This document shows, piece after piece, positions 1 to 50,368 of a DNA stretch of 50,368 nucleotides. Both the position numbers and the translations under genes were made by a program. Origin of the DNA: an uncultured Clostridia bacterium (GTDB lineage: Bacteria; Bacillota; Clostridia; Christensenellales; Aristaeellaceae); the NCBI GenBank assembly GCA_946407745.1, contig CAMJPQ010000021.1, positions 1 to 50,368 of the forward strand, read 5' to 3'. The notes beneath the pieces were generated by a model. The model was given only the letters and a program-made list of their open reading frames with translations, did no database searches and had not been told where the DNA came from. Within the stretch, counting starts at the first letter, position 1, and the number at the start of each line of letters is the position of its first letter.

Positions 1-521
1 GCTATGATGACATCATCCGGCAGATCCGGGAGGAATCGAAGGTCAGCACCCTTGAAGGCCAGCTTGCCGAGGTCACCGTCAGCCTGGACAACATCATGAA
101 GGCCATGGAGGCCGGGGCCTTCAACGATGTGATCATCAAGCGAATGAACGAGCTGGCCGACACGAAGAAGGACATTGAGCAGGCGATTGCCGTTGAGACG
201 GAAGCACTGAAAACATTCTCGGTAGACAAGCTCCGAGAAAACCTGTACAAGTTCCGGGACGGGGATCTGGAGGACGAACAGTTCCTCCGGGACCTGATTC
301 AGAACTTCGTGCACAGGGTCTTGGTCTTTGACAACGAAATACGGATTAGTTTTTACTTTGGAGAAGAAAAGACATTCCCTCTGGTCAAGAGGGAGGCCTG
401 GGCCATAGTTCGTGAGAACGTAACTATGCTCCACCAAAGCGTTATCTCACGAACTCTGCTGTATGCGGATCATGTTGAGATAACAGTTCCTATTTTGAAG
501 AGAGGGACTGTGCCTGAATAA
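1..521 (+). CDS. Large serine recombinase, C-terminal part (5' truncated by window)
   Basis: The reading frame is open from the first bases to a TAA at 519-521 and has no start inside the window, so this is the end of a longer gene. The segment begins with a long charged helix typical of the coiled coil in the C-terminal domain of large serine integrases, then has an FVHRVLVFDNEIRISFYFGE-type beta segment seen near the end of such recombinases. The catalytic N-terminal domain lies outside the window. It probably integrates and excises this phage, but it could belong to a neighbouring element. A hairpin terminator overlaps its stop codon. Confidence 0.75.
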   Translation, partial: YDDIIRQIREESKVSTLEGQLAEVTVSLDNIMKAMEAGAFNDVIIKRMNELADTKKDIEQAIAVETEALKTFSVDKLRENLYKFRDGDLEDEQFLRDLIQNFVHRVLVFDNEIRISFYFGEEKTFPLVKREAWAIVRENVTMLHQSVISRTLLYADHVEITVPILKRGTVPE

Positions 522-545
522 GGGTACAGTCTCTCTCTTTTCGTC
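499..545 (+). terminator. Rho-independent terminator of the recombinase gene
   Basis: A stem of about 13 bp pairs AGAGAGGGACTGT with ACAGTCTCTCTCT (one G-T pair) and is followed by a T-rich run. The stop codon of the recombinase lies in its loop. Confidence 0.7.
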
Positions 546-597
546 TTTTCTTCCAAAAGCAAGATCTCCTCCTGTGGTTACACCATGCAGTAATTGT

Positions 598-615
598 ATT
601 ACGGCAAACCGGAAT
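598..615 (+). repeat. Dispersed 18-bp repeat, copy 1
   Basis: ATTACGGCAAACCGGAAT occurs here, about 75 bp after the recombinase stop, again at 24988-25005, and in inverted orientation with one mismatch over 17 bp at 50304-50320. The ATTACGG part is repeated at 619-625, 21 bp downstream. Position next to a serine recombinase suggests a recombinase or regulator binding site, but nothing in the sequence proves this. The stretch 522-683 holds no gene. Confidence 0.5.
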
Positions 616-683
616 AAAATTACGGTGCCCATGCGAAGTGATACGGCATGGAGTATCATCTCGGCGAAGGAGCTGCTGCAACA

Positions 684-902
684 ATGATTCGAATTCGTCT
701 GTCCACTCTCCTGGGCGAACGGAGGTGGACGCAAACCAAGTTCGCGAAAATTGCAGGGCTGCGTGTGGCCACCGTGAACGAGTATTACAACGAACTCGTC
801 AGAAACGTGTCTCTGGACACGGTTGACCGCATGTGCAAAGCCCTCGGCTGTCAGGTTGGAGACCTTCTGGTCTGGGAACCGGACAAGACCGAGGAACAAT
901 GA
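684..902 (+). CDS. Small Cro/CI-type HTH regulator
   Basis: A 72-residue protein made almost only of a helix-turn-helix domain: WTQTKFAKIAGLRVATVNEY fits helices 2 and 3, followed by DRMCKALGCQVGDLL, the usual end of small Cro-like regulators. The ATG at 684 is chosen over the in-frame ATG at 648 because AAGGAG lies 10 bases before it. A strong terminator follows directly, so it is a single-gene unit. It may control the divergent genes to its right or the recombinase region; the target is unknown. Confidence 0.75.
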   Translation: MIRIRLSTLLGERRWTQTKFAKIAGLRVATVNEYYNELVRNVSLDTVDRMCKALGCQVGDLLVWEPDKTEEQ

Positions 903-903
903 G

Positions 904-943
904 AAAAGCGCAGACAACCATAATCGGCTGTCTGCGCTTTTTT
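904..943 (+). terminator. Strong terminator, probably bidirectional
   Basis: A perfect 13-bp stem (AAAAGCGCAGACA with TGTCTGCGCTTTT) with a 12-base loop. It ends in a T run on the plus strand and has A's on the other side, so it can stop both the HTH gene at 684-902 and the leftward gene at 955-1206. Confidence 0.85.
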
Positions 944-954
944 CATTTTCCGGA

Positions 955-1206
955 TCAGATGTCCTCAACACGGACTTCCGCATCCGGATCAGGGATGTTA
1001 TCTGCGTAATCGCCGCGGCAGGCTATGCAATCTTCGGCCTGCTCAACGCAGTAGTCAACATCATCAACCACATATGCGTCTTTGTCCTGGTCATATTTGA
1101 GCGTACCAGCATCGAAGAAGTCTGCACTCCAATCAGGATCCCACCCGGAACCGTTCCACTTTGTCATTGTGATTTCTACAGTCTTTTTTCCGTCTGTCAG
1201 TCTCAT
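955..1206 (-). CDS. Small acidic protein of unknown function
   Basis: 83 residues, strongly acidic, with many Asp residues and two Cys in the middle (CVEQAEDCIAC). No known domain is recognised. AAAGGAGAA lies 7-8 bases before the ATG at 1206. It is downstream of, and probably co-transcribed with, the leftward HTH gene at 1221-1436. The low pI would suit a DNA-mimic or a partner protein, but this is only a guess. Confidence 0.6.
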   Translation of the reverse strand: MRLTDGKKTVEITMTKWNGSGWDPDWSADFFDAGTLKYDQDKDAYVVDDVDYCVEQAEDCIACRGDYADNIPDPDAEVRVEDI

Positions 1207-1220
1207 TGATCATTCTCCTT

Positions 1221-1436
1221 TCATTTTAGTTCGATTTGGTCTCCGTCCGGCATCTGGAACAGAATTTTCCCACCGGTCAGGTCGGCGACCTTGATCAGAT
1301 CGTCGACGGTCCATCTGGATTCTCGGACCTTCTTGTTTGCCGCCTGTGCGGAATTGACCTTCAGGATGGATGTGAGGTCAGCCTGCTTTCTGCCGGAAAC
1401 CCGGAGCGCATGCATCACAGCGTCGGATACTTCCAT
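1221..1436 (-). CDS. Small HTH-like regulator
   Basis: 71 residues starting at the ATG at 1436, which has GGAGG ahead; the frame is open further upstream but without a better start. Residues 3-55 (SDAVMHALRVSGRKQADLTS and on through VDDLIKVADLTGG) look like an XRE-type helix-turn-helix with an Asn/Ala-rich recognition helix. A promoter with ideal spacing lies just upstream and a second promoter faces away from it, so it probably regulates both units, as is common for small repressors in divergent regions. Confidence 0.65.
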   Translation of the reverse strand: MEVSDAVMHALRVSGRKQADLTSILKVNSAQAANKKVRESRWTVDDLIKVADLTGGKILFQMPDGDQIELK

Positions 1437-1455
1437 GTCAACACCTCCACGGACA

Positions 1456-1484
1456 ATAATAAACCAGATTGGAACAGAAGTCAA
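1456..1484 (-). promoter_or_regulatory. Sigma-70-type promoter for leftward small genes
   Basis: Read on the minus strand: TTGACT, 17 bases, TATTAT. It lies 20 bases before the start of the HTH gene at 1436. Confidence 0.75.
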
Positions 1485-1527
1485 CCGAAAAATTTTAGAA
1501 ATAATCCGAAAATATCAATAAAATATA

Positions 1528-1556
1528 TTGACAAATAGTCCAAAAAGGTTTATTAT
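1528..1556 (+). promoter_or_regulatory. Sigma-70-type promoter for the rightward accessory genes
   Basis: TTGACA, 17 bases, TATTAT: a near-consensus promoter about 45 bases before the ATG at 1603. Its -10 region shares GGTTTATTAT with the divergent promoter at 1456-1484, so one regulator could act on both. Confidence 0.8.
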
Positions 1557-1602
1557 ATGACCATACCGAGCAGAAAACAAAACGAAAACGGAGGCAAGAA
1601 AA

Positions 1603-1824
1603 ATGAAGGGAACAGAGAAACAGGTCAAATGGGCGGAAGAGATCAAGGCTAACATCTTCGCAGCACTCGACGCAATGAGCAACACCAGCAGGAAGGAAGA
1701 GTTTGCAGCCTTCCGCGCCTGGCTCGACAATAAGGACTCCGCCGCATGGTGGATCGACATCTGGCAGGGAACGAAAACGAATCACATGTTCCTCCGCTGC
1801 GCCATGATGGAATACAGAAAGTGA
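1603..1824 (+). CDS. Small conserved-looking accessory protein
   Basis: 73 residues, Trp-rich and helical (KQVKWAEEIKANIF, then FRAWLDNKDSAAWWIDIW). It follows the strong promoter at 1528-1556 and a GGAGG site. Proteins of this shape are common in mobile elements of Clostridia, with no assigned function known to me. It is the first of ten short rightward genes reaching 4449, with mostly short gaps or overlaps, so this is probably one transcript. Confidence 0.65.
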   Translation: MKGTEKQVKWAEEIKANIFAALDAMSNTSRKEEFAAFRAWLDNKDSAAWWIDIWQGTKTNHMFLRCAMMEYRK

Positions 1825-1833
1825 GGAAGCAAG

Positions 1834-2007
1834 ATGTTCAAACAGTACCAGAAGCTCATGCGGATGGCATACAAGATGACCGGCGAAGGCCGGAACGCAC
1901 TGGACCCGACAGTGAGGTCGATCTTCCGGAAGGCAGGGAAGATCTACAAGAATCTCACAGAAGAAGAACAGACCATGGCCGACTGGGCCGATTGGGAATA
2001 CTGCTGA
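1834..2007 (+). CDS. Hypothetical small basic protein
   Basis: 57 residues (starts MFKQYQKLMRMAYKM, ends ADWADWEYC). It begins 9 bases after the previous stop, with GAGGAAG as ribosome binding site. The N-terminal half is basic and the last 15 residues are acidic and Trp-rich. No domain is recognised. Confidence 0.55.
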   Translation: MFKQYQKLMRMAYKMTGEGRNALDPTVRSIFRKAGKIYKNLTEEEQTMADWADWEYC

Positions 2008-2019
2008 GGAGGAAGAGAA

Positions 2020-2268
2020 ATGGTTGAGTATTCAGTGATTCTGAAACGGTACAAGGGATCCACCAGACCTGATGTGTGCGTCTTCCGGGATGAGGACAGA
2101 GACAAGGCCCTCAAGGAGATGCGGAAATACTGCCAGAGAAACGGATTTTCCGTTCACGACAAGGACGGCTGGTTCACGATTGCTGATATCGTGCTGGTGG
2201 AGAAGGAACCGATCGCAGGGACGCCGGTGATCAGCGAGACACCGTACCGGAAGCTGTTCAAAGATTAA
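2020..2268 (+). CDS. Hypothetical small protein
   Basis: 82 residues with GAGGAGGAA before the ATG. The sequence alternates short beta-like and helical stretches (VEYSVILKRYKG, then RDKALKEMRKYCQRNGFSVH), suggesting a small alpha/beta fold. Function unknown. It sits 12 bases after the previous gene in the accessory operon. Confidence 0.6.
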   Translation: MVEYSVILKRYKGSTRPDVCVFRDEDRDKALKEMRKYCQRNGFSVHDKDGWFTIADIVLVEKEPIAGTPVISETPYRKLFKD

Positions 2269-2313
2269 TCATAGAGCCCTCCCGGCCGGGCCAAAGACCG
2301 GGAGAAAGGATGA

Positions 2314-2787
2314 ATGATCATGACCGGAAACACCTATTTCAAGAGCATGTACGACACCTGCTGCGAGTGGCAGAAGGTACAGAGCGCCCACGAGGCAACC
2401 AAGGAAGATACCATCCAAAAGTTCGGATGGGACAGCGATGAGGTCAAGGCCTGGTACGCCAGAGAGAAGGAGATCAAGGCTGAGTTCCCGTACAGCAACG
2501 GTGAGATGAAAGCCTACTGGGCATATGACCGGACCGAGACGGAGGAATTCGAACTGAATGACTTCTGCTGGGAGCGGGAAGTTTCGGACTTCATCGGAAC
2601 GCTCCGGAAGGCCGGAATTCAGAGCTTCGTGTACACCAACCAAAGCACGGCGGTCATGGAGAACATCCACGGATTCATCAAAGAGGGCTGCACACTGGAA
2701 GGCCCATGCGTTCTGGAGAAGAAGTCCAACCGCTGGGGAACGGAAGAGGTCGAACAGCTGCTCGGCCTGAGATTCAAGATCAACTGA
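2314..2787 (+). CDS. Conserved accessory protein of clostridial mobile elements
   Basis: 157 residues. I recognise the overall pattern (a Trp/Tyr-rich N-terminal helix pair, then FCWEREVSDFIGTLRKAGI, SFVYTNQSTAVMENIHGF and a C-terminal NRWGTEE) from a family that is frequent on integrative elements and phages of Clostridia and has no known function. Two ATGs, at 2314 and 2320, both suit the GGAGAAAGGA site; the first is used. The central Lys-Ala-Gly-Ile to TNQS stretch looks like a Rossmann-like beta-alpha-beta element. Confidence 0.65.
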   Translation: MIMTGNTYFKSMYDTCCEWQKVQSAHEATKEDTIQKFGWDSDEVKAWYAREKEIKAEFPYSNGEMKAYWAYDRTETEEFELNDFCWEREVSDFIGTLRKAGIQSFVYTNQSTAVMENIHGFIKEGCTLEGPCVLEKKSNRWGTEEVEQLLGLRFKIN

Positions 2788-2801
2788 AGGAGGAAAGAAC
2801 A

Positions 2802-3092
2802 ATGACAGTCACAAGAGATTTCGAGTACACGCTGGTACAGAAGATCTACAACCTCTGCAACCGGGAACGCTATTTCACCTGCGGAACACCCCGCCAGTAC
2901 GATCTGATGTTCACCATGGCGAAAATGCCGGAGATGAGCACAAGGGACATCGCAATCATGATCTTCACCTGCTCGGACGGGAAGGCAAGCCTTGGCAAGA
3001 TCCTGAACGATCTGAACGACATCATGAAAGAGATTGAGGAAGCCGAAGAGGCTGTCAGAGAAGAAGAGCAGTATATGGAGCTCGTCGATTGA
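2802..3092 (+). CDS. Hypothetical small helical protein
   Basis: 96 residues from the ATG at 2802, preceded by AAGGAGGAAAG. Mostly helical, with an acidic coiled-coil-like end (MKEIEEAEEAVREEEQ). It starts 14 bases after the previous stop. No family is recognised. Confidence 0.6.
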   Translation: MTVTRDFEYTLVQKIYNLCNRERYFTCGTPRQYDLMFTMAKMPEMSTRDIAIMIFTCSDGKASLGKILNDLNDIMKEIEEAEEAVREEEQYMELVD

Positions 3093-3106
3093 AAGGAGAA
3101 AAGAAC

Positions 3107-3502
3107 ATGCTTCACAATTTTGTACCGGCAGAACGCAAGACCAATGTCAGTTATGATTTGACCTTCTGGTATGACGATGACAGAGAAAGGGGATTCTGCT
3201 TCCCCTGTGACCGCTTTGGCAAGGTCCTTCCGATCCAGTATGAGGAAGCCCGACAGAACTATGAGAACTGCATGGCACACCCGGATCAGTTCAAGGTCTT
3301 CGCGGAGGTTCAAAAGTACGTAAACGACTACACCGAACCGGCACACGGAACCTGCAGCTGCGGTGAGGAGGTTGAGCTTTACGATCAGTACTGCGGCGCC
3401 TGCCAGTGCCCGAAATGCGGGCAGTGGTACAACCTGTTCGGGCAGAGCCTGGTCCCGCCTGAGTACTGGGAGCACGATCCGGCAGAGGAAGAATACTGGT
3501 GA
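3107..3502 (+). CDS. Zinc-ribbon protein of unknown function
   Basis: 131 residues starting at the ATG at 3107 with AAAGGAG ahead; the ORF opens at 3089, but that start has no ribosome binding site. The C-terminal third contains CSCG, CGAC and CPKCG, four Cys pairs or near-pairs typical of a zinc ribbon. The N-terminal part is acidic and aromatic. Probably a small protein or nucleic-acid binding adaptor; the role is unknown. Confidence 0.6.
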   Translation: MLHNFVPAERKTNVSYDLTFWYDDDRERGFCFPCDRFGKVLPIQYEEARQNYENCMAHPDQFKVFAEVQKYVNDYTEPAHGTCSCGEEVELYDQYCGACQCPKCGQWYNLFGQSLVPPEYWEHDPAEEEYW

Positions 3503-3515
3503 GGGGGAACGGAAC

Positions 3516-3632
3516 ATGAAGATGATTCAGATGATCCGGAAGGCAGTCGCAAGGCTGCTTCCCACCGGATGGGCAGACGAGATGGCGATCGGCATGGCGG
3601 CAGCGTTCGCCGATCAGGCAAGGGGATTCTGA
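3516..3632 (+). CDS. Hypothetical 38-residue protein
   Basis: Short frame from the ATG at 3516 with GAGGGGGAA ahead, ending at 3632, 16 bases before the next gene. The product is helical and amphipathic (KMIQMIRKAVARLLP, then MAIGMAAAFADQARGF). Position, spacing and ribosome binding site support translation, but a protein this short cannot be assigned. Confidence 0.4.
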   Translation: MKMIQMIRKAVARLLPTGWADEMAIGMAAAFADQARGF

Positions 3633-3648
3633 GAAAGGAGACAGCAAA

Positions 3649-3855
3649 ATGACAGTTTACGATTTCCTGTACGTGTTCAACGATGATATGGAGGTTGTCC
3701 GGATCTATGACACCCGGACGGAGGAAGAGGTCTTCGCCGGAACGATCCGGGATGCCATGTACTGCGACTATGAGGGCTATGAAGTTGACGGCGTGGATCT
3801 GGACCGAGACGGGATGATCATCACGATCGAGACCGATGAGGAGGCTGAAGAATGA
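3649..3855 (+). CDS. Hypothetical acidic small protein
   Basis: 68 residues, strongly acidic, ending in ETDEEAEE, with AAAGGAGA before the ATG. It overlaps the next gene by 4 bases (ATGA), which indicates translational coupling. No domain is recognised. Confidence 0.6.
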   Translation: MTVYDFLYVFNDDMEVVRIYDTRTEEEVFAGTIRDAMYCDYEGYEVDGVDLDRDGMIITIETDEEAEE

Positions 3856-4208
3856 GCAGAGATTGGACGAAAGAAGAGATCCAGGCCGCGTCTGAGGCCA
3901 TGCAGTCAATGGGGCACATGAGCTATGAGACCTTCTGTAAGGAGCTCGATGCATCTCATAAAATCCAGCGGTTTGCCCCTTTGCAGAGAAAATACCACTG
4001 GCCGTGCCCACGCTGCGGACGCTGGGTGATGAACAGCGATCCGGCACGGAACGCACTCAGCCGGAGAGCGGAGATCTACATCTGCGACCAGTGCGGGACG
4101 GAAGAGGCTCTGGAAGATTTCATCGGCAAGATCAGACCGCTGGCGTCCTGGGACATCGCCAAGCAGGAAGACTGGCCACTTGGAGCGGCGGAGGCAGAAG
4201 ATGAATGA
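3852..4208 (+). CDS. Small zinc-ribbon protein
   Basis: 118 residues. WPCPRCGRW at about residue 50 and ICDQCGTEEA at about residue 77 form a CxxC-CxxC zinc ribbon. The N-terminal half is helical. It overlaps its neighbours at both ends. Function unknown; zinc ribbons of this type occur in many small proteins of clostridial phages and elements. Confidence 0.65.
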   Translation: MSRDWTKEEIQAASEAMQSMGHMSYETFCKELDASHKIQRFAPLQRKYHWPCPRCGRWVMNSDPARNALSRRAEIYICDQCGTEEALEDFIGKIRPLASWDIAKQEDWPLGAAEAEDE

Positions 4209-4449
4209 CAGCCTCCGGGAACAGGACCCCATCGGCCGGTTTGAGATCATGTGCGAGAAGTACATCGACGGGAACGAGAGGATCCGGAACACGATCCTCT
4301 CCGCTCTTTCTCCGGAGGATCAGCAGACGTTCCTGATCGGCGTCGGCCTGTACCGGCTCTTCACTGACCAAGCATACTACAGAGCTGTCCGGGATGCGCT
4401 CGGGGAACAGATCTGGAAGGAGATGCACCCGGGCAAAGTCGTTCCGTGA
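4201..4449 (+). CDS. Hypothetical helical protein, last of the accessory operon
   Basis: 82 residues from the ATG at 4201, which overlaps the previous stop by 8 bases and has GGCGGAGG-like bases ahead; the longer frame from 4180 would have no better site. Helical, charged, no known domain. A terminator follows at 4514. Confidence 0.55.
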   Translation: MNDSLREQDPIGRFEIMCEKYIDGNERIRNTILSALSPEDQQTFLIGVGLYRLFTDQAYYRAVRDALGEQIWKEMHPGKVVP

Positions 4450-4513
4450 GGTGACGTCCCGTTACTTGCATTTGTGGCCAAAGCTGTGATATAAGTACAA
4501 TCGAATTCGAATC

Positions 4514-4549
4514 AAGGCACTGCAGTTCGCCCCTGCGGTGCCTTTTTCA
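4514..4549 (+). terminator. Rho-independent terminator after the accessory operon
   Basis: Stem of 12 bp (AAGGCACTGCAG with CTGCGGTGCCTT, one G-T pair), 7-base loop, then TTTTT. A possible promoter (TTGCAT, 18 bases, TATAAG at 4466-4495) precedes it; if real, transcripts of the next operon would pass through this terminator. Confidence 0.8.
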
Positions 4550-4582
4550 TGCCCGGGAAGGAGGATAGACCAGAACACGCAG

Positions 4583-4626
4583 CTCCTTTGAGTATCGCCG
4601 CCTCATGGCGGAAACATCAAAGGAGG
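4583..4626 (+). promoter_or_regulatory. Leader hairpin that hides the ribosome binding site of the 4635 gene
   Basis: CTCCTTTGA (4583-4591) is the exact complement of TCAAAGGAG (4617-4625), which contains the Shine-Dalgarno sequence of the gene starting at 4635. Inside it a second stem CCGCC/GGCGG (4598-4602 with 4607-4611) closes a TCAT loop. This nested structure would block translation unless opened. That is a prediction from base pairing; the trigger is unknown. Confidence 0.6.
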
Positions 4627-4709
4627 AATCACTCATGTTTTCAGAATTGAAAACGAAAGTCAGGCAAAACCCACAGCTCTACTATTCGCTGAGTATCGCC
4701 GCCTCATGG
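4589..4709 (+). repeat. 20-bp direct repeat linking leader and coding region
   Basis: TGAGTATCGCCGCCTCATGG occurs at 4589-4608, inside the leader hairpin, and again at 4690-4709, inside the coding region of the membrane protein, 101 bp apart. It is either a partial duplication or two copies of one RNA or DNA binding element. Confidence 0.7.
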
Positions 4710-5624
4710 GCCGGTGCCGGATCCCTGATGAACTCCACAACGTTGGCCAACACGTTGGGCGTGTTGCCATCGTTGATCTGGTGTATCTTCAACACGCTGG
4801 CCTGCATTGTCTTCGGCGTCATCATCTGGAAGCTCCCGACCGTCAGAGAGGTCATGCGGACACGGCTCTGCAGAATCATCCTGGCTGCGTTCAGCATTTT
4901 CCAGATCTGGCTCTGCATGACGGCCATTCAGGAGGCCTGGGCCGGGACGCCGGTCGGAGAACTCGGCGGAAGGATTCTCACCTATGCGGTGACAGTCATC
5001 TTCATTGTCGCTCTGTACCGGAGAGGCATTCTGGCCAACATCATCACCGACAACGGCGGCATGTATCTAATCTACGCTCTGGTGCTGGTGTTATCCGGCG
5101 TTTCGCTGGCCAAGACCGGATTCAGCTTTGACGGACTGAGCCTCGGCGTGGAGAACGTTCCACAGGGCCTGTACAAGGGCTTCCTGCTGCTGCCGGGACC
5201 GTTCACATATCCGTACTTCTTCAAGTTGATCGACTACAACGAGCAGAACGATGAATCCGTCCGGGAAGTGAACATCACCAATGCCTTCATCTTCGGAGGC
5301 CTTGGGTTCGGCCTGTACCTGATCTTCGCCTTCTCCCTGATCTTCACGACGGTATCACCGGCACTGAACATCTGCAAGGCGGTGTTGCTGTCTGTTCTGG
5401 CCATCTCTTCACTTTCCTCGTTCGTCTACTCTGAATTTGCCGTGTTCGGCAAGAACGTCGGCCTCGGGATCAACCTCTTTGCCCTGGTCTTCTGGCAGTT
5501 CGTGGCGCCGCTCGGCGTGATGGGTGTTTGGACCCTGATGGCGGAATCCCGGGTATGGCTGATTGTCGGCATGCTTGTCTGGGCGCTCGGCCTGCGCCTC
5601 TCCCGAAAGAGGGTGAGCGCATGA
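4635..5624 (+). CDS. Multi-pass inner-membrane protein heading the PAPS-reductase/ParB operon
   Basis: 329 residues with about nine hydrophobic segments, spaced from residue 14 to the C-terminus. The first (SIAASWAGAGSLMNSTTLAN) weakly recalls the first helix of sodium:solute symporter-like proteins, but no transport motif can be confirmed. The ATG at 4635 is used because AAAGGAGG lies 8 bases ahead; an ATG at 4605 sits in the loop of the leader hairpin with no ribosome binding site. It overlaps the next gene by 4 bases, so its function is probably tied to the PP-loop and ParB-like proteins that follow, perhaps as a transporter or membrane anchor. Confidence 0.7.
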   Translation: MFSELKTKVRQNPQLYYSLSIAASWAGAGSLMNSTTLANTLGVLPSLIWCIFNTLACIVFGVIIWKLPTVREVMRTRLCRIILAAFSIFQIWLCMTAIQEAWAGTPVGELGGRILTYAVTVIFIVALYRRGILANIITDNGGMYLIYALVLVLSGVSLAKTGFSFDGLSLGVENVPQGLYKGFLLLPGPFTYPYFFKLIDYNEQNDESVREVNITNAFIFGGLGFGLYLIFAFSLIFTTVSPALNICKAVLLSVLAISSLSSFVYSEFAVFGKNVGLGINLFALVFWQFVAPLGVMGVWTLMAESRVWLIVGMLVWALGLRLSRKRVSA

Positions 5625-6403
5625 AAAGAGTGCTCGGAAGTAAGCATTCCACCAAAAATGAGGACTGGCTTGCAGCAGTCGCTCAGATTGAGGATCTGAT
5701 CACGTTCGATGAGGTGGAAGAGCTGACGGCAAAAGCCGCAGCGCGGATCCTCGCCGCGACCAGAGGGAAGCATGTCGCCTATGCCTACAGCGCAGGGAAG
5801 GACAGCATCGTCCTCTCGTCAATTCTGAACAGGCTGGATATCAAGGAAGGATACTTCGCCTATTGCGACCTTGACTATCCGGCGTTTATATCCTGGGTGC
5901 TTCAGAATCGCCCAGAAGGGGTAACCATGATGCACACCGGCTATGGCTTGCCATGGCTGGCAGAGCATCAGGAGCTGATCTTTGCCAGAGGCCCTGTCGG
6001 GCAGCGCTGGCACCAGATCAGCCAGAAGGGCCCGTTCACCAGCATGATCTTCGATCACGGCCTTGACCTCCTGATCCTTGGCCACAGGGTCATCGACGGG
6101 AATGTCTGCGGCAAGGACGGATTCATCCGGAAGAAAACCGGGGAAATCCGGTTCAATCCTCTGTACGACTGGCCGCATGAAGCGATTCTCGGGTACATCC
6201 ACTATCACCGTCTGGCGCTGCCGCCGATCTACGGATGGAAGGACGGATACACCCAGGGCACACACGCATGGCCGGAGCGGGACTACTGCAATTCCCTGAA
6301 TCAGGGGTACCGTGAGGTCTGGGACATCGATCACACGGTCATCGAGAAGGCGGCGGAGTACATCCCGTCTGCACGATCCTTCCTTGAGGGGGTGAGTGCA
6401 TGA
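5621..6403 (+). CDS. PAPS-reductase-like PP-loop protein (first copy)
   Basis: 260 residues from the ATG at 5621. The PP-loop, SAGKDSIVLSS, at about residue 55 is the ATP-binding signature of adenine nucleotide alpha-hydrolases and PAPS reductases. A later PLYDWPHEAILGYI fits the conserved C-terminal part. The family activates or cleaves adenylated sulfur compounds, and relatives such as DndC act in DNA phosphorothioation. The Cys motif of true PAPS reductases is not visible, so sulfate reduction itself is doubtful. It overlaps both neighbours by 4 bases (ATGA). About 17% of its length separates it from the second copy in size (260 against 375 residues). Confidence 0.8.
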   Translation: MKRVLGSKHSTKNEDWLAAVAQIEDLITFDEVEELTAKAAARILAATRGKHVAYAYSAGKDSIVLSSILNRLDIKEGYFAYCDLDYPAFISWVLQNRPEGVTMMHTGYGLPWLAEHQELIFARGPVGQRWHQISQKGPFTSMIFDHGLDLLILGHRVIDGNVCGKDGFIRKKTGEIRFNPLYDWPHEAILGYIHYHRLALPPIYGWKDGYTQGTHAWPERDYCNSLNQGYREVWDIDHTVIEKAAEYIPSARSFLEGVSA

Positions 6404-7017
6404 CCATCACCAGAATTCCGCTGGAGAAGCTGAGCCCGAATCCGAGGAACGTGCGCCGGCATTCTCAGAAGCAGATGGAGGAGTACAAACGCTCTGTGGA
6501 GAAGTTCGGCCAGACGAAGCCGATCCTGTGTGACGAAGGCTATGTGATCCTGATCGGCAACGGTCTGTATCAGGCAATGCTCGAACTCGGCCTGAAGGAA
6601 GCAGACTGCTATGTTCGGACGGATCTCTCCGAGAAGGACAAGCTGAAGCTCATGATGGCTGACAATAAGGTGTATGAACTCGGCGTCACCGACATGAGCG
6701 CCATCGATGAGATCATATCCAGCCTTGACGGGGATTTCGACATTCCCGGGTATGATGACAGCCTGCTTGAGATGCTGCAGATGTCAACCAGGGAAGTCTC
6801 TGACCTTGTGATGGACTACGGCAAGGTGGAGATCCCGGAGGCAAAGCCGGAACCGGAGCCGCCGGCAGAGTACTACACCAACAATCAGTTGAATGGCCAG
6901 AATCCCTATGCTGCAGCGCAGAGCCCTCAGATGATTCAGCCGAGTGCGCCGGAGAACGGTGATGGGGACAGAAAGTTCCTCGTCTGCCCGAAGTGCGGTG
7001 AGCGGATATGGCTATAA
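6400..7017 (+). CDS. ParB-like domain protein with C-terminal zinc ribbon
   Basis: 205 residues. The N-terminus (IPLEKLSPNPRNVRRHSQKQ, then SVEKFGQTKPIL and VILIGNGLYQAML) follows the ParB/sulfiredoxin-like fold, with the usual nucleotide-binding box degenerate (GNGLYQA instead of a GxxR-type box). A Pro/Glu-rich linker leads to a short end with CPKCGERIW, half of a zinc ribbon. It overlaps both PP-loop genes. Such ParB-like proteins often accompany PAPS-reductase-like proteins on mobile elements; biochemical role unknown. Confidence 0.7.
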   Translation: MTITRIPLEKLSPNPRNVRRHSQKQMEEYKRSVEKFGQTKPILCDEGYVILIGNGLYQAMLELGLKEADCYVRTDLSEKDKLKLMMADNKVYELGVTDMSAIDEIISSLDGDFDIPGYDDSLLEMLQMSTREVSDLVMDYGKVEIPEAKPEPEPPAEYYTNNQLNGQNPYAAAQSPQMIQPSAPENGDGDRKFLVCPKCGERIWL

Positions 7018-8135
7018 GGAAGTATGAGTCCGCAGTCGATGTTGTGACTGCTGCCAAGCAGAGGATCCGGAACGCCTTCGAAACAGGGGCGAATGTGAAT
7101 CTGAATTTCTCGTCCGGGAAAGACAGCCTGTGCATGTCCCATCTCACCTATGAACTCTGCAGAAACGGAGAGGTGGATCGGAAGCGCCTGAAGGTGATCT
7201 TCATCGATGAGGAAGGGATCTATCCTTCCATGGTGGAAGCCGCAGAACGCTGGCGGAAGAAGTTCATGTCGATCGGCGTCCCGTTCCTCTGGTTCTGCCT
7301 GCCCTTCAAACAGGTATCGGTGATCGACAGCCTGTCACAGGGCGAGTCCTGGATCACATGGGATCCGAACGCAAGGGACCGGTGGATGCGTGAGCCGCCA
7401 CCGTATGCGATCATGTACCACGAAGGGCTTTCCTATCCGGGAGAGATGAACTACCAGACGTTCTGCTCAAATGAGTTCGGGAAGCGTGGAGACCTTCAGC
7501 TGATCGGTGCCAGGACATCGGAATCGTTCACCCGTCTCCGCTCTGTCGCGTACAGGACTCCGGAAAACCGGAAGATCTGGCCGATCTATGACTGGCTGGA
7601 TTCCGACGTGTGGCTGTACATCAAGGAGCATAACCTTGAGTTCCCGGAAATCTACATGAGACTGTATGAGGCCGGGGCAACCAAGCGGAATCTCCGGCTG
7701 TGCGCGTTCTTCGGTGAGGGCGGAACCCAGGGCCTGCACCGGATCGCTGAGACGGATCCAGAACTGTGGGACAAGATCTGCAAACGGGAACCAAATGCAG
7801 AGCTGGCCATGCTGTACTGGGATTCTGAGATGTTCAACCGCTCCACTCGGAAGAGGCGAGAGCTTGAGGCCGGACAGCCTGAGGTGGATTACCGGGCAAA
7901 GCTGGAGGATCTGCTGTTCCATAACACCGGAGCCTATCGGATCAACAAGGACACGCTCAACAAACTGAATGCCTGGCGGAATCTGTACAAGAGGTTCTAC
8001 TTTGCCATCACGCCAGATCGCTGCAAGGAGATGTACGAAACACTCATCTTCGGTGACCCGAAAGGCAGAATGCTCGTGACGATGCACATGAAGATCACGA
8101 GCGACTACAGGGAGGCGGTTGACAATGGCAGGTGA
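7008..8135 (+). CDS. PAPS-reductase family protein, IbrA-like (second copy)
   Basis: 375 residues. The PP-loop FSSGKDSLCMS lies near residue 36. DLQLIGARTSESFTRLRSVA and IYDWLDSDVWLYI match the GxRxxES and YDW-x-DSDVW patterns of the PAPS-reductase family. Length and pairing with a following ParB-like gene resemble IbrA, a protein first described as a co-activator of prophage gene expression in Escherichia coli. Start 7008 overlaps the preceding gene by 10 bases. Whether it acts on DNA, RNA or a small molecule cannot be seen. Confidence 0.8.
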   Translation: MAIRKYESAVDVVTAAKQRIRNAFETGANVNLNFSSGKDSLCMSHLTYELCRNGEVDRKRLKVIFIDEEGIYPSMVEAAERWRKKFMSIGVPFLWFCLPFKQVSVIDSLSQGESWITWDPNARDRWMREPPPYAIMYHEGLSYPGEMNYQTFCSNEFGKRGDLQLIGARTSESFTRLRSVAYRTPENRKIWPIYDWLDSDVWLYIKEHNLEFPEIYMRLYEAGATKRNLRLCAFFGEGGTQGLHRIAETDPELWDKICKREPNAELAMLYWDSEMFNRSTRKRRELEAGQPEVDYRAKLEDLLFHNTGAYRINKDTLNKLNAWRNLYKRFYFAITPDRCKEMYETLIFGDPKGRMLVTMHMKITSDYREAVDNGR

Positions 8136-8655
8136 GATGAATCTGTTTGCTCCGCTGGGATCTCTGCAGTGGGTTGACCGCACCATGCTGCATGCCAACG
8201 ACTACAACCCGAACAAGGTCAGCGAGGAGAACCTTCGGCTCCTGACGCAGTCCATCCTGACCAACGGATGGACGCTTCCGATTGTGGTTCGTCCGGACTA
8301 CACCATCATTGACGGCTTCCACCGCTGGACAGTCTCAGGGCGTGAGCCACTGCTGTCGAAGCTGGGCGGCAAGGTGCCTGTGGTCATTGTCGATCACCAC
8401 GGCGATGAGTCTGCCGACGTGTACGGCACGATCACCCACAACCGTGCGCGTGGTACCCATCTGCTGGAACCGATGAAGGCCATCGTTAAGAAACTCCTGG
8501 CAGAAGGAAAGTCTGTACAGGAGATCGGGAAGGAGCTGGGCATGAGGCCGGAGGAAATCTTCCGCCTGTCCGGATTCACCCGTGATGAGTTCCTTGACCT
8601 GATGACCGAGGATCACGCCAGCTACAGCAGAGCGGTTATCTACAAGAAGATGTGA
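8125..8655 (+). CDS. ParB-like protein, IbrB-like
   Basis: 176 residues from the ATG at 8125, with GGGAGGCGG ahead, overlapping the preceding gene by 11 bases. The domain VLHANDYNPNKV-like start, then TNGWTLPIVV, TIIDGFHRWTVS and the C-terminal HTH-like stretch SVQEIGKELGMRPEEIFRLSG fit the ParB/Spo0J N-terminal fold as found in IbrB. Here the GFHR box is intact, unlike in the ParB-like protein at 6400-7017. IbrB works together with IbrA; the same pairing is seen here. Confidence 0.8.
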   Translation: MAGEMNLFAPLGSLQWVDRTMLHANDYNPNKVSEENLRLLTQSILTNGWTLPIVVRPDYTIIDGFHRWTVSGREPLLSKLGGKVPVVIVDHHGDESADVYGTITHNRARGTHLLEPMKAIVKKLLAEGKSVQEIGKELGMRPEEIFRLSGFTRDEFLDLMTEDHASYSRAVIYKKM

Positions 8656-8665
8656 GGTAGTCAGC

Positions 8666-8839
8666 ATGAAGGACACAGAGAGGATTCCGGTTTACATCCG
8701 AATAGTGAACGGCAAGACTGTCTGTGTCTGCCATGCTTCCCATCCAATGTGCGACGGCAGGTGTGAGCGGGACATGGTGACCCGAGATATCTTCCGGGGG
8801 TGGCAGTCCACCATGCGCCGCAACAGGTACGGGCAATGA
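8666..8839 (+). CDS. Small Cys-rich protein
   Basis: 57 residues starting at the ATG at 8666 (GAGGTAG ahead). CVCHASHPMCDGRCERD in the middle is a likely metal-binding site with five Cys and one to two His. Its stop overlaps the start of the HNH gene (ATGA), so the two are coupled. Function unknown. Confidence 0.5.
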   Translation: MKDTERIPVYIRIVNGKTVCVCHASHPMCDGRCERDMVTRDIFRGWQSTMRRNRYGQ

Positions 8840-9177
8840 GGGCAGGCTACCATCCAGCCATGCCTGACCGTGGCGGCACCCTGAAGGAGCAGGGCTTCTA
8901 CAAGACACCAGCCTGGAGAAGAATCAGACAGCAGGCGCTGCAGAGAGACCACTACATCTGTCAGCTGCGTCTGTCCTCTCGCTGTACTGGCATAGCAACA
9001 GAGGTTCACCACATCCAAGAGCTGGAGTCCAGACCTGACCTCGGTCTGTCCCTGGACAACCTGACGTCATGCTGCTGGTATTGCCACGAAGAAACCAAGA
9101 CAAGGAAGTCGAAGCCAAAGACAATCTCAGGTGTGAGAGTCATCAACATCACCGACGGAAGCGACGATGAGAGCTGA
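8836..9177 (+). CDS. HNH endonuclease upstream of terminase
   Basis: 113 residues from the ATG at 8836. The core has two Cys-containing knuckles (ICQL-like and CCWYCHEE), VHHIQELESRPDLGLSLDNL and a final HEETK: the HNH beta-beta-alpha metal fold. HNH proteins next to TerS/TerL in HK97-type phages take part in specific DNA cleavage during packaging. Its position directly before the terminase genes supports this role rather than homing. Confidence 0.85.
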   Translation: MRAGYHPAMPDRGGTLKEQGFYKTPAWRRIRQQALQRDHYICQLRLSSRCTGIATEVHHIQELESRPDLGLSLDNLTSCCWYCHEETKTRKSKPKTISGVRVINITDGSDDES

Positions 9178-9376
9178 CGAAACCATCGCAGCGACGTTTC
9201 CGGGGGCGTCCGGCCTCGGTCGGAGGGTACCCCCCAACCCTTTCGGGCCGAAAATAGACTGGAAATGACCGCGCGCCCTCGTTAATTCGTACCGAGACCA
9301 TATTTTCCAGACAATTTTTTCCAAGGAAGCACAACCAATAATTACAGAAAAATGTTCACAGAAAGGAGAGATTGCC
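9178..9376 (+). other. Non-coding gap between HNH and TerS, candidate cos region
   Basis: 199 bases without a gene. It contains GGGTACCC (9225-9232) flanked by G and C runs, and the pair CTCGGT/ACCGAG (about 9215 and 9292). In many HK97-type phages of Gram-positive bacteria cos lies next to the HNH/terminase genes and is GC-rich. That this is cos is inference from position and composition only. Confidence 0.35.
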
Positions 9377-10018
9377 GTGAATTTTGAAAAAAATGCCCAA
9401 ATTGAAGTAAAAATGCCCATCGAAAATGCCGTTGACGAAGCGTCAAATGAGTTGGCGGAGCGTCAAGTCTTCGCTGAAAGGCTCAGAGCAGCCAGAAATA
9501 AAGCGGGATGGACATCTCAAAAGCTTGCGGAATCCCTTTTTGTGGATATCAGCACTGTTTCAAAATGGGAAAGCGGGGAGAGAGAACCGGGATTAAAAGC
9601 AGTTGCAGATATTGCTGCAAAGCTTGATGTTCCTGCTGACTATTTGCTTGGCCTGACAGACTCTGATGGTTCATCCCAGAATCTCAGTATCAATGACAGA
9701 GCGAAGGCGATCATTGCAAAAGCACGAGATAAGGGCGATGAGCAGGCACTCTTCTTTGAGACAACCTTTTCCAGATATATCGAGCAGATAGCTCTGCTCA
9801 AGAAGCTGAAATCGGCTATAGACGACAACGGTGTACTCATCCCGAAGAAAAACGTGAAGGGCGACAACAATCTCGTTTCGAATCCGGCTCTGAAGGACTA
9901 TGTCGCAGTCAGTGCACAGGCAAACGATACCGGAAAGCTCCTGATCAGATTTGTTCAGGAACCGCTGGAGGATGACTCCGAAAAGGACGAACTTGAGCTG
10001 TTTCTGTCCGGGAGGTGA
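9377..10018 (+). CDS. terS: P27-type small terminase subunit fused to an XRE HTH domain
   Basis: 213 residues starting with GTG at 9377, well placed after AAAGGAGAG. Residues about 30-95 form a typical XRE helix-turn-helix (RLRAARNKAGWTSQKLAESL, then ISTVSKWESGEREPGL). The C-terminal part (YIEQIALLKKLKSAID, VLIPKKNVKGDNNLVSNPAL) matches the P27 small-terminase pattern. Small terminases recognise phage DNA for packaging; here the HTH may provide DNA binding in place of the usual domain. It overlaps the large-terminase start by 4 bases. Confidence 0.75.
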   Translation: MNFEKNAQIEVKMPIENAVDEASNELAERQVFAERLRAARNKAGWTSQKLAESLFVDISTVSKWESGEREPGLKAVADIAAKLDVPADYLLGLTDSDGSSQNLSINDRAKAIIAKARDKGDEQALFFETTFSRYIEQIALLKKLKSAIDDNGVLIPKKNVKGDNNLVSNPALKDYVAVSAQANDTGKLLIRFVQEPLEDDSEKDELELFLSGR

Positions 10019-11730
10019 ATCTCCAGGTGATACCAAGTACCGTGAGAGCTACACTGGCCTATCGGTATGCGGAGGATGTCATATCCGGAAAGATCGTATC
10101 CGGAAAGAAACGGAAGCAGGCGTGCCAACGATTCATCGACGAGCTGGAGCAGTCCTACACGGATCCGCACTATCCATGGGCATATGACATCAAAAAGGCC
10201 AATGAGCCGATAGAATTCCTCGAAAGATTCCTTATTCCGACCAAGGGAGCGTATTCGAAGACGGAATTACTCCCTTGGCAGCATTTTGTGGAATCGAACA
10301 TGTACGGCTGGATCTCAAGAAAGACCGGCTACAGGCGATTCCGTGAATCGCTGATCGTTGTCGGCCAAGGCAACGGCAAGAGCACCATGATCGCTGGCAA
10401 TGCTGCCTATGGTCTGATTGCAGACAAGGAGAGGGGAGCAGAAATCTACGCCCTTTCCAACTCGCGAGAGCAGGCCAGAATCGTCTTTTCCGAGTGTGCA
10501 GCCCAGATCGAAGGCTCTCCTGCTTTGGCGAAACATGTTCAGATCACACAGAGCGGCTGTTATTTCGGAAACTCGAAGTTTGAACCGCTGGCTTCTGACT
10601 CCAAGAACCTTGACGGCAGAAACGTCCACATGGCCGTCTTCGACGAGATCCATGAATTCCGGGACTACAAGCTCATCAACGTCATCAAGGGCAAGATCAA
10701 GAAGCGCAAGCAGCCCATGATCATCTATATCACCACCCTGGGAACCGTCATCGACGGTCCCTTGATGGATTTCTACGTCCTCGGCAGTCAGATTCTGGCC
10801 GGGGACGCTGCTATTTCCAAACGTGCGGCAGACCGCATGTTTGTCTACATTGACGAGATCGACGAAGATGACGACCCGACCAATCCGGAATGCTGGCCGA
10901 AAGCAAACCCGTCGCTCGGGAAACTCTTGGACATCGAAGATCTGAAGGATGAATGGGAGCGCGTGAAAACCATCCCGGCAGAGCGGGCCAACTTCATCAA
11001 CAAACAGCTGAATGTGTTCACTTCGGTGGATGAATTGAGCTTTTTGGACGTCAAAACCATCAAAAAGAACAACAAAACCTTCCCAGAAGAGGAACTGGCC
11101 GGTCGAATCTGCTACGGAGGCTTCGACCTTTCCAGCACGGAAGACTTCACGTCGGCCTGCCTGGAATTCCCGCTGCCGGACAACAACTTCTTCGTCCTGT
11201 CCCATTCGTGGACGACGGAGAAGAAGATGAACCTCGACCATGAGAAGCTCGACTGGCAGTTCCTGATCAACCAGGGCGTGCTGACGATCTGCCCCGGTGA
11301 GTACGTGGATTACAACTATGTGGTGAACTGGTTCCTGAAAATGAGGGAAAAGTACCGCATCGAGACGGTCGGATATGACCCGGCCAAGGCTTACATGATG
11401 ATTCAGAGCATGACGGAGAAGGGCTTCATCCTCAGTGAGGTCCGGCAGGGCGAGATCACGCTGACCGCGCCGCTGGACGATCTGAAGGAGCGGTTCCTCG
11501 ACGGGAACATCATCCATAACAATAACCCCATGTTCAACTGGTACCTGGGGAATGTAAAGCTGACCAAACGGTCGGCAAACGGCACGTATCTGCCCACAAA
11601 GCAGTCCGTGTACCGCAAAATTGACGGTTTCGCGGCCTTTCTGGACGCCCATACGGAGTATCTGCGGAAGCATCCGCTGTACATCCCGGAGGACAGAAAG
11701 CTGACAACCGTACTCAGTCTGCAGAGGTGA
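10015..11730 (+). CDS. terL: Large terminase subunit
   Basis: 571 residues, a usual length. The ATPase P-loop, VVGQGNGKST, is at about 115-124 and the Walker B, VHMAVFDEIHEF, at about 203-214. The nuclease domain begins with GGFDLSSTEDFTS at about 368, giving the first metal-binding Asp. It is the packaging motor and cutter of HK97-type phages. The GTG start overlaps the terS stop in GTGA; GGGAGG is in front. Confidence 0.95.
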   Translation: MNLQVIPSTVRATLAYRYAEDVISGKIVSGKKRKQACQRFIDELEQSYTDPHYPWAYDIKKANEPIEFLERFLIPTKGAYSKTELLPWQHFVESNMYGWISRKTGYRRFRESLIVVGQGNGKSTMIAGNAAYGLIADKERGAEIYALSNSREQARIVFSECAAQIEGSPALAKHVQITQSGCYFGNSKFEPLASDSKNLDGRNVHMAVFDEIHEFRDYKLINVIKGKIKKRKQPMIIYITTLGTVIDGPLMDFYVLGSQILAGDAAISKRAADRMFVYIDEIDEDDDPTNPECWPKANPSLGKLLDIEDLKDEWERVKTIPAERANFINKQLNVFTSVDELSFLDVKTIKKNNKTFPEEELAGRICYGGFDLSSTEDFTSACLEFPLPDNNFFVLSHSWTTEKKMNLDHEKLDWQFLINQGVLTICPGEYVDYNYVVNWFLKMREKYRIETVGYDPAKAYMMIQSMTEKGFILSEVRQGEITLTAPLDDLKERFLDGNIIHNNNPMFNWYLGNVKLTKRSANGTYLPTKQSVYRKIDGFAAFLDAHTEYLRKHPLYIPEDRKLTTVLSLQR

Positions 11731-11734
11731 GGAA

Positions 11735-13063
11735 ATGAGTATCTTTACAGCCCTCAGGGAGAGGCGCAGGCAGCGCATCATCACGAAATACCTGAATTCA
11801 CAGGGATCCGCTCTGACCGTCAGGCCGAAAAGCACATGGATTCCGCACTGGCTGAGAGGGGACTACACCCTGAAGAACAGCGAACTGATCTTCGCGGCGG
11901 TGTCCAGAATCTCAAACAGCCTCGCATCCATGCCGATCCAGCTGTATCAGGGGTCAAAACCGGTGTACAACGGCCTGAATGACCTGGTTGCCTTCTCCCC
12001 GAACCCGCTCATGACCTCTTCTCAGTTCTTCCGGAGCATGGAGGCCTGCAGAGGGACCGCCGGAAACTGCTACGCCCTGAAGGTGTACCAGCCGGGAGAC
12101 GATGTGCCGAGGCTTGAGCTTCTGGACCCGACCAGGGTGCAGCCGATCATCGAGAAGACCTCCAAGGAACTCTGGTGGAGGATCCAGCCGGACGAAGGGC
12201 CGGAAATGTTTGTGCATGATTTCTACATGATCCACGTTCCCTTCATTTCCACCAACGGAATTGCAGGCATTTCGCCGGTTTCGGTGCTCTTCAACACCCT
12301 GAAATACTCCGACAACATCCAGGAATTCAACGTGAAGCAGCTGGAACAGGGCGTGAACAGCGCCATCGTCCTGGAGGCTCCGGCCAACCTTGGCAAAGAT
12401 CAGAAGGCGGCCATGATCGAGGACTTCATGTCCACGTACCGCGAGACCTCCGGAAACATTCTCCTGTTGGAGTCAGGCGTGACAGCCAAGACGCTGAACC
12501 TCAGCCCGGTGGATTCCATGCTGTTTGAGGTCGAAAAGATCACCAGAAGCAAGGTTGCCATGGTCTACAACATCCCTCCGCACCTGCTGGGGGACTATTC
12601 CGAGGCCAACACCGCCTCTCAGGAACAGGTGATGCTGGAATTCCTGACCCTGACCATGCTCCCGATCGTGAGGGCCTATGAGCAGGAGCTTGACCGGAAA
12701 CTGCTGACTGCCACCCAGAGACGGAGCGGGCTGCACTGGCGCTTCGACATGGACGCCGTGCTGAGAGCGGATGCAGCCACCATGGCCGAGGTCCATTACA
12801 AGGCCGTGCGTTCCGGCTGGATGACGCCGGATGAGATCCGGTTCTCCAGAAATATGCCCGCCCTGCCGAAAGGCGTGGGCAAGTGGGCTCTGGTGTCTCA
12901 GGATCTGGCCACGCTGGACTATACCGTGAACGACAAGCCGAAGGTCCTGATGCGCGGAGTCAATGAGGAAGGCAGCGGCGACAGCTCCGGAGGATCCGGA
13001 GGCCAGACGCAGAGCCAGTCTCAGACGCAGACGGAAACGGAGGGCGGAAATGGAGGCGCTTGA
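11735..13063 (+). CDS. Portal protein, HK97 type
   Basis: 442 residues. NSELIFAAVSRISNSLASMP, the RGTAGNCYALKV region and the later YNIPPHLLGDYSEANTASQEQ are characteristic of the HK97-type phage portal family. The portal forms the dodecameric ring at one capsid vertex through which DNA is pumped by the terminase encoded just upstream. The C-terminus is low-complexity, rich in Ser, Gly, Gln and Thr (residues about 410-442). Confidence 0.95.
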   Translation: MSIFTALRERRRQRIITKYLNSQGSALTVRPKSTWIPHWLRGDYTLKNSELIFAAVSRISNSLASMPIQLYQGSKPVYNGLNDLVAFSPNPLMTSSQFFRSMEACRGTAGNCYALKVYQPGDDVPRLELLDPTRVQPIIEKTSKELWWRIQPDEGPEMFVHDFYMIHVPFISTNGIAGISPVSVLFNTLKYSDNIQEFNVKQLEQGVNSAIVLEAPANLGKDQKAAMIEDFMSTYRETSGNILLLESGVTAKTLNLSPVDSMLFEVEKITRSKVAMVYNIPPHLLGDYSEANTASQEQVMLEFLTLTMLPIVRAYEQELDRKLLTATQRRSGLHWRFDMDAVLRADAATMAEVHYKAVRSGWMTPDEIRFSRNMPALPKGVGKWALVSQDLATLDYTVNDKPKVLMRGVNEEGSGDSSGGSGGQTQSQSQTQTETEGGNGGA

Positions 13064-13205
13064 GGCCCTGATCCAGCAGGCGAGGGCACTCGGAATGCCG
13101 AATCCGTCCCTGTACCTGTTTCTGCCGCCCGATCAGCGCATCGCAGCACTGCGACGGGACATTGAGGAGACAAAACTGAAACAGTCCGCAACCACCGGTG
13201 AATAA
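13050..13205 (+). CDS. Hypothetical small protein between portal and protease
   Basis: 51 residues from the ATG at 13050, overlapping the portal 3' end, with GGAGGGCGG ahead. Helical, with a RIAALRRDIEETKLK coiled-coil-like end. Short genes occur at this place in many siphoviruses; function unknown. Confidence 0.5.
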   Translation: MEALEALIQQARALGMPNPSLYLFLPPDQRIAALRRDIEETKLKQSATTGE

Positions 13206-13257
13206 CCGGTGTTTATTTATACATTCCCTGGCGAATACTCAGGAAAGGAGGAAGGAT

Positions 13258-14079
13258 ATGGCGAAAGTACTGAAATCACTGAGTCTGAAGACGAAAAAGG
13301 CCGATGCCGCTGCGGACATCGCCCTGATCAATCAGTTCAGCGTGAAGGAACTGAGCCCCGAAGAAGTCTATTGCTTCTCTGTCGCGATGTGCGACAACGA
13401 CATAGACCGCGAGACGGAGAGATTCACCAACAAGACGCTTGACGCTCTTGCTCCCATGTTTGTGGGCAAGACGGTAATCAGCGATCACAGCTGGAGATCC
13501 GGAAACCAGATCGGGAGAATCTATGACACGTATGTGCAGAGGACGGCAGAGCAGAATCAGGCGGGAGAACCGCTCAGACAGCTGATCGGCAAGGTTTACA
13601 TGCTGAACAACGAGGACAACAAGGCCATTATCGATGCCATCGAGGCTGGAATCCTCAAGGAAGTCTCAGTCGGTGTATCGATCAAGAGCCGCACCTGCTC
13701 CCTTTGCGGGGAGAAGATGCACATCAACTGGTCATCCTGGAAGATGGAATGCGAGAAGCACCATGTCCTCGGGGAGACATACCCGGAGGAGGGTTACTGC
13801 TTCCTGAATCTGGACGATCCGGGAGACGCCTACGAGCTGAGCTTTGTAGCCGTGCCGGCACAGCGGAATGCCGGAGTTACCAAGGCTGCGAATGACCCGG
13901 ACGTGGACGAGGCTTTTGATACGCTGCTGTCCTGCCCGGACTTGAGCGAACACAGACAGTTTGGCGAACTGCTGAAGCATATGCAGCAGTCCTCCATGCA
14001 GGCCGTTGACCGAGAGGAGCGGAAGAAGATCCTCGAGGAAAACGATAAGATCATCAAAATTTTTGAAAAGGAGAACTGA
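13258..14079 (+). CDS. Prohead protease-like protein
   Basis: 273 residues from the ATG at 13258 (AAAGGAGGAAGG ahead). The central part (VISDHSWRSGNQIGRIYDTY, then KEVSVGVSIKSRTCS and ELSFVAVPAQRNAGVTKA) fits the caudovirus prohead protease fold, which has catalytic His and Ser; the His in SDHSW and the Ser in KEVSVGVS are candidates. A Cys/His cluster (CSLCGEKMH, CEKHH) inside it may bind zinc, which is not usual for the family. It lies between portal and capsid, as expected for a maturation protease or scaffold. Confidence 0.75.
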   Translation: MAKVLKSLSLKTKKADAAADIALINQFSVKELSPEEVYCFSVAMCDNDIDRETERFTNKTLDALAPMFVGKTVISDHSWRSGNQIGRIYDTYVQRTAEQNQAGEPLRQLIGKVYMLNNEDNKAIIDAIEAGILKEVSVGVSIKSRTCSLCGEKMHINWSSWKMECEKHHVLGETYPEEGYCFLNLDDPGDAYELSFVAVPAQRNAGVTKAANDPDVDEAFDTLLSCPDLSEHRQFGELLKHMQQSSMQAVDREERKKILEENDKIIKIFEKEN

Positions 14080-14080
14080 A

Positions 14081-15283
14081 ATGAATCTGTTCGAACTCAA
14101 AGAGAAAATGGCCACTCTGAAGGCCGCTATCCTTGCCGACGCAAACTGGCTGGCTGAAAAAGCCGCCGACCCCGCCACCCCGAAAGAGGATATTGAGGCC
14201 AAGAAGGCCCATCGTGACGATCTCCAGATGCGGTATGATACGGTCAAGGCCGAGCATGACCGTATGGAGGCCGAGCAGCGCCAGGCTATCGCCGCCAAGG
14301 CTGTTGCTGATGGCAATGTGACAGCGGAGCAGAACCTGATCGCCATGAAGGCGGCCTACTACCGCGCCATGATTCTGGGCCAGCCCATCGACCGCAAGTC
14401 TTATGAAGGCCTTGGCGCAATCCCGGCCAGCGACAGTGACCTCGGTACCGGCGAAAACCTGCTGCCGACTAATCTTGCTCGCGAGCTCCTGATCGAGCCC
14501 TTCGAGATCAACCCGCTGCGCACCATTGCTCGCATCACCAACATCACCGGCTTTGAGGAGCCGAAGCTCGGCTACACCATCGAGGACGCCGACATTGCCG
14601 ACGTCACTGATAAGCAGACTGCAAACGAGATTGCCCTGGAAGGCGACACCGTTGTATACGGCCGCTTGAAGGCGAAGGTTTCTGCCACCATCAAGGACAC
14701 TGTCCTGCACGGCACCGACACAGATGTTGTTGCCGCAGTCGAAGGCGCTCTCCGCTCAGCCCTGGCAAAGCGTGAGAAGTTTTTTGCCTTCAAGAGCGCG
14801 ACTGACATCTACAACAGCGGTACCCCGGATTCTGTCCACCGCCACATGAGCTTCTACAACTACACGTCCTATACTTCGGCATCCAACCTGACCTATGCCA
14901 TCACGGCCAAGGAAGGTGCGACCATGTATAAGGCGATCGTAGCAGCCCTCGGAGATCTCGCCGACGAGTTCTCGGTCAACGCCTCTGTCGTGATGAAGAA
15001 GGCTGACTATTACGATATGGTCGAAGCCCTGGCAAACAACGCAGAGTCCCTGTTTGGCAAGAAGGAGCCCTCAATTCTCGGCTATCCGGTACACTTCTGC
15101 GACAAAGCTGCCATCCCTGTGGTCGGCGACTTCACCTACTACGGCATCAACTACGACATCGGCACCATCTTCGAGACCGATAAGGACGCGAAGAAGGGCG
15201 AGTACTACTGGGTGCTCACTGCCTGGGGCGATCAGCAGATCCGTCTGAAGAGCGCCTTCCGTCTGGCCATCGTAAACCCTTAA
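14081..15283 (+). CDS. Major capsid protein, HK97 fold
   Basis: 400 residues from the ATG at 14081 (AAAGGAG ahead), directly after the protease. The N-terminal 90 residues are a charged coiled coil of the delta-domain type removed on maturation. The rest (ENLLPTNLARELLIEPFE, then LRTIARITNITGFEEPKLGY and a QIRLKSAFRLAIVNP end) is the HK97 capsid pattern. The last sense codons and stop form a -1 slippery site (15274-15280), so a part of the product is probably extended by an Ig-like domain. Confidence 0.95.
   Translation: MNLFELKEKMATLKAAILADANWLAEKAADPATPKEDIEAKKAHRDDLQMRYDTVKAEHDRMEAEQRQAIAAKAVADGNVTAEQNLIAMKAAYYRAMILGQPIDRKSYEGLGAIPASDSDLGTGENLLPTNLARELLIEPFEINPLRTIARITNITGFEEPKLGYTIEDADIADVTDKQTANEIALEGDTVVYGRLKAKVSATIKDTVLHGTDTDVVAAVEGALRSALAKREKFFAFKSATDIYNSGTPDSVHRHMSFYNYTSYTSASNLTYAITAKEGATMYKAIVAALGDLADEFSVNASVVMKKADYYDMVEALANNAESLFGKKEPSILGYPVHFCDKAAIPVVGDFTYYGINYDIGTIFETDKDAKKGEYYWVLTAWGDQQIRLKSAFRLAIVNP
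15274..15280 (+). promoter_or_regulatory. -1 ribosomal frameshift site at the end of the capsid gene
   Basis: The zero frame reads GTA AAC CCT TAA. A_AAC_CCT obeys the X_XXY_YYZ rule (AAA, CCC, T) and is directly followed by the stop codon. After slipping back one base the frame AAA CCC TTA AAC stays open to 15558. No RNA structure test was possible. Confidence 0.75.
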
Positions 15284-15558
15284 ACGCGGACCTGTCGGGG
15301 CTGACGATCGGTTCGCTCACCCTCACTCCGTCCTTCGATCCTGATGTGACGGAGTACACAGCCACAACGGAAAACGCCACCAACAAGGTGACGGCTACGC
15401 CTGCGGATGAAACCGCGACGGTCGAGATCCTTGTCGGTGAAACAGAGATCGAGAACGGCGCCTCTGCCACATGGGCAGCGGGTGAAAATACCGTTACCGT
15501 CACGGTCACGGATGGCACCGTGTCCAAGGCCTATACTGTAACCGTCACCAAATCCTGA
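15280..15558 (+). CDS. Ig-like (cadherin-like) capsid decoration domain, made by -1 frameshift
   Basis: 92 residues in the -1 frame relative to the capsid gene. The sequence LSGLTIGSLTLTPSFDPDVT, then EYTATTENATNKVTATPAD and a final TVTVTDGTVSKAYTVTVTKS, is a typical bacterial cadherin-like/Ig-like beta sandwich. No start codon precedes the domain; the first possible one, GTG at 15346, lies inside it and would break the fold. Ig-like domains added to phage capsid or tail proteins by frameshift are known and are thought to bind surface glycans weakly. It would yield a minor capsid form of about 492 residues. Confidence 0.75.
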   Translation, partial: LNADLSGLTIGSLTLTPSFDPDVTEYTATTENATNKVTATPADETATVEILVGETEIENGASATWAAGENTVTVTVTDGTVSKAYTVTVTKS

Positions 15559-15572
15559 ACGGAGGTGGCGGG

Positions 15573-15848
15573 ATGGTTACGGCAGACAGATTCAGGAAGT
15601 ATCTGAGACTGCCTCCGGATGACACGGAAGATCTGGAAGGGTACCTGCTGGCCGCAAAGGCGAAAGCCAGGTCGGCAGGGATCCCGGACTTCCAGGACAA
15701 CGCCATGTATGATCAGTTCCTTCTGCAATTCGCCGGTCTGCTGTATGAGGCCCGGAGCATGGACACCGAGGCAGCGGACCCGGCGAAGGTGCAGATGCTG
15801 CTGAACAGCTATGTGCTGCCGCTGAGATATTCGGAGGATGACGCATGA
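15573..15848 (+). CDS. Head-tail connector, gp6-like
   Basis: 91 residues, GGAGGTGG before the ATG. The sequence (RFRKYLRLPPDDTEDLEGYL, then AAKAKARSAGIPDFQDN and FAGLLYEARSM) fits the gp6-like DNA-packaging/connector family of HK97-type phages. It attaches beneath the portal. It overlaps the next gene by 4 bases. Confidence 0.85.
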   Translation: MVTADRFRKYLRLPPDDTEDLEGYLLAAKAKARSAGIPDFQDNAMYDQFLLQFAGLLYEARSMDTEAADPAKVQMLLNSYVLPLRYSEDDA

Positions 15849-16204
15849 GCAAGAGAGCGAACGCCGGAGAGCTCCGGACCATGATTCAGATCAAGCGCCG
15901 GGTGGTCGTCACCAACGACAACGGCTTTGATACCGAGACCTACGAGAACGTCTACAGCGACGGTCAGTATGTCTACTGCAAATGGGTCGGAAACCACGGC
16001 TCGGAAGTGTTCAGCCGGGACAGCTACGCAGAACGCCGGACGGCCACCGCAACGATGAGATACTCGCCGCTGGCCGATGACGGCAAACTGGTGGTGTTCC
16101 TCTACGGGGATCCAGATCCCTGGGAGGTTGTCAACGTGGACAACGTCGGGCAGCGGAATCAATGGCTGGAGCTCTCTCTGCAAAAACGAATCCCGGCCAG
16201 ATAG
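15845..16204 (+). CDS. Head closure / head-tail adaptor protein
   Basis: 119 residues. AGELRTMIQIKRRVVVTNDN at the start and DPWEVVNVDNVGQRNQWLEL at the end match the phage head-tail joining family (SPP1 gp16-like). It closes the connector after packaging and offers the site for the tail. Confidence 0.85.
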   Translation: MSKRANAGELRTMIQIKRRVVVTNDNGFDTETYENVYSDGQYVYCKWVGNHGSEVFSRDSYAERRTATATMRYSPLADDGKLVVFLYGDPDPWEVVNVDNVGQRNQWLELSLQKRIPAR

Positions 16205-16215
16205 GAGGATGAAAG

Positions 16216-16542
16216 ATGTCTCTGAAAACATTACTGGAATCCTCTGTCAATGTGCCGGTGAAGCGCCCTGACTACAAGGGCGATGCCCCGCAGTACATCA
16301 CCTACCACCTTTACGGCCAGACGGGCACGATCTACGCTGAGAGCACGGAAGCAGAGACCGGGACGGAGTTCATGATCTCCATTTGGTCCAAACCGGACTA
16401 CACGGAGCTCCTGCATGACGTGAAGTGGGCGCTGCTGAATGCCCACTGGCGCGTGACGGTGGAGGCGGAGTACTTCGACAGCGATTCCGGTTACCACCGG
16501 GTGATTCTGGACGCCGCCTGCGTCGGGGAAAGCTTCGGGTGA
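16216..16542 (+). CDS. Tail terminator-like protein
   Basis: 108 residues. The pattern VPVKRPDYKGDAPQYITYHL, then MISIWSKPDYTELLHDVKW and a C-terminal SGYHRVILDA fits tail terminator/completion proteins in the neck module. It is assigned partly by position: between head closure and HK97 gp10-like protein. Another neck role is possible. Confidence 0.65.
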   Translation: MSLKTLLESSVNVPVKRPDYKGDAPQYITYHLYGQTGTIYAESTEAETGTEFMISIWSKPDYTELLHDVKWALLNAHWRVTVEAEYFDSDSGYHRVILDAACVGESFG

Positions 16543-16546
16543 GGCC

Positions 16547-16981
16547 ATGGCCGGACTGACGTTCACCGGCTCGAATGAGCTGCAAGACGCATTCACCCGG
16601 ATTCATGATATTCCATGGAATGTGACAGAACATGCCCTCGATGAGATGGCCAAGGTTGCTGCATCAGAGATCAAGAGTACCGGCGAGTACATGGGGATCC
16701 GGGATGAGGACAGCGATGACCACATCCTGGACCACATCACAACAAAGAAGGCCAAGAAAACCGACGACGGGGGCCGGGAGAAGATCACCTTCGACGGCAC
16801 CCGGAAGCGGGGCAACACAATCACCCGGAATGCGGAAATCGCATTCATTAACGAGTACGGCAAGAGAGGCCAGGACGCCCGGCCATTTATGAAAACCGCG
16901 CTCACGCAGAACGAAGCCCTGATCTCGGACCCGGGCGTCAAGATCATCGGGGACTGGATCGAGGAAAATTTCAAGAAATAG
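16547..16981 (+). CDS. HK97 gp10-like neck/tail-component protein
   Basis: 144 residues. The C-terminal half, with EIAFINEYGKRGQDARPFMK, is the signature of the HK97 gp10 family found between connector and tail-tube genes. Residues 60-90 are highly charged and may bind DNA or partner proteins. The ATG at 16547 follows the previous stop by 4 bases. Confidence 0.85.
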   Translation: MAGLTFTGSNELQDAFTRIHDIPWNVTEHALDEMAKVAASEIKSTGEYMGIRDEDSDDHILDHITTKKAKKTDDGGREKITFDGTRKRGNTITRNAEIAFINEYGKRGQDARPFMKTALTQNEALISDPGVKIIGDWIEENFKK

Positions 16982-16994
16982 GGAGGAATACCCC

Positions 16995-17588
16995 ATGGCC
17001 AAGTATGACCTGCGCTACATCCAGTGCGCAAGATACGTCAACACGGACGGCGTCATCTCCTTCACGGACAAGCAGAAGGTGGGTGACGCCATGACGGCCA
17101 ACATCGAGCTTCGCTTTGCTGAGGGCCGTCTGTATGCCGAGAGCACGCTTGCCGAGTACATCCGTAAATGCACCGGCGGCACGATCTCCCTCGGCGTGAA
17201 ATACATCAAGGAGGCCGCTCAGAAGCTCATGTTCGGCCTGACGGAGAAAACCCGCTCCATCACGCCGCAGGGAGGCACCGCCACCAGCGTGAAGTCCCTC
17301 GTGACCAAGCGCAGCACGGTGGGCGCCTATGTCGGCGTCTCCTTCTACACCCCGGCACTGTACGAGGGCGTGGAGAAGTACGACTGCATCTTCGTCGGCA
17401 AGTGCATGTTCGGCGAACCCAGCGAGACCAACCAGACGGCAGGCGAGAACATTCAGTTCCAGACGCCGGTCACCAACGGCGAATTTCTGGCGGATGATTC
17501 CGAGGACGGCCAGATCAAGGAAGTCTGCACCGTAGATTCCGAAGCGCTGGCCAGAGCGTGGTGTGACGCCGTGCTGAGCGCCACCTGA
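16995..17588 (+). CDS. Major tail (tube) protein
   Basis: 197 residues with a beta-rich, small-residue composition, placed directly before the tail chaperone pair as usual for the tube protein of siphoviruses. ANIELRFAEGRLYAESTLAE and the later SFYTPALYEGVEKYDC resemble phi13-type major tail proteins. GGGAGGAA is in front. Confidence 0.85.
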   Translation: MAKYDLRYIQCARYVNTDGVISFTDKQKVGDAMTANIELRFAEGRLYAESTLAEYIRKCTGGTISLGVKYIKEAAQKLMFGLTEKTRSITPQGGTATSVKSLVTKRSTVGAYVGVSFYTPALYEGVEKYDCIFVGKCMFGEPSETNQTAGENIQFQTPVTNGEFLADDSEDGQIKEVCTVDSEALARAWCDAVLSAT

Positions 17589-17617
17589 GCAGAATTTCAA
17601 GAAAGGAACAGAACACG

Positions 17618-17980
17618 ATGACCAGTATCAAGCTTGAGGAGAAATCCATCGAACTGAACGGACGGACCTATGTCCTCCGGATCAACATGTCCGTGCTGGA
17701 CCGGATCCTGCAGGTCTGCGACGGAAATGTCGAAAACCTGCTGAAGAAGTCCGCCTACGACTCCATGACCATCACCATGGCGGCGATGCTCAACGACTAC
17801 TCGGAGGATCAGGGCTGGGATCAGGACTGGACGGATAAGAAGGTCAAGAAGATCTTCACCCCGGCCATGATGAACATGCTGGACGTGACCGGCATGTTCT
17901 TCCGGGCCATGACGCCGGTCACGGCAGATTCGGGCAGAAAAACCGAAGACACGAAACCCGACGAAGACTCGGGAAACTGA
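17618..17980 (+). CDS. Tail assembly chaperone, short (gpG-like) form
   Basis: 120 residues. The N-terminal two thirds (KLEEKSIELNGRTYVLRINM and on) are a compact chaperone domain; the end is acidic and low complexity (TEDTKPDEDSGN). The stop codon is preceded by the slippery heptamer G_GGA_AAC, so a longer gpGT-like form is expected. It recruits tube subunits to the tape measure protein during tail assembly. Confidence 0.85.
   Translation: MTSIKLEEKSIELNGRTYVLRINMSVLDRILQVCDGNVENLLKKSAYDSMTITMAAMLNDYSEDQGWDQDWTDKKVKKIFTPAMMNMLDVTGMFFRAMTPVTADSGRKTEDTKPDEDSGN
17971..17977 (+). promoter_or_regulatory. -1 ribosomal frameshift site of the tail chaperone
   Basis: TCG GGA AAC TGA in the zero frame contains G_GGA_AAC, a canonical X_XXY_YYZ heptamer, ending at the stop codon. 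The -1 frame is open to 18246. This matches the G/GT arrangement of lambda and most long-tailed phages. Confidence 0.9.
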
Positions 17981-18246
17981 CGGACCGGGCGGATCAATCC
18001 TCATCGATTGATTTCGCCCGGTATCTCAGCATCTGGCTTTTTTCCCTGGGACGGGACGAACGCACCTTCTGGAAGACCATGAACCCGGCAAGGCTTCACG
18101 CCCTGTTCAATTCGTGGTTCCGGCCGACAAAGAAGGAAGCGGAGCACGGCTCCGTCAACACAGGTGGAAAGCCGACAAAATTTGTGGATCTTGACGTTCC
18201 GGCCGGGAACGAGAAAAGTCTTGCACAATACTTCATGGGAAGGTGA
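17977..18246 (+). CDS. Tail assembly chaperone, frameshift extension (gpT-like)
   Basis: About 89 residues read only after the -1 shift, giving a fusion of about 209 residues with the 17618 gene. The extension begins LTDRADQSSSIDFARYLS and has IWLFSLGRDERTFWKTMNPA, the kind of Trp- and Phe-rich helical segment seen in downstream chaperone parts. It has no own ribosome binding site near its beginning. It ends 6 bases before the tape measure gene. Confidence 0.85.
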   Translation: MTDRADQSSSIDFARYLSIWLFSLGRDERTFWKTMNPARLHALFNSWFRPTKKEAEHGSVNTGGKPTKFVDLDVPAGNEKSLAQYFMGR

Positions 18247-18252
18247 TGCGCC

Positions 18253-20364
18253 ATGGCGGGAAGCTCCAGAAAAGTGAATGTTGAGGTCGCCCTCTCCGGC
18301 GAAGCGAAGTACAAGCAGGCCATCTCGGAGCTGAACGCGGCCAACAAGACCATGGGCGCCGAGCTCAAGCGCCTCTCTGCGGAGTATCAGGGGAACACGG
18401 ACAGCATGGATTTCCTCACCAAAAAGGGTGAGGGACTCCAGACCATGCTGGACCACCAGAAGGAAAAGGTCGCGCAGCTGCAGGAGGCCGTGAAGTGGGC
18501 CGCGCAGCAGTACGGTGAGGCCAGCACCAAGACACAGGGCTATGCCGCCCAGCTGGCCAGCGCCGAAACCTCTGTCATCAGCCTGGAACGGGCCATCCAG
18601 GAAAACAACAAGGCCATGGAGCAGCAGAAGTACAGCACAGAGGCATTCGATCAGCAGATCGCCGTGCTGAACTCGGAACTGCAGGAGCTGGATTCGGAGT
18701 TTGCCGCAGGCGCGGACGCCACGGAGACCTACCGGGCCAAGCAGGAGACCCTGACGGCAATCCTTGCGGAGCAGGAGGAGAAGTACAAGACCCTGAAGGC
18801 GGCTCTGGACGCCGCCATGAACTCCGAAACGGCCACCGAAGAGGAAATCAACGCCCTGAAGATTCAGGTCAACCAGGCCGCAACGGCGTACAACAACACC
18901 TCCGCAGCCATTCAGCAGAATTCTCAGGCCCTGCAGGACCATCTGGCCAAGCTCGGTATGGAGGAAAAGGGCCTGACCGGGATCGGGGACGCTTTGAGCG
19001 GCGTCGCCGGAAAGTTCGGCATCCAGATCCCGGACGCTGCCAAGAGCGCTCTGAACGGCATGGGTTCCTTCTCCACCGGAACGGTTGCCGCCCTGGGTGC
19101 AGCCGCCGCAAGCGTGACGGCAGTCTATGAGGGCATCAAGGCGCTCCACCAGATGACGGTGGAGTATGCAGCCTACGCCGATGAAATTATCACGAAAAGC
19201 GCACAGACAGGCCTCTCCACAGAGTTCCTGCAGGCGTATGAGTACGCTCAGAATCTGGTTGACGTGGATCTGGACACCTTCACCGGAGCCATGCAGCGGC
19301 TCACCGACAAAATGGCGGACGCCAGGGACGGCAACGAGAAGCTGGCGGCAACCTTCGAGCAGCTGGGCGTTTCTGTTATCGACACGTCCGACGGAAGCCT
19401 GCTCCCGGCAGAACAGGTTCTCATGCAGCTGATCGATGCGCTGCATAACATGGAAAACGAGACCGAGCGGAACGCTGTGGCAAGCGACCTGCTCGGCAAA
19501 TCATATCAAAGCCTGAACCCGCTGATCGTCTCCGGAACAGGAGACCTTCAGGAGTACATGGAGGCTGCTAAGGACAATTATGTCCTTACCAACGACCAGA
19601 TCAAGGCTCTCGGAGAACTGGACGATCAGGTCCAGAAGAACAACCTTGAGTGGGAAGCCCTGAAAAGGCAGATAGCAGCACAGTTCGCTCCGGCAGCGAA
19701 GGAAGCACTGGAAAACTTCGCAAAGCTTGTCAACGCAGGCGGAAGGGCCCTGACAGAATCAGGCATCATCGTTGGAGTAGGTGAACTCTTCACATTTCTG
19801 TCGAATATGCTTCAGCCGCTCACGGATCTTCTGAGTACAGCGGACGGCGCACCAGGCAGACTCAGCCCGGTCTATGAGGTGCTGCACGGCATTGCCGGCG
19901 TTCTTGCATGGATCACCGACGCCGCGAATGTGGCAATTGGACTGCTGCAGACACTGACAATCGTCGGCGCACCTTCCGGCCTGAAGCGGATCGGAACGGC
20001 ACTGGGCTACGGCGCCAGCTCCGGGAGCTACTCCAACCTGCAGAAATGGCAGCAGAGCAGCGACCGGTACTATGCAGCAGCCAATGGAAACTATTACGAT
20101 TCGACCACGGGGATGTGGACAGGAAACTATGGCCACAACGCCTCCGGAAACGACAACTGGCGAGGCGGTCTGACCTGGGTCGGTGAGAATGGGCCGGAGC
20201 TTGTGAGTCTGCCGAGCGGGTCACAGATCATGAACGCACAGGACAGCCGGGGACACGGGGACGTGCATATTGACCAGATTGTCATTGACGCGAAAAACGT
20301 TCAGGAATTCAACGACATCATTCGGATTGTGCAGGAAATCCCGATGCTGGTGCAGAAGAGATGA
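18253..20364 (+). CDS. Tape measure protein
   Basis: 703 residues. Residues 1-260 are long Gln/Glu/Lys-rich coiled coils, residues about 270-310 are a small hydrophobic Ala/Gly segment, and a C-terminal part ends in a beta-rich domain (GGLTWVGENGPELVSLPSGS). With the rule of about 1.5 angstrom per residue, the tail would be near 105 nm. It lies after the chaperone pair as expected. It is rather short for the family, so the tail is probably of modest length. Confidence 0.9.
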   Translation: MAGSSRKVNVEVALSGEAKYKQAISELNAANKTMGAELKRLSAEYQGNTDSMDFLTKKGEGLQTMLDHQKEKVAQLQEAVKWAAQQYGEASTKTQGYAAQLASAETSVISLERAIQENNKAMEQQKYSTEAFDQQIAVLNSELQELDSEFAAGADATETYRAKQETLTAILAEQEEKYKTLKAALDAAMNSETATEEEINALKIQVNQAATAYNNTSAAIQQNSQALQDHLAKLGMEEKGLTGIGDALSGVAGKFGIQIPDAAKSALNGMGSFSTGTVAALGAAAASVTAVYEGIKALHQMTVEYAAYADEIITKSAQTGLSTEFLQAYEYAQNLVDVDLDTFTGAMQRLTDKMADARDGNEKLAATFEQLGVSVIDTSDGSLLPAEQVLMQLIDALHNMENETERNAVASDLLGKSYQSLNPLIVSGTGDLQEYMEAAKDNYVLTNDQIKALGELDDQVQKNNLEWEALKRQIAAQFAPAAKEALENFAKLVNAGGRALTESGIIVGVGELFTFLSNMLQPLTDLLSTADGAPGRLSPVYEVLHGIAGVLAWITDAANVAIGLLQTLTIVGAPSGLKRIGTALGYGASSGSYSNLQKWQQSSDRYYAAANGNYYDSTTGMWTGNYGHNASGNDNWRGGLTWVGENGPELVSLPSGSQIMNAQDSRGHGDVHIDQIVIDAKNVQEFNDIIRIVQEIPMLVQKR

Positions 20365-20375
20365 GGTGAGACGGA

Positions 20376-23360
20376 ATGGCAAATGCAACAGTCAATCTTT
20401 CCCTTGCGAAGAGCGGGTATGTAAAACAGGCAAACCCATATACCGTCTACACGACAAATACGAGTACAGAGTACCTGATTTCCGAAGACAACGGCGGAAA
20501 TGATAATTTCCTGTACTTCGGATTCGCCGCAATTCCGAGTAACCTTCGCCATAACGTCCTCGTAAAGATGGGCATCACGTTCGCAGTACGGTGCGGTACC
20601 AATTCGGTAGGGCCGTGGATTTACGTCGATTCGTGCTACGACTTCGACCCAAGCACACTGAACTATAACAACAGGCCAAGCGAGAACTTCTCCGGATTTG
20701 AGGTTAATATCACCGGGACGGCTGACAATGCACTCCATAATGTTACTCAGGAAGATACGAGTTCAAGCCTTGCCAGTCACGCTTATCAATTTTTCAAAAG
20801 CTCAAGGTGCGTCAGCGTCCGCGCGTATGACAGGGACGCTTCCGTCAGCAACGATGAAATCCGGGCGAAAACGGTTCTTGCCAACGGATCCACGCGACCG
20901 TATGTGACGATCACCTATGACAACGCGACCAAGATCAAGAGCAAAATCAGCGTCACTTCCCGTCCGTCAGGAACGGTAAATCCGACTCAGGCACTGAAGT
21001 GGGTGTGGGATCTGGTGAAAGACACCAATGCCGTATCCGGCTACTGCGCGGACGAGACATGGGCACAGGCCTCCGGCACGTTCTATTATCGAATTCAGGG
21101 ACAAAGCGCATGGCAGAGCGTCTCGCTTGGCAGCAGCAAGGGTTGGACGGCTCCGGCCTTTACCTTTACGGCTGGCGTGACATACGAGTACTACATTCGA
21201 GTAACCGACGAGGATGGCACCACCAGCAGCTATGGCACGGCATCGTCACCGGCTACGTTCACCACGACAAACCCGACGCTGACGGTCTACAACCTTCCTG
21301 CCGGCAACAGCTATGACACCAGACCGGCAAGAACGCTCACATGGACTTTGAAGGTCGGCGACACCGAGTATGAGCAGGCGTCCACAACCTTCTACTGGAG
21401 GAAATCCGGAGAAAGCACCTGGCACAGCATCACGGCCAGCGGCAACGCCAAGAGCCTGACGATTCCGGCCAATACGTTCCCAACCGGAGCGACGGTTGAG
21501 AGATATGTTTCCAGCACGGATGTGAACGGAAAAACCTACACGCTCAACACCGCATCGTTCACGACGCTCTCGTCCACGATCGCGGCAACGGTTTTCCCGT
21601 CCGGGAATAAAGTGGAGTCCGGAACGGACCTGACCTTTGCGTGGGACTTCACGAACTCACTTGGAAGCTATGACCAGCAGTCCGCCACGCTCTACTGGAG
21701 GGCAAGCACTTCTGAGAACTGGAGATCCATCGCTGCCACAGGCTCAACCAAGAGTGTCACCGTGCCGAAGAACACCTTCCCCGGAAACGGCGGCACGGTC
21801 TACTGGTATCTGGAAGGCACGGACATCGGCGGAACCACGACGAGAACGGCAGAGAAAAACTTCAAAACGGTTACTTCTCAGATTACGCCGCAGAGCAGCC
21901 CCACTTCAGGGTACTGCGATCCGCGCAACGCCATCACATTCTCCTGGTACTTTGCCACGGAGACGGCCTCGTATGATCAGGCTTCGGCCTCCTTCTTCTG
22001 GCGCGAGGCGGGAGACACAACATGGAACGAAGTGCCGGCCAGCGGGAGCAACAGCAGTGTCACGATCCCGGCCGGCACATTCCCTGTGGCAAGTGAGATT
22101 GAGTGGTACATCTCCGGTACCGATGCCGGCGGATGCTCTTCTCAGTCCTCGGTTTATACCTTCAGCACGACGGCCAGCACGGCCTATGCGATCTGCGTTT
22201 CCCCGATCGGCCGTGTAGAGGACGGCACGAAGGAGATCACATTCCACTGGATCGTCCAGAACAGCGACGGCACGGACCCCACAAGAATGTATCTGTGGTG
22301 GAAGCTGCCAACCGAATCTTCCAGCCAGTGGCATCAGCTGTTGAACACCACGGAACAGATCTTCGAGTACACGGTGCCTGCAAACACCTACGACGCAGGC
22401 CCGATCCAGTGGAGAGTCCAGGCAGTAAACCGTGACGGTGTAGGAGGTCCTGTCAACGAGGCGTCTTTTGTCGTACTCAAAGCTCCGGAAGCCCCGCAAG
22501 GACTTTCCGCTACGGCAGTTCCGAGAACGACGATCCGGTGGCAGTCATCCGGACAGGAAGCGTATGAAATCACCATTGACGATGTGGTGGTGGAACAGGA
22601 GTACGGACCTGCGGTCTACAGCTATCAGCGGGAGATCCCTCTGGAAGATGGCGTGCATCATATCAAGGTCCGGATTCAGGGATCATACGGGCTGTGGAGC
22701 AACTATGCGGAGACGTCCATTGTTGTCCAGAACAACCCGACCGGATCTCTGGAACTCAGCGGTGTGTTCGGGGTGGACGCGGATCTGACCATCAGCCCGG
22801 GCGTGGACGAAGAGACCGCTGTACAGTGGTACCGTGACGGAAAGCGCATCGGGCAGACAGTTGGAAAAAGTACCTTCACCGACCGCTTTGCCATCGGCCG
22901 GCACCGATACTACGCGGAGATCTGGCTGAATGACGGAAACTATGTCCGGTCGAATACGGTGGAAGGCGTCATGGAGACATGCGAATCTGTGATTGCAGCT
23001 GTTGACGGCGGCGAGTGGGTCAGAATCCATCTGAGCGAAAATTCAAACAACACGGAGAATTTCGGCTGGTCCAAGACAAGTGCATTGCAGCATATCACCG
23101 CTGCGGCGTACCCAATCCTGGAGATGTCGGTGAATGAAGACCTGAGCGGTTCATATACCTGTTCCTTTGCCGACATGGAAAGCGAAATGGCGTTCATACG
23201 TCTGCGCGGGAAGGTTGTGGTGCTGAAAAGCAGGAGGGGACACATCGTCATAGGCGGTTTCACCGGGTACAATCTTGTTGTACCGGAGTTCTATGCGACC
23301 TATTCCTTCACCCTCCAGCAGGTGGACTGGGAGGACTTTGTCGATGATACGGACAGTTGA
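20376..23360 (+). CDS. Large modular tail protein with Ig/FnIII-like repeats
   Basis: 994 residues. Residues 1-190 look like a carbohydrate-binding beta domain. Then four to five units of about 95 residues repeat the pattern SYDQASATFYWR-type strand, STWHSI..GSxKSVTIPAxTF, YWYISGTDxGG, starting near residues 195, 290, 390, 485 and 590. The last 150 residues differ and may bind the baseplate. The position between tape measure and the tail-hub gene suggests a Dit-like or distal tail component with adhesion domains; surface sugars may be the ligand. Confidence 0.75.
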   Translation: MANATVNLSLAKSGYVKQANPYTVYTTNTSTEYLISEDNGGNDNFLYFGFAAIPSNLRHNVLVKMGITFAVRCGTNSVGPWIYVDSCYDFDPSTLNYNNRPSENFSGFEVNITGTADNALHNVTQEDTSSSLASHAYQFFKSSRCVSVRAYDRDASVSNDEIRAKTVLANGSTRPYVTITYDNATKIKSKISVTSRPSGTVNPTQALKWVWDLVKDTNAVSGYCADETWAQASGTFYYRIQGQSAWQSVSLGSSKGWTAPAFTFTAGVTYEYYIRVTDEDGTTSSYGTASSPATFTTTNPTLTVYNLPAGNSYDTRPARTLTWTLKVGDTEYEQASTTFYWRKSGESTWHSITASGNAKSLTIPANTFPTGATVERYVSSTDVNGKTYTLNTASFTTLSSTIAATVFPSGNKVESGTDLTFAWDFTNSLGSYDQQSATLYWRASTSENWRSIAATGSTKSVTVPKNTFPGNGGTVYWYLEGTDIGGTTTRTAEKNFKTVTSQITPQSSPTSGYCDPRNAITFSWYFATETASYDQASASFFWREAGDTTWNEVPASGSNSSVTIPAGTFPVASEIEWYISGTDAGGCSSQSSVYTFSTTASTAYAICVSPIGRVEDGTKEITFHWIVQNSDGTDPTRMYLWWKLPTESSSQWHQLLNTTEQIFEYTVPANTYDAGPIQWRVQAVNRDGVGGPVNEASFVVLKAPEAPQGLSATAVPRTTIRWQSSGQEAYEITIDDVVVEQEYGPAVYSYQREIPLEDGVHHIKVRIQGSYGLWSNYAETSIVVQNNPTGSLELSGVFGVDADLTISPGVDEETAVQWYRDGKRIGQTVGKSTFTDRFAIGRHRYYAEIWLNDGNYVRSNTVEGVMETCESVIAAVDGGEWVRIHLSENSNNTENFGWSKTSALQHITAAAYPILEMSVNEDLSGSYTCSFADMESEMAFIRLRGKVVVLKSRRGHIVIGGFTGYNLVVPEFYATYSFTLQQVDWEDFVDDTDS

Positions 23361-24390
23361 ATTCAAATACCAGGTGACAAGAAACGGCGCCATCTACACT
23401 GAACTCCAAACGGCAGAAGGAGCCTATCCGCAGATTCAGATGAAGAGCAGCGATGCAATTCAGACAGTGTTTAACGGGACGTTTCAGCTACCGAAGAGGG
23501 AAGTGGACTGGCTGACTGACGAGATCAGGCCCGCCATCATCATTGACGGTGTGCGCCACAACCTCGGCGTCTTCCTCCCAGCAAACGTGCACAGCATCTT
23601 TGACGGGACGGTGGAAACCATCGCTGTGACGGCCAATGACCGATGCTGGATCCCGAAAGACTACCGTGCGGAGCGGATCGTATACTTTCAGGCCGGAACG
23701 AACTACGTGGAGGCGGTGGCGTCTCTACTGGCGGAGTCCGGCATTACGATGATCAACGAAACGCCGACAGACGAAGTCATGACGGAAGACCGGGAGGACT
23801 GGGACATCGGCACATCCTATCTGGACATCATCAACGGACTCCTGGCGGAAATCAACTACGCGCCGCTGTGGTTTGATTCGGACGGGATCGCCGTCATTGA
23901 GCCGGTTTCCGTCCCAACGGCGATCAACATGGACCACATGCTTGACGAGACAAAAGTGGAAAGCCTACTGATTCCAGGTCGGCAAAACGAGACAAGCCTG
24001 TATTCGACGCCGAACGTGTTCATCTGCTGCTGCAACAACCCGGACAAATCCGGAGCCATGACGGCTGTCGCAGAAAACACGAACCCGCAGAGTCCTCTCA
24101 GCATAGCCAGGCGAGGCCGGAGAATCACAAAAATGATCCGGGTGAACAACATTCCTTCACAGGAGGCTCTGCAGGCGTATGCGAACCGGCAGGTAACAGA
24201 CAGCATGCTCACAGGCGAAGTGATCACGGTCAACACCTGCCTGCTCCCGGGCTTCGGCGTATGGGATGTGACGGGGATCCGGTACCGGGACCTGCTGGCA
24301 GTGTGCAAGGAAACGGCCTGGTCAATGGAATTGAAAGTGGGCGGACGAATGTCCCACACTCTTGAGAGGGCGGTGATGAACCTTGGATAA
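23344..24390 (+). CDS. Baseplate hub / tail-associated protein (gp18-like)
   Basis: 348 residues from the ATG at 23344, overlapping the preceding gene by 17 bases. The segments VNGTFQLPKREVDWLTDEIR-like start, YVEAVASLLAESGI, TSYLDIINGLLAEINYAPLW and VNNIPSQEALQAYANRQVTD fit the hub or Tal-type N-terminal domain of siphovirus tails. A protease or lysozyme domain is not visible, so it is probably only structural. Confidence 0.75.
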   Translation: MIRTVEFKYQVTRNGAIYTELQTAEGAYPQIQMKSSDAIQTVFNGTFQLPKREVDWLTDEIRPAIIIDGVRHNLGVFLPANVHSIFDGTVETIAVTANDRCWIPKDYRAERIVYFQAGTNYVEAVASLLAESGITMINETPTDEVMTEDREDWDIGTSYLDIINGLLAEINYAPLWFDSDGIAVIEPVSVPTAINMDHMLDETKVESLLIPGRQNETSLYSTPNVFICCCNNPDKSGAMTAVAENTNPQSPLSIARRGRRITKMIRVNNIPSQEALQAYANRQVTDSMLTGEVITVNTCLLPGFGVWDVTGIRYRDLLAVCKETAWSMELKVGGRMSHTLERAVMNLG

Positions 24391-24988
24391 TCCTCTGATG
24401 GCGCTGCTTCAGGAAGAAGATACCGGGGATGTCACGTTTGATCTTGCAACGGTGTACAGTGTCGATTCCGGAGGGCTTCGGCTGATCCTGAAAAACCAGA
24501 GTGACCCGACACAGAAAAAGTACAAGAAGCTGTCTTCCTATGAGTCTCCACAAGTCGGCGACAGGGTAGTACTCATGAAAATGTCCGGGACCTATGTTGT
24601 CCTCGGAGCGCTCACTGCCGGCGAGGTTGAATCCATACTGCCGATCAGCAAGGGAGGCACAGGGCAGAGCGGACTGATTACGACTACAGATCCATCAGAA
24701 ATCCTGGCAACGGAATCCGGTTTCGACTGCACTTACGCCTATTACGCACAGTTCGGCAAAGTGGCCATGTTTGTTGCTATGCTTGTCCCGGACCATGCAG
24801 GAAGCACGAGCGACTGGACAACATGGGCAACTCTTGTCCCTGGAAAAAGACCGGGTGCACAAATCGTCGGCAACTGTCAATCTACTACTTATGTCATGGT
24901 TGGATCTGATGGCGCGATACAGTTCTCGTGGTCCAGCTATGCGTCCGGAGGAAGATACCGCGTGTCCGCAACCTACCTTCTTCCGTGA
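24383..24988 (+). CDS. Tail/baseplate protein of unknown role
   Basis: 201 residues. The TTG at 24383 overlaps the previous stop and follows a GAGGGCGG site; an ATG at 24398 is the alternative. An OB-like beta N-terminus (FDLATVYSVDSGGLRLILKN, then VGDRVVLMKMSGTYVVLGAL) is followed by LPISKGGTGQSG, a joint motif frequent in tail fibres, and a beta-rich C-terminal domain. Probably a baseplate or short fibre component. Confidence 0.65.
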   Translation: MDNPLMALLQEEDTGDVTFDLATVYSVDSGGLRLILKNQSDPTQKKYKKLSSYESPQVGDRVVLMKMSGTYVVLGALTAGEVESILPISKGGTGQSGLITTTDPSEILATESGFDCTYAYYAQFGKVAMFVAMLVPDHAGSTSDWTTWATLVPGKRPGAQIVGNCQSTTYVMVGSDGAIQFSWSSYASGGRYRVSATYLLP

Positions 24989-25005
24989 TTACGGCAAACC
25001 GGAAT
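24988..25005 (+). repeat. Dispersed 18-bp repeat, copy 2
   Basis: Exact second copy of ATTACGGCAAACCGGAAT (see 598-615), touching the stop codon of the tail gene before it and standing in front of the fibre/DGR gene block. Confidence 0.55.
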
Positions 25006-25048
25006 TTTAAAACGCCTTGGAGTAAAGGCTATACAAATCATGTACAAG

Positions 25049-25080
25049 ATGTGGTATTGTCTCACCGGCTGATACCACAT
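25049..25080 (+). other. Hairpin before the fibre genes
   Basis: A perfect 9-bp stem (ATGTGGTAT with ATACCACAT) with a 14-base loop, 32 bases before the ATG at 25113. No T run follows, so it is not a typical terminator; it could stabilise or process the fibre mRNA. The gap 24989-25112 holds no gene. Confidence 0.5.
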
Positions 25081-25112
25081 GAGAAATTCATTTCTTAGGA
25101 GGGATCAGCGGT

Positions 25113-26219
25113 ATGAACATCAACAGAATCCCTGTCGCGTTCTACGGGAAGCGGCGGGTCGTTGCTCCTGAAATCAGTTACAAGTACAACCAGAAGCAGG
25201 TGCTTGAGATTCAGGGGTTCTACGGCCTGCCGGAGTATTTCCGCGTAGACTTCGCGAACGAGGGAGACGCGCTGGCAAAATCCGTGATCGGGACGCCGGA
25301 CGGCATCGAGATCCCGGACGAATACCTCCTGACGGGGAAGGCCATCAAGGTCTACATCGTTCTTGGCGGTCCGGATGAATCCATCCAGACGGTGGCGGAG
25401 ATCGACATCCCGGTCAGAGGGCGGTTGCCAGTATCGGAAGAAACTCCGACTCCGGAGGAACGGAGCATCATCGACGAGCTGATTGCAGCGCTGAACGATG
25501 GTGTCGAGAGGGCCGAGACGGCTGCGGACGAAGCGGAACAGCACGAAGCGGGAGCGGAATCCGACGCCCTGAAGGCTGAAGGCTATGCCTCCGGCACCCA
25601 GGGCGGGCAGGCGGTTGAGGAAGGTTCCGACTACTACCACAACAACGCCGCGTACTTCGCCGGTCAGGCCGGCGCATCCGCAACGGCGGCAGGAGAAGCC
25701 CAGACCGCAGCAGAGACCGCACAGGGCAAGGCCGAGACGGCGCAGGCCGGGGCCGAACAGGCAAAAGAGGACGCTCAGGCGATTGTTGACGGTGCGGTGG
25801 CCACGGTCAATCAGGCAAGGGACGCTGCCGTACAGACTGTACAGCAGGAGGGCGCCACCCAGACGGCGAATGCCAGAGCGCAGGCGGAAGCCGCGGCAAG
25901 GTCGGCAAGCGCGTCGGCCGAGTCGGCAGATGACGCAGCTGCGGCGAAAACAGCGGCTGAAACCGCTCAGGGCGCTGCCGAGACCGCTCAGGGGAAGGCT
26001 GAGACCGCGCAAGGGGCTGCGGAGGACGCCCAGGAGGCGGCAGAAACAGCACAGGAACTGTCCGAACGGGCACAGGCGGCTGCGGAAGAGGCGGCAAGGC
26101 AGGCCGGTGAGCGAGTCGGCATGATCCACGACATCGACAATCAGAAATACTATTCCGTTTCTCAGGAAGTCCGCAACGGATTTCTGGTGGAAACCTTTAC
26201 GGAGGTGCAGAATCCATGA
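25113..26219 (+). CDS. Baseplate upper protein / tail fibre stem with coiled-coil repeats
   Basis: 368 residues. The N-terminal 110 residues form a beta domain (VAFYGKRRVVAPEISYKYNQ, then KAIKVYIVLGGPDESIQTV) like the BppU N-terminal domain that attaches fibres to baseplates. Residues about 115-345 are Ala/Glu/Gln-rich helical repeats with AETAQGKAETAQ units, a trimeric coiled-coil stem. The C-terminal 25 residues are again structured. Its stop overlaps the start of the DGR target gene (ATGA), so the two are made together and the target is probably carried at the tip of this stem. Confidence 0.75.
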   Translation: MNINRIPVAFYGKRRVVAPEISYKYNQKQVLEIQGFYGLPEYFRVDFANEGDALAKSVIGTPDGIEIPDEYLLTGKAIKVYIVLGGPDESIQTVAEIDIPVRGRLPVSEETPTPEERSIIDELIAALNDGVERAETAADEAEQHEAGAESDALKAEGYASGTQGGQAVEEGSDYYHNNAAYFAGQAGASATAAGEAQTAAETAQGKAETAQAGAEQAKEDAQAIVDGAVATVNQARDAAVQTVQQEGATQTANARAQAEAAARSASASAESADDAAAAKTAAETAQGAAETAQGKAETAQGAAEDAQEAAETAQELSERAQAAAEEAARQAGERVGMIHDIDNQKYYSVSQEVRNGFLVETFTEVQNP

Positions 26220-27892
26220 GCGATATTACCAGAACCAGACCGAATGCCGATCAGATGGACCGCCTGATCGAAAATGTGAAGGCTGTGGCGGATGCGGTCT
26301 ACGCAGAGAGCGACATGAGCTTTCTGGCCATGCTGGATGAGAGCAACTACAAGACCACAATGAAGAAGTGGTTCACTGCCCATGGCGCCGCCGCCATGAC
26401 GGACCTGACGGCCCTGTGCGACAAGTGGTACACTCTGACCCGGACGGGATTCTACGGAGGCGTCCGCTTCAATCAGCCGGTGGAGGGCGAGAGCATGAGC
26501 TCTGACGGCACCAGAACCGGCGACTGCGTGGGCAAGACCTGCGTCCCCTCCACGGAGACGGTGGCGGGGCAGGATGACTTCGCCGGGATTCCGCTCTTCG
26601 CCCCGATGGACTGCAACGTCTATCTGGATGAGGACGGAAAACCGCACATCACGGCCATCGACGGCATTGCCGGAGGCTTTGAGCGGTACAACGAGAGCCG
26701 GATCGTCGGCGTTCTGCAGATGACCGGCTGGGTGAAGTTCGTGGACGATTCCTCCGGATGGGGCATCGACTACACCGACAATATCGGGATGCCGGGATTC
26801 CATCCTCTGCCGGAAGCGGTGGATCTGGACGGCACGGTCCGGACCTGGGTGGTTCACGGCAAGTACGGATTCGGCGACAACTGGTCCTGCTGCAGCGGCG
26901 TGAAGACCAAAGTCTGGAACGTCAGCCACAACACCCAGCTCACCGGCGTACACAATCAGTGGGGCAACCGGTACTGCGGCGGAACGAGCGCGGATGACGC
27001 CTTCATGAAGATCATGCTGTGGCTGAAGTACGCGCAGCTGGATTCCGACCGGGTCATGCACGGATGCAACAACTACAACTATGAGTATCAGCCCGCCCTG
27101 GCTGAGACCGGCGTGGAGCGCATCCTCCTCACCACGGCACAGGCGGCGAACCTTGTCGTCGGCAGTGCGGTGGTTCTGGCGGCGTCCAAACGTGCGCAGA
27201 GCAATGTCGTTGACCGCTGCAAGATTACCAAGATCGAGAACGTAGAGATCGGCGGCACGACCTACGGCGCCGTGTATGTGGACAACGGCGGCGTGACCTT
27301 CGACACCACCACGGAGCTGTGGCTCTCCACCATCGAGTGGTGGAGCGGCAGCACCGACAATATTCTTGGCAATGACGGCGGCATCAATCCGGCTTCGGAC
27401 AAGTACCCGGTCAAGATCCAGGGCATCGAATACATGGTCGGCTGCTACGAGGTCATGGGCGACACGATTCTGGACGTCGCGGAGATTGACGGCGTGGAGT
27501 GCCAGGTGGCCAAGGTCTGCAGGGACGCCACGAAGCTGGCAACCTCGGTGACGGCCAACTACATCACCGCCGGGTACGGTGTGCCGAGACCGGCAACTGC
27601 CGGATGGACCTGGGCCAAGCGGATGGGCTTTGACAGTAACCTTCCGGAAGTCCTGATCCCGTCCGTGACGGGGGCCAGTTCGTCCACGGGAACCAGAGAC
27701 GGTTTCTATGAAGAGGCGATCGGCGCAACCGGCCTCCGAGAGTGGCGGCGCTTCGGCCACCTGAACAGCGGTTTGGCGAACGCCGGCTTGTCTTGCGGCA
27801 TCGGCAGCGACGGGCTCGGGACCGCGACCTGGTCCATCGGCGGGCGCCTTTCCGTCACCGGAAACAGGGGTGAATTTCAGGCGGCCGCCTAA
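26216..27892 (+). CDS. DGR target protein: diversified receptor-binding tail tip
   Basis: 558 residues. The N-terminal region is helical, the middle is beta-rich, and the C-terminal 110 residues resemble C-type-lectin-like DGR targets (RDGFYEEAIGATGLREWRRF, then GHLNSGLANAGLSCG). The last about 35 codons before the tail end are the variable repeat. Residues 515, 518, 521, 529, 531, 532, 536, 538, 540 and 545 differ from what the template would encode. The product probably contacts the host receptor. ATGA overlap with the fibre stem gene couples translation. Confidence 0.85.
   Translation: MSDITRTRPNADQMDRLIENVKAVADAVYAESDMSFLAMLDESNYKTTMKKWFTAHGAAAMTDLTALCDKWYTLTRTGFYGGVRFNQPVEGESMSSDGTRTGDCVGKTCVPSTETVAGQDDFAGIPLFAPMDCNVYLDEDGKPHITAIDGIAGGFERYNESRIVGVLQMTGWVKFVDDSSGWGIDYTDNIGMPGFHPLPEAVDLDGTVRTWVVHGKYGFGDNWSCCSGVKTKVWNVSHNTQLTGVHNQWGNRYCGGTSADDAFMKIMLWLKYAQLDSDRVMHGCNNYNYEYQPALAETGVERILLTTAQAANLVVGSAVVLAASKRAQSNVVDRCKITKIENVEIGGTTYGAVYVDNGGVTFDTTTELWLSTIEWWSGSTDNILGNDGGINPASDKYPVKIQGIEYMVGCYEVMGDTILDVAEIDGVECQVAKVCRDATKLATSVTANYITAGYGVPRPATAGWTWAKRMGFDSNLPEVLIPSVTGASSSTGTRDGFYEEAIGATGLREWRRFGHLNSGLANAGLSCGIGSDGLGTATWSIGGRLSVTGNRGEFQAAA
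27748..27852 (+). repeat. DGR variable repeat (VR)
   Basis: 105 bases aligned without gaps to the template repeat at 28023-28127 (offset 275). There are 12 differences, all at template adenines: 28033, 28043, 28051, 28076, 28082, 28084, 28097, 28103, 28108, 28109, 28123 and 28127. The adenine-free stretch GGCGGGCGC at 27839-27847 is identical and is the likely initiation site for mutagenic homing. The last one or two differences may already belong to the boundary. Confidence 0.9.
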
Positions 27893-27907
27893 GCGGACGA
27901 CTGAAAG

Positions 27908-27982
27908 AGGGGGCAACGCCCCCTAACCAAAACCGGCGTCAGCCGGTCGCAAAAATTTGACAAAATCCGGCCTTCGGGCCGG
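27908..27982 (+). other. Three stacked hairpins between VR and TR
   Basis: AGGGGGC-AAC-GCCCCCT (27908-27924), ACCGGC-GTCA-GCCGGT (27932-27947) and CCGGCC-TTCG-GGCCGG (27967-27982). The last is a C(UUCG)G tetraloop, the most stable RNA type. In the Bordetella phage DGR a hairpin behind VR raises homing efficiency. The same function here is inference; they could also be terminators, but only short T-rich or A-rich stretches follow. Confidence 0.65.
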
Positions 27983-28022
27983 TGGGGATTGATCATGCAT
28001 CCGCTGGTGGTCTGTGGTGGCT

Positions 28023-28127
28023 GCGCTTCGGCAACCTGAACAACGGTTTGACGAACGCCGGCTTGTCTTGCGGCAACGGCAACAACGGGCTCGGGAACGC
28101 GAACTGGAACATCGGCGGGCGCATTTA
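28023..28127 (+). repeat. DGR template repeat (TR)
   Basis: The non-mutated donor copy of VR. It contains 24 adenines, mostly in ten AAC codons, 8 of which are altered in VR. AAC codons are the classic DGR choice because adenine mutation gives many residues and no stop. The TR is non-coding in function, although its frame is open into the reverse transcriptase frame. Confidence 0.9.
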
Positions 28128-28149
28128 TGGATTGAGTGACACACAAAAA

Positions 28150-28245
28150 GGGGCGGAAGCCCCACGCATGGTCAGTTCCTCGCTGCGGCGAAAATGTGTC
28201 GTTCCGGCACCGGGGACAGCCCCTGAAATTGAAGCTGCTCCCCGG
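28150..28245 (+). ncRNA. Structured spacer of the DGR template RNA
   Basis: Between TR and the reverse transcriptase start lie a GGGGC-GGAA-GCCCC hairpin (28150-28163, GNRA-like loop) and a longer stem: CCGGGG (28210-28215) with CCCCGG (28240-28245), continued by CAGC (28217-28220) with GCTG (28234-28237). In studied DGRs the RNA downstream of TR is needed for cDNA priming. That the same holds here is inference; ends of the RNA are unknown. Confidence 0.55.
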
Positions 28246-28338
28246 GGCCATGCGGGATATCTGCGCATGGTCGGGCTTAGTAGATGGAACCGAAAGGCCC
28301 TGAGATTCAAAAAGACTGAGCCGTCAGGAGAGGACGAT

Positions 28339-29523
28339 ATGAAAACATACTGCAGAAATATCGACCCTTCTGATGTAAAAACTATCGAACCCTTTGTGTG
28401 GGACTGCATCAGGCCGAAGCTGAAGCGGAAGGACTACAGTGATTTCGTTTCACGGTACTGCGACCTGACGGATCGGGAGATCCGGGAAAACGCCCGGCAT
28501 GGATACGGACTCTATCCGGACATGGAACGGGCAGTTCGTAACATCTCCCTGGACATTTCCCTTCGAATCCGGCAGAAGGATCTGCAGCTGGACCCGATCC
28601 GGTATTCCACACGCACGGACGGACTGAGCAAGAAGACCAGAGTCATCGGCGTGGAAAGCGTCATGCAGCAGATCATGGAGCACGTGGCCGTCGGCTGCAT
28701 GAAGGAACTGTGGACTGCAAAGTATGAGTATCACCAGTACGCCAGCATCAAGGGCCGTGGCCAGCTGAAGGGCGTGAAGGCCATCCAGAAATGGACGAAG
28801 AAGGGCAAGACGAAGTATTTCGTCAAGCTTGACGTCCGGAAGTGCTTTCAGAGCCTGAAGCGGGAGATGGCCATGCGCTGGCTACGGCGGGACATCGGAA
28901 AGAATGCCCTGCTGCTGTGGTTTGTGGACGCTCTTCTGCAGATGCACGGTGACGGCCTGGTGATCGGCAGTCTCCTCAGTCAGTTCCTGTGCAACTATTT
29001 CCTGTCCTACGCCTACCGGTATGTCATGAGCCTGTGCAAGGAGCGGCGAGGCAAGCGGATGAAGCTTGTGAGCTGCGCCCTGTTCTACATGGATGACATT
29101 CTGCTCACCGGCGTGGACCGTCGCAATCTGGTGATGGCTGTCCGGAAGATGATCAAATTCATGCTGAAGGAATTTGGCCTCACGGTGAAACCGGACTGGC
29201 ACGTCCGGAAGCACACAGACTGCGGCATCGACATGATGGGCTATGTGGTCACGGCAAAAGGCCGGATCAAGATCAGGCCGAGGGTGTTCATCCGGGCAAG
29301 GCGGGCGTTCGTCCGCTCCGCCAGGGGAGACAACCGGCTGAAGATGCAGACCAGAGTGTCGGCCTATTACGGATTCTTCAAGGCGGCGAGGATCCGCCAC
29401 TTTGAGACCGTGAAGGAGAAGGGAGCCGAAAAGGGAACGGTGATACAGATTTTGGAGATCCAGAAAAAGGCATCAAGCATCATTTCAAACGAAGCGAGGA
29501 GGAATTTGTCATGCGCAGCGTGA
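28339..29523 (+). CDS. DGR reverse transcriptase
   Basis: 394 residues from the ATG at 28339, with AGGAGAGGA ahead. KYFVKLDVRKCFQSL holds the first catalytic Asp, GSLLSQ at about 210-215 replaces the QGxxxSP motif of other reverse transcriptases and is typical of DGR enzymes, and FYMDDILLTG (YMDD about 250-253) is the catalytic centre. It copies the template RNA with errors at adenines to make mutated cDNA for the VR. The frame is open upstream to 27982, across TR, but that longer start is unlikely. No Avd accessory gene is seen nearby. Confidence 0.95.
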   Translation: MKTYCRNIDPSDVKTIEPFVWDCIRPKLKRKDYSDFVSRYCDLTDREIRENARHGYGLYPDMERAVRNISLDISLRIRQKDLQLDPIRYSTRTDGLSKKTRVIGVESVMQQIMEHVAVGCMKELWTAKYEYHQYASIKGRGQLKGVKAIQKWTKKGKTKYFVKLDVRKCFQSLKREMAMRWLRRDIGKNALLLWFVDALLQMHGDGLVIGSLLSQFLCNYFLSYAYRYVMSLCKERRGKRMKLVSCALFYMDDILLTGVDRRNLVMAVRKMIKFMLKEFGLTVKPDWHVRKHTDCGIDMMGYVVTAKGRIKIRPRVFIRARRAFVRSARGDNRLKMQTRVSAYYGFFKAARIRHFETVKEKGAEKGTVIQILEIQKKASSIISNEARRNLSCAA

Positions 29524-29837
29524 GCACGTCCGCTGAGAAACAGCGGGACATTGAGATCCTTGTCGGGGAAGAGGTCACCCAGATCTATCTCCGGACGGAT
29601 CACCGGGAAGTGGAAGACACCGAAGAGGGAATGACCGGCACCCACTGGGAGTGCGAGGAGGCGTTCATGGCCTGCCCGACGGATGAGGCCCCGACGGCGG
29701 AGGAGATCGAGGAGGCCTTTGAGGACTGGTTCGACTATGCCGCAGAGTGGACGGCCCCGAAGCAGAAGAACCTTGCCCAGCTGCAGGCGGACATTGAGTA
29801 CATCGCCGCGATGACCGGCGTGGAACTGGAGGCGTAA
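29511..29837 (+). CDS. Tail-module hypothetical protein
   Basis: 108 residues, acidic, start overlapping the reverse transcriptase end by 13 bases with GAGGAGGAA ahead. It does not look like Avd (which is a basic helical-bundle protein). Its position before XkdX suggests a tail or tail-fibre associated protein common in such modules. Residues 65-105 are helical (EEIEEAFEDWFDYAAEWTAP). Confidence 0.6.
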   Translation: MRSVSTSAEKQRDIEILVGEEVTQIYLRTDHREVEDTEEGMTGTHWECEEAFMACPTDEAPTAEEIEEAFEDWFDYAAEWTAPKQKNLAQLQADIEYIAAMTGVELEA

Positions 29838-29839
29838 TC

Positions 29840-30001
29840 ATGGCCATGCACAGCAAGAACTATCTGATGGTGAAGCGAAACTATGACAGGGGCCTTTGGA
29901 CCAAAGAGCAGGTCTACGCTCTGGTCGGCGTTCCGAAGACCGGAATCACCGAGGCGGAATACGAGCAGATCACCGGCGAACCTTACGTGCCGGAGAACTG
30001 A
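29840..30001 (+). CDS. xkdX: XkdX-family protein
   Basis: 53 residues: HSKNYLMVKRNYDRGLWTKE, then VYALVGVPKTGITEAEYEQI matches the XkdX family of small proteins encoded between tail-fibre and lysis genes in many phages of Bacillota. Role unknown, possibly tail-fibre related. An ATG at 29846 is an alternative start. Confidence 0.85.
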   Translation: MAMHSKNYLMVKRNYDRGLWTKEQVYALVGVPKTGITEAEYEQITGEPYVPEN

Positions 30002-30024
30002 CCGCTGAGAGAGGAAGCCAGAAC

Positions 30025-30216
30025 ATGACAGACCTACAGATTTTCGAATCTCTCTGCGACATCATCGCCCGGCAGGCGGAGGTCATCAAAACGCTTGTCA
30101 CACAACTGCAGGAGCTGGACGCCATCACGGATGAGACGGCAGACAGCCTGTATGAGCTGGAAGTTGACTTTGAGGCGGTGACAGGAGATCCAGACCTATA
30201 CGAAAACGAATCATGA
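30025..30216 (+). CDS. Small helical protein before the lysis genes
   Basis: 63 residues from the ATG at 30025 (GAGGAAG ahead). Helical, Leu/Ile/Gln-rich first half (ARQAEVIKTLVTQLQELDAI), acidic second half. Small coiled-coil genes occur regularly between XkdX and holin. Function unknown. Confidence 0.6.
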   Translation: MTDLQIFESLCDIIARQAEVIKTLVTQLQELDAITDETADSLYELEVDFEAVTGDPDLYENES

Positions 30217-30222
30217 ACATCT

Positions 30223-30255
30223 GACCCGTTCCGGAGTGGAGCGGGTCTTCTTTTT
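30223..30255 (+). terminator. Possible terminator between tail and lysis genes
   Basis: GACCCG (30223-30228) pairs with CGGGTC (30242-30247), followed by TTCTTTTT. The stem is only 6 bp, so termination is probably partial and could lower lysis gene expression. Confidence 0.5.
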
Positions 30256-30269
30256 GGGAGGTGGCCGTC

Positions 30270-30584
30270 ATGGAATGGCTTTCTGTACTCGCCGAAGTGG
30301 CGAAAATTGTTGGAAACTGCACAGGCATCATCGCCTTTCTGGCGATCCTGGTGAAACCGGTCAGGGAATGGCTGTTCGGCATGAAGGATATACGGGAGGC
30401 CCAGAAGTGCCAGCTCCGGTCCGACATGCTGCACACCTATTACAAGCACCGGGAGGAAGACACCATCAGGCAGTATGAGAAGGAGAATTTCCTGATGGAG
30501 TACAAGGCGTACAAGCGCCTGAAGGGAAACTCATTCATTGACGACATCGAAAAGGAAATCAGAACCTGGGACGTAATCACATGA
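30270..30584 (+). CDS. Membrane protein of the lysis module, holin-like candidate
   Basis: 104 residues from the ATG at 30270 with GGGAGGTGG close ahead; a GTG at 30261 is possible. One N-terminal membrane helix (residues about 5-28) precedes a charged helical domain ending LKGNSFIDDIEKEIRTWDVI. Proteins of this shape are common in lysis regions of clostridial phages and may be a holin partner or antiholin; a single membrane segment makes it different from the Hol44-like protein at 32244. Confidence 0.6.
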   Translation: MEWLSVLAEVAKIVGNCTGIIAFLAILVKPVREWLFGMKDIREAQKCQLRSDMLHTYYKHREEDTIRQYEKENFLMEYKAYKRLKGNSFIDDIEKEIRTWDVIT

Positions 30585-30596
30585 CGGAGGTGTGAC

Positions 30597-31064
30597 ATGA
30601 ATCTGGCACAGTTCGCAATTCCAATGGCCTGCGAGGTCCCTGTGGGCGCCTTCGCGGTCTGGCAGATTCCGGAACTCGGCGTGTCGGTCCCACTGTACAA
30701 GGGACAGGGCGCGGTGGCCCAGAAGCAGGTGGACGCCGAGAACAGCGCAAGCTATATGCCCTACGGCTGCGGCCACATCATCGCCGACCATGCCGAGAGC
30801 GTGAGCAACAACGGCAAGGGAAGATGGGAGATCGGGCGGCTGCGTCCGGACGACATGGCCTTCCTGATCCGGCCGAACCGCAGCACGGAAGCCTACCGCT
30901 GCGTGCAGGTGGCCAGAGTGGATGTTCACCGCAGCTGCTACACACTGGACGGGATCGGGATGTACCCACACTCGGTCACGGATATTGTCTGCGCCTGCTG
31001 CACGGACAACGGCCCGACGGAGAACTACTGGGCGCTGTTCAAACGCCAGGGGGTCATGCCATGA
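30597..31064 (+). CDS. Sortase-like cysteine transpeptidase fold protein
   Basis: 155 residues. The order of motifs follows sortases: IPELGVSVPLYKG near residue 22, GHIIADHAES near 58 (candidate catalytic His), WEIGRLRPDDMAFLI, TEAYRCVQVARVDVHRS, DIVCACCTD near 130 (candidate Cys, corresponding to TLxTC) and a late FKRQG (candidate Arg). No signal peptide or membrane anchor is visible, so it would act inside the cell or after lysis. It may modify or bind cell-wall material, but function is inferred from the fold only. Confidence 0.5.
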   Translation: MNLAQFAIPMACEVPVGAFAVWQIPELGVSVPLYKGQGAVAQKQVDAENSASYMPYGCGHIIADHAESVSNNGKGRWEIGRLRPDDMAFLIRPNRSTEAYRCVQVARVDVHRSCYTLDGIGMYPHSVTDIVCACCTDNGPTENYWALFKRQGVMP

Positions 31065-31207
31065 CGGAGAAAACAGCGGTGATCATCATCACGATCGGGC
31101 TCTTCGTTCTGCTGGCCTTGATGCTGTATGCATGCTGTGTCGTGGCTGCGAAGGACGAAGAGCGCATGAGAAATCGGAAGAAAGATGACTGGAGGTGGGA
31201 GGAATGA
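31061..31207 (+). CDS. Small single-span membrane protein
   Basis: 48 residues: a helix of about 22 hydrophobic residues (AVIIITIGLFVLLALMLYAC and on) and a basic, then acidic tail. Its start overlaps the sortase-like gene (ATGCCATGA context) and its stop overlaps the endolysin start. Placement suggests a lysis helper. Confidence 0.6.
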   Translation: MTEKTAVIIITIGLFVLLALMLYACCVVAAKDEERMRNRKKDDWRWEE

Positions 31208-32040
31208 CTCGGAAGCAGACCATTTACACGATCCTCCGGAACGCCGGTCTGAGCGAGGCGGGCGCCATCGGCATGATGGGCAACTGGGCCTGCGAGTCCG
31301 GCCTGGAACCTTGGCGGCTGCAGAACGACTTCGACCCGTTCCGGACGACCTCAAAGAACTACGTGGCCAGAGCGACCAGCGGCGCCATGAGCAAGGAAGA
31401 GTTCTGCCGGGCAGTCGGATTTGGACTGGCCCAGTGGACGCTGCCCTATCGGAAAGATAAGCTATGGACGTTCTGGAAACGCTACGGCACGGCACTGGAC
31501 AGTGAGATCATGCAGACGCACTTCGCCCTGTCGGAGCTAAAGACAGAAGGGGAGTATGCCGGCCTCTTCCGGATGCTGAAGCAATCCACCAACCTGACGG
31601 CCTGCTGCGACGCCATCTGCGAGAGCTATGAGCGCCCGGCGGTGAACAACTACAAGGACCGGCGGGACGCGGCAGAAAGCCTGCTGCGGGAGTTCTCTGG
31701 CTTCGTGGTAGATCCGGCGGCGCTGGTGGAGTACGTCCCCGCCCAGGAGAGCGGGTCTGCGGCGTCCACCGTCACGCCCGTTGCCACGACACCGGCGATC
31801 ATGCCGACGCACGAATACTGGCCTCCGAGGGTCATCTGCGAGGGCATGAAGGGACCGGACGTGGAAGTGCTGTGCGCCCTGCTGAAGGCACAGGAGTGCG
31901 GTGTGAACTACATCGACTCGAACTTCGGCTCGTTCCTGACGGAGCGGGTGAAGGCATACCAGACCGAGCACGGTCTGAAGGCAGACGGTATTGTCGGCCC
32001 GCTGACGTGGGCGGCATTGCTGAAAATTACCAAAACCTGA
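31204..32040 (+). CDS. Endolysin: phage lysozyme-like domain plus peptidoglycan-binding domain
   Basis: 278 residues from the ATG at 31204 (GGTGGGAGG ahead). Residues 1-160 (GAIGMMGNWACESGLEPWRL, then GFGLAQWTLPYRKDKLWTFW) match the phage tail-lysozyme type domain; Glu in CESGLE is the likely acid. Residues about 205-278 are a peptidoglycan-binding domain (VEVLCALLKAQE, SNFGSFLTERVKAYQTEHGL, DGIVGPLTWAALL). It cuts the host wall at the end of infection, released by the holin encoded downstream. No signal peptide. Confidence 0.9.
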   Translation: MTRKQTIYTILRNAGLSEAGAIGMMGNWACESGLEPWRLQNDFDPFRTTSKNYVARATSGAMSKEEFCRAVGFGLAQWTLPYRKDKLWTFWKRYGTALDSEIMQTHFALSELKTEGEYAGLFRMLKQSTNLTACCDAICESYERPAVNNYKDRRDAAESLLREFSGFVVDPAALVEYVPAQESGSAASTVTPVATTPAIMPTHEYWPPRVICEGMKGPDVEVLCALLKAQECGVNYIDSNFGSFLTERVKAYQTEHGLKADGIVGPLTWAALLKITKT

Positions 32041-32055
32041 GAAAGGAGAAAAACC

Positions 32056-32229
32056 ATGGGCGAAAACATCCAGTTTGCATTTGTGACGAAAGACGGCACC
32101 GAACACCGTCTCAACGTCCAGGCGACCACGATCTTTCAGGCGGCGTTTGAGATCCTTGAGAGCATCGCGGTCGGAGATCTGACGGTGGATCCCAAGGACA
32201 TCGTGAAGATCATCGACATTCCCGGCTGA
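32056..32229 (+). CDS. Hypothetical small protein between endolysin and holin
   Basis: 57 residues from the ATG at 32056 with GAAAGGAGAA ahead. An N-terminal beta hairpin-like part is followed by one helix (TIFQAAFEILESIAVGD). Stop lies 14 bases before the holin. No family is recognised. Confidence 0.55.
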   Translation: MGENIQFAFVTKDGTEHRLNVQATTIFQAAFEILESIAVGDLTVDPKDIVKIIDIPG

Positions 32230-32243
32230 GAAAGGAGAAGGAA

Positions 32244-32585
32244 ATGGATATCATTGAGAATCTCGGGATTGAAGTATTCCCCGCAATCGTCGTGATCTGC
32301 CTTCTGATCGGCTTCGTGTGCAAGGCATCCCCGCTGGATGACCGCTGGATCCCGATTGTGTGCGGATTCTTCGGCGGCATCCTCGGCATTGTGTCGATGA
32401 TGATCTCGGAAGCATTCCCGACGAAGGACCCGATCCTCGCTGTTGCGGTAGGTATTATGTCTGGCCTCGCCGCAACCGGACTGCATCAGGCAGTGTGGCA
32501 GTGGCTGAAAAAGAAATATGCCCCTGACATCCCGGAAGACGAACCTCCGGATGACGACACGAACGCATACACCGGCCTGCATTAA
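32244..32585 (+). CDS. Holin, Hol44 superfamily-like
   Basis: 113 residues with three hydrophobic segments (about 10-30, 38-57, 70-90) and a charged, Pro/Asp-rich tail. DDRWIPIVCGFFGGILGIVS, then AVAVGIMSGLAATGLHQAVW follows the Hol44-like pattern. It forms membrane holes that let the endolysin reach the wall. It is the last gene of the rightward operon, and its stop lies 14 bases before the terminator. Confidence 0.85.
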   Translation: MDIIENLGIEVFPAIVVICLLIGFVCKASPLDDRWIPIVCGFFGGILGIVSMMISEAFPTKDPILAVAVGIMSGLAATGLHQAVWQWLKKKYAPDIPEDEPPDDDTNAYTGLH

Positions 32586-32598
32586 CTGACGAATATCG

Positions 32599-32648
32599 AG
32601 AGCCCCTATCATTTTGCCAACACCGGCAGAATGGTAGGGGCTCTTTTG
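32599..32648. terminator. Terminator between the convergent late and early operons
   Basis: A 20-bp stem with two G-T or mismatched pairs (AGAGCCCCTATCATTTTGCC against GGCAGAATGGTAGGGGCTCT) followed by TTTTGC on the plus strand. It separates the rightward late genes from the leftward early genes. The stretch 32649-32770 holds no gene. Confidence 0.9.
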
Positions 32649-32770
32649 CTTTTTGCGGGCCAAATTGGCCTTGGATTTGGCTTCCATTGGTTTTCAGCGG
32701 TCAGGGGGATGCTGGGATATAGGTTTGGGCCGAAAAACGCAAGGAGCGTCGTTCCCAGGGCCGCCGCGGG

Positions 32771-33175
32771 CTATTCTATGTCATCGGTGGATTCAAGATA
32801 CCGATAACAGGCCATCTTGACGGACTCGGTGGTGTTTCTGCCGCCGATGTAGTAGGCGACGGATTCCCACTTCATGCCGGCCAGGAAACGGAGGGAGAAG
32901 ATGAGCTTGGTGCGGTTGTCGTCTATGGTCTCGATCCATTCCCGGACCGGGGCTTCGGATTTGGCCACGATGCGTTCCAGCCTGTTCACCGTTTCGAGCT
33001 GGCCCTCGAGGATGATAGACAGGTTCTCCGTTCGTCTGGCCGCTTCGTGTGCGTGGGGCATGCCGTCATACTGAGACGCGCCGAGGATTCGAGCTTGCAT
33101 GTTCGAAAGGGACTCCTTGGCCTCTTGGAGCTGGGTAAGCATGTCCAGGTGCCCGTTCAGCTCAGCAAGCGTCAT
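32771..33175 (-). CDS. ArpU/RinA-like late transcription regulator
   Basis: 134 residues. The C-terminal sigma-region-4-like HTH, WESVAYYIGGRNTTESVKMA, follows an N-terminal coiled coil. This is the usual form of ArpU/RinA-type proteins encoded at the end of early operons in phages of Bacillota, where they switch on the late genes. It is the last leftward gene here. A clear late promoter was not identified. Confidence 0.75.
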   Translation of the reverse strand: MTLAELNGHLDMLTQLQEAKESLSNMQARILGASQYDGMPHAHEAARRTENLSIILEGQLETVNRLERIVAKSEAPVREWIETIDDNRTKLIFSLRFLAGMKWESVAYYIGGRNTTESVKMACYRYLESTDDIE

Positions 33176-33229
33176 GTGTCTATCCTCCTCTCAGGTGTAT
33201 TATACAGCGCGGATGCAATCCGGGCAAGG

Positions 33230-33778
33230 TTAACGTCCGGTGCTCCCGAATCCGGCATCTCCACGGTCGGTCTGATCGAGGCTGTCCACCAGGACCATCT
33301 CCGGAGCGAGGTAGGGCTGGATGATGATCTGGGCGATCTTGTCCCCAACCTCGAAGATCTTGTCATGCCTGCCGAAGTTGTAGAGCTTGACGGCAATGCT
33401 GCCCGTATAACCTTCATCGATAATCCCTCCGCAGGAAACCACGCTGTCTTTGACGTTCAGTCCGGACTTGCTTTCAATGTGGCCAAAGCATCCGGGCGGG
33501 ATCTCGATGTGAACGCCGGTGTCGAAGGTATGATGGCTCCCCGGCCAGAGGACAAACTTCTCACGGCTGCGTAGGTCAAGACCGGCGTCGGTCGGGTGTG
33601 CGCGTTCGGGCATGTACGCCCCTTCATCCAGGACAACTTTCATTTTCTGTTCAAACTCCTTCGAGATTGTAAGACGGCACGGACCGCCTTTCAGGTAACA
33701 ACCGTTGGTTTTATGGCCTCTGCAGCCTTTGTTGGCAAAAGGATCGCAGAGGTAGACTTCAACGCCATTGATGATCAT
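33230..33778 (-). CDS. dut: dUTPase with a Cys-rich N-terminal extension
   Basis: 182 residues from the ATG at 33778 (GGAGG ahead). All dUTPase motifs can be seen: HPTDAGLDL, IESKSGL, GGIIDEGYTGSI, the hydrophobic strand with IIIQPYL and the final RGDAGFGSTGR. It removes dUTP to keep uracil out of DNA. Residues 1-60 are extra and contain CDPFANKGCRGHKTNGC and GGPC, probably a metal-binding module not found in ordinary dUTPases. Confidence 0.9.
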   Translation of the reverse strand: MIINGVEVYLCDPFANKGCRGHKTNGCYLKGGPCRLTISKEFEQKMKVVLDEGAYMPERAHPTDAGLDLRSREKFVLWPGSHHTFDTGVHIEIPPGCFGHIESKSGLNVKDSVVSCGGIIDEGYTGSIAVKLYNFGRHDKIFEVGDKIAQIIIQPYLAPEMVLVDSLDQTDRGDAGFGSTGR

Positions 33779-33969
33779 TGCGGTACCTCCAACAGGTGGT
33801 CGCTGCCGGTGAGGAAGGCAACCTGGTTCTTCAGGCGGATGTTGTCCTCCATGTCCTGCCGGTGGCAGTGTTCCCACTGCGTGATTTCCTTTTTCATCTT
33901 TTCGTTCTCAGCCTTCAGCATCCGGATCTCCTTCCGGAGCGCCTGCAGCTCCTTGTCCTGATCTGTCAT
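33775..33969 (-). CDS. Small coiled-coil protein
   Basis: 64 residues from the ATG at 33969, with AAGGAGG ahead. Almost fully helical (DKELQALRKEIRMLKAENEK and on), ending in a hydrophobic LTGSDHLLEV. It overlaps the dUTPase start by 4 bases and the upstream zinc-ribbon gene by 62 bases, so one of the two overlapping ends may be wrong. Role unknown. Confidence 0.6.
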   Translation of the reverse strand: MTDQDKELQALRKEIRMLKAENEKMKKEITQWEHCHRQDMEDNIRLKNQVAFLTGSDHLLEVPQ

Positions 33970-34291
33970 CTGGTAAATCCTCCTTGAAGTAGAAATCGAA
34001 CATACAGCTATAGCAATGGCGGTATTTTCTGCCGCCATGCTCCAGGATGTCGGACATGTTGGTCTTGCACCTGGGGCAGACGCCGACCTGCAAGGACAGG
34101 TTGTAGATTTGACCTTCCGTAGGTTCGTTCCTGTCCTTTTCCGGGCGATACGCGCCGAACCAGTCGATGCGCCTGCCGCAGAACCGGCAGGTCTGACTTT
34201 TCAGGAATACTCTTTTGCCGCAGGCACCGCAGAAAAACGTGGTGTATTTGTGAAAGATCTTCCGGTTCGGAATGACGGGCGTGTTATCCAT
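33908..34291 (-). CDS. Double zinc-ribbon protein
   Basis: 127 residues with FFCGACGKR, TCRFCGRR, VCPRCKTNM and HCYSCMFD: four CxxC pairs, i.e. two zinc ribbons. The last 20 residues are Gly/Ala/Asp-rich. It overlaps the next gene strongly. A nucleic-acid or protein binding role is likely but not specified. Confidence 0.65.
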   Translation of the reverse strand: MDNTPVIPNRKIFHKYTTFFCGACGKRVFLKSQTCRFCGRRIDWFGAYRPEKDRNEPTEGQIYNLSLQVGVCPRCKTNMSDILEHGGRKYRHCYSCMFDFYFKEDLPDDRSGQGAAGAPEGDPDAEG

Positions 34292-34673
34292 TGCCAGCCT
34301 CCTGTCTCAGCCAGTCGAGCCAATATGCCTCAAGCTCCCTGACTGGAACATCTTCGCAATTTGGTGGAAAATCACCGTCTGTTGACACCAGAAGCTCTGC
34401 CAGCTCTTCATCACTCATGGCCCGGATGCGATCGGCATTCGATTTCAGCCGTGGCGGTTCGTACTGCACCAAGAAGTCGTAGTCATCTGGCAAAGCATAT
34501 TCCGCTTTCACAGCCATGCCGAAGATTGTCGGCTTAATGTTGGGCGGCAAGTTTTCGATGAGTTTGCCGTACTTCCTCCCATTCAGCGTCACGGAGTTGG
34601 CTTCTATATCGTGCTGAAGCATCATCTCTTGCGCGGTCAGGATGCTTTCAATCAGCTCATCGTAGGTCATCAC
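34284..34673 (-). CDS. Hypothetical protein
   Basis: 129 residues; two ATGs at 34673 and 34670 follow an AAGGAGG site. The C-terminal part (RIRAMSDEELAELLVS, then LEAYWLDWLRQEA) is a pattern often seen in small early phage proteins; no function is known. It overlaps both neighbours by few bases. Confidence 0.6.
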   Translation of the reverse strand: MMTYDELIESILTAQEMMLQHDIEANSVTLNGRKYGKLIENLPPNIKPTIFGMAVKAEYALPDDYDFLVQYEPPRLKSNADRIRAMSDEELAELLVSTDGDFPPNCEDVPVRELEAYWLDWLRQEAGNG

Positions 34674-35269
34674 TCAGCCTCCTTGAACAGATCTTCGATA
34701 TCAATGACCTCACGCTTCAGACATGTCTCCTTGATGAAGCAGGTCTCAAGGTCATATTCCTCATACTCCGTGGCCATGTACCGGGTAAACACAAATCCGT
34801 TGGCGATCAGGTCTTTTGCATCCTGAAGACTGTACCAGTGCAGCAGATCTTCTCTGCGGCTGCAGGAGCTATGCCAGTTCCGGCCGTCCTTGTGGTACCG
34901 CGGATCGTAGTCCATCGGGAGATCCTTGGTCTTGCAGTTCGGAAGCTTGCCGATGCCCCAGACCATCTCATTTTTGGCGTTGTACCACAGGCCGTTATCC
35001 GGGAAGATGCTTTCCAGACGGTACAGCCACTTCGGCACTTTCTTCCAACGGCCATGTGAGCAGAAGTGTTCTCCTGGATTCCAGTCTTCGCCGTAGTAGT
35101 TGCATAAATACTGGTTCGGGAAATCCGGATCATCGACCTCACCATGGATGCAGTTACGGCACCGCACGACCTCCACGACATCGGCATAGCTGCAGTCTTC
35201 AAGCTCAATTTTGGCAGGGCCTACCACGTGAACCTTGTAGTAGAAGAATTTCGGTAAAACGGCCATCAA
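34670..35269 (-). CDS. Hypothetical protein with Cys-His cluster
   Basis: 199 residues; a second Met is directly after the first. CRNCIHGEVDDPDFPNQYLC, later FCSHGRW forms a likely zinc site near residues 37-72. The rest is rich in Tyr and Trp. No recognised family. It lies in a compact early gene series with overlaps of 4 bases. Confidence 0.6.
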   Translation of the reverse strand: MMAVLPKFFYYKVHVVGPAKIELEDCSYADVVEVVRCRNCIHGEVDDPDFPNQYLCNYYGEDWNPGEHFCSHGRWKKVPKWLYRLESIFPDNGLWYNAKNEMVWGIGKLPNCKTKDLPMDYDPRYHKDGRNWHSSCSRREDLLHWYSLQDAKDLIANGFVFTRYMATEYEEYDLETCFIKETCLKREVIDIEDLFKEAE

Positions 35270-35617
35270 TCAGTCCTCCTGTTCTTCATATGGATCGTCA
35301 AGCCAGTCGCGCGCCGAATGTACCTCTTCGGGGGCTTTGCCGAAAATCTCGATGAACTTCTGCCTGTTGGTTTTCTGCGGATTCTCAGCACACCACGATT
35401 CAACAATTTCAACAGCTTCTTCAACGGATTTCATGTCGAGCTGATCTGCATAGATCTCACCACAGAACTGGTCCGGAATTGGGCATTCAGCACAACGCGA
35501 ATACTGGCGGCAGAATCTGATGAGCGCCTTGAAAAAGGAAATCACATCCATGTGCTGACGGGCCTTTAGTTCAGGCATAGGCGGATACTTCTCCGGAGGT
35601 GGAACATGAACGCTCAT
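35270..35617 (-). CDS. Hypothetical protein with Cys-rich centre
   Basis: 115 residues. A helical core contains CRQYSRCAECPIPDQFC, possibly a metal site, followed by an acidic end (DDPYEEQED). Directly adjacent to neighbours on both sides. Function unknown. Confidence 0.6.
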   Translation of the reverse strand: MSVHVPPPEKYPPMPELKARQHMDVISFFKALIRFCRQYSRCAECPIPDQFCGEIYADQLDMKSVEEAVEIVESWCAENPQKTNRQKFIEIFGKAPEEVHSARDWLDDPYEEQED

Positions 35618-35620
35618 GAC

Positions 35621-35821
35621 TTAAAACCTCCTGTTCCATTCATTCATCGCATCCTCCACCGTATTGGCTTCCCAGTCGGTCATACACCAGCACCTGTTAC
35701 AGCGGACTCGGTATCTGGTCAGCTTCTCGCCAGCGGCCTTGAACGACTCCATATGCGCTTCCGATCCACAAAACGGGCAACTGCTCAATTCGATCTTTAT
35801 GCCTTGAACAAACGTGGCCAT
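35621..35821 (-). CDS. Lar-like (restriction alleviation) zinc-ribbon protein
   Basis: 66 residues: SSCPFCGSEAHM, then RVRCNRCWCMTDWEANTVED and AMNEWNRRF follow the Lar family of short zinc-ribbon proteins. The founding member lowers type I restriction; most phage relatives have not been tested. Overlaps the next gene by one base. Confidence 0.75.
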   Translation of the reverse strand: MATFVQGIKIELSSCPFCGSEAHMESFKAAGEKLTRYRVRCNRCWCMTDWEANTVEDAMNEWNRRF

Positions 35822-36036
35822 TATGACTTAAACCCCTTTCTGTGCTCTACCTTCTGGTTTTCCCGGTTGAAGGTGTTCATGCAGGTGCCGGAGCAGAACC
35901 AGAGCGTCCGGCCTTTCGTCTCGCTGTCCTTCCGCCAGTCCCGCTCCCGGAAGAGATACTCCCGGGGATTCCGGGTGATGAAGGGCTTTCCGCAGCGGAC
36001 GCACTTGTGCTCAGGAGGGTTATACTTTTTTCCCAT
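35821..36036 (-). CDS. Small zinc-finger protein
   Basis: 71 residues from the ATG at 36036 (AGGAGG ahead). KCVRCGKPF and WFCSGTCMNTF give a four-Cys zinc finger, otherwise basic. Probably nucleic-acid binding. Unassigned family. Confidence 0.6.
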   Translation of the reverse strand: MGKKYNPPEHKCVRCGKPFITRNPREYLFRERDWRKDSETKGRTLWFCSGTCMNTFNRENQKVEHRKGFKS

Positions 36037-36208
36037 CGTCTGATGCCTCCTGTTTCTCCAGGTATGCACGGCATACTTTGCTGTGGGAGCAGCCGATGAT
36101 GGCGACCGTCTGCCATTTGTCTTCATAATAGCCGTTGACCTGATCCATATGGAGATCCGGATATGGGCAGTCGTAACAGCAAGGCTTGAGCCTTGAGACG
36201 TCGATCAT
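36020..36208 (-). CDS. Small Cys-rich protein
   Basis: 62 residues with PCCYDCPYPDLHMDQ, IIGCSHSKVCRAY: a possible treble-clef-like metal site. The ATG at 36208 has GGAGG-like bases ahead. Its end overlaps the next gene by 17 bases. Function unknown. Confidence 0.6.
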   Translation of the reverse strand: MIDVSRLKPCCYDCPYPDLHMDQVNGYYEDKWQTVAIIGCSHSKVCRAYLEKQEASDDGKKV

Positions 36209-36209
36209 C

Positions 36210-36392
36210 TCAGCGACCTCCTTTCGCGGTGACGATGTACTGCTTCAGATCGGCCGGGTGGCTGAATTTTCGTTTGCAGTTCTCGCAATATGCCGCTTTC
36301 GGCGTGGTGGTCTGGCCTGAGATCGGCTTCAGCGTGAAGCTGTCGGCATAGATCGCACGGCATTGCTCACAGAACGTCTTGATGTACTTCAT
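36210..36392 (-). CDS. Small zinc-ribbon protein
   Basis: 60 residues from the ATG at 36392 (GAAGGTGAAGGG ahead). FCEQCRAIY and AYCENCKRKF form a CxxC-CxxC ribbon with a His nearby. Overlaps the upstream gene by 4 bases. No function known. Confidence 0.6.
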   Translation of the reverse strand: MKYIKTFCEQCRAIYADSFTLKPISGQTTTPKAAYCENCKRKFSHPADLKQYIVTAKGGR

Positions 36393-36646
36393 CCCTTCAC
36401 CTTCTTCCTTTTCTTCCGTTTGGCCCGCTCGGCTTCGAGCTCCGCGACCATCTTTTCCACCCGCTTTTTCTTGACCTCCGGATTCCATCCGCAGGATTCG
36501 CAGTGGAAACCGCAGATGACGGACGGATAGTCCGTGAGGATCAGGCCGGTGGCACCGTCCGTGGACTTCATCGCACAGGGCGGATTCAGCAGACGTTTCT
36601 GCTTTCGGTTCTCATAGAATTCCTTATCCGATTCTGTCCTTGTCAT
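36389..36646 (-). CDS. Hypothetical basic protein with Cys cluster
   Basis: 85 residues from the ATG at 36646 (GAGGAGGAA ahead). Cys residues in NPPCAMKS and VICGFHCESCGWNP probably bind metal, and the end is a Lys/Arg-rich helix (AERAKRKKRKKVKG) suited to nucleic-acid binding. Confidence 0.6.
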   Translation of the reverse strand: MTRTESDKEFYENRKQKRLLNPPCAMKSTDGATGLILTDYPSVICGFHCESCGWNPEVKKKRVEKMVAELEAERAKRKKRKKVKG

Positions 36647-36647
36647 T

Positions 36648-36944
36648 TCATTCCTCCTCTTCGTCAAGCCAGGACTTGCCGAATTCCTTTCGCCAGTCCT
36701 CAAGGGACCAGCCGTTTTCTTCCATGGCCTTGCGCTGCGCCCACCGTTTGAGCATGAGCTGGGTTTCCTTGCTCCGGTGGGCGCTCTTTTTGCCTTCCCG
36801 GTGACAGCGCTTGCCACAGAGGTAGACCACAAGGCCGTATTTCTCTGACTTCTTCCGGAGAGCGGTGCCGGGAAAAACGTGGTGGAGTTCCAACGGATCC
36901 CCGACACCGTTCCGACCGCAGAGAAAACATCTCTGCTCGTCCAT
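36648..36944 (-). CDS. HNH-like / recombination endonuclease-like protein
   Basis: 98 residues from the ATG at 36944. CFLCGRNGVGDPLELHHVFP, then LCGKRCHREGKKSAH gives two Cys pairs, an HH pair and a final His: the HNH layout. The C-terminal half is helical and acidic at the end. It is the first of three HNH-type proteins in the window (others at 8836 and 39880). Confidence 0.65.
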   Translation of the reverse strand: MDEQRCFLCGRNGVGDPLELHHVFPGTALRKKSEKYGLVVYLCGKRCHREGKKSAHRSKETQLMLKRWAQRKAMEENGWSLEDWRKEFGKSWLDEEEE

Positions 36945-36945
36945 A

Positions 36946-37194
36946 CTATTTCCTCCGGCGGTGCTGCGCTGCGTTCGGGCAGGTGGCCCAGTGCGGGACA
37001 TATCCGACGCCGGTGCTGCTGTTCAGATCTCCGTCCAGCTCACAGCGGACGGTTTCGCCATTCGGCGTGATGATTGTGTGCCTGCCCTTGATGGAGGCCC
37101 AATACATGATGATTGCCGGATCACAGGGCATGGCCTTTCCGGACTGCATCTCCACCCAGACGATCTCAGCGCCGCAGGATTTACACTTCGCCAT
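36946..37194 (-). CDS. Small zinc-binding protein
   Basis: 82 residues from the ATG at 37194 (a GTG at 37203 is possible). KCKSCGAEIVWVEMQSGKAM and a C-terminal HWATCPNAAQHRRRK form a probable zinc-binding pair separated by a beta-rich middle. It overlaps the ParB gene by 14 bases. Similar small proteins are common in phages of Clostridia; function unknown. Confidence 0.6.
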   Translation of the reverse strand: MAKCKSCGAEIVWVEMQSGKAMPCDPAIIMYWASIKGRHTIITPNGETVRCELDGDLNSSTGVGYVPHWATCPNAAQHRRRK

Positions 37195-38587
37195 ACTCTT
37201 CACCAGCCTTGTAGGCGTCCAGCTCTCCGTTCAGAAGCTGGGCCTCTTCGGTGCTCATCTCATAGCCAATGGAACTGAGCCAGCGGTAGATCACTTCCAG
37301 CTTCTTGTTTCCGCCAAAGGTCGGGAACCGGTACCGATATCCCTCCGCACAGGAAATATCCGCATCACCGAACAGCGCATAAACCAGCTTCGCCCAGTCA
37401 TTGCCGGAAATCCTGTCGAATCCGGCCCAGAACTTTTCCTCCCGATCCGGTATATACCCGGTGTCATCAATGCCCGCAAGCTGGTAGAGCACGCTGCGGT
37501 TTGCACTGTTGTAGGAGACTGCATTCATGCAGGCCGCAAAGACGGCACCGAGAATCACCTGACTTTCGTTCTTTGACGTGACCGTGAATCGGTCAATGAA
37601 CTTCTGCCGAAGACTATGAGCGGAGCGGGCCACGCTGTCGATCTGGTCCCATGCGGCGTGAACTGCTTTCTCCTTCGCCAGCTCTTCCGGATCTTTCTTT
37701 ACGGGAGCGGCCTTCTCATGCTCATGGTAGAGCGTGAGCTCACCATAATTGTACGATTTCTTCTCGCCGAGATAGTAGAAAACCGGCTTGTTTGCAATGC
37801 CGTCCTTTGGCTTGTTCTCGTTTTCGCCCCATTTGTCGATGTAGATGGTCATGCCGACGCGGTCATACTTGTTGCTCCATCTGTCGCTGTCCTTGAGCTT
37901 CTTCGCCTTCACCGATTTCAGCCAGGCAGTGACGGCAGGCATGTTTTTATCGATCCGCTGGAACTTGAGCGCCTTTTCAACAGCCATGTCGAAGTCCCGT
38001 GTGCCGATCTTATCCAGGCACTCATTTCGGGTGGTGAGGTCATCAATCTGGCCAAGGCGGTCAAAGTCCATGAGGGAGAGCTGCCGGGAAGAGACTTCCT
38101 TCAGCTTTGCCGGATCCAGTTCGGCCATCTTCAGGCGGCGCCGGACGGTGGTCTCGGAAAAGCCGGTGCGGTTCACAATCGTCTGGACGCTGTGGCCCAT
38201 GTCCAGCATCATCTGGAATCCCTGGGCCTGCTCATAGACCGTCAGGTCAGAGCGCTGCATGTTCTCAATCAGCATGGTTTCCTGCTGCTGACCCTGAGAC
38301 ATGAGGACGATGCTGCAGGGGACAGTTTCTTCTCCGGCCATCTTCGCCGCGGCAAGACGGCGGTGACCGATCACGACCACATAGAGGTCATTATCCTTCG
38401 GATCCTCGACCCCGTAATCCCGGCCGGTCAGCTTCGGGACACAGGCGATCGGAACGACGGTCAGGTTCTGCAGAATGCCGTTTCCCTTGATGCTCTCCGC
38501 CAGCTCCGTCAAATCCCCGAGCTCTTTTCGGGGATTGAGCGGATGCTCACGGAGATGGTCGATTGGAAGATATGTGATCTCGGCCAT
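37181..38587 (-). CDS. ParB-like DNA-binding protein
   Basis: 468 residues. The N-terminal ParB domain shows LREHPLNPRKELGDLTELAE, VVIGHRRLAAAKMAGEETVP and ENMQRSDLTVYEQAQGFQMM, followed by an HTH (SVQTIVNRTGFSETTVRRRL), the complete ParB core. The 270-residue C-terminal part is specific to phage relatives. Partition without a ParA gene in view suggests a role in replication or gene control rather than plasmid-type partition. Confidence 0.85.
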   Translation of the reverse strand: MAEITYLPIDHLREHPLNPRKELGDLTELAESIKGNGILQNLTVVPIACVPKLTGRDYGVEDPKDNDLYVVVIGHRRLAAAKMAGEETVPCSIVLMSQGQQQETMLIENMQRSDLTVYEQAQGFQMMLDMGHSVQTIVNRTGFSETTVRRRLKMAELDPAKLKEVSSRQLSLMDFDRLGQIDDLTTRNECLDKIGTRDFDMAVEKALKFQRIDKNMPAVTAWLKSVKAKKLKDSDRWSNKYDRVGMTIYIDKWGENENKPKDGIANKPVFYYLGEKKSYNYGELTLYHEHEKAAPVKKDPEELAKEKAVHAAWDQIDSVARSAHSLRQKFIDRFTVTSKNESQVILGAVFAACMNAVSYNSANRSVLYQLAGIDDTGYIPDREEKFWAGFDRISGNDWAKLVYALFGDADISCAEGYRYRFPTFGGNKKLEVIYRWLSSIGYEMSTEEAQLLNGELDAYKAGEEYGEV

Positions 38588-38590
38588 GGT

Positions 38591-39343
38591 TTAGCCCTCC
38601 TCCGGCACGTCGGCTGGAAGGACCTCGCGGGGATTGGAGCCGTCATAGGGGCCGACCACGCCGGCATCCTCAATGGCCTGCATGATGCGGGTTGCCCTGG
38701 CATAGCCGATCTTCAGACGGCGCTGCAGCAGGGAGATGGAAGCCTTATTTTCCATCCGGACCAGCTGAGTGGCAGCGACGATCAGATCGTCCGTGGCGGC
38801 GTCTTCGCCGGAATCGTCAAGGCCGAGCTCCGCGTCAACCTCTGGATCCGCTTCGACCTCTTCCTCGTCCGGTTCGGATTCCTCTGCATCGTTCTCGGTT
38901 TCTTCCGGATCGGGGAGCTCTTCTTCCTCTTCGTCTTCGTCGTCATCCTCGGCCTCGTCCTCGTCGATCACGGGGATCTTCGACTTGGAGAGCAGATTCT
39001 TTTCCATGATGTCCCGGAAAAAATACTGCAACCAGAAATCGGAGATCTTGAGGTAGATGTTTTTGAATTTGTTCCGGAGAGATTCGCTGATGGTGAAGGT
39101 GCCGGTGATCTTGGTGGCCAGTTCGCCGTCCTTGCGGTAGATGACCATGGAGGCGTCCTGGGAGATGTAATCCTTGTTCTCGGCATCGGCCAGCATGTCC
39201 ATCTGCTGATCCATGCCGGCGAGCGGCTTGATGGTCAGGGTGATGGGGTAACGGTCATGCCGGAGACGGAAGGTCAGATCGTGCTCTTCGCACAGACCGT
39301 CGAGTTTCTTCTTCTGGGCATCGTACTTGGAAATTTCGCTCAT
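38591..39343 (-). CDS. Phage protein with C-terminal FtsK-gamma-like domain
   Basis: 250 residues in three parts: a basic N-terminal alpha/beta domain (1-120), an extremely acidic Asp/Glu linker (about 125-185) and a winged helix, with ASISLLQRRLKIGYARATRI and MQAIEDAGVVGPYDGSNPRE at about 195-240. The last matches the gamma domain of FtsK, which reads orientation sequences on DNA, but no motor domain is present. It may guide host DNA translocation or recombination proteins on phage DNA. Confidence 0.7.
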   Translation of the reverse strand: MSEISKYDAQKKKLDGLCEEHDLTFRLRHDRYPITLTIKPLAGMDQQMDMLADAENKDYISQDASMVIYRKDGELATKITGTFTISESLRNKFKNIYLKISDFWLQYFFRDIMEKNLLSKSKIPVIDEDEAEDDDEDEEEEELPDPEETENDAEESEPDEEEVEADPEVDAELGLDDSGEDAATDDLIVAATQLVRMENKASISLLQRRLKIGYARATRIMQAIEDAGVVGPYDGSNPREVLPADVPEEG

Positions 39344-39359
39344 TGTTTTTCTCCTTTCG

Positions 39360-39887
39360 TTAATCGAGGATCAGGAGCAGGTCGTTCCATGACTCTGCTA
39401 CCCGATATGGTTTCAGATCGGCCTCGGTGACATACTTCCGGCCGAAGGTTTCTTTCATGCTGGTCCAGACGGACCAGGGAATTCGGTAAACTGTATTTGT
39501 ACGAAATCCGGCGATTACATAGCAGCGTGCCTGCAGAGCTGTGGCCCGATCCATGTAGGACCACTGGGCGTCACTGACTCTGTCCTGGGTGATGCGGTCG
39601 GTGCTGGTGTATTTTGCTTCGAAGATCACGGAGCGTCCGCCCTTTACGGTGCCTTTGTAGTCCGGCTGGGCACGTTTGATGAAACAGCCGATGAACCGTG
39701 TCTGTTCCAGCCTCTTGATGATTTTGAACGGCTCCGGGGTCTTGTCGATCAGGGCATAGCCTTTATCAGCGTAGTAGGCGAAGGTGGCGTCAAGGCGTTC
39801 CTCAAAGGCTTTGCCCTCTGCACGGTTCTTCATGCCCCGCAGCTGCCGGACAGGGTTCGGAGCGGGGAGGGGAGGGAGTTCAGGCAT
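39360..39887 (-). CDS. recU: Holliday junction resolvase RecU-like
   Basis: 175 residues. NRAEGKAFEERLDATFAYYA, then IDKTPEPFKIIKR and KRAQPDYKGTVKGGRSVIFE-AKYT match RecU, with the nuclease residues Asp (PDYKG) and Glu-x-Lys (FEAKYT). RecU cuts four-way junctions in recombination in Bacillota. It overlaps the HNH gene by 8 bases. Confidence 0.85.
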   Translation of the reverse strand: MPELPPLPAPNPVRQLRGMKNRAEGKAFEERLDATFAYYADKGYALIDKTPEPFKIIKRLEQTRFIGCFIKRAQPDYKGTVKGGRSVIFEAKYTSTDRITQDRVSDAQWSYMDRATALQARCYVIAGFRTNTVYRIPWSVWTSMKETFGRKYVTEADLKPYRVAESWNDLLLILD

Positions 39888-40320
39888 TGGACAAATCCTC
39901 CGAATGAAGCTTTTCGTGGCAAGAAGCGCAGACGGTTACCAGATCGTCCAACGGTTCAAACCCGAGGTGATCGTAGGTGATGTGGTGCACGTTGAGGTTC
40001 TTTGCACTGCCACAGAGTTTGCACTTGTAGCCATCAAACTCTATACGTTCTCGACGTTTCTTTGACCACTCATCTGAATGCATGTAGTCTTTGTACACGG
40101 TTACGTTTTCAAAATATGGGCAACTTGGAACATATGCATCCGTGAGGTCTGGATTTGCACGAAATAAGACCATTTCAGGGAGCCCTGCGTAATATAGATC
40201 TGCATCTATAACTTCGCAGTCATAGTAGATTCCACCCGCATCTATGCAGCCACAGCCACGAATTTCGTCAGAGATGTGTTTGCAATAATCGCAAAGATGA
40301 AGCGTATTATTTTTTGGCAT
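39880..40320 (-). CDS. HNH endonuclease
   Basis: 146 residues. The C-terminal 65 residues are an HNH domain: YKCKLCGSAKNLNVHHITYD, then DLVTVCASCHEKLHSE. The N-terminal half has its own Cys/His cluster (LCDYCKHISDEIRGCGCIDAG). It could be a homing type or a phage recombination nuclease; location beside recU favours the second. Confidence 0.8.
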   Translation of the reverse strand: MPKNNTLHLCDYCKHISDEIRGCGCIDAGGIYYDCEVIDADLYYAGLPEMVLFRANPDLTDAYVPSCPYFENVTVYKDYMHSDEWSKKRRERIEFDGYKCKLCGSAKNLNVHHITYDHLGFEPLDDLVTVCASCHEKLHSEDLSNA

Positions 40321-40486
40321 TGGCTTCCTCCTTTTCTACTGCCAGACGATCCAATTCGTCGGCTGCTTTCAGCATAATCTGGGTCTGACAATCAGCTGGA
40401 TCAAGCCGCTGCCAAAACGGGCACTTGCTGCAGGGCTCTCTTCCGGCGCCACAAAACCGGAGCGCCTTGCTCAGTTCATTTTCCAT
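40307..40486 (-). CDS. Small Cys-rich protein
   Basis: 59 residues from the ATG at 40486, with ACAGGAGGAA ahead, ending at 40307 inside the HNH gene start. The centre, FCGAGREPCSKCPFWQRLDP and ADCQ, has four Cys for metal binding. Supported by position, overlap on both sides and ribosome binding site. Confidence 0.55.
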   Translation of the reverse strand: MENELSKALRFCGAGREPCSKCPFWQRLDPADCQTQIMLKAADELDRLAVEKEEANAKK

Positions 40487-41288
40487 GCGATTCCTCCTGT
40501 ATCATTTTTCGGATGTTGTCGGCGCGTTCGGTCTTCCAGATCCGGTAAACATAGCCTCTGACCGCTTTCTCGGATTTGCCGATCTTCTGGGCGATCAGGC
40601 TGTATGGATCCCCGTTCAGGATTCCGGCCTTCAGGACCTCAATCACCTCGGGCGTCCAGTAGCCGGTGTGAGGATTGGCCCGGATCGGCCGACCTTCGAT
40701 CTTGAGATCACGGATGCGGCGTGCAATGGCGCCCTCTGACCGGCCCAGTTCCTTCGACATCTCTGGCCAGGTGAAGCGGTGCTGTTCCAGAAGATTCCGG
40801 AGACGCTGATCTTCCAGCGGGGTCCAAGGACCGGTCCGGTGGTCGATGCGCTTCCGGAAATCTTTCGACCGCTGATCGGCAACCCAGTCCGGTTCCCATC
40901 CGAGGGCATATTCTTCCATCTCGGAGAAGTCCAGGAAGGAGCGGTGTTCTGCCGCCCATTCCCAGAACTCATCCAGATACACGATCCGGACACGGCTTTT
41001 GTTGCTGCGCTTCTTGTAATGGATCGGCATGCCTCGGTCCCGCAGCCAGGTCTTGACATTGTAGGAATTGAAGTTCCGGCCACAGAAGGCACGGTACAGC
41101 TGATTCAGCGTGACGTATTCGCCGCTGCCGTAGAACTGGCCGAGGCCAAGCTTTGAGGCTTTCTGCCGGATGCCGTCAACTGACCGGTGCAAGGTTTTGG
41201 CCATTCCCTCGTAGGACGTGGTGCCCCAAGCGGTTTTCAGATATTCCACTTCTTCGGGCGTCCAGTTCGGGATTCCTTTTCTGTTCAT
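40476..41288 (-). CDS. DNA-binding protein with Myb/SANT-like HTH repeats
   Basis: 270 residues. Three related segments are seen: WTPEEVEYLKTAWGTTSYEG (residues 9-45), WTPLEDQRLRNLLEQHRFTW (about 155-190) and WTPEVIEVLKAGILNGDPYS (about 213-250), each followed by a recognition-helix-like GRSEGAIARRI-type motif. Between them is an HTH-like segment with LNQLYRAFCGRNFNSYNVKT. Probably a sequence-specific DNA binder in the early operon. Confidence 0.7.
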   Translation of the reverse strand: MNRKGIPNWTPEEVEYLKTAWGTTSYEGMAKTLHRSVDGIRQKASKLGLGQFYGSGEYVTLNQLYRAFCGRNFNSYNVKTWLRDRGMPIHYKKRSNKSRVRIVYLDEFWEWAAEHRSFLDFSEMEEYALGWEPDWVADQRSKDFRKRIDHRTGPWTPLEDQRLRNLLEQHRFTWPEMSKELGRSEGAIARRIRDLKIEGRPIRANPHTGYWTPEVIEVLKAGILNGDPYSLIAQKIGKSEKAVRGYVYRIWKTERADNIRKMIQEESHGK

Positions 41289-41299
41289 GCGGCCTCCTT

Positions 41300-42259
41300 T
41301 CAGAAAAACATCAGCTGTCCGAACTCGTTGTCACCGTAGGCCGTTTCCTCGGCCTCCACGGGCTTTTCCGGCTCGGGGGATATAACAACAGGGGTTTCGG
41401 CCTTCTCGGCCGCTGCGGGTGGCTGGGTTTGGCTGGGCGGGGCAATCGCGGGCGTTTCGTCTGCTGCCGGTTCGGGTTCACGTTTCGACCTGTCGCCGTG
41501 GGCAAACAGGTCCATCAATGCGGCCATTCGGCGTCCGGCCCAAAGATTCGTTTTGTTGAACCACGGCGTGTACCAAATCCGGCTGCAGTCATCGACCGGG
41601 ATCAGGCCCCTCTTATCTCGCGTGACGTTCGGGTTACACAGGGTATCGCCGATCACCACATAGCCGGGACAGCCCATGAAGGACAGCGCAATGTAGCACA
41701 TGCAGCCGACCGTGAAGTCGATGTCCTGGGCGACGAACAGGCATTGCGTCTGGTAGTTGATGCCCTGCGCCCTGCACTGGTTGGCAAAGGCCATCAGCAG
41801 AGCTCCTGCCCCGCAGGCCGGGTCCGTCACGGAGACGAACCCTTGGTCTGCGATCTTTGCTTTCAGCGTGTCGAAGTCTGAGACAAGCGCTGCCGTACAC
41901 TGGCAAACGGAATACGGGGTGAAAAACTGTCCGGCTGCGGAGCTCCCGAAATCGAGAGCCATGTACATCTCACCGAGAAAGTCCTGATCCGGATTCTCTT
42001 CCAGACCGTTCACGATCTCGGCGATCATCCGGGCGAAGATGTCCAGTTCCTTCGGTTTGTACTGGCCTGCGAACTGCGTGTAGAGCTTTTCCCGCTCTTC
42101 GTAGTGGACGGGATCTCCAAGGTTGGAGAGCATGCAGGCGGTCATGACAAGAAAGTCGTCGAAGATCTTCCGTCGGTTTTTGCTTCCGTCAAAGGCGGAG
42201 AACAGCCGGACGATCTCTTTCTGGTGCGGATCCCGGACAAGCCTTGCGTCCTTGGCCAT
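41300..42259 (-). CDS. N6-adenine methylase-like protein without the NPPY motif
   Basis: 319 residues. GQFFTPYSVCQCTAALVSDF and VTDPACGAGALLMAFANQCR give the TPYxV and SAM-binding DPACGAG motifs of HsdM-type methylases. Where NPP(Y/F) would be expected only GDTLCNPNVTRDK is found, so catalysis is doubtful. The last 70 residues are Pro/Glu/Ala-rich and disordered. Phage relatives with the same shape exist; they might protect DNA by competing with host enzymes, which is inference. Confidence 0.75.
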   Translation of the reverse strand: MAKDARLVRDPHQKEIVRLFSAFDGSKNRRKIFDDFLVMTACMLSNLGDPVHYEEREKLYTQFAGQYKPKELDIFARMIAEIVNGLEENPDQDFLGEMYMALDFGSSAAGQFFTPYSVCQCTAALVSDFDTLKAKIADQGFVSVTDPACGAGALLMAFANQCRAQGINYQTQCLFVAQDIDFTVGCMCYIALSFMGCPGYVVIGDTLCNPNVTRDKRGLIPVDDCSRIWYTPWFNKTNLWAGRRMAALMDLFAHGDRSKREPEPAADETPAIAPPSQTQPPAAAEKAETPVVISPEPEKPVEAEETAYGDNEFGQLMFF

Positions 42260-42504
42260 CAGACATCACCGCCGATTATGGGGAAGTAGTAGCTCGGTTC
42301 GTCGCAGAGCCACATTCTCATTTCCGCAGCGAGGGCTTCATCCTTGGTCGGGTACCGGGCCAGCGTGACGGCGCGGTCATGATCGACAGCGGCCACGACG
42401 ATCCAGTTGCCGTCATCCTTCTTCTGCACTTCGGTCTTGATGATCCTGCAGACGGGAATGCTGGTGCAGAGGTCCTGGGTCTTGACGATTTTCATTCTTT
42501 CCAT
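42259..42504 (-). CDS. Hypothetical small protein
   Basis: 81 residues; ATGs at 42504 and 42495 are both possible after GTAAGGAGG. Beta-rich N-terminal part (KIVKTQDLCTSIPVCRIIKT) and a helix with EALAAEMRMWLCDEP. Overlaps the methylase-like gene by one base. Function unknown. Confidence 0.6.
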   Translation of the reverse strand: MERMKIVKTQDLCTSIPVCRIIKTEVQKKDDGNWIVVAAVDHDRAVTLARYPTKDEALAAEMRMWLCDEPSYYFPIIGGDV

Positions 42505-42517
42505 CGGTAAATCCTCC

Positions 42518-43255
42518 TTACTTGCCGAACCACCAGTAGGTGGTGTACGGCCCTGTGTAAAATTCGTTTCTGGCGATGATCTTGCCGCCTACTTCCCGGA
42601 CGAAGAAGGTCAGAGCGGTGGTGAATCCGTCCGGATACTGACCGGAGAGGAACGCACGGGCGATCTCCCTGGCGAGTTCCAGATCCTGCGGACGGGTGGC
42701 ATGGCCAACGACCTTGCCCTCCCAGGCACCGGCCTTTTCAAGGATCTCCTGCGGCGTCCGGCCGAACTCGGTTGAGTCCTTGGCATACCGGGCGCAGAAT
42801 ACCCAGCCGATGGTCCGCAGCCCTTCCTCCGTAACGGCGTAGTCCATGGCGTAGGTGGCGATGATCTGGGACATGGGAACGGCCAGACCTTCCACAGCGG
42901 CCTCGAGGGAAGCGTCACCGGTCAGAAACTGTGCGGCCTTGCGTTCCTGCTCCTGACGGTCGAGGTATTCCTGAAACCCGCTCCGGAGTTCGGAGGTGAC
43001 TTCGGCGGTAACGCGCTCAGTGGTGTTGTGCCGGACGATCACGCCGGTTATGCAGCAGCCGAGCATCATGCTTGCGGCCCAGGCGAAGAGAAGAATCAGG
43101 CCGATGCCGTTCCGGATCTTGAAGTCACGGAACCAGTCCTGCGGGTCAAAGCTGCCCCGCTGCCGTCTCGGCGCTTTCGGCTGGGTCGGGATGTCGTCGA
43201 TCTGAGCATACAGGGGAACAAGGGCCTTGCCGTGCTCAACGGTGATGTCTGTCAT
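42518..43255 (-). CDS. Membrane-anchored SleB-like cell-wall hydrolase candidate
   Basis: 245 residues from the ATG at 43255 (AAAGGA ahead; a TTG at 43264 is possible). One membrane helix (about residues 50-75, GIGLILLFAWAASMMLGCCI) follows a basic cytoplasmic segment. Residues about 135-245 (EEGLRTIGWVFCARYAKDST, then REIARAFLSGQYPDGFTTAL and EVGGKIIARNEFYTGPYTTY) resemble the SleB-type hydrolase fold. A hydrolase on the outer membrane face encoded among replication genes is unusual. The assignment is tentative. Confidence 0.45.
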   Translation of the reverse strand: MTDITVEHGKALVPLYAQIDDIPTQPKAPRRQRGSFDPQDWFRDFKIRNGIGLILLFAWAASMMLGCCITGVIVRHNTTERVTAEVTSELRSGFQEYLDRQEQERKAAQFLTGDASLEAAVEGLAVPMSQIIATYAMDYAVTEEGLRTIGWVFCARYAKDSTEFGRTPQEILEKAGAWEGKVVGHATRPQDLELAREIARAFLSGQYPDGFTTALTFFVREVGGKIIARNEFYTGPYTTYWWFGK

Positions 43256-43277
43256 ATCAGTCAATCCTTTCTGAGAA

Positions 43278-44156
43278 TCAGATTTTGTCGATCAGTTTGT
43301 ATAGGTCTTCAACGGTCGATGCCGGTTTGGGTGCCTGGTACTCGGCGGCAGTGGTGTACTTGGAGCTTTTCTTCTGAGGCGCTGGCTCCGCCCGGTTGTC
43401 ATAGTTGCCTTCCAGAACCTTGGGGAAGTTGTTCGGACGGACGAACCATTCAAAGGTGATGATGAAACCGCTTTTGTTCTGGCCTTTGAGGAAATCGCTG
43501 TTTCTGACCTTTTCAATGGCTTCCAGAACCTTGTCCACGCCGTACTCGTTCACCCTGGCCCGGAGCATCCCGCCCCGCTTGGAGTCGGAAGTCATTTTTG
43601 TTAGCTGCTGTAATCCGAGCGAATTCCATGCCTCTGTGATGCGTCGGACATCTTTTGTCCGACATACAGAACCGACAGGTTCTGTAGATATATCTTTCTC
43701 TATCTCTGTATCTAACTCTTTCTCTATCTCTTTCTCTTGGGGACAATCGGGGGACAACTGGGGGACAATGTCCCCCTTTTTGTCATCCTGACGCTGTTCG
43801 CGCTTTCGTTTCGCGGCATAGGTCTCACTGTCAAGGAGCTTGGCAACCTCGGCCATGAACAGCGTTTTGTCATCGAAAACCTCCACCATGCCGAGCTCAA
43901 CGAAGATCTTCAGAGCAGAGCGGACGATGTCCACGTTCGTCCTGGTGACGCTGGCCAGCATGGATTCGGAGTATGGAATCGTGTCAGAGAAGCGGAGAGC
44001 CCCTTCATGGTCTACGCTTTCCAGCATGAGCTTGAGATAGAACAGAACGTAGTCCTTGCCGTTTGGCATATCTTCAATCACGGTGATGTCGTGCCGCTTG
44101 AAGAATCCACGGTCGAGTTTCAGCCAGTAGTACCGCTCGGTATCTCTCGCTGCCAT
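43278..44156 (-). CDS. Replisome organiser / replication initiation protein
   Basis: 292 residues. The N-terminal 120 residues (RYYWLKLDRGFFKRHDITVI, then GKDYVLFYLKLMLESVDHEG and IPYSESMLASVTRTNVDIVR) match the phage replisome organiser N-terminal domain, a winged helix that binds the origin. The middle (about 125-160) is a Lys/Glu/Asp-rich linker; the DNA for it carries iterons and a pyrimidine tract that may be the origin itself. The C-terminal half recalls DnaD-like or helicase-loading domains. Confidence 0.8.
   Translation of the reverse strand: MAARDTERYYWLKLDRGFFKRHDITVIEDMPNGKDYVLFYLKLMLESVDHEGALRFSDTIPYSESMLASVTRTNVDIVRSALKIFVELGMVEVFDDKTLFMAEVAKLLDSETYAAKRKREQRQDDKKGDIVPQLSPDCPQEKEIEKELDTEIEKDISTEPVGSVCRTKDVRRITEAWNSLGLQQLTKMTSDSKRGGMLRARVNEYGVDKVLEAIEKVRNSDFLKGQNKSGFIITFEWFVRPNNFPKVLEGNYDNRAEPAPQKKSSKYTTAAEYQAPKPASTVEDLYKLIDKI
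43680..43769. repeat. Candidate replication origin: iterons beside a pyrimidine-rich tract
   Basis: Three copies of GGGGACAA start at 43740, 43751 and 43762, exactly 11 bp apart. Directly beside them, 43690-43737 is almost only C and T on the plus strand, with CTTTCTCTATCTCT repeated. Origins inside the initiator gene are known in lambda and several lactococcal phages. That this is the origin is inference. Confidence 0.5.
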
Positions 44157-44169
44157 TGGTCACGCCTCC

Positions 44170-44652
44170 TCAGAACGGCAGTTCTCCGTCGTCATCGTCC
44201 AGCTCCTCATAGGGACTGGGCGTCACATCAGGCGGGTGAGTGGCCGTCCGGGCTCCGCCCTGGTACTGGCCCTGCTGGGCATAGTAGCCGCCGCCCTGCG
44301 TCGGGGCATTTCCTCCGGCATCGGCATTCTTCTTGCTCTCGCCGAACCAGACGTTGTCGGAATTGATCTCCCAGCTGACACGCTTGTTGCCTTCTCGGTC
44401 GGTCCATTTCTGGGACTGCAGCCGCCCTGATACGACGATCATGCTGCCCTTGCTGAAATACTTGGAGACGAACTCACCGGTGCTGCGCCACGCCACGCAG
44501 TCGATGAAGTCGGTTTCCTTCTGGCCTCCGTTCTGGCCGGAGTAGTCCCGATCCACGGCCACGGTGAAGGAAGTGACGCTCACGCCGCTCTGGGTGGTGC
44601 GGAGCTCAGGATCCCGGGTGAGTCGGCCCATGATGACAATGTGGTTAAGCAT
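44170..44652 (-). CDS. ssb: Single-stranded DNA-binding protein
   Basis: 160 residues. MLNHIVIMGRLTRDPELRTT, then TDFIDCVAWRSTGEFVSKYF and MIVVSGRLQSQKWTDREGNK form the SSB OB fold. A Gly/Gln/Tyr-rich linker leads to the acidic tip DDDDGELPF, which recruits partner proteins. Usual length and layout for Bacillota. Confidence 0.95.
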   Translation of the reverse strand: MLNHIVIMGRLTRDPELRTTQSGVSVTSFTVAVDRDYSGQNGGQKETDFIDCVAWRSTGEFVSKYFSKGSMIVVSGRLQSQKWTDREGNKRVSWEINSDNVWFGESKKNADAGGNAPTQGGGYYAQQGQYQGGARTATHPPDVTPSPYEELDDDDGELPF

Positions 44653-44980
44653 ACGTTATGCTCCTTCCGGCACAGTCAGGATCGGGAGCCTTGAGCTGTT
44701 CGTTCAGCTCGTCGATTTTGGTCTTGAGATCGTAGAGCTCACTCTTGCGCCTGGCGTTTTCTTCCTTGACGGTCTTGATCTCGGTTTCCCGGGTGTACTT
44801 GTCCTTCTCGGCGGCATCAATGGCAAGCTGCCGGGTGGCGTCATGGTTCACCAGCGTGCGGTACTCTTCCAGCGTGATCGTCACGGTAATTTCCGTGGGG
44901 AGAACGAAGTCGTTCTCGTTGTTCCTGTAGTGATCGAGCTTCTTTTCGACCAGAGCACTCTCAATTTTTGAATTTTCCAT
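44645..44980 (-). CDS. Coiled-coil protein of unknown function
   Basis: 111 residues. Residues 55-100 are a charged coiled coil (ETEIKTVKEENARRKSELYD and on). The first part has a possible beta hairpin with EITVTITLEEYRTL. It overlaps ssb by 8 bases and the next gene by 20 bases. Confidence 0.6.
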   Translation of the reverse strand: MENSKIESALVEKKLDHYRNNENDFVLPTEITVTITLEEYRTLVNHDATRQLAIDAAEKDKYTRETEIKTVKEENARRKSELYDLKTKIDELNEQLKAPDPDCAGRSITYA

Positions 44981-45512
44981 TTGTATCTCCTTTCAGTGAT
45001 TCCCACCAGCCCTGACGGTCTGGGGTATCGGTGTCAATGTTCAGTTCCTGGGCAACGGTGATTGCCCCGTCAATGAGGTGGGCCATTTCCTTGGTGTCCA
45101 TGTCGGACGACCGTTTATAGACGATGTAGCATTTCATAGGGATCCCGTTTTCCTCGACTTCCTTGTACATCCGGGTGTAGGGGTAGATCCCATCCACATC
45201 CACGGAGGCCGGAAGTTTGAAGGCAATCTTGTTGCCGTCCTCGTCTCTGGCGACCGTGCCGTAGTCCACGATCAGATCACGCTTCACCTCTTCGTCGGAG
45301 ATCCCACGGGCGGCAGCGATCTCGTTCACCAGCACATGGAAGTATTTGTTGGCATCGTTGCTGCGGCGGGTACGCCACCGCCTGATGGTGATCTCCAGGG
45401 CCGGAGCTTCCTTGAGGGCTTCGTAGCCCTCGCGGAAGTCGGTGTCGAGCTCCAGCGTGATGCGCTGTTTGCCGCCGAAGCTCATGGAGTAGTCGATGAT
45501 CCGGCCTTTCAT
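44961..45512 (-). CDS. NinB-like / early recombination protein candidate
   Basis: 183 residues. A beta-rich start (KGRIIDYSMSFGGKQRITLE) is followed by RRWRTRRSNDANKYFHVLVN and EIAAARGISDEEVKRDLIVD, the RRSxxANxY motif of a conserved family of clostridial prophages that recalls NinB. It lies beside a nuclease and an annealing ATPase, so a recombination role is likely. The overlap with its neighbour is 4 bases. Confidence 0.5.
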   Translation of the reverse strand: MKGRIIDYSMSFGGKQRITLELDTDFREGYEALKEAPALEITIRRWRTRRSNDANKYFHVLVNEIAAARGISDEEVKRDLIVDYGTVARDEDGNKIAFKLPASVDVDGIYPYTRMYKEVEENGIPMKCYIVYKRSSDMDTKEMAHLIDGAITVAQELNIDTDTPDRQGWWESLKGDTNGKFKN

Positions 45513-46147
45513 GCTGCGATCTGCCAGTGAGCCTTGTACTCGTCCATGAGGTTCGAGGATTCCAGAAATGAGATGAACTCGGCGATGATCTCCTCGGCAC
45601 TGCGGGATTCCTCCGGGAAATACTGCTCAATGTAGATGTCGTTTCCGTCCGACACCATGTAGAGGAATTTCCGCGCCTCCGGTACGAGGTAGAAGTAGAA
45701 CGGGTGCTGCGCGCTGTCGAGGTAGTCACCGGCCAGATCAAGGGAACCGAAGCTCTTGTTCTTGAATTTGAAGTCGAAGATCGTGCCCTCCCGAAGGGCG
45801 TCCAGAACACCGACGATCTCAAATTCCATTCCATTGACGGTGATGGGCTTCCGGATCCTGACCTGGAACTGCGCACCCTTGACGATCTGGGCCAGCTCAT
45901 AGGCGGCGCGATACCACTTGTGCTCCTTGTCGGTTTCCCAGTCCGCATCGTTGGCAATGCTTTCGATCAGCTCCTCAAAGTCGTGGCCGTTCTGGATGTT
46001 TTGCCGCTGCTCTTCGGTGAGCTCTTCCGGCTCGCAGCGGAGGGCGCGGAGAAAGGATTCCATGGCGTCGTCCTCGCAGCCCTCCCAGCAGTCATGCACG
46101 TAGTACCAGGACTCGATCAGGGATTTGGTGATCTTGTAACGGGGCAT
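45509..46147 (-). CDS. PD-(D/E)XK nuclease-like protein
   Basis: 212 residues. NGMEFEIVGVLDALREGTIF, then DFKFKNKS shows the nuclease core: Asp in VLDAL and Asp-x-Lys in DFKFK. The N-terminal part is helical (ITKSLIESWYYVHDCWEG), as in RecB/Cas4-type nucleases. Together with the Sak4-like ATPase next to it this probably processes DNA ends for recombination. Confidence 0.75.
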   Translation of the reverse strand: MPRYKITKSLIESWYYVHDCWEGCEDDAMESFLRALRCEPEELTEEQRQNIQNGHDFEELIESIANDADWETDKEHKWYRAAYELAQIVKGAQFQVRIRKPITVNGMEFEIVGVLDALREGTIFDFKFKNKSFGSLDLAGDYLDSAQHPFYFYLVPEARKFLYMVSDGNDIYIEQYFPEESRSAEEIIAEFISFLESSNLMDEYKAHWQIAA

Positions 46148-46149
46148 GA

Positions 46150-47100
46150 TCAGCCCTCCTTCGGTGCTTTGATAAATCCCGCAGCGGATTTGCTGTACAC
46201 AAGGCCGATGCTCGCGGCTTTGTCCTTCAGCATCTTGGACGATTCCTTGAGGCTGGTGCTGGCGTGAGCAAGGGCCTGAATATCGGCGCTGACCTTGTTT
46301 GCGCTCTCGGCATCGGTGACGGATTCCAGCAGCTTCCGGACAGTCTCCATAACCGCCTCGTACTGGGCCTTGATCGGAGCGTATGCCTCAGCTTCGGCGG
46401 CAATATTGGCTTTGGCCTTGTCGAAGAGCCTGCTGATGAAGTTGTTTTCGTCGTTTGGACCGAGCTCGGGAACAATGAGCTGACCTTTGATACCGTGGCA
46501 GCCTTTGGCAAAATATTCCTGCTCCGGGGTGAAACAGACCACACGCTGGTTGCCGATCATCTGGACGTAGCCGCCGAAGTCGCAGGGAGTCCAGACAATA
46601 TTCTTGGCAGCACCCTCGCACATGAGACGAACCTGCGGGTTCCCGTCCTTGTCCGTCTGTTCCATGCTGTGGAACACATAGATCAGGTTCTTGTTGAGGG
46701 TGTCCTTGACATAGCCGGTGAAGCGGTTGAATTCCTGCTTCACAGCGCCGAAACCCTTCAGACTGATCGCGCCGTTCTTCTGCTTGTTCACCTTCGGGTC
46801 AGACCTCATTGCCCAATCCTGCAGATAGGTGATGAAGCTGCCTCCGGTATCCACGACGATGGTCTGGAAATCCTTCATGGCCGGAGACTCCAGATCAGAG
46901 AGAACGTCTTCATAGGTGTCACAGAAGATCGCGGTCTTGCGGTGCTGCGTCCGGACACGGCTCATGCCGCGGTCGAAGTCAATCAGGATCGGATCCGGAG
47001 CGGACAGGGCCAGGGTGGTCTTGCCGACACCGGGGGATCCGTAGAGGATCATGGAGAACTTCTTGTTGTCGAAGGACATATTTTCAGGGGTAACGATCAT
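46150..47100 (-). CDS. Sak4-like RecA-fold ATPase
   Basis: 316 residues. The Walker A, ILYGSPGVGKTTLALS, is at about 18-33 and the Walker B, FQTIVVDTGGSF, at about 78-89. The rest agrees with the phage AAA ATPases of the Sak4 type, which help strand annealing together with phage SSB. The last 90 residues are a helical, Ala-rich extension. It begins the recombination gene group on this strand. Confidence 0.85.
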   Translation of the reverse strand: MIVTPENMSFDNKKFSMILYGSPGVGKTTLALSAPDPILIDFDRGMSRVRTQHRKTAIFCDTYEDVLSDLESPAMKDFQTIVVDTGGSFITYLQDWAMRSDPKVNKQKNGAISLKGFGAVKQEFNRFTGYVKDTLNKNLIYVFHSMEQTDKDGNPQVRLMCEGAAKNIVWTPCDFGGYVQMIGNQRVVCFTPEQEYFAKGCHGIKGQLIVPELGPNDENNFISRLFDKAKANIAAEAEAYAPIKAQYEAVMETVRKLLESVTDAESANKVSADIQALAHASTSLKESSKMLKDKAASIGLVYSKSAAGFIKAPKEG

Positions 47101-47309
47101 TTCTTTGCTCCTTTCTTCTTGCTGCGGGTGAACTTGCTGGCCTCAACGGCGAAGGCCTTCCAGTGCTGAGCGATGACGGACGGGCCGACTTTGCCGTTCA
47201 GAAGGGTGGTCGGCTTGTTGTAGCCGGTGGCACCTCTGCGGTCCAGCTGGGCCTTGGCCATCTTCCGGGCCAGTCTGCGGGGGTGGATGCTGAGAATCTT
47301 ATCTTCCAT
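47097..47309 (-). CDS. Small basic protein
   Basis: 70 residues, strongly basic (SIHPRRLARKMAKAQLDRRG, end SKFTRSKKKGAKK), overlapping the ATPase gene by 4 bases. It may bind nucleic acid. No family is recognised. Confidence 0.6.
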   Translation of the reverse strand: MEDKILSIHPRRLARKMAKAQLDRRGATGYNKPTTLLNGKVGPSVIAQHWKAFAVEASKFTRSKKKGAKK

Positions 47310-47312
47310 GGG

Positions 47313-47507
47313 TTATCCTTTCTCCGGATAGCATTCCGGAATATCATTTGCGTCGTATTCGAGGACGCAGTTGTCGCAGCCGATGATCTCGGCGGTCTTT
47401 TCCAGACGGTAGACCTTCTCGCATTCGTCGCCGCAAACAGGGCAGCGGGGATAGATCACGTCCGGCGGATCCAGCATGTAGTCTTTCAGAGGCTTCAACG
47501 GCCTCAC
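47313..47507 (-). CDS. Small zinc-ribbon protein
   Basis: 64 residues from a GTG at 47507, with AAAGGAG 8 bases ahead; the ORF is open upstream but through the terminator hairpin. YPRCPVCGDECEKVY and IIGCDNCVLEY form a CxxC-CxxC ribbon. It is the first gene after the internal terminator. Confidence 0.55.
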   Translation of the reverse strand: MRPLKPLKDYMLDPPDVIYPRCPVCGDECEKVYRLEKTAEIIGCDNCVLEYDANDIPECYPEKG

Positions 47508-47528
47508 GGTTATCACTCCTTTACAATG

Positions 47529-47572
47529 AAAAAACGGAGGCGTCGCGGGCAATTACCCGGGAAACCTCCGTT
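47529..47572 (-). terminator. Internal terminator of the early operon
   Basis: On the minus strand AACGGAGG pairs with CCTCCGTT, with an inner CCCGGGTAATTGCCCGCG stem, followed by TTTTTTC. It separates the first early genes (from 49633) from the recombination/replication genes; an antitermination or second promoter would be needed for the latter. Confidence 0.75.
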
Positions 47573-47656
47573 GACTTTCCCACAGAATTCTGGTATTCTG
47601 CGTTCGGGTAATCGTGTTCTGGTTGTCCACCTTTCGCCGCATCCTGATCTGGATCA

Positions 47657-47818
47657 TCAGGGTGCGGCATTTTCTTTTTGTTCGAGCTTCCACCGGCAAT
47701 CGTCACATCTGCCGAGGTGGGCGTTCAGATAGCCGCCGCACTGGTGGCAGAGCTCGTTCCGGCAGTCCCTCAGCTCCCGAACAAGCTCAGCTGAGGTCAT
47801 GAGTGTCGGATCTCTCAT
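47657..47818 (-). CDS. Small zinc-finger protein
   Basis: 53 residues from the ATG at 47818 (GGAGG ahead), overlapping the upstream gene by 4 bases. ELCHQCGGYLNAHLGRCDDC is a compact CxxC...CxxC finger at residues about 24-43. Too short for family assignment. Confidence 0.55.
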   Translation of the reverse strand: MRDPTLMTSAELVRELRDCRNELCHQCGGYLNAHLGRCDDCRWKLEQKENAAP

Positions 47819-48027
47819 ACATTTCCTCCTTTCTTGCTCCGGCTCAGGTATTCCGAGGCACGGACGATGTCTTTCTTCGCACAGGAAATCTCGTTGATCG
47901 CCGCGGCATAATCGGAGATTTCGTCATGCGTCGGCGTGTCGCTGAGCAGCTGCGGTGACTCCTGGATGTCGGACTCGATCTGCTCGCGGATGGAGTCAAG
48001 AGACCGGAGCATGGATTCCTTGGTCAT
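47815..48027 (-). CDS. Hypothetical small helical protein
   Basis: 70 residues from the ATG at 48027 with AAAGGAGG ahead. Helical, with a charged first half and a basic end (VRASEYLSRSKKGGNV). It directly follows the phased repeat array on the minus strand, so its mRNA carries that array as leader. Function unknown. Confidence 0.6.
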   Translation of the reverse strand: MTKESMLRSLDSIREQIESDIQESPQLLSDTPTHDEISDYAAAINEISCAKKDIVRASEYLSRSKKGGNV

Positions 48028-48059
48028 TGTGTTCACCTCCTTTCAGAATGGGGGACGAT

Positions 48060-48536
48060 ACTTTGCTATGATCTGCCTTCCTGTGCCATTGCTGCACCTC
48101 ACAGCGCTGTACCAGACTAAGCCATCGCCGCATAGCGCATCACCCAACTTCGCCTTTGCGTCACTTCGCTCTTCCTTCCTCTGCCTCACCATTGCTGCGC
48201 GAGACGCGGCTTCACCAGACATTGCCGTTGCCATACAGAACAATTCGCAGCTCTGCCATTGCTGAACTCAGCGTTACCCCACGCTACTTTGCCTTTGCTT
48301 TACGAAACGGTGCCGCACGCGGCCTCACCATTGCTATGACCAACCAAGCGGTGCACAACTTTGCCTTTGCTGAACGTGACCCTACGGCACTGAACCCTGC
48401 CGTTGCCAAACACCGCTCCGCTACACTCAACTTTGCCTTGGCTGTACTGAAATTGACATGACATAGCCGATGCATGACAGCAACTCACCATACCATTGCG
48501 CAGCGCAGCGGGGACGGACGATTCCATGCAATTGCT
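48060..48536 (-). repeat. Phased array of short cores, 36-bp period
   Basis: Cores of the type CC(A/T/G)TTGC(T/C) on the plus strand (minus: (A/G)GCAA(A/T/C)GG) start at 48060, 48086, 48122, 48153, 48189, 48225, 48256, 48292, 48328, 48364, 48400, 48436, 48467, 48493 and 48529. Gaps are 36 bp in nine cases, otherwise 31 or 26, so all differ by steps of 5. The 28 bp between cores vary. Minus-strand translation in the 12-codon phase gives SNG/SKG units but has stop codons and frame breaks. The region 48028-48535 therefore holds no supported gene. Confidence 0.75.
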
Positions 48537-49135
48537 CAGTCGGTGATTTCCTCGTAAGTGAAGCGGCCCTTGCCGGAATTGCGCCACTGGAGAAAGCCAC
48601 GGTACTTGCCGTAATCCATCCACTCGCGAACAAGAGGGACGTGCTCATCGTTCATGCAGAGTACGGAAAACTCAACGGAAGAGCCTGCAGGAATTTCTTC
48701 GCTGCATGCCAGGGAGATTCGTTCGCCCTGCTGGGTCTGAGCACGGAGTGGACGCTGACAGAGGGTGATTTCGCCATTGATGTTGAACGGAATCTTTCGC
48801 TCACAGATGAAAATGACATCCTCAATGACCTGGATGTAAGCCTTCTCTTTTTTGGACTTCGTGTCCGTGCAGCGACGAAGTGCCTTCCCGGCAGACTTAA
48901 AGAATCCCTTGACCTGATAGTCGTAGAGGAACGGACGGCCTTCCTCATCACGGGGAAACACAGTCATCGTCTTTTCAACGACTTCATCAGCGCCGACAGC
49001 GGCGACTTCATCTTCCACGGTGGAAGCGTCCGGAGACTTGCTGGCGATAAACTCGCGGTAGATCTCCTTGTTGTTGGTGCAGGTACCGAGGACGCCCTCG
49101 ATGAATGTGACCTTGAATTTCAGTGTGGTTGCCAT
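48536..49135 (-). CDS. Conserved early phage protein of unknown function
   Basis: 199 residues from the ATG at 49135 (AAAGGAGAA ahead). The layout TLKFKVTFIEGVLGTCTNNK, FLYDYQVKGFFKSAGKALRR, PAGSSVEFSVLCMNDEHVPL and LVREWMDYGKYRGFLQWRNS-GKGRF is well ordered and beta-rich. The G-rich ends and the order recall RAMP/Cas7-like RNA-binding folds, but this is only a visual impression. It is the third gene of the early operon and lies just upstream of the repeat array. Confidence 0.6.
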   Translation of the reverse strand: MATTLKFKVTFIEGVLGTCTNNKEIYREFIASKSPDASTVEDEVAAVGADEVVEKTMTVFPRDEEGRPFLYDYQVKGFFKSAGKALRRCTDTKSKKEKAYIQVIEDVIFICERKIPFNINGEITLCQRPLRAQTQQGERISLACSEEIPAGSSVEFSVLCMNDEHVPLVREWMDYGKYRGFLQWRNSGKGRFTYEEITD

Positions 49136-49188
49136 TTTGTTTTCTCCTTTCAATCTGTCAGTAAGTCTGCCGTCAGTGACGGCTGTTT

Positions 49189-49353
49189 TTATTTCCCACA
49201 GCCTTCCGGCTGGTGGTTACATGGTCTGTCGGTCTTCGCTGTGGCCTGATCTCCTTCAGGCCTGGGAGTGTGCCGTTCGGTCATTCTGTAGAGAGCCATA
49301 CAGAGATCGTTCCGGACGGTCGTGGGGTATTTGGATAGGTCAATCTGGATCAT
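49189..49353 (-). CDS. Small hypothetical protein
   Basis: 54 residues from the ATG at 49353 (CCGGAGGTC ahead). IQIDLSKYPTTVRNDLCMAL at the start is followed by a Pro/Gln-rich, Cys-containing end. Second gene of the early operon. Function unknown. Confidence 0.5.
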   Translation of the reverse strand: MIQIDLSKYPTTVRNDLCMALYRMTERHTPRPEGDQATAKTDRPCNHQPEGCGK

Positions 49354-49369
49354 TGCTGACCTCCGGAGT

Positions 49370-49633
49370 TCAAGAAGTTTGTACCAAACGGGTAAAAAAA
49401 TAAAGGCCGACTTCCGAGTCAGGTATATCAAGAAGCTCTATGGCGATGGACATGAATTCGTGCTTCCAGTACTTCTTGTTATTCAGCCAATCGCTGAGCG
49501 ACTTCGGAGAGATGCCAAGAGCCTTGGCAAAAGTGCCTTCTTTTCCGTATTTTTCCTTGATCCGGCCTCTGAGCTTGGAATAGTCAAATGGCCGAGCAAC
49601 CATATCCTTCTGATTCATCTTGCAGATTCCCAT
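49370..49633 (-). CDS. Cro-like HTH protein, first early gene
   Basis: 87 residues from the ATG at 49633 with AAAGGAGG ahead. FDYSKLRGRIKEKYGKEGTF, AKALGISPKSLSDWLNNKKY is a helix-turn-helix of the short Cro-like type. Divergent to the CI-like gene, with promoters and operators between, it is the counterpart that favours lytic growth. Confidence 0.8.
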   Translation of the reverse strand: MGICKMNQKDMVARPFDYSKLRGRIKEKYGKEGTFAKALGISPKSLSDWLNNKKYWKHEFMSIAIELLDIPDSEVGLYFFTRLVQTS

Positions 49634-49662
49634 TGTGCCACCTCCTTTCGGTTTCTGCGGTA

Positions 49663-49679
49663 GTTCAAACTTTTTGAAC
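49663..49679. promoter_or_regulatory. Operator-like palindrome near the early promoter
   Basis: GTTCAAA-CTT-TTTGAAC, a perfect 7-3-7 palindrome located just downstream of the leftward -10 box. It shares the GTTCAA half site with the second palindrome at 49727-49742. Confidence 0.7.
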
Positions 49680-49687
49680 CTGTGGAC

Positions 49688-49716
49688 ATAGTAACACACC
49701 GAAAAGCGAATTGCAA
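49688..49716 (-). promoter_or_regulatory. Leftward early promoter
   Basis: On the minus strand TTGCAA, 17 bases, TACTAT. It drives the Cro-like gene and the early operon. Confidence 0.75.
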
Positions 49717-49726
49717 TATATTTTTG

Positions 49727-49755
49727 TTGAACTTTGGTTCAAGATGCGGTATACT
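49727..49755 (+). promoter_or_regulatory. Promoter of the CI-like repressor gene with overlapping operator
   Basis: TTGAAC, 17 bases, TATACT. The -35 box is part of the palindrome TTGAAC-TTTG-GTTCAA (49727-49742), so a bound repressor would block its own promoter (autoregulation). Confidence 0.75.
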
Positions 49756-49785
49756 AATGGCAAATCAAGACAGGAGGGCAAGGCC

Positions 49786-50163
49786 ATGGCGAAGGCTACA
49801 TTTGCGGAACGGCTCAATGAAGTTATGGGCATGAGAAACATTACGCAGTCGATCATCTTGGAAATGGCGAAGCCGCTCTGCGAGAGAGACCACATCAAAC
49901 TCTCGAAGAGCAAACTGTCCAACTATGTGAGCGGGAGGGCCAGGCCGAAGGATAACGGGATCGTTGATCTGCTGGCGGAAGTGCTGGATGTCAGCACTCC
50001 ATGGCTTGACGGATACGATGTCCCGATGAAAAGAGAAGCGCCCATCGGCGATGATGACACCGATGAGCGCATGAAAGAGATGACGGATCTCTACAGAAGA
50101 CTCACTCCATTTGAACAGAAGAGGGTCCTTGCTGAGATACGAAAGAAAGCATCAGAGCTATAA
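49786..50163 (+). CDS. CI-like repressor
   Basis: 125 residues from the ATG at 49786 (CAGGAGGG ahead). The HTH covers residues about 5-65 (FAERLNEVMGMRNITQSIIL, then LSKSKLSNYVSGRARPKDNG); a C-terminal peptidase domain like that of lambda CI is missing, so induction must work differently from classical RecA-stimulated self-cleavage. The last helix (PFEQKRVLAEIRKKAS) may mediate dimers. It faces the early operon. Confidence 0.8.
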   Translation: MAKATFAERLNEVMGMRNITQSIILEMAKPLCERDHIKLSKSKLSNYVSGRARPKDNGIVDLLAEVLDVSTPWLDGYDVPMKREAPIGDDDTDERMKEMTDLYRRLTPFEQKRVLAEIRKKASEL

Positions 50164-50230
50164 TTTCATCCTTGTCCTTGTCCGGGAGCACGCCGAACAG
50201 GGACAGGGCATAATTAATTGTCCTGTCCAT
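50102..50230 (-). CDS. Small protein overlapping the repressor end in antisense
   Basis: 42 residues (starts MDRTINYALSLFGVLP) from the ATG at 50230, with AAAGGAAA ahead and a promoter at 50272-50299. Its last 62 bases lie opposite the 3' end of the CI-like gene, so its transcript could also act as antisense RNA. Whether the protein or the RNA matters cannot be told. Confidence 0.45.
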   Translation of the reverse strand: MDRTINYALSLFGVLPDKDKDEIIALMLSFVSQQGPSSVQME

Positions 50231-50271
50231 AGCATTTTTCCTTTCATAGGTTTTCTGCCGACAGTATTGCC

Positions 50272-50299
50272 ATTGTAACAGAATGAAACCGAATTGCAA
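50272..50299 (-). promoter_or_regulatory. Promoter toward the repressor 3' end
   Basis: On the minus strand TTGCAA, 16 bases, TACAAT. It shares TTGCAATTCG with the early promoter at 49688-49716. Confidence 0.65.
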
Positions 50300-50303
50300 C
50301 AAC

Positions 50304-50320
50304 TATTCCGGTTTGGCGTA
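50304..50320 (-). repeat. Dispersed repeat, copy 3 (inverted, one mismatch)
   Basis: The minus strand reads TTACGCCAAACCGGAAT, one base different from the copies at 598-615 and 24988-25005. It lies between a leftward promoter and the start of the gene at 50334. Confidence 0.5.
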
Positions 50321-50333
50321 AAAGGAGGAGAAT

Positions 50334-50368
50334 ATGAAGGTCCTGAAAAAGATAGGAATTGGTTTTCT
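50334..50368 (+). CDS. Start of a gene cut by the window end, possibly exported protein
   Basis: Only 11 codons are present, MKVLKKIGIGF, after a strong AAAGGAGGAG site. The basic then hydrophobic start is typical of a signal peptide or lipoprotein. No more can be said. Confidence 0.45.
   Translation, partial: MKVLKKIGIGF

What the first reader, a model, noticed from the sequence alone, without database searches (positions are those of the whole stretch)
27748..29523. Complete diversity-generating retroelement with adenine-only TR/VR differences
Gap-free alignment of VR (27748-27852) to TR (28023-28127) shows 12 differences at 12 template adenines out of 24, and none at the other 81 bases. 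A reverse transcriptase with the GSLLSQ and YMDD motifs follows. The target is a phage tail-tip gene, so the phage probably varies its receptor binding.
Basis: partly seen in the sequence, partly recalled or inferred. Interest (0 to 1): 0.9.

Follow-up and report, generated by a model that had tools for sequence, protein, structure and literature searches.

The report
Phage mutation cassette; intron in kin
This phage carries a cassette that rewrites the end of a tail-fibre-like gene by error-prone copying of an RNA template, and in four related cassettes that template is interrupted by what looks like a self-splicing intron that never reaches the rewritten gene.

Summary
In detail: VR 27748-27852 and TR 28023-28127 align without gaps with 12 differences, all at template adenines (12 of 24 A; 0 of 81 other bases; P 1.4e-9). 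It is a diversity-generating retroelement (DGR) of a tailed phage. The RT has IGSLLSQ and YMDD. Pairs of near-identical relatives have VRs that differ only at template A. No Avd was found; instead the TR-RT spacer is a conserved RNA with compensatory changes (17 of 35 pairs). The window's own element is a new member of a known kind.

The surprise is in its kin. In 4 of 18 relatives with a TR/VR pair, one with an RT 98% identical, TR is split by a 183-193-nt insert that folds as a group I intron. VR lacks it. Two phages with identical intron-bearing TRs have VRs that differ at 13 sites, all template A, on both sides of the junction. So the template seems to be spliced before mutagenic copying; splicing itself was not measured. 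The window's TR is uninterrupted. Five paper searches listed no natural intron in a DGR template; most listed papers were not opened.

The parts
26216..27892 (+). Target gene, 558 aa, tail-fibre-like; VR at its 3' end
   Evidence: translation; phrog_17147 (unknown function) E 8.1e-119; no Pfam match; model with mean pLDDT 64.8, residues 509-558 under 50; PDB best TaqVP 5vf4 E 0.014-0.033, none under 0.001; 10 of 25 viral models with E <= 0.001 are named tail collar fiber protein
27742..27852 (+).
27908..27924 (+). Hairpin behind the stop codon (7-bp stem AGGGGGC/GCCCCCT, loop AAC), candidate target-recognition hairpin
   Evidence: a GGGG/CCCC hairpin at a like place was picked in 20 of 25 loci; in 3 the script picked another hairpin (L026, L027, L042) and in 2 none (L055, L063). 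It starts 55 bp behind VR, further than in BPP-1 (within 35 bp, PMC3240598 passages)
28017..28127 (+). Template repeat (TR), uninterrupted in the window
28080..28081 (+). Point at which L007, L013, L014 and L025 carry the 183-193-nt intron; the window has GGC|AACAAC here
28112..28338 (+). Structured RNA: last 16 bases of TR plus the 211-nt spacer before the RT
   Evidence: 97.5% of cells paired, 17 of 35 pairs with changes on both sides; model R1 235.7 bits (window is in the model). Against: single-sequence folding energy is not unusual (z -1.65, 12 of 200 shuffles as good)
28339..29523 (+). DGR-type reverse transcriptase, 394 aa
   Evidence: (phrog_1423 E 2.7e-49)
29511..29837 (+). Small ORF (108 aa) overlapping the RT end; no family found, not recognisable as Avd

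Best explanation
The window holds a recently active phage DGR. TR and the spacer behind it are transcribed; the RT copies the TR RNA and misreads adenines; the cDNA replaces VR at the 3' end of a tail-fibre-like gene, changing mainly Asn codons of a presumed lectin-like tip. Shown: VR changes only or nearly only at template A, here and in relatives. Inferred from the BPP-1 pathway: transcription, copying, replacement, receptor binding. No Avd was found; the conserved folded spacer probably serves as the RT's RNA handle and priming region (inferred). In four kin cassettes the same TR carries a group I intron that is probably removed from the RNA before copying (inferred from VR sequences).
For: A-only TR/VR differences; 219 of 375 A against 10 of 1,427 other bases over 17 pairs; near-identical relatives whose VRs differ only at template A; RT motifs and closest solved relative 8ub7, E 2.7e-14, with group II maturase 6me0 at 5.3e-6; tail genes upstream and endolysin downstream; covarying spacer; hairpin behind VR.
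Against: No expression, cDNA or read data. NCBIfam gives only a sub-threshold group II RT match (57 bits, cut-off 300) and no DGR family. Fold match of the target is weak and the VR end of the model is unreliable. Tree outgroup is two near-copies. Avd, said to be essential and encoded by most known DGRs (PMC10053308, passage), was not found.
Confidence: 0.93

Rival explanations
1. The TR inserts of L007, L013, L014 and L025 are plain insertions that are not spliced; their VRs were written by an uninterrupted TR elsewhere (co-infecting phage, second copy) or before the insertion.
For: Splicing was not observed. Rfam gathering thresholds are not reached in any of these loci nor in five gene-borne relatives (L032, L038, L168, L174, L179); L025 gives no Intron_gpI match at E <= 1. 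L007's record is only 4.4 kb. An uninterrupted TR exists in the window's phage, whose RT is 98% identical to L007's.
Against: L013 and L014 share TR halves and intron letter for letter but their VRs differ at 13 sites, all template A, 5 left and 8 right of the junction, so VR was rewritten on both sides after they parted. No uninterrupted TR in L013's 72-kb record, L014's 146-kb record or the 3.4-Mb L025 genome. Group I fold with 23 of 54 pairs changed on both sides; Intron_gpI full length on L013, 37.2 bits, E 3.6e-8, and on L007, 21.6 bits, E 0.003.
Confidence: 0.17
2. The DGR is dead: TR and VR are a relic of past activity.
For: No activity data; no Avd found.
Confidence: 0.05
3. The conserved TR-RT spacer is a coding N-terminal extension of the RT or only a leader of its mRNA, with no part in the DGR RNA.
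For: It ends at the RT start codon; in the window the RT frame is open 378 nt upstream, through TR.
Against: The open frame is not conserved (9 nt in L013 and L014, 3 nt in L016); what is conserved is base pairing. The TR 3' end is predicted to pair with the spacer, but these 4 pairs hardly vary and so lend no covariation support.
Confidence: 0.2

Closest known systems
Bordetella phage BPP-1 DGR (mtd, TR, brt, avd)
   Same: Target with VR at the 3' end, TR, RT with IGS..SQ and YMDD (record annotation), A-specific differences, hairpin behind VR (PMC3240598 passages)
   Different: BPP-1 has avd (PF22296 E 2.2e-37), none found here; the covarying spacer of this lineage is not detected in BPP-1 1-12000; hairpin lies further from VR
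Engineered td group I intron in the BPP-1 TR (Guo et al. 2008; recalled, paper not held)
   Same: Intron in TR, spliced sequence in VR, taken as proof of an RNA intermediate (recalled)
   Different: A laboratory construct; here the arrangement is found in metagenome phages and a bacterial genome assembly, at one TR site, with intron sequences 80-86% alike
Group I introns of phage genes (L169, L170, L038, L168 and others)
   Same: Same core letters and fold
   Different: They lie in protein genes, e.g. DNA polymerase III alpha in L170 (Pfam E 7.6e-7), five next to an ORF, in L038 with a weak NUMOD3 match below cut-off; the TR introns are short, without an ORF, in a non-coding template
DGRs of gut phages without a recognised Avd, e.g. 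crAssphage LMMB and the E. eligens plasmid
   Same: Target, RT order and IG...SQ motif
   Different: Spacer RNA model finds nothing there; Avd was not searched for in those two

Membership tests
Diversity-generating retroelement (window) | TR/VR pair differing at template adenines | tested here: met
   12 of 12 in 105 bp
Diversity-generating retroelement (window) | RT of the DGR type (IG...SQ in motif 4, intact catalytic YMDD) | tested here: met
   IGSLLSQ, YMDD; closest solved chain 8ub7. That IG...SQ marks DGR RTs is recalled
Diversity-generating retroelement (window) | VR varies in populations at template A, TR constant | tested here: met
   On assemblies of relatives: L055/L056, L020/L021 (VR), L013/L014. 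Exception: TR of L021 also changed. No reads of the window's own sample
Diversity-generating retroelement (window) | VR in a C-type-lectin-like end of the target | tested here: inconclusive
   TaqVP best in PDB but E 0.014; VR end of model under pLDDT 50
Diversity-generating retroelement (window) | Avd accessory protein (common, not universal) | tested here: not met
   PF22296 absent from own genome and not over cut-off in 5 relatives' records; BPP-1 control rings. HRDC and MSL accessories not tested
Diversity-generating retroelement (window) | Mutagenic cDNA transfer from TR to VR through RNA | not testable with these tools
   Needs an assay
Group I intron (TR inserts of L007, L013, L014, L025; not in the window) | P1 with U.G at the 5' splice site | tested here: met
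   GGU|AAGCAA(A)UUGCC in 4 of 4. In the two gene introns of A3, P1 pairs less well (80% of cells)
Group I intron (TR inserts of L007, L013, L014, L025; not in the window) | P3-P8 core with P3/P7 pseudoknot | tested here: met
   93.2% of cells paired, 23 of 54 pairs changed on both sides, shuffle mean 9.6, 0 of 500; P3 with 2 covarying pairs, P7 invariant. Structure drawn by hand; 5 distinct rows
Group I intron (TR inserts of L007, L013, L014, L025; not in the window) | Terminal G | tested here: met
   Inserts end ...AGG before AACAAC
Group I intron (TR inserts of L007, L013, L014, L025; not in the window) | Match to Rfam RF00028 over its cut-off (50 bits) | tested here: not met
   37.2 bits, E 3.6e-8 for L013; 21.6 bits, E 0.003 for L007; none for L025 at E <= 1; nothing at gathering
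Group I intron (TR inserts of L007, L013, L014, L025; not in the window) | Self-splicing with guanosine | not testable with these tools
   Indirect only: VR lacks the insert and was rewritten on both sides

The most novel reading that the evidence does not exclude
In this phage DGR lineage the template can be a split RNA gene: a small group I ribozyme sits inside TR, excises itself before the RT copies across the junction, and so never enters the hypervariable gene. Template-only residence would shelter the intron, and splicing could act as a checkpoint that times mutagenic homing. The intron comes and goes fast: it is in L007 but not in the window, whose RT is 98% identical.
Probability: 0.78. 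Interest if true: 0.75.

Novelty: new variant of a known kind. Interest (0 to 1): 0.58.

Why it matters
The window's own element is one more phage DGR, of use as a member in which no Avd was found and whose spacer RNA is well conserved. The kin cassettes matter more. If splicing is confirmed they are a natural version of the intron-marker experiment for an RNA intermediate, show that a DGR template can be a spliced RNA, and give a group I intron a new kind of home: a non-coding template that rewrites a gene. The grade 'new variant' rests on that lineage; the window alone would be a new member of a known kind.

Tried and rejected
Rejected: a fused TR-RT protein (open frame not conserved). Rejected: Avd at 29511-29837 (no family). 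Not accepted: Rfam RT-18 as the spacer's identity (18.6 bits against a cut-off of 41.3, E 1.4 and 0.83). Not found: the intron in the own genome (that call warns that an empty answer without a control shows nothing).

Led nowhere: more TR introns. A TR motif matched 107 stretches of viral contigs; 85 distinct contexts in loci L064 and above were examined, some of them the relatives already counted, the three intron-bearing viral contigs not among them; 71 had a VR partner, 14 not; none was a new split TR; six had a short left match, five at a contig end and one the VR deletion of L017. A 3'-junction pattern matched 26 stretches, 3 of them the known intron contigs; 23 loci examined, no new case. 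In 396 genomes of the order, L025's intron-bearing TR matched only the window's own TR halves at E <= 1e-8. No match in the phage or plasmid records. RT at E <= 1e-60: 2 of 308 family genomes (own, and one at 44% identity), 1 of 396 order genomes (own).

Against my own early note: T before the junction is not exclusive to intron bearers. 15 of 15 intron-free loci tabulated have GGC, but L055 and L056, not in that table, have GGT without an insert.

Errors: the script failed and was redone; the intron slices of L013, L014 and L025 are off by a base, so its intron identities are approximate; the codon table at the end is in the wrong frame and not used. In one search my motif-5 pattern picked wrong DD pairs in several rows, and the two rows of the genome's other DGRs sit on long branches; neither is relied on.
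Full report
CHECK OF THE OBSERVATION. The repeat starts six bases earlier on each side (27742 and 28017) and there has one non-A mismatch, 27747 G against 28022 T. In the target's frame TR reads RFGNLNNGLTNAGLSCGNGNNGLGNANWNIGGR and VR RFGHLNSGLANAGLSCGIGSDGLGTATWSIGGR, so mostly Asn codons are hit. The RT gene is 28339-29523, RVT_1 E 9.7e-15.

WHAT IT IS. The window is a whole contig (C21, 50,368 bases) of a 3.77-Mb, 194-contig genome. PHROG matches give terminase, portal, major head, tape measure, a virion structural and a tail protein, then the target (phrog_17147, unknown function), the RT (phrog_1423) and an endolysin, all on the + strand (20 proteins given). The RT's best solved relative is 8ub7 at E 2.7e-14, named only 'Reverse transcriptase' there and recalled by me as the BPP-1 DGR enzyme; group II maturase 6me0 follows at 5.3e-6. 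It has IGSLLSQ where two group II RTs have QGAVISP; the 19-row tree keeps those two apart from the 17 others, but they are near-copies, so the tree is a weak test. NCBIfam shows only sub-threshold matches. The target's model is mediocre (mean pLDDT 64.8, residues 509-558 under 50). Its best PDB matches are the DGR variable protein TaqVP at E 0.014-0.033, none under 0.001; of 25 viral models at E <= 0.001, 10 are named tail collar fiber protein. Receptor binding is an inference.

IS IT ACTIVE. Relatives by RT: 18 viral contigs, 5 genome contigs, then 10 further viral contigs through an alignment. Of the first 23, 18 showed a TR/VR pair and 5 did not (L009, L012, L015, L018, L023, whose RTs start 221-512 bases from a contig end; L012 gave a partial pair). 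Of the 10 later ones, 9 had a pair, all uninterrupted, and L060 none. Seventeen pairs cut to 106 bases (window, L054 and 15 of the 18; L017, L021 and L029 left out for a VR deletion, a changed TR and a cut pair) have 219 of 375 A and 10 of 1,427 other bases changed. The window's VR differs from those of L007 and L008 at 23 of 111 sites each, against 46 of 1,335 and 98 of 1,526 upstream. By my count from that list 16 and 15 of the 23 are template A, and 5 of the other 7 and 7 of the other 8 follow differences between the TRs.

NO AVD FOUND, BUT A FOLDED SPACER. PF22296 does not ring in the own genome nor over cut-off in the records of L013, L014, L025, L016 and L024, while BPP-1 rings at 2.2e-37; a sub-threshold match (E 0.025) lies in L014's record. 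Between TR and RT lie 211 bases that are strikingly conserved. RNAalifold finds 35 pairs; counted on 19 sequences 97.5% of cells pair, 17 pairs have changes on both sides (shuffle mean 9.1, 0 of 500), covariation score 0.297 against 0.144 shuffled and 0.04-0.06 slid. The number of further pair types is not special (30 against 27.9, 61 of 500 shuffles), and the window's spacer alone does not fold unusually well (z -1.65). A covariance model over 47 chosen sources matched the window (in the model) and L086, L055, L057, L058, L059, L042, L061 (part), L129 and, weakly, L092 at E <= 0.1; not L063, the genome's two other DGRs, BPP-1, crAssphage LMMB, LBR48 or the E. eligens plasmid. The TR 3' end is predicted to pair with the spacer, without covariation support. 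I infer that the spacer is the RT-binding and priming part of the DGR RNA.

THE TR INTRON OF KIN. In 4 of the 18 relatives with a pair (L007, L013, L014, L025) TR falls into two halves that match one continuous VR (the left halves of L013 and L014 there, both halves aligned). The inserts are 187, 193, 193 and 183 nt at the same point, GGT|insert|AACAAC. L007's RT is 98% identical to the window's and its spacer 99.1%, but the window's TR is continuous. The insert reads as a group I intron: P1 GGUAA-GCAA-UUGCC with U.G at the 5' site, P2 to P9, P3/P7 pseudoknot, terminal G. On six sequences, five distinct (four TR inserts, and introns of phage contigs L169 and L170), 93.2% of cells pair and 23 of 54 pairs have changes on both sides (shuffle mean 9.6, 0 of 500; slid versions 3-8). 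Rfam's Intron_gpI matches L013 over its full length at 37.2 bits, E 3.6e-8, and L007 at 21.6 bits, E 0.003, both under the 50-bit cut-off; L025 gives nothing at E <= 1, and at the gathering threshold none of these loci matches, nor do five gene-borne relatives. The same 3' half occurs in phage protein genes: L170, whose downstream exon matches DNA polymerase III alpha (E 7.6e-7); and L032, L038, L168, L174 and L179, in one conserved gene, with an intron ORF that in L038 shows a sub-threshold NUMOD3 match.

WHY SPLICING IS LIKELY. (a) L013 and L014: TR halves (0 of 64, 0 of 48) and intron (0 of 193) identical, spacer plus RT 4 differences in 1,410, VR 13 in 112, all at template A, 5 left and 8 right of the junction. 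Their VRs were rewritten after they parted, while both carry the intron in TR. An unspliced template would put the intron into VR, or rewrite only the right half. (b) No uninterrupted TR turned up in L013's 72-kb record, L014's 146-kb record or the 3.4-Mb L025 genome; L007's record is only 4.4 kb. (c) The base before the junction is T in TR and VR of all four, and C in TR and VR of the 15 intron-free loci tabulated; group I splicing wants that U (recalled). It is not exclusive: L055 and L056 have T and no insert. (d) Inserts are about 80-86% identical while the RT genes are 65-75% identical (slices off by a base), as for an element that moves or is strongly constrained. Between the window and L007 five non-A TR differences lie in the 18 bases left of the junction (read), which fits co-conversion of the flank with gain or loss. 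Against: splicing was not observed, rows are few, and a template acting in trans cannot be excluded.

RARITY AND PRINT. 85 further TR contexts, 71 with a VR, hold no other split TR. Paper searches (0 papers; 80, 20 listed; 6; 4; 15, 8 listed) showed no title or abstract start on a natural intron in a DGR template; most were not opened and the library lacks most subscription journals. The survey PMC8144416 has 'intron' once, for group II introns (passages); the review PMC10053308 has it 0 times (passages). Of PMC12875486 I saw outline and abstract, of PMC3240598 passages. Guo et al. 2008 with the engineered intron is recalled, not read.

VERDICT. Window: DGR confirmed, ordinary in kind, no Avd found, covarying spacer. 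Lineage: a natural group I intron in the template repeat, a new variant if splicing is shown.

Noticed in passing
L020 and L021, TR 4687-4796: Two viral contigs with 1 difference in about 8.3 kb outside the repeats, yet TR itself differs at 13 sites, all A in L020's TR. Either mutagenic cDNA was written back into TR or the assembler mixed VR variants into TR.
   Followed up: partly
own genome C51 (L001) and C18 (L003): Two further DGR-like loci in the same genome: L001 TR 1027-1150 / VR 400-526 (A-only mismatches), L003 TR 1006-1121 / VR 756-871 (17 A, 1 other), each by an RT.
   Followed up: partly
window 27982-29523: The RT frame is open back through TR (513-aa ORF); not conserved in relatives.
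   Followed up: yes
L032, L038, L168, L174, L179: Group I introns with an ORF in one conserved phage gene; the upstream exon has a D.DGD motif that I recall from RNA polymerases, but PHROGs gives no function.
   Followed up: partly
L017 VR about 1514-1616: VR lacks six bases next to the intron site of kin (in frame) compared with its TR.
   Followed up: no
window 7008-8135: Phosphoadenosine phosphosulfate reductase-like gene in the phage (phrog_2302, E 6.6e-79).
   Followed up: no
window 28235-28316: Weak Rfam RT-18 match (18.6 bits, cut-off 41.3) inside the spacer, same strand.
   Followed up: partly
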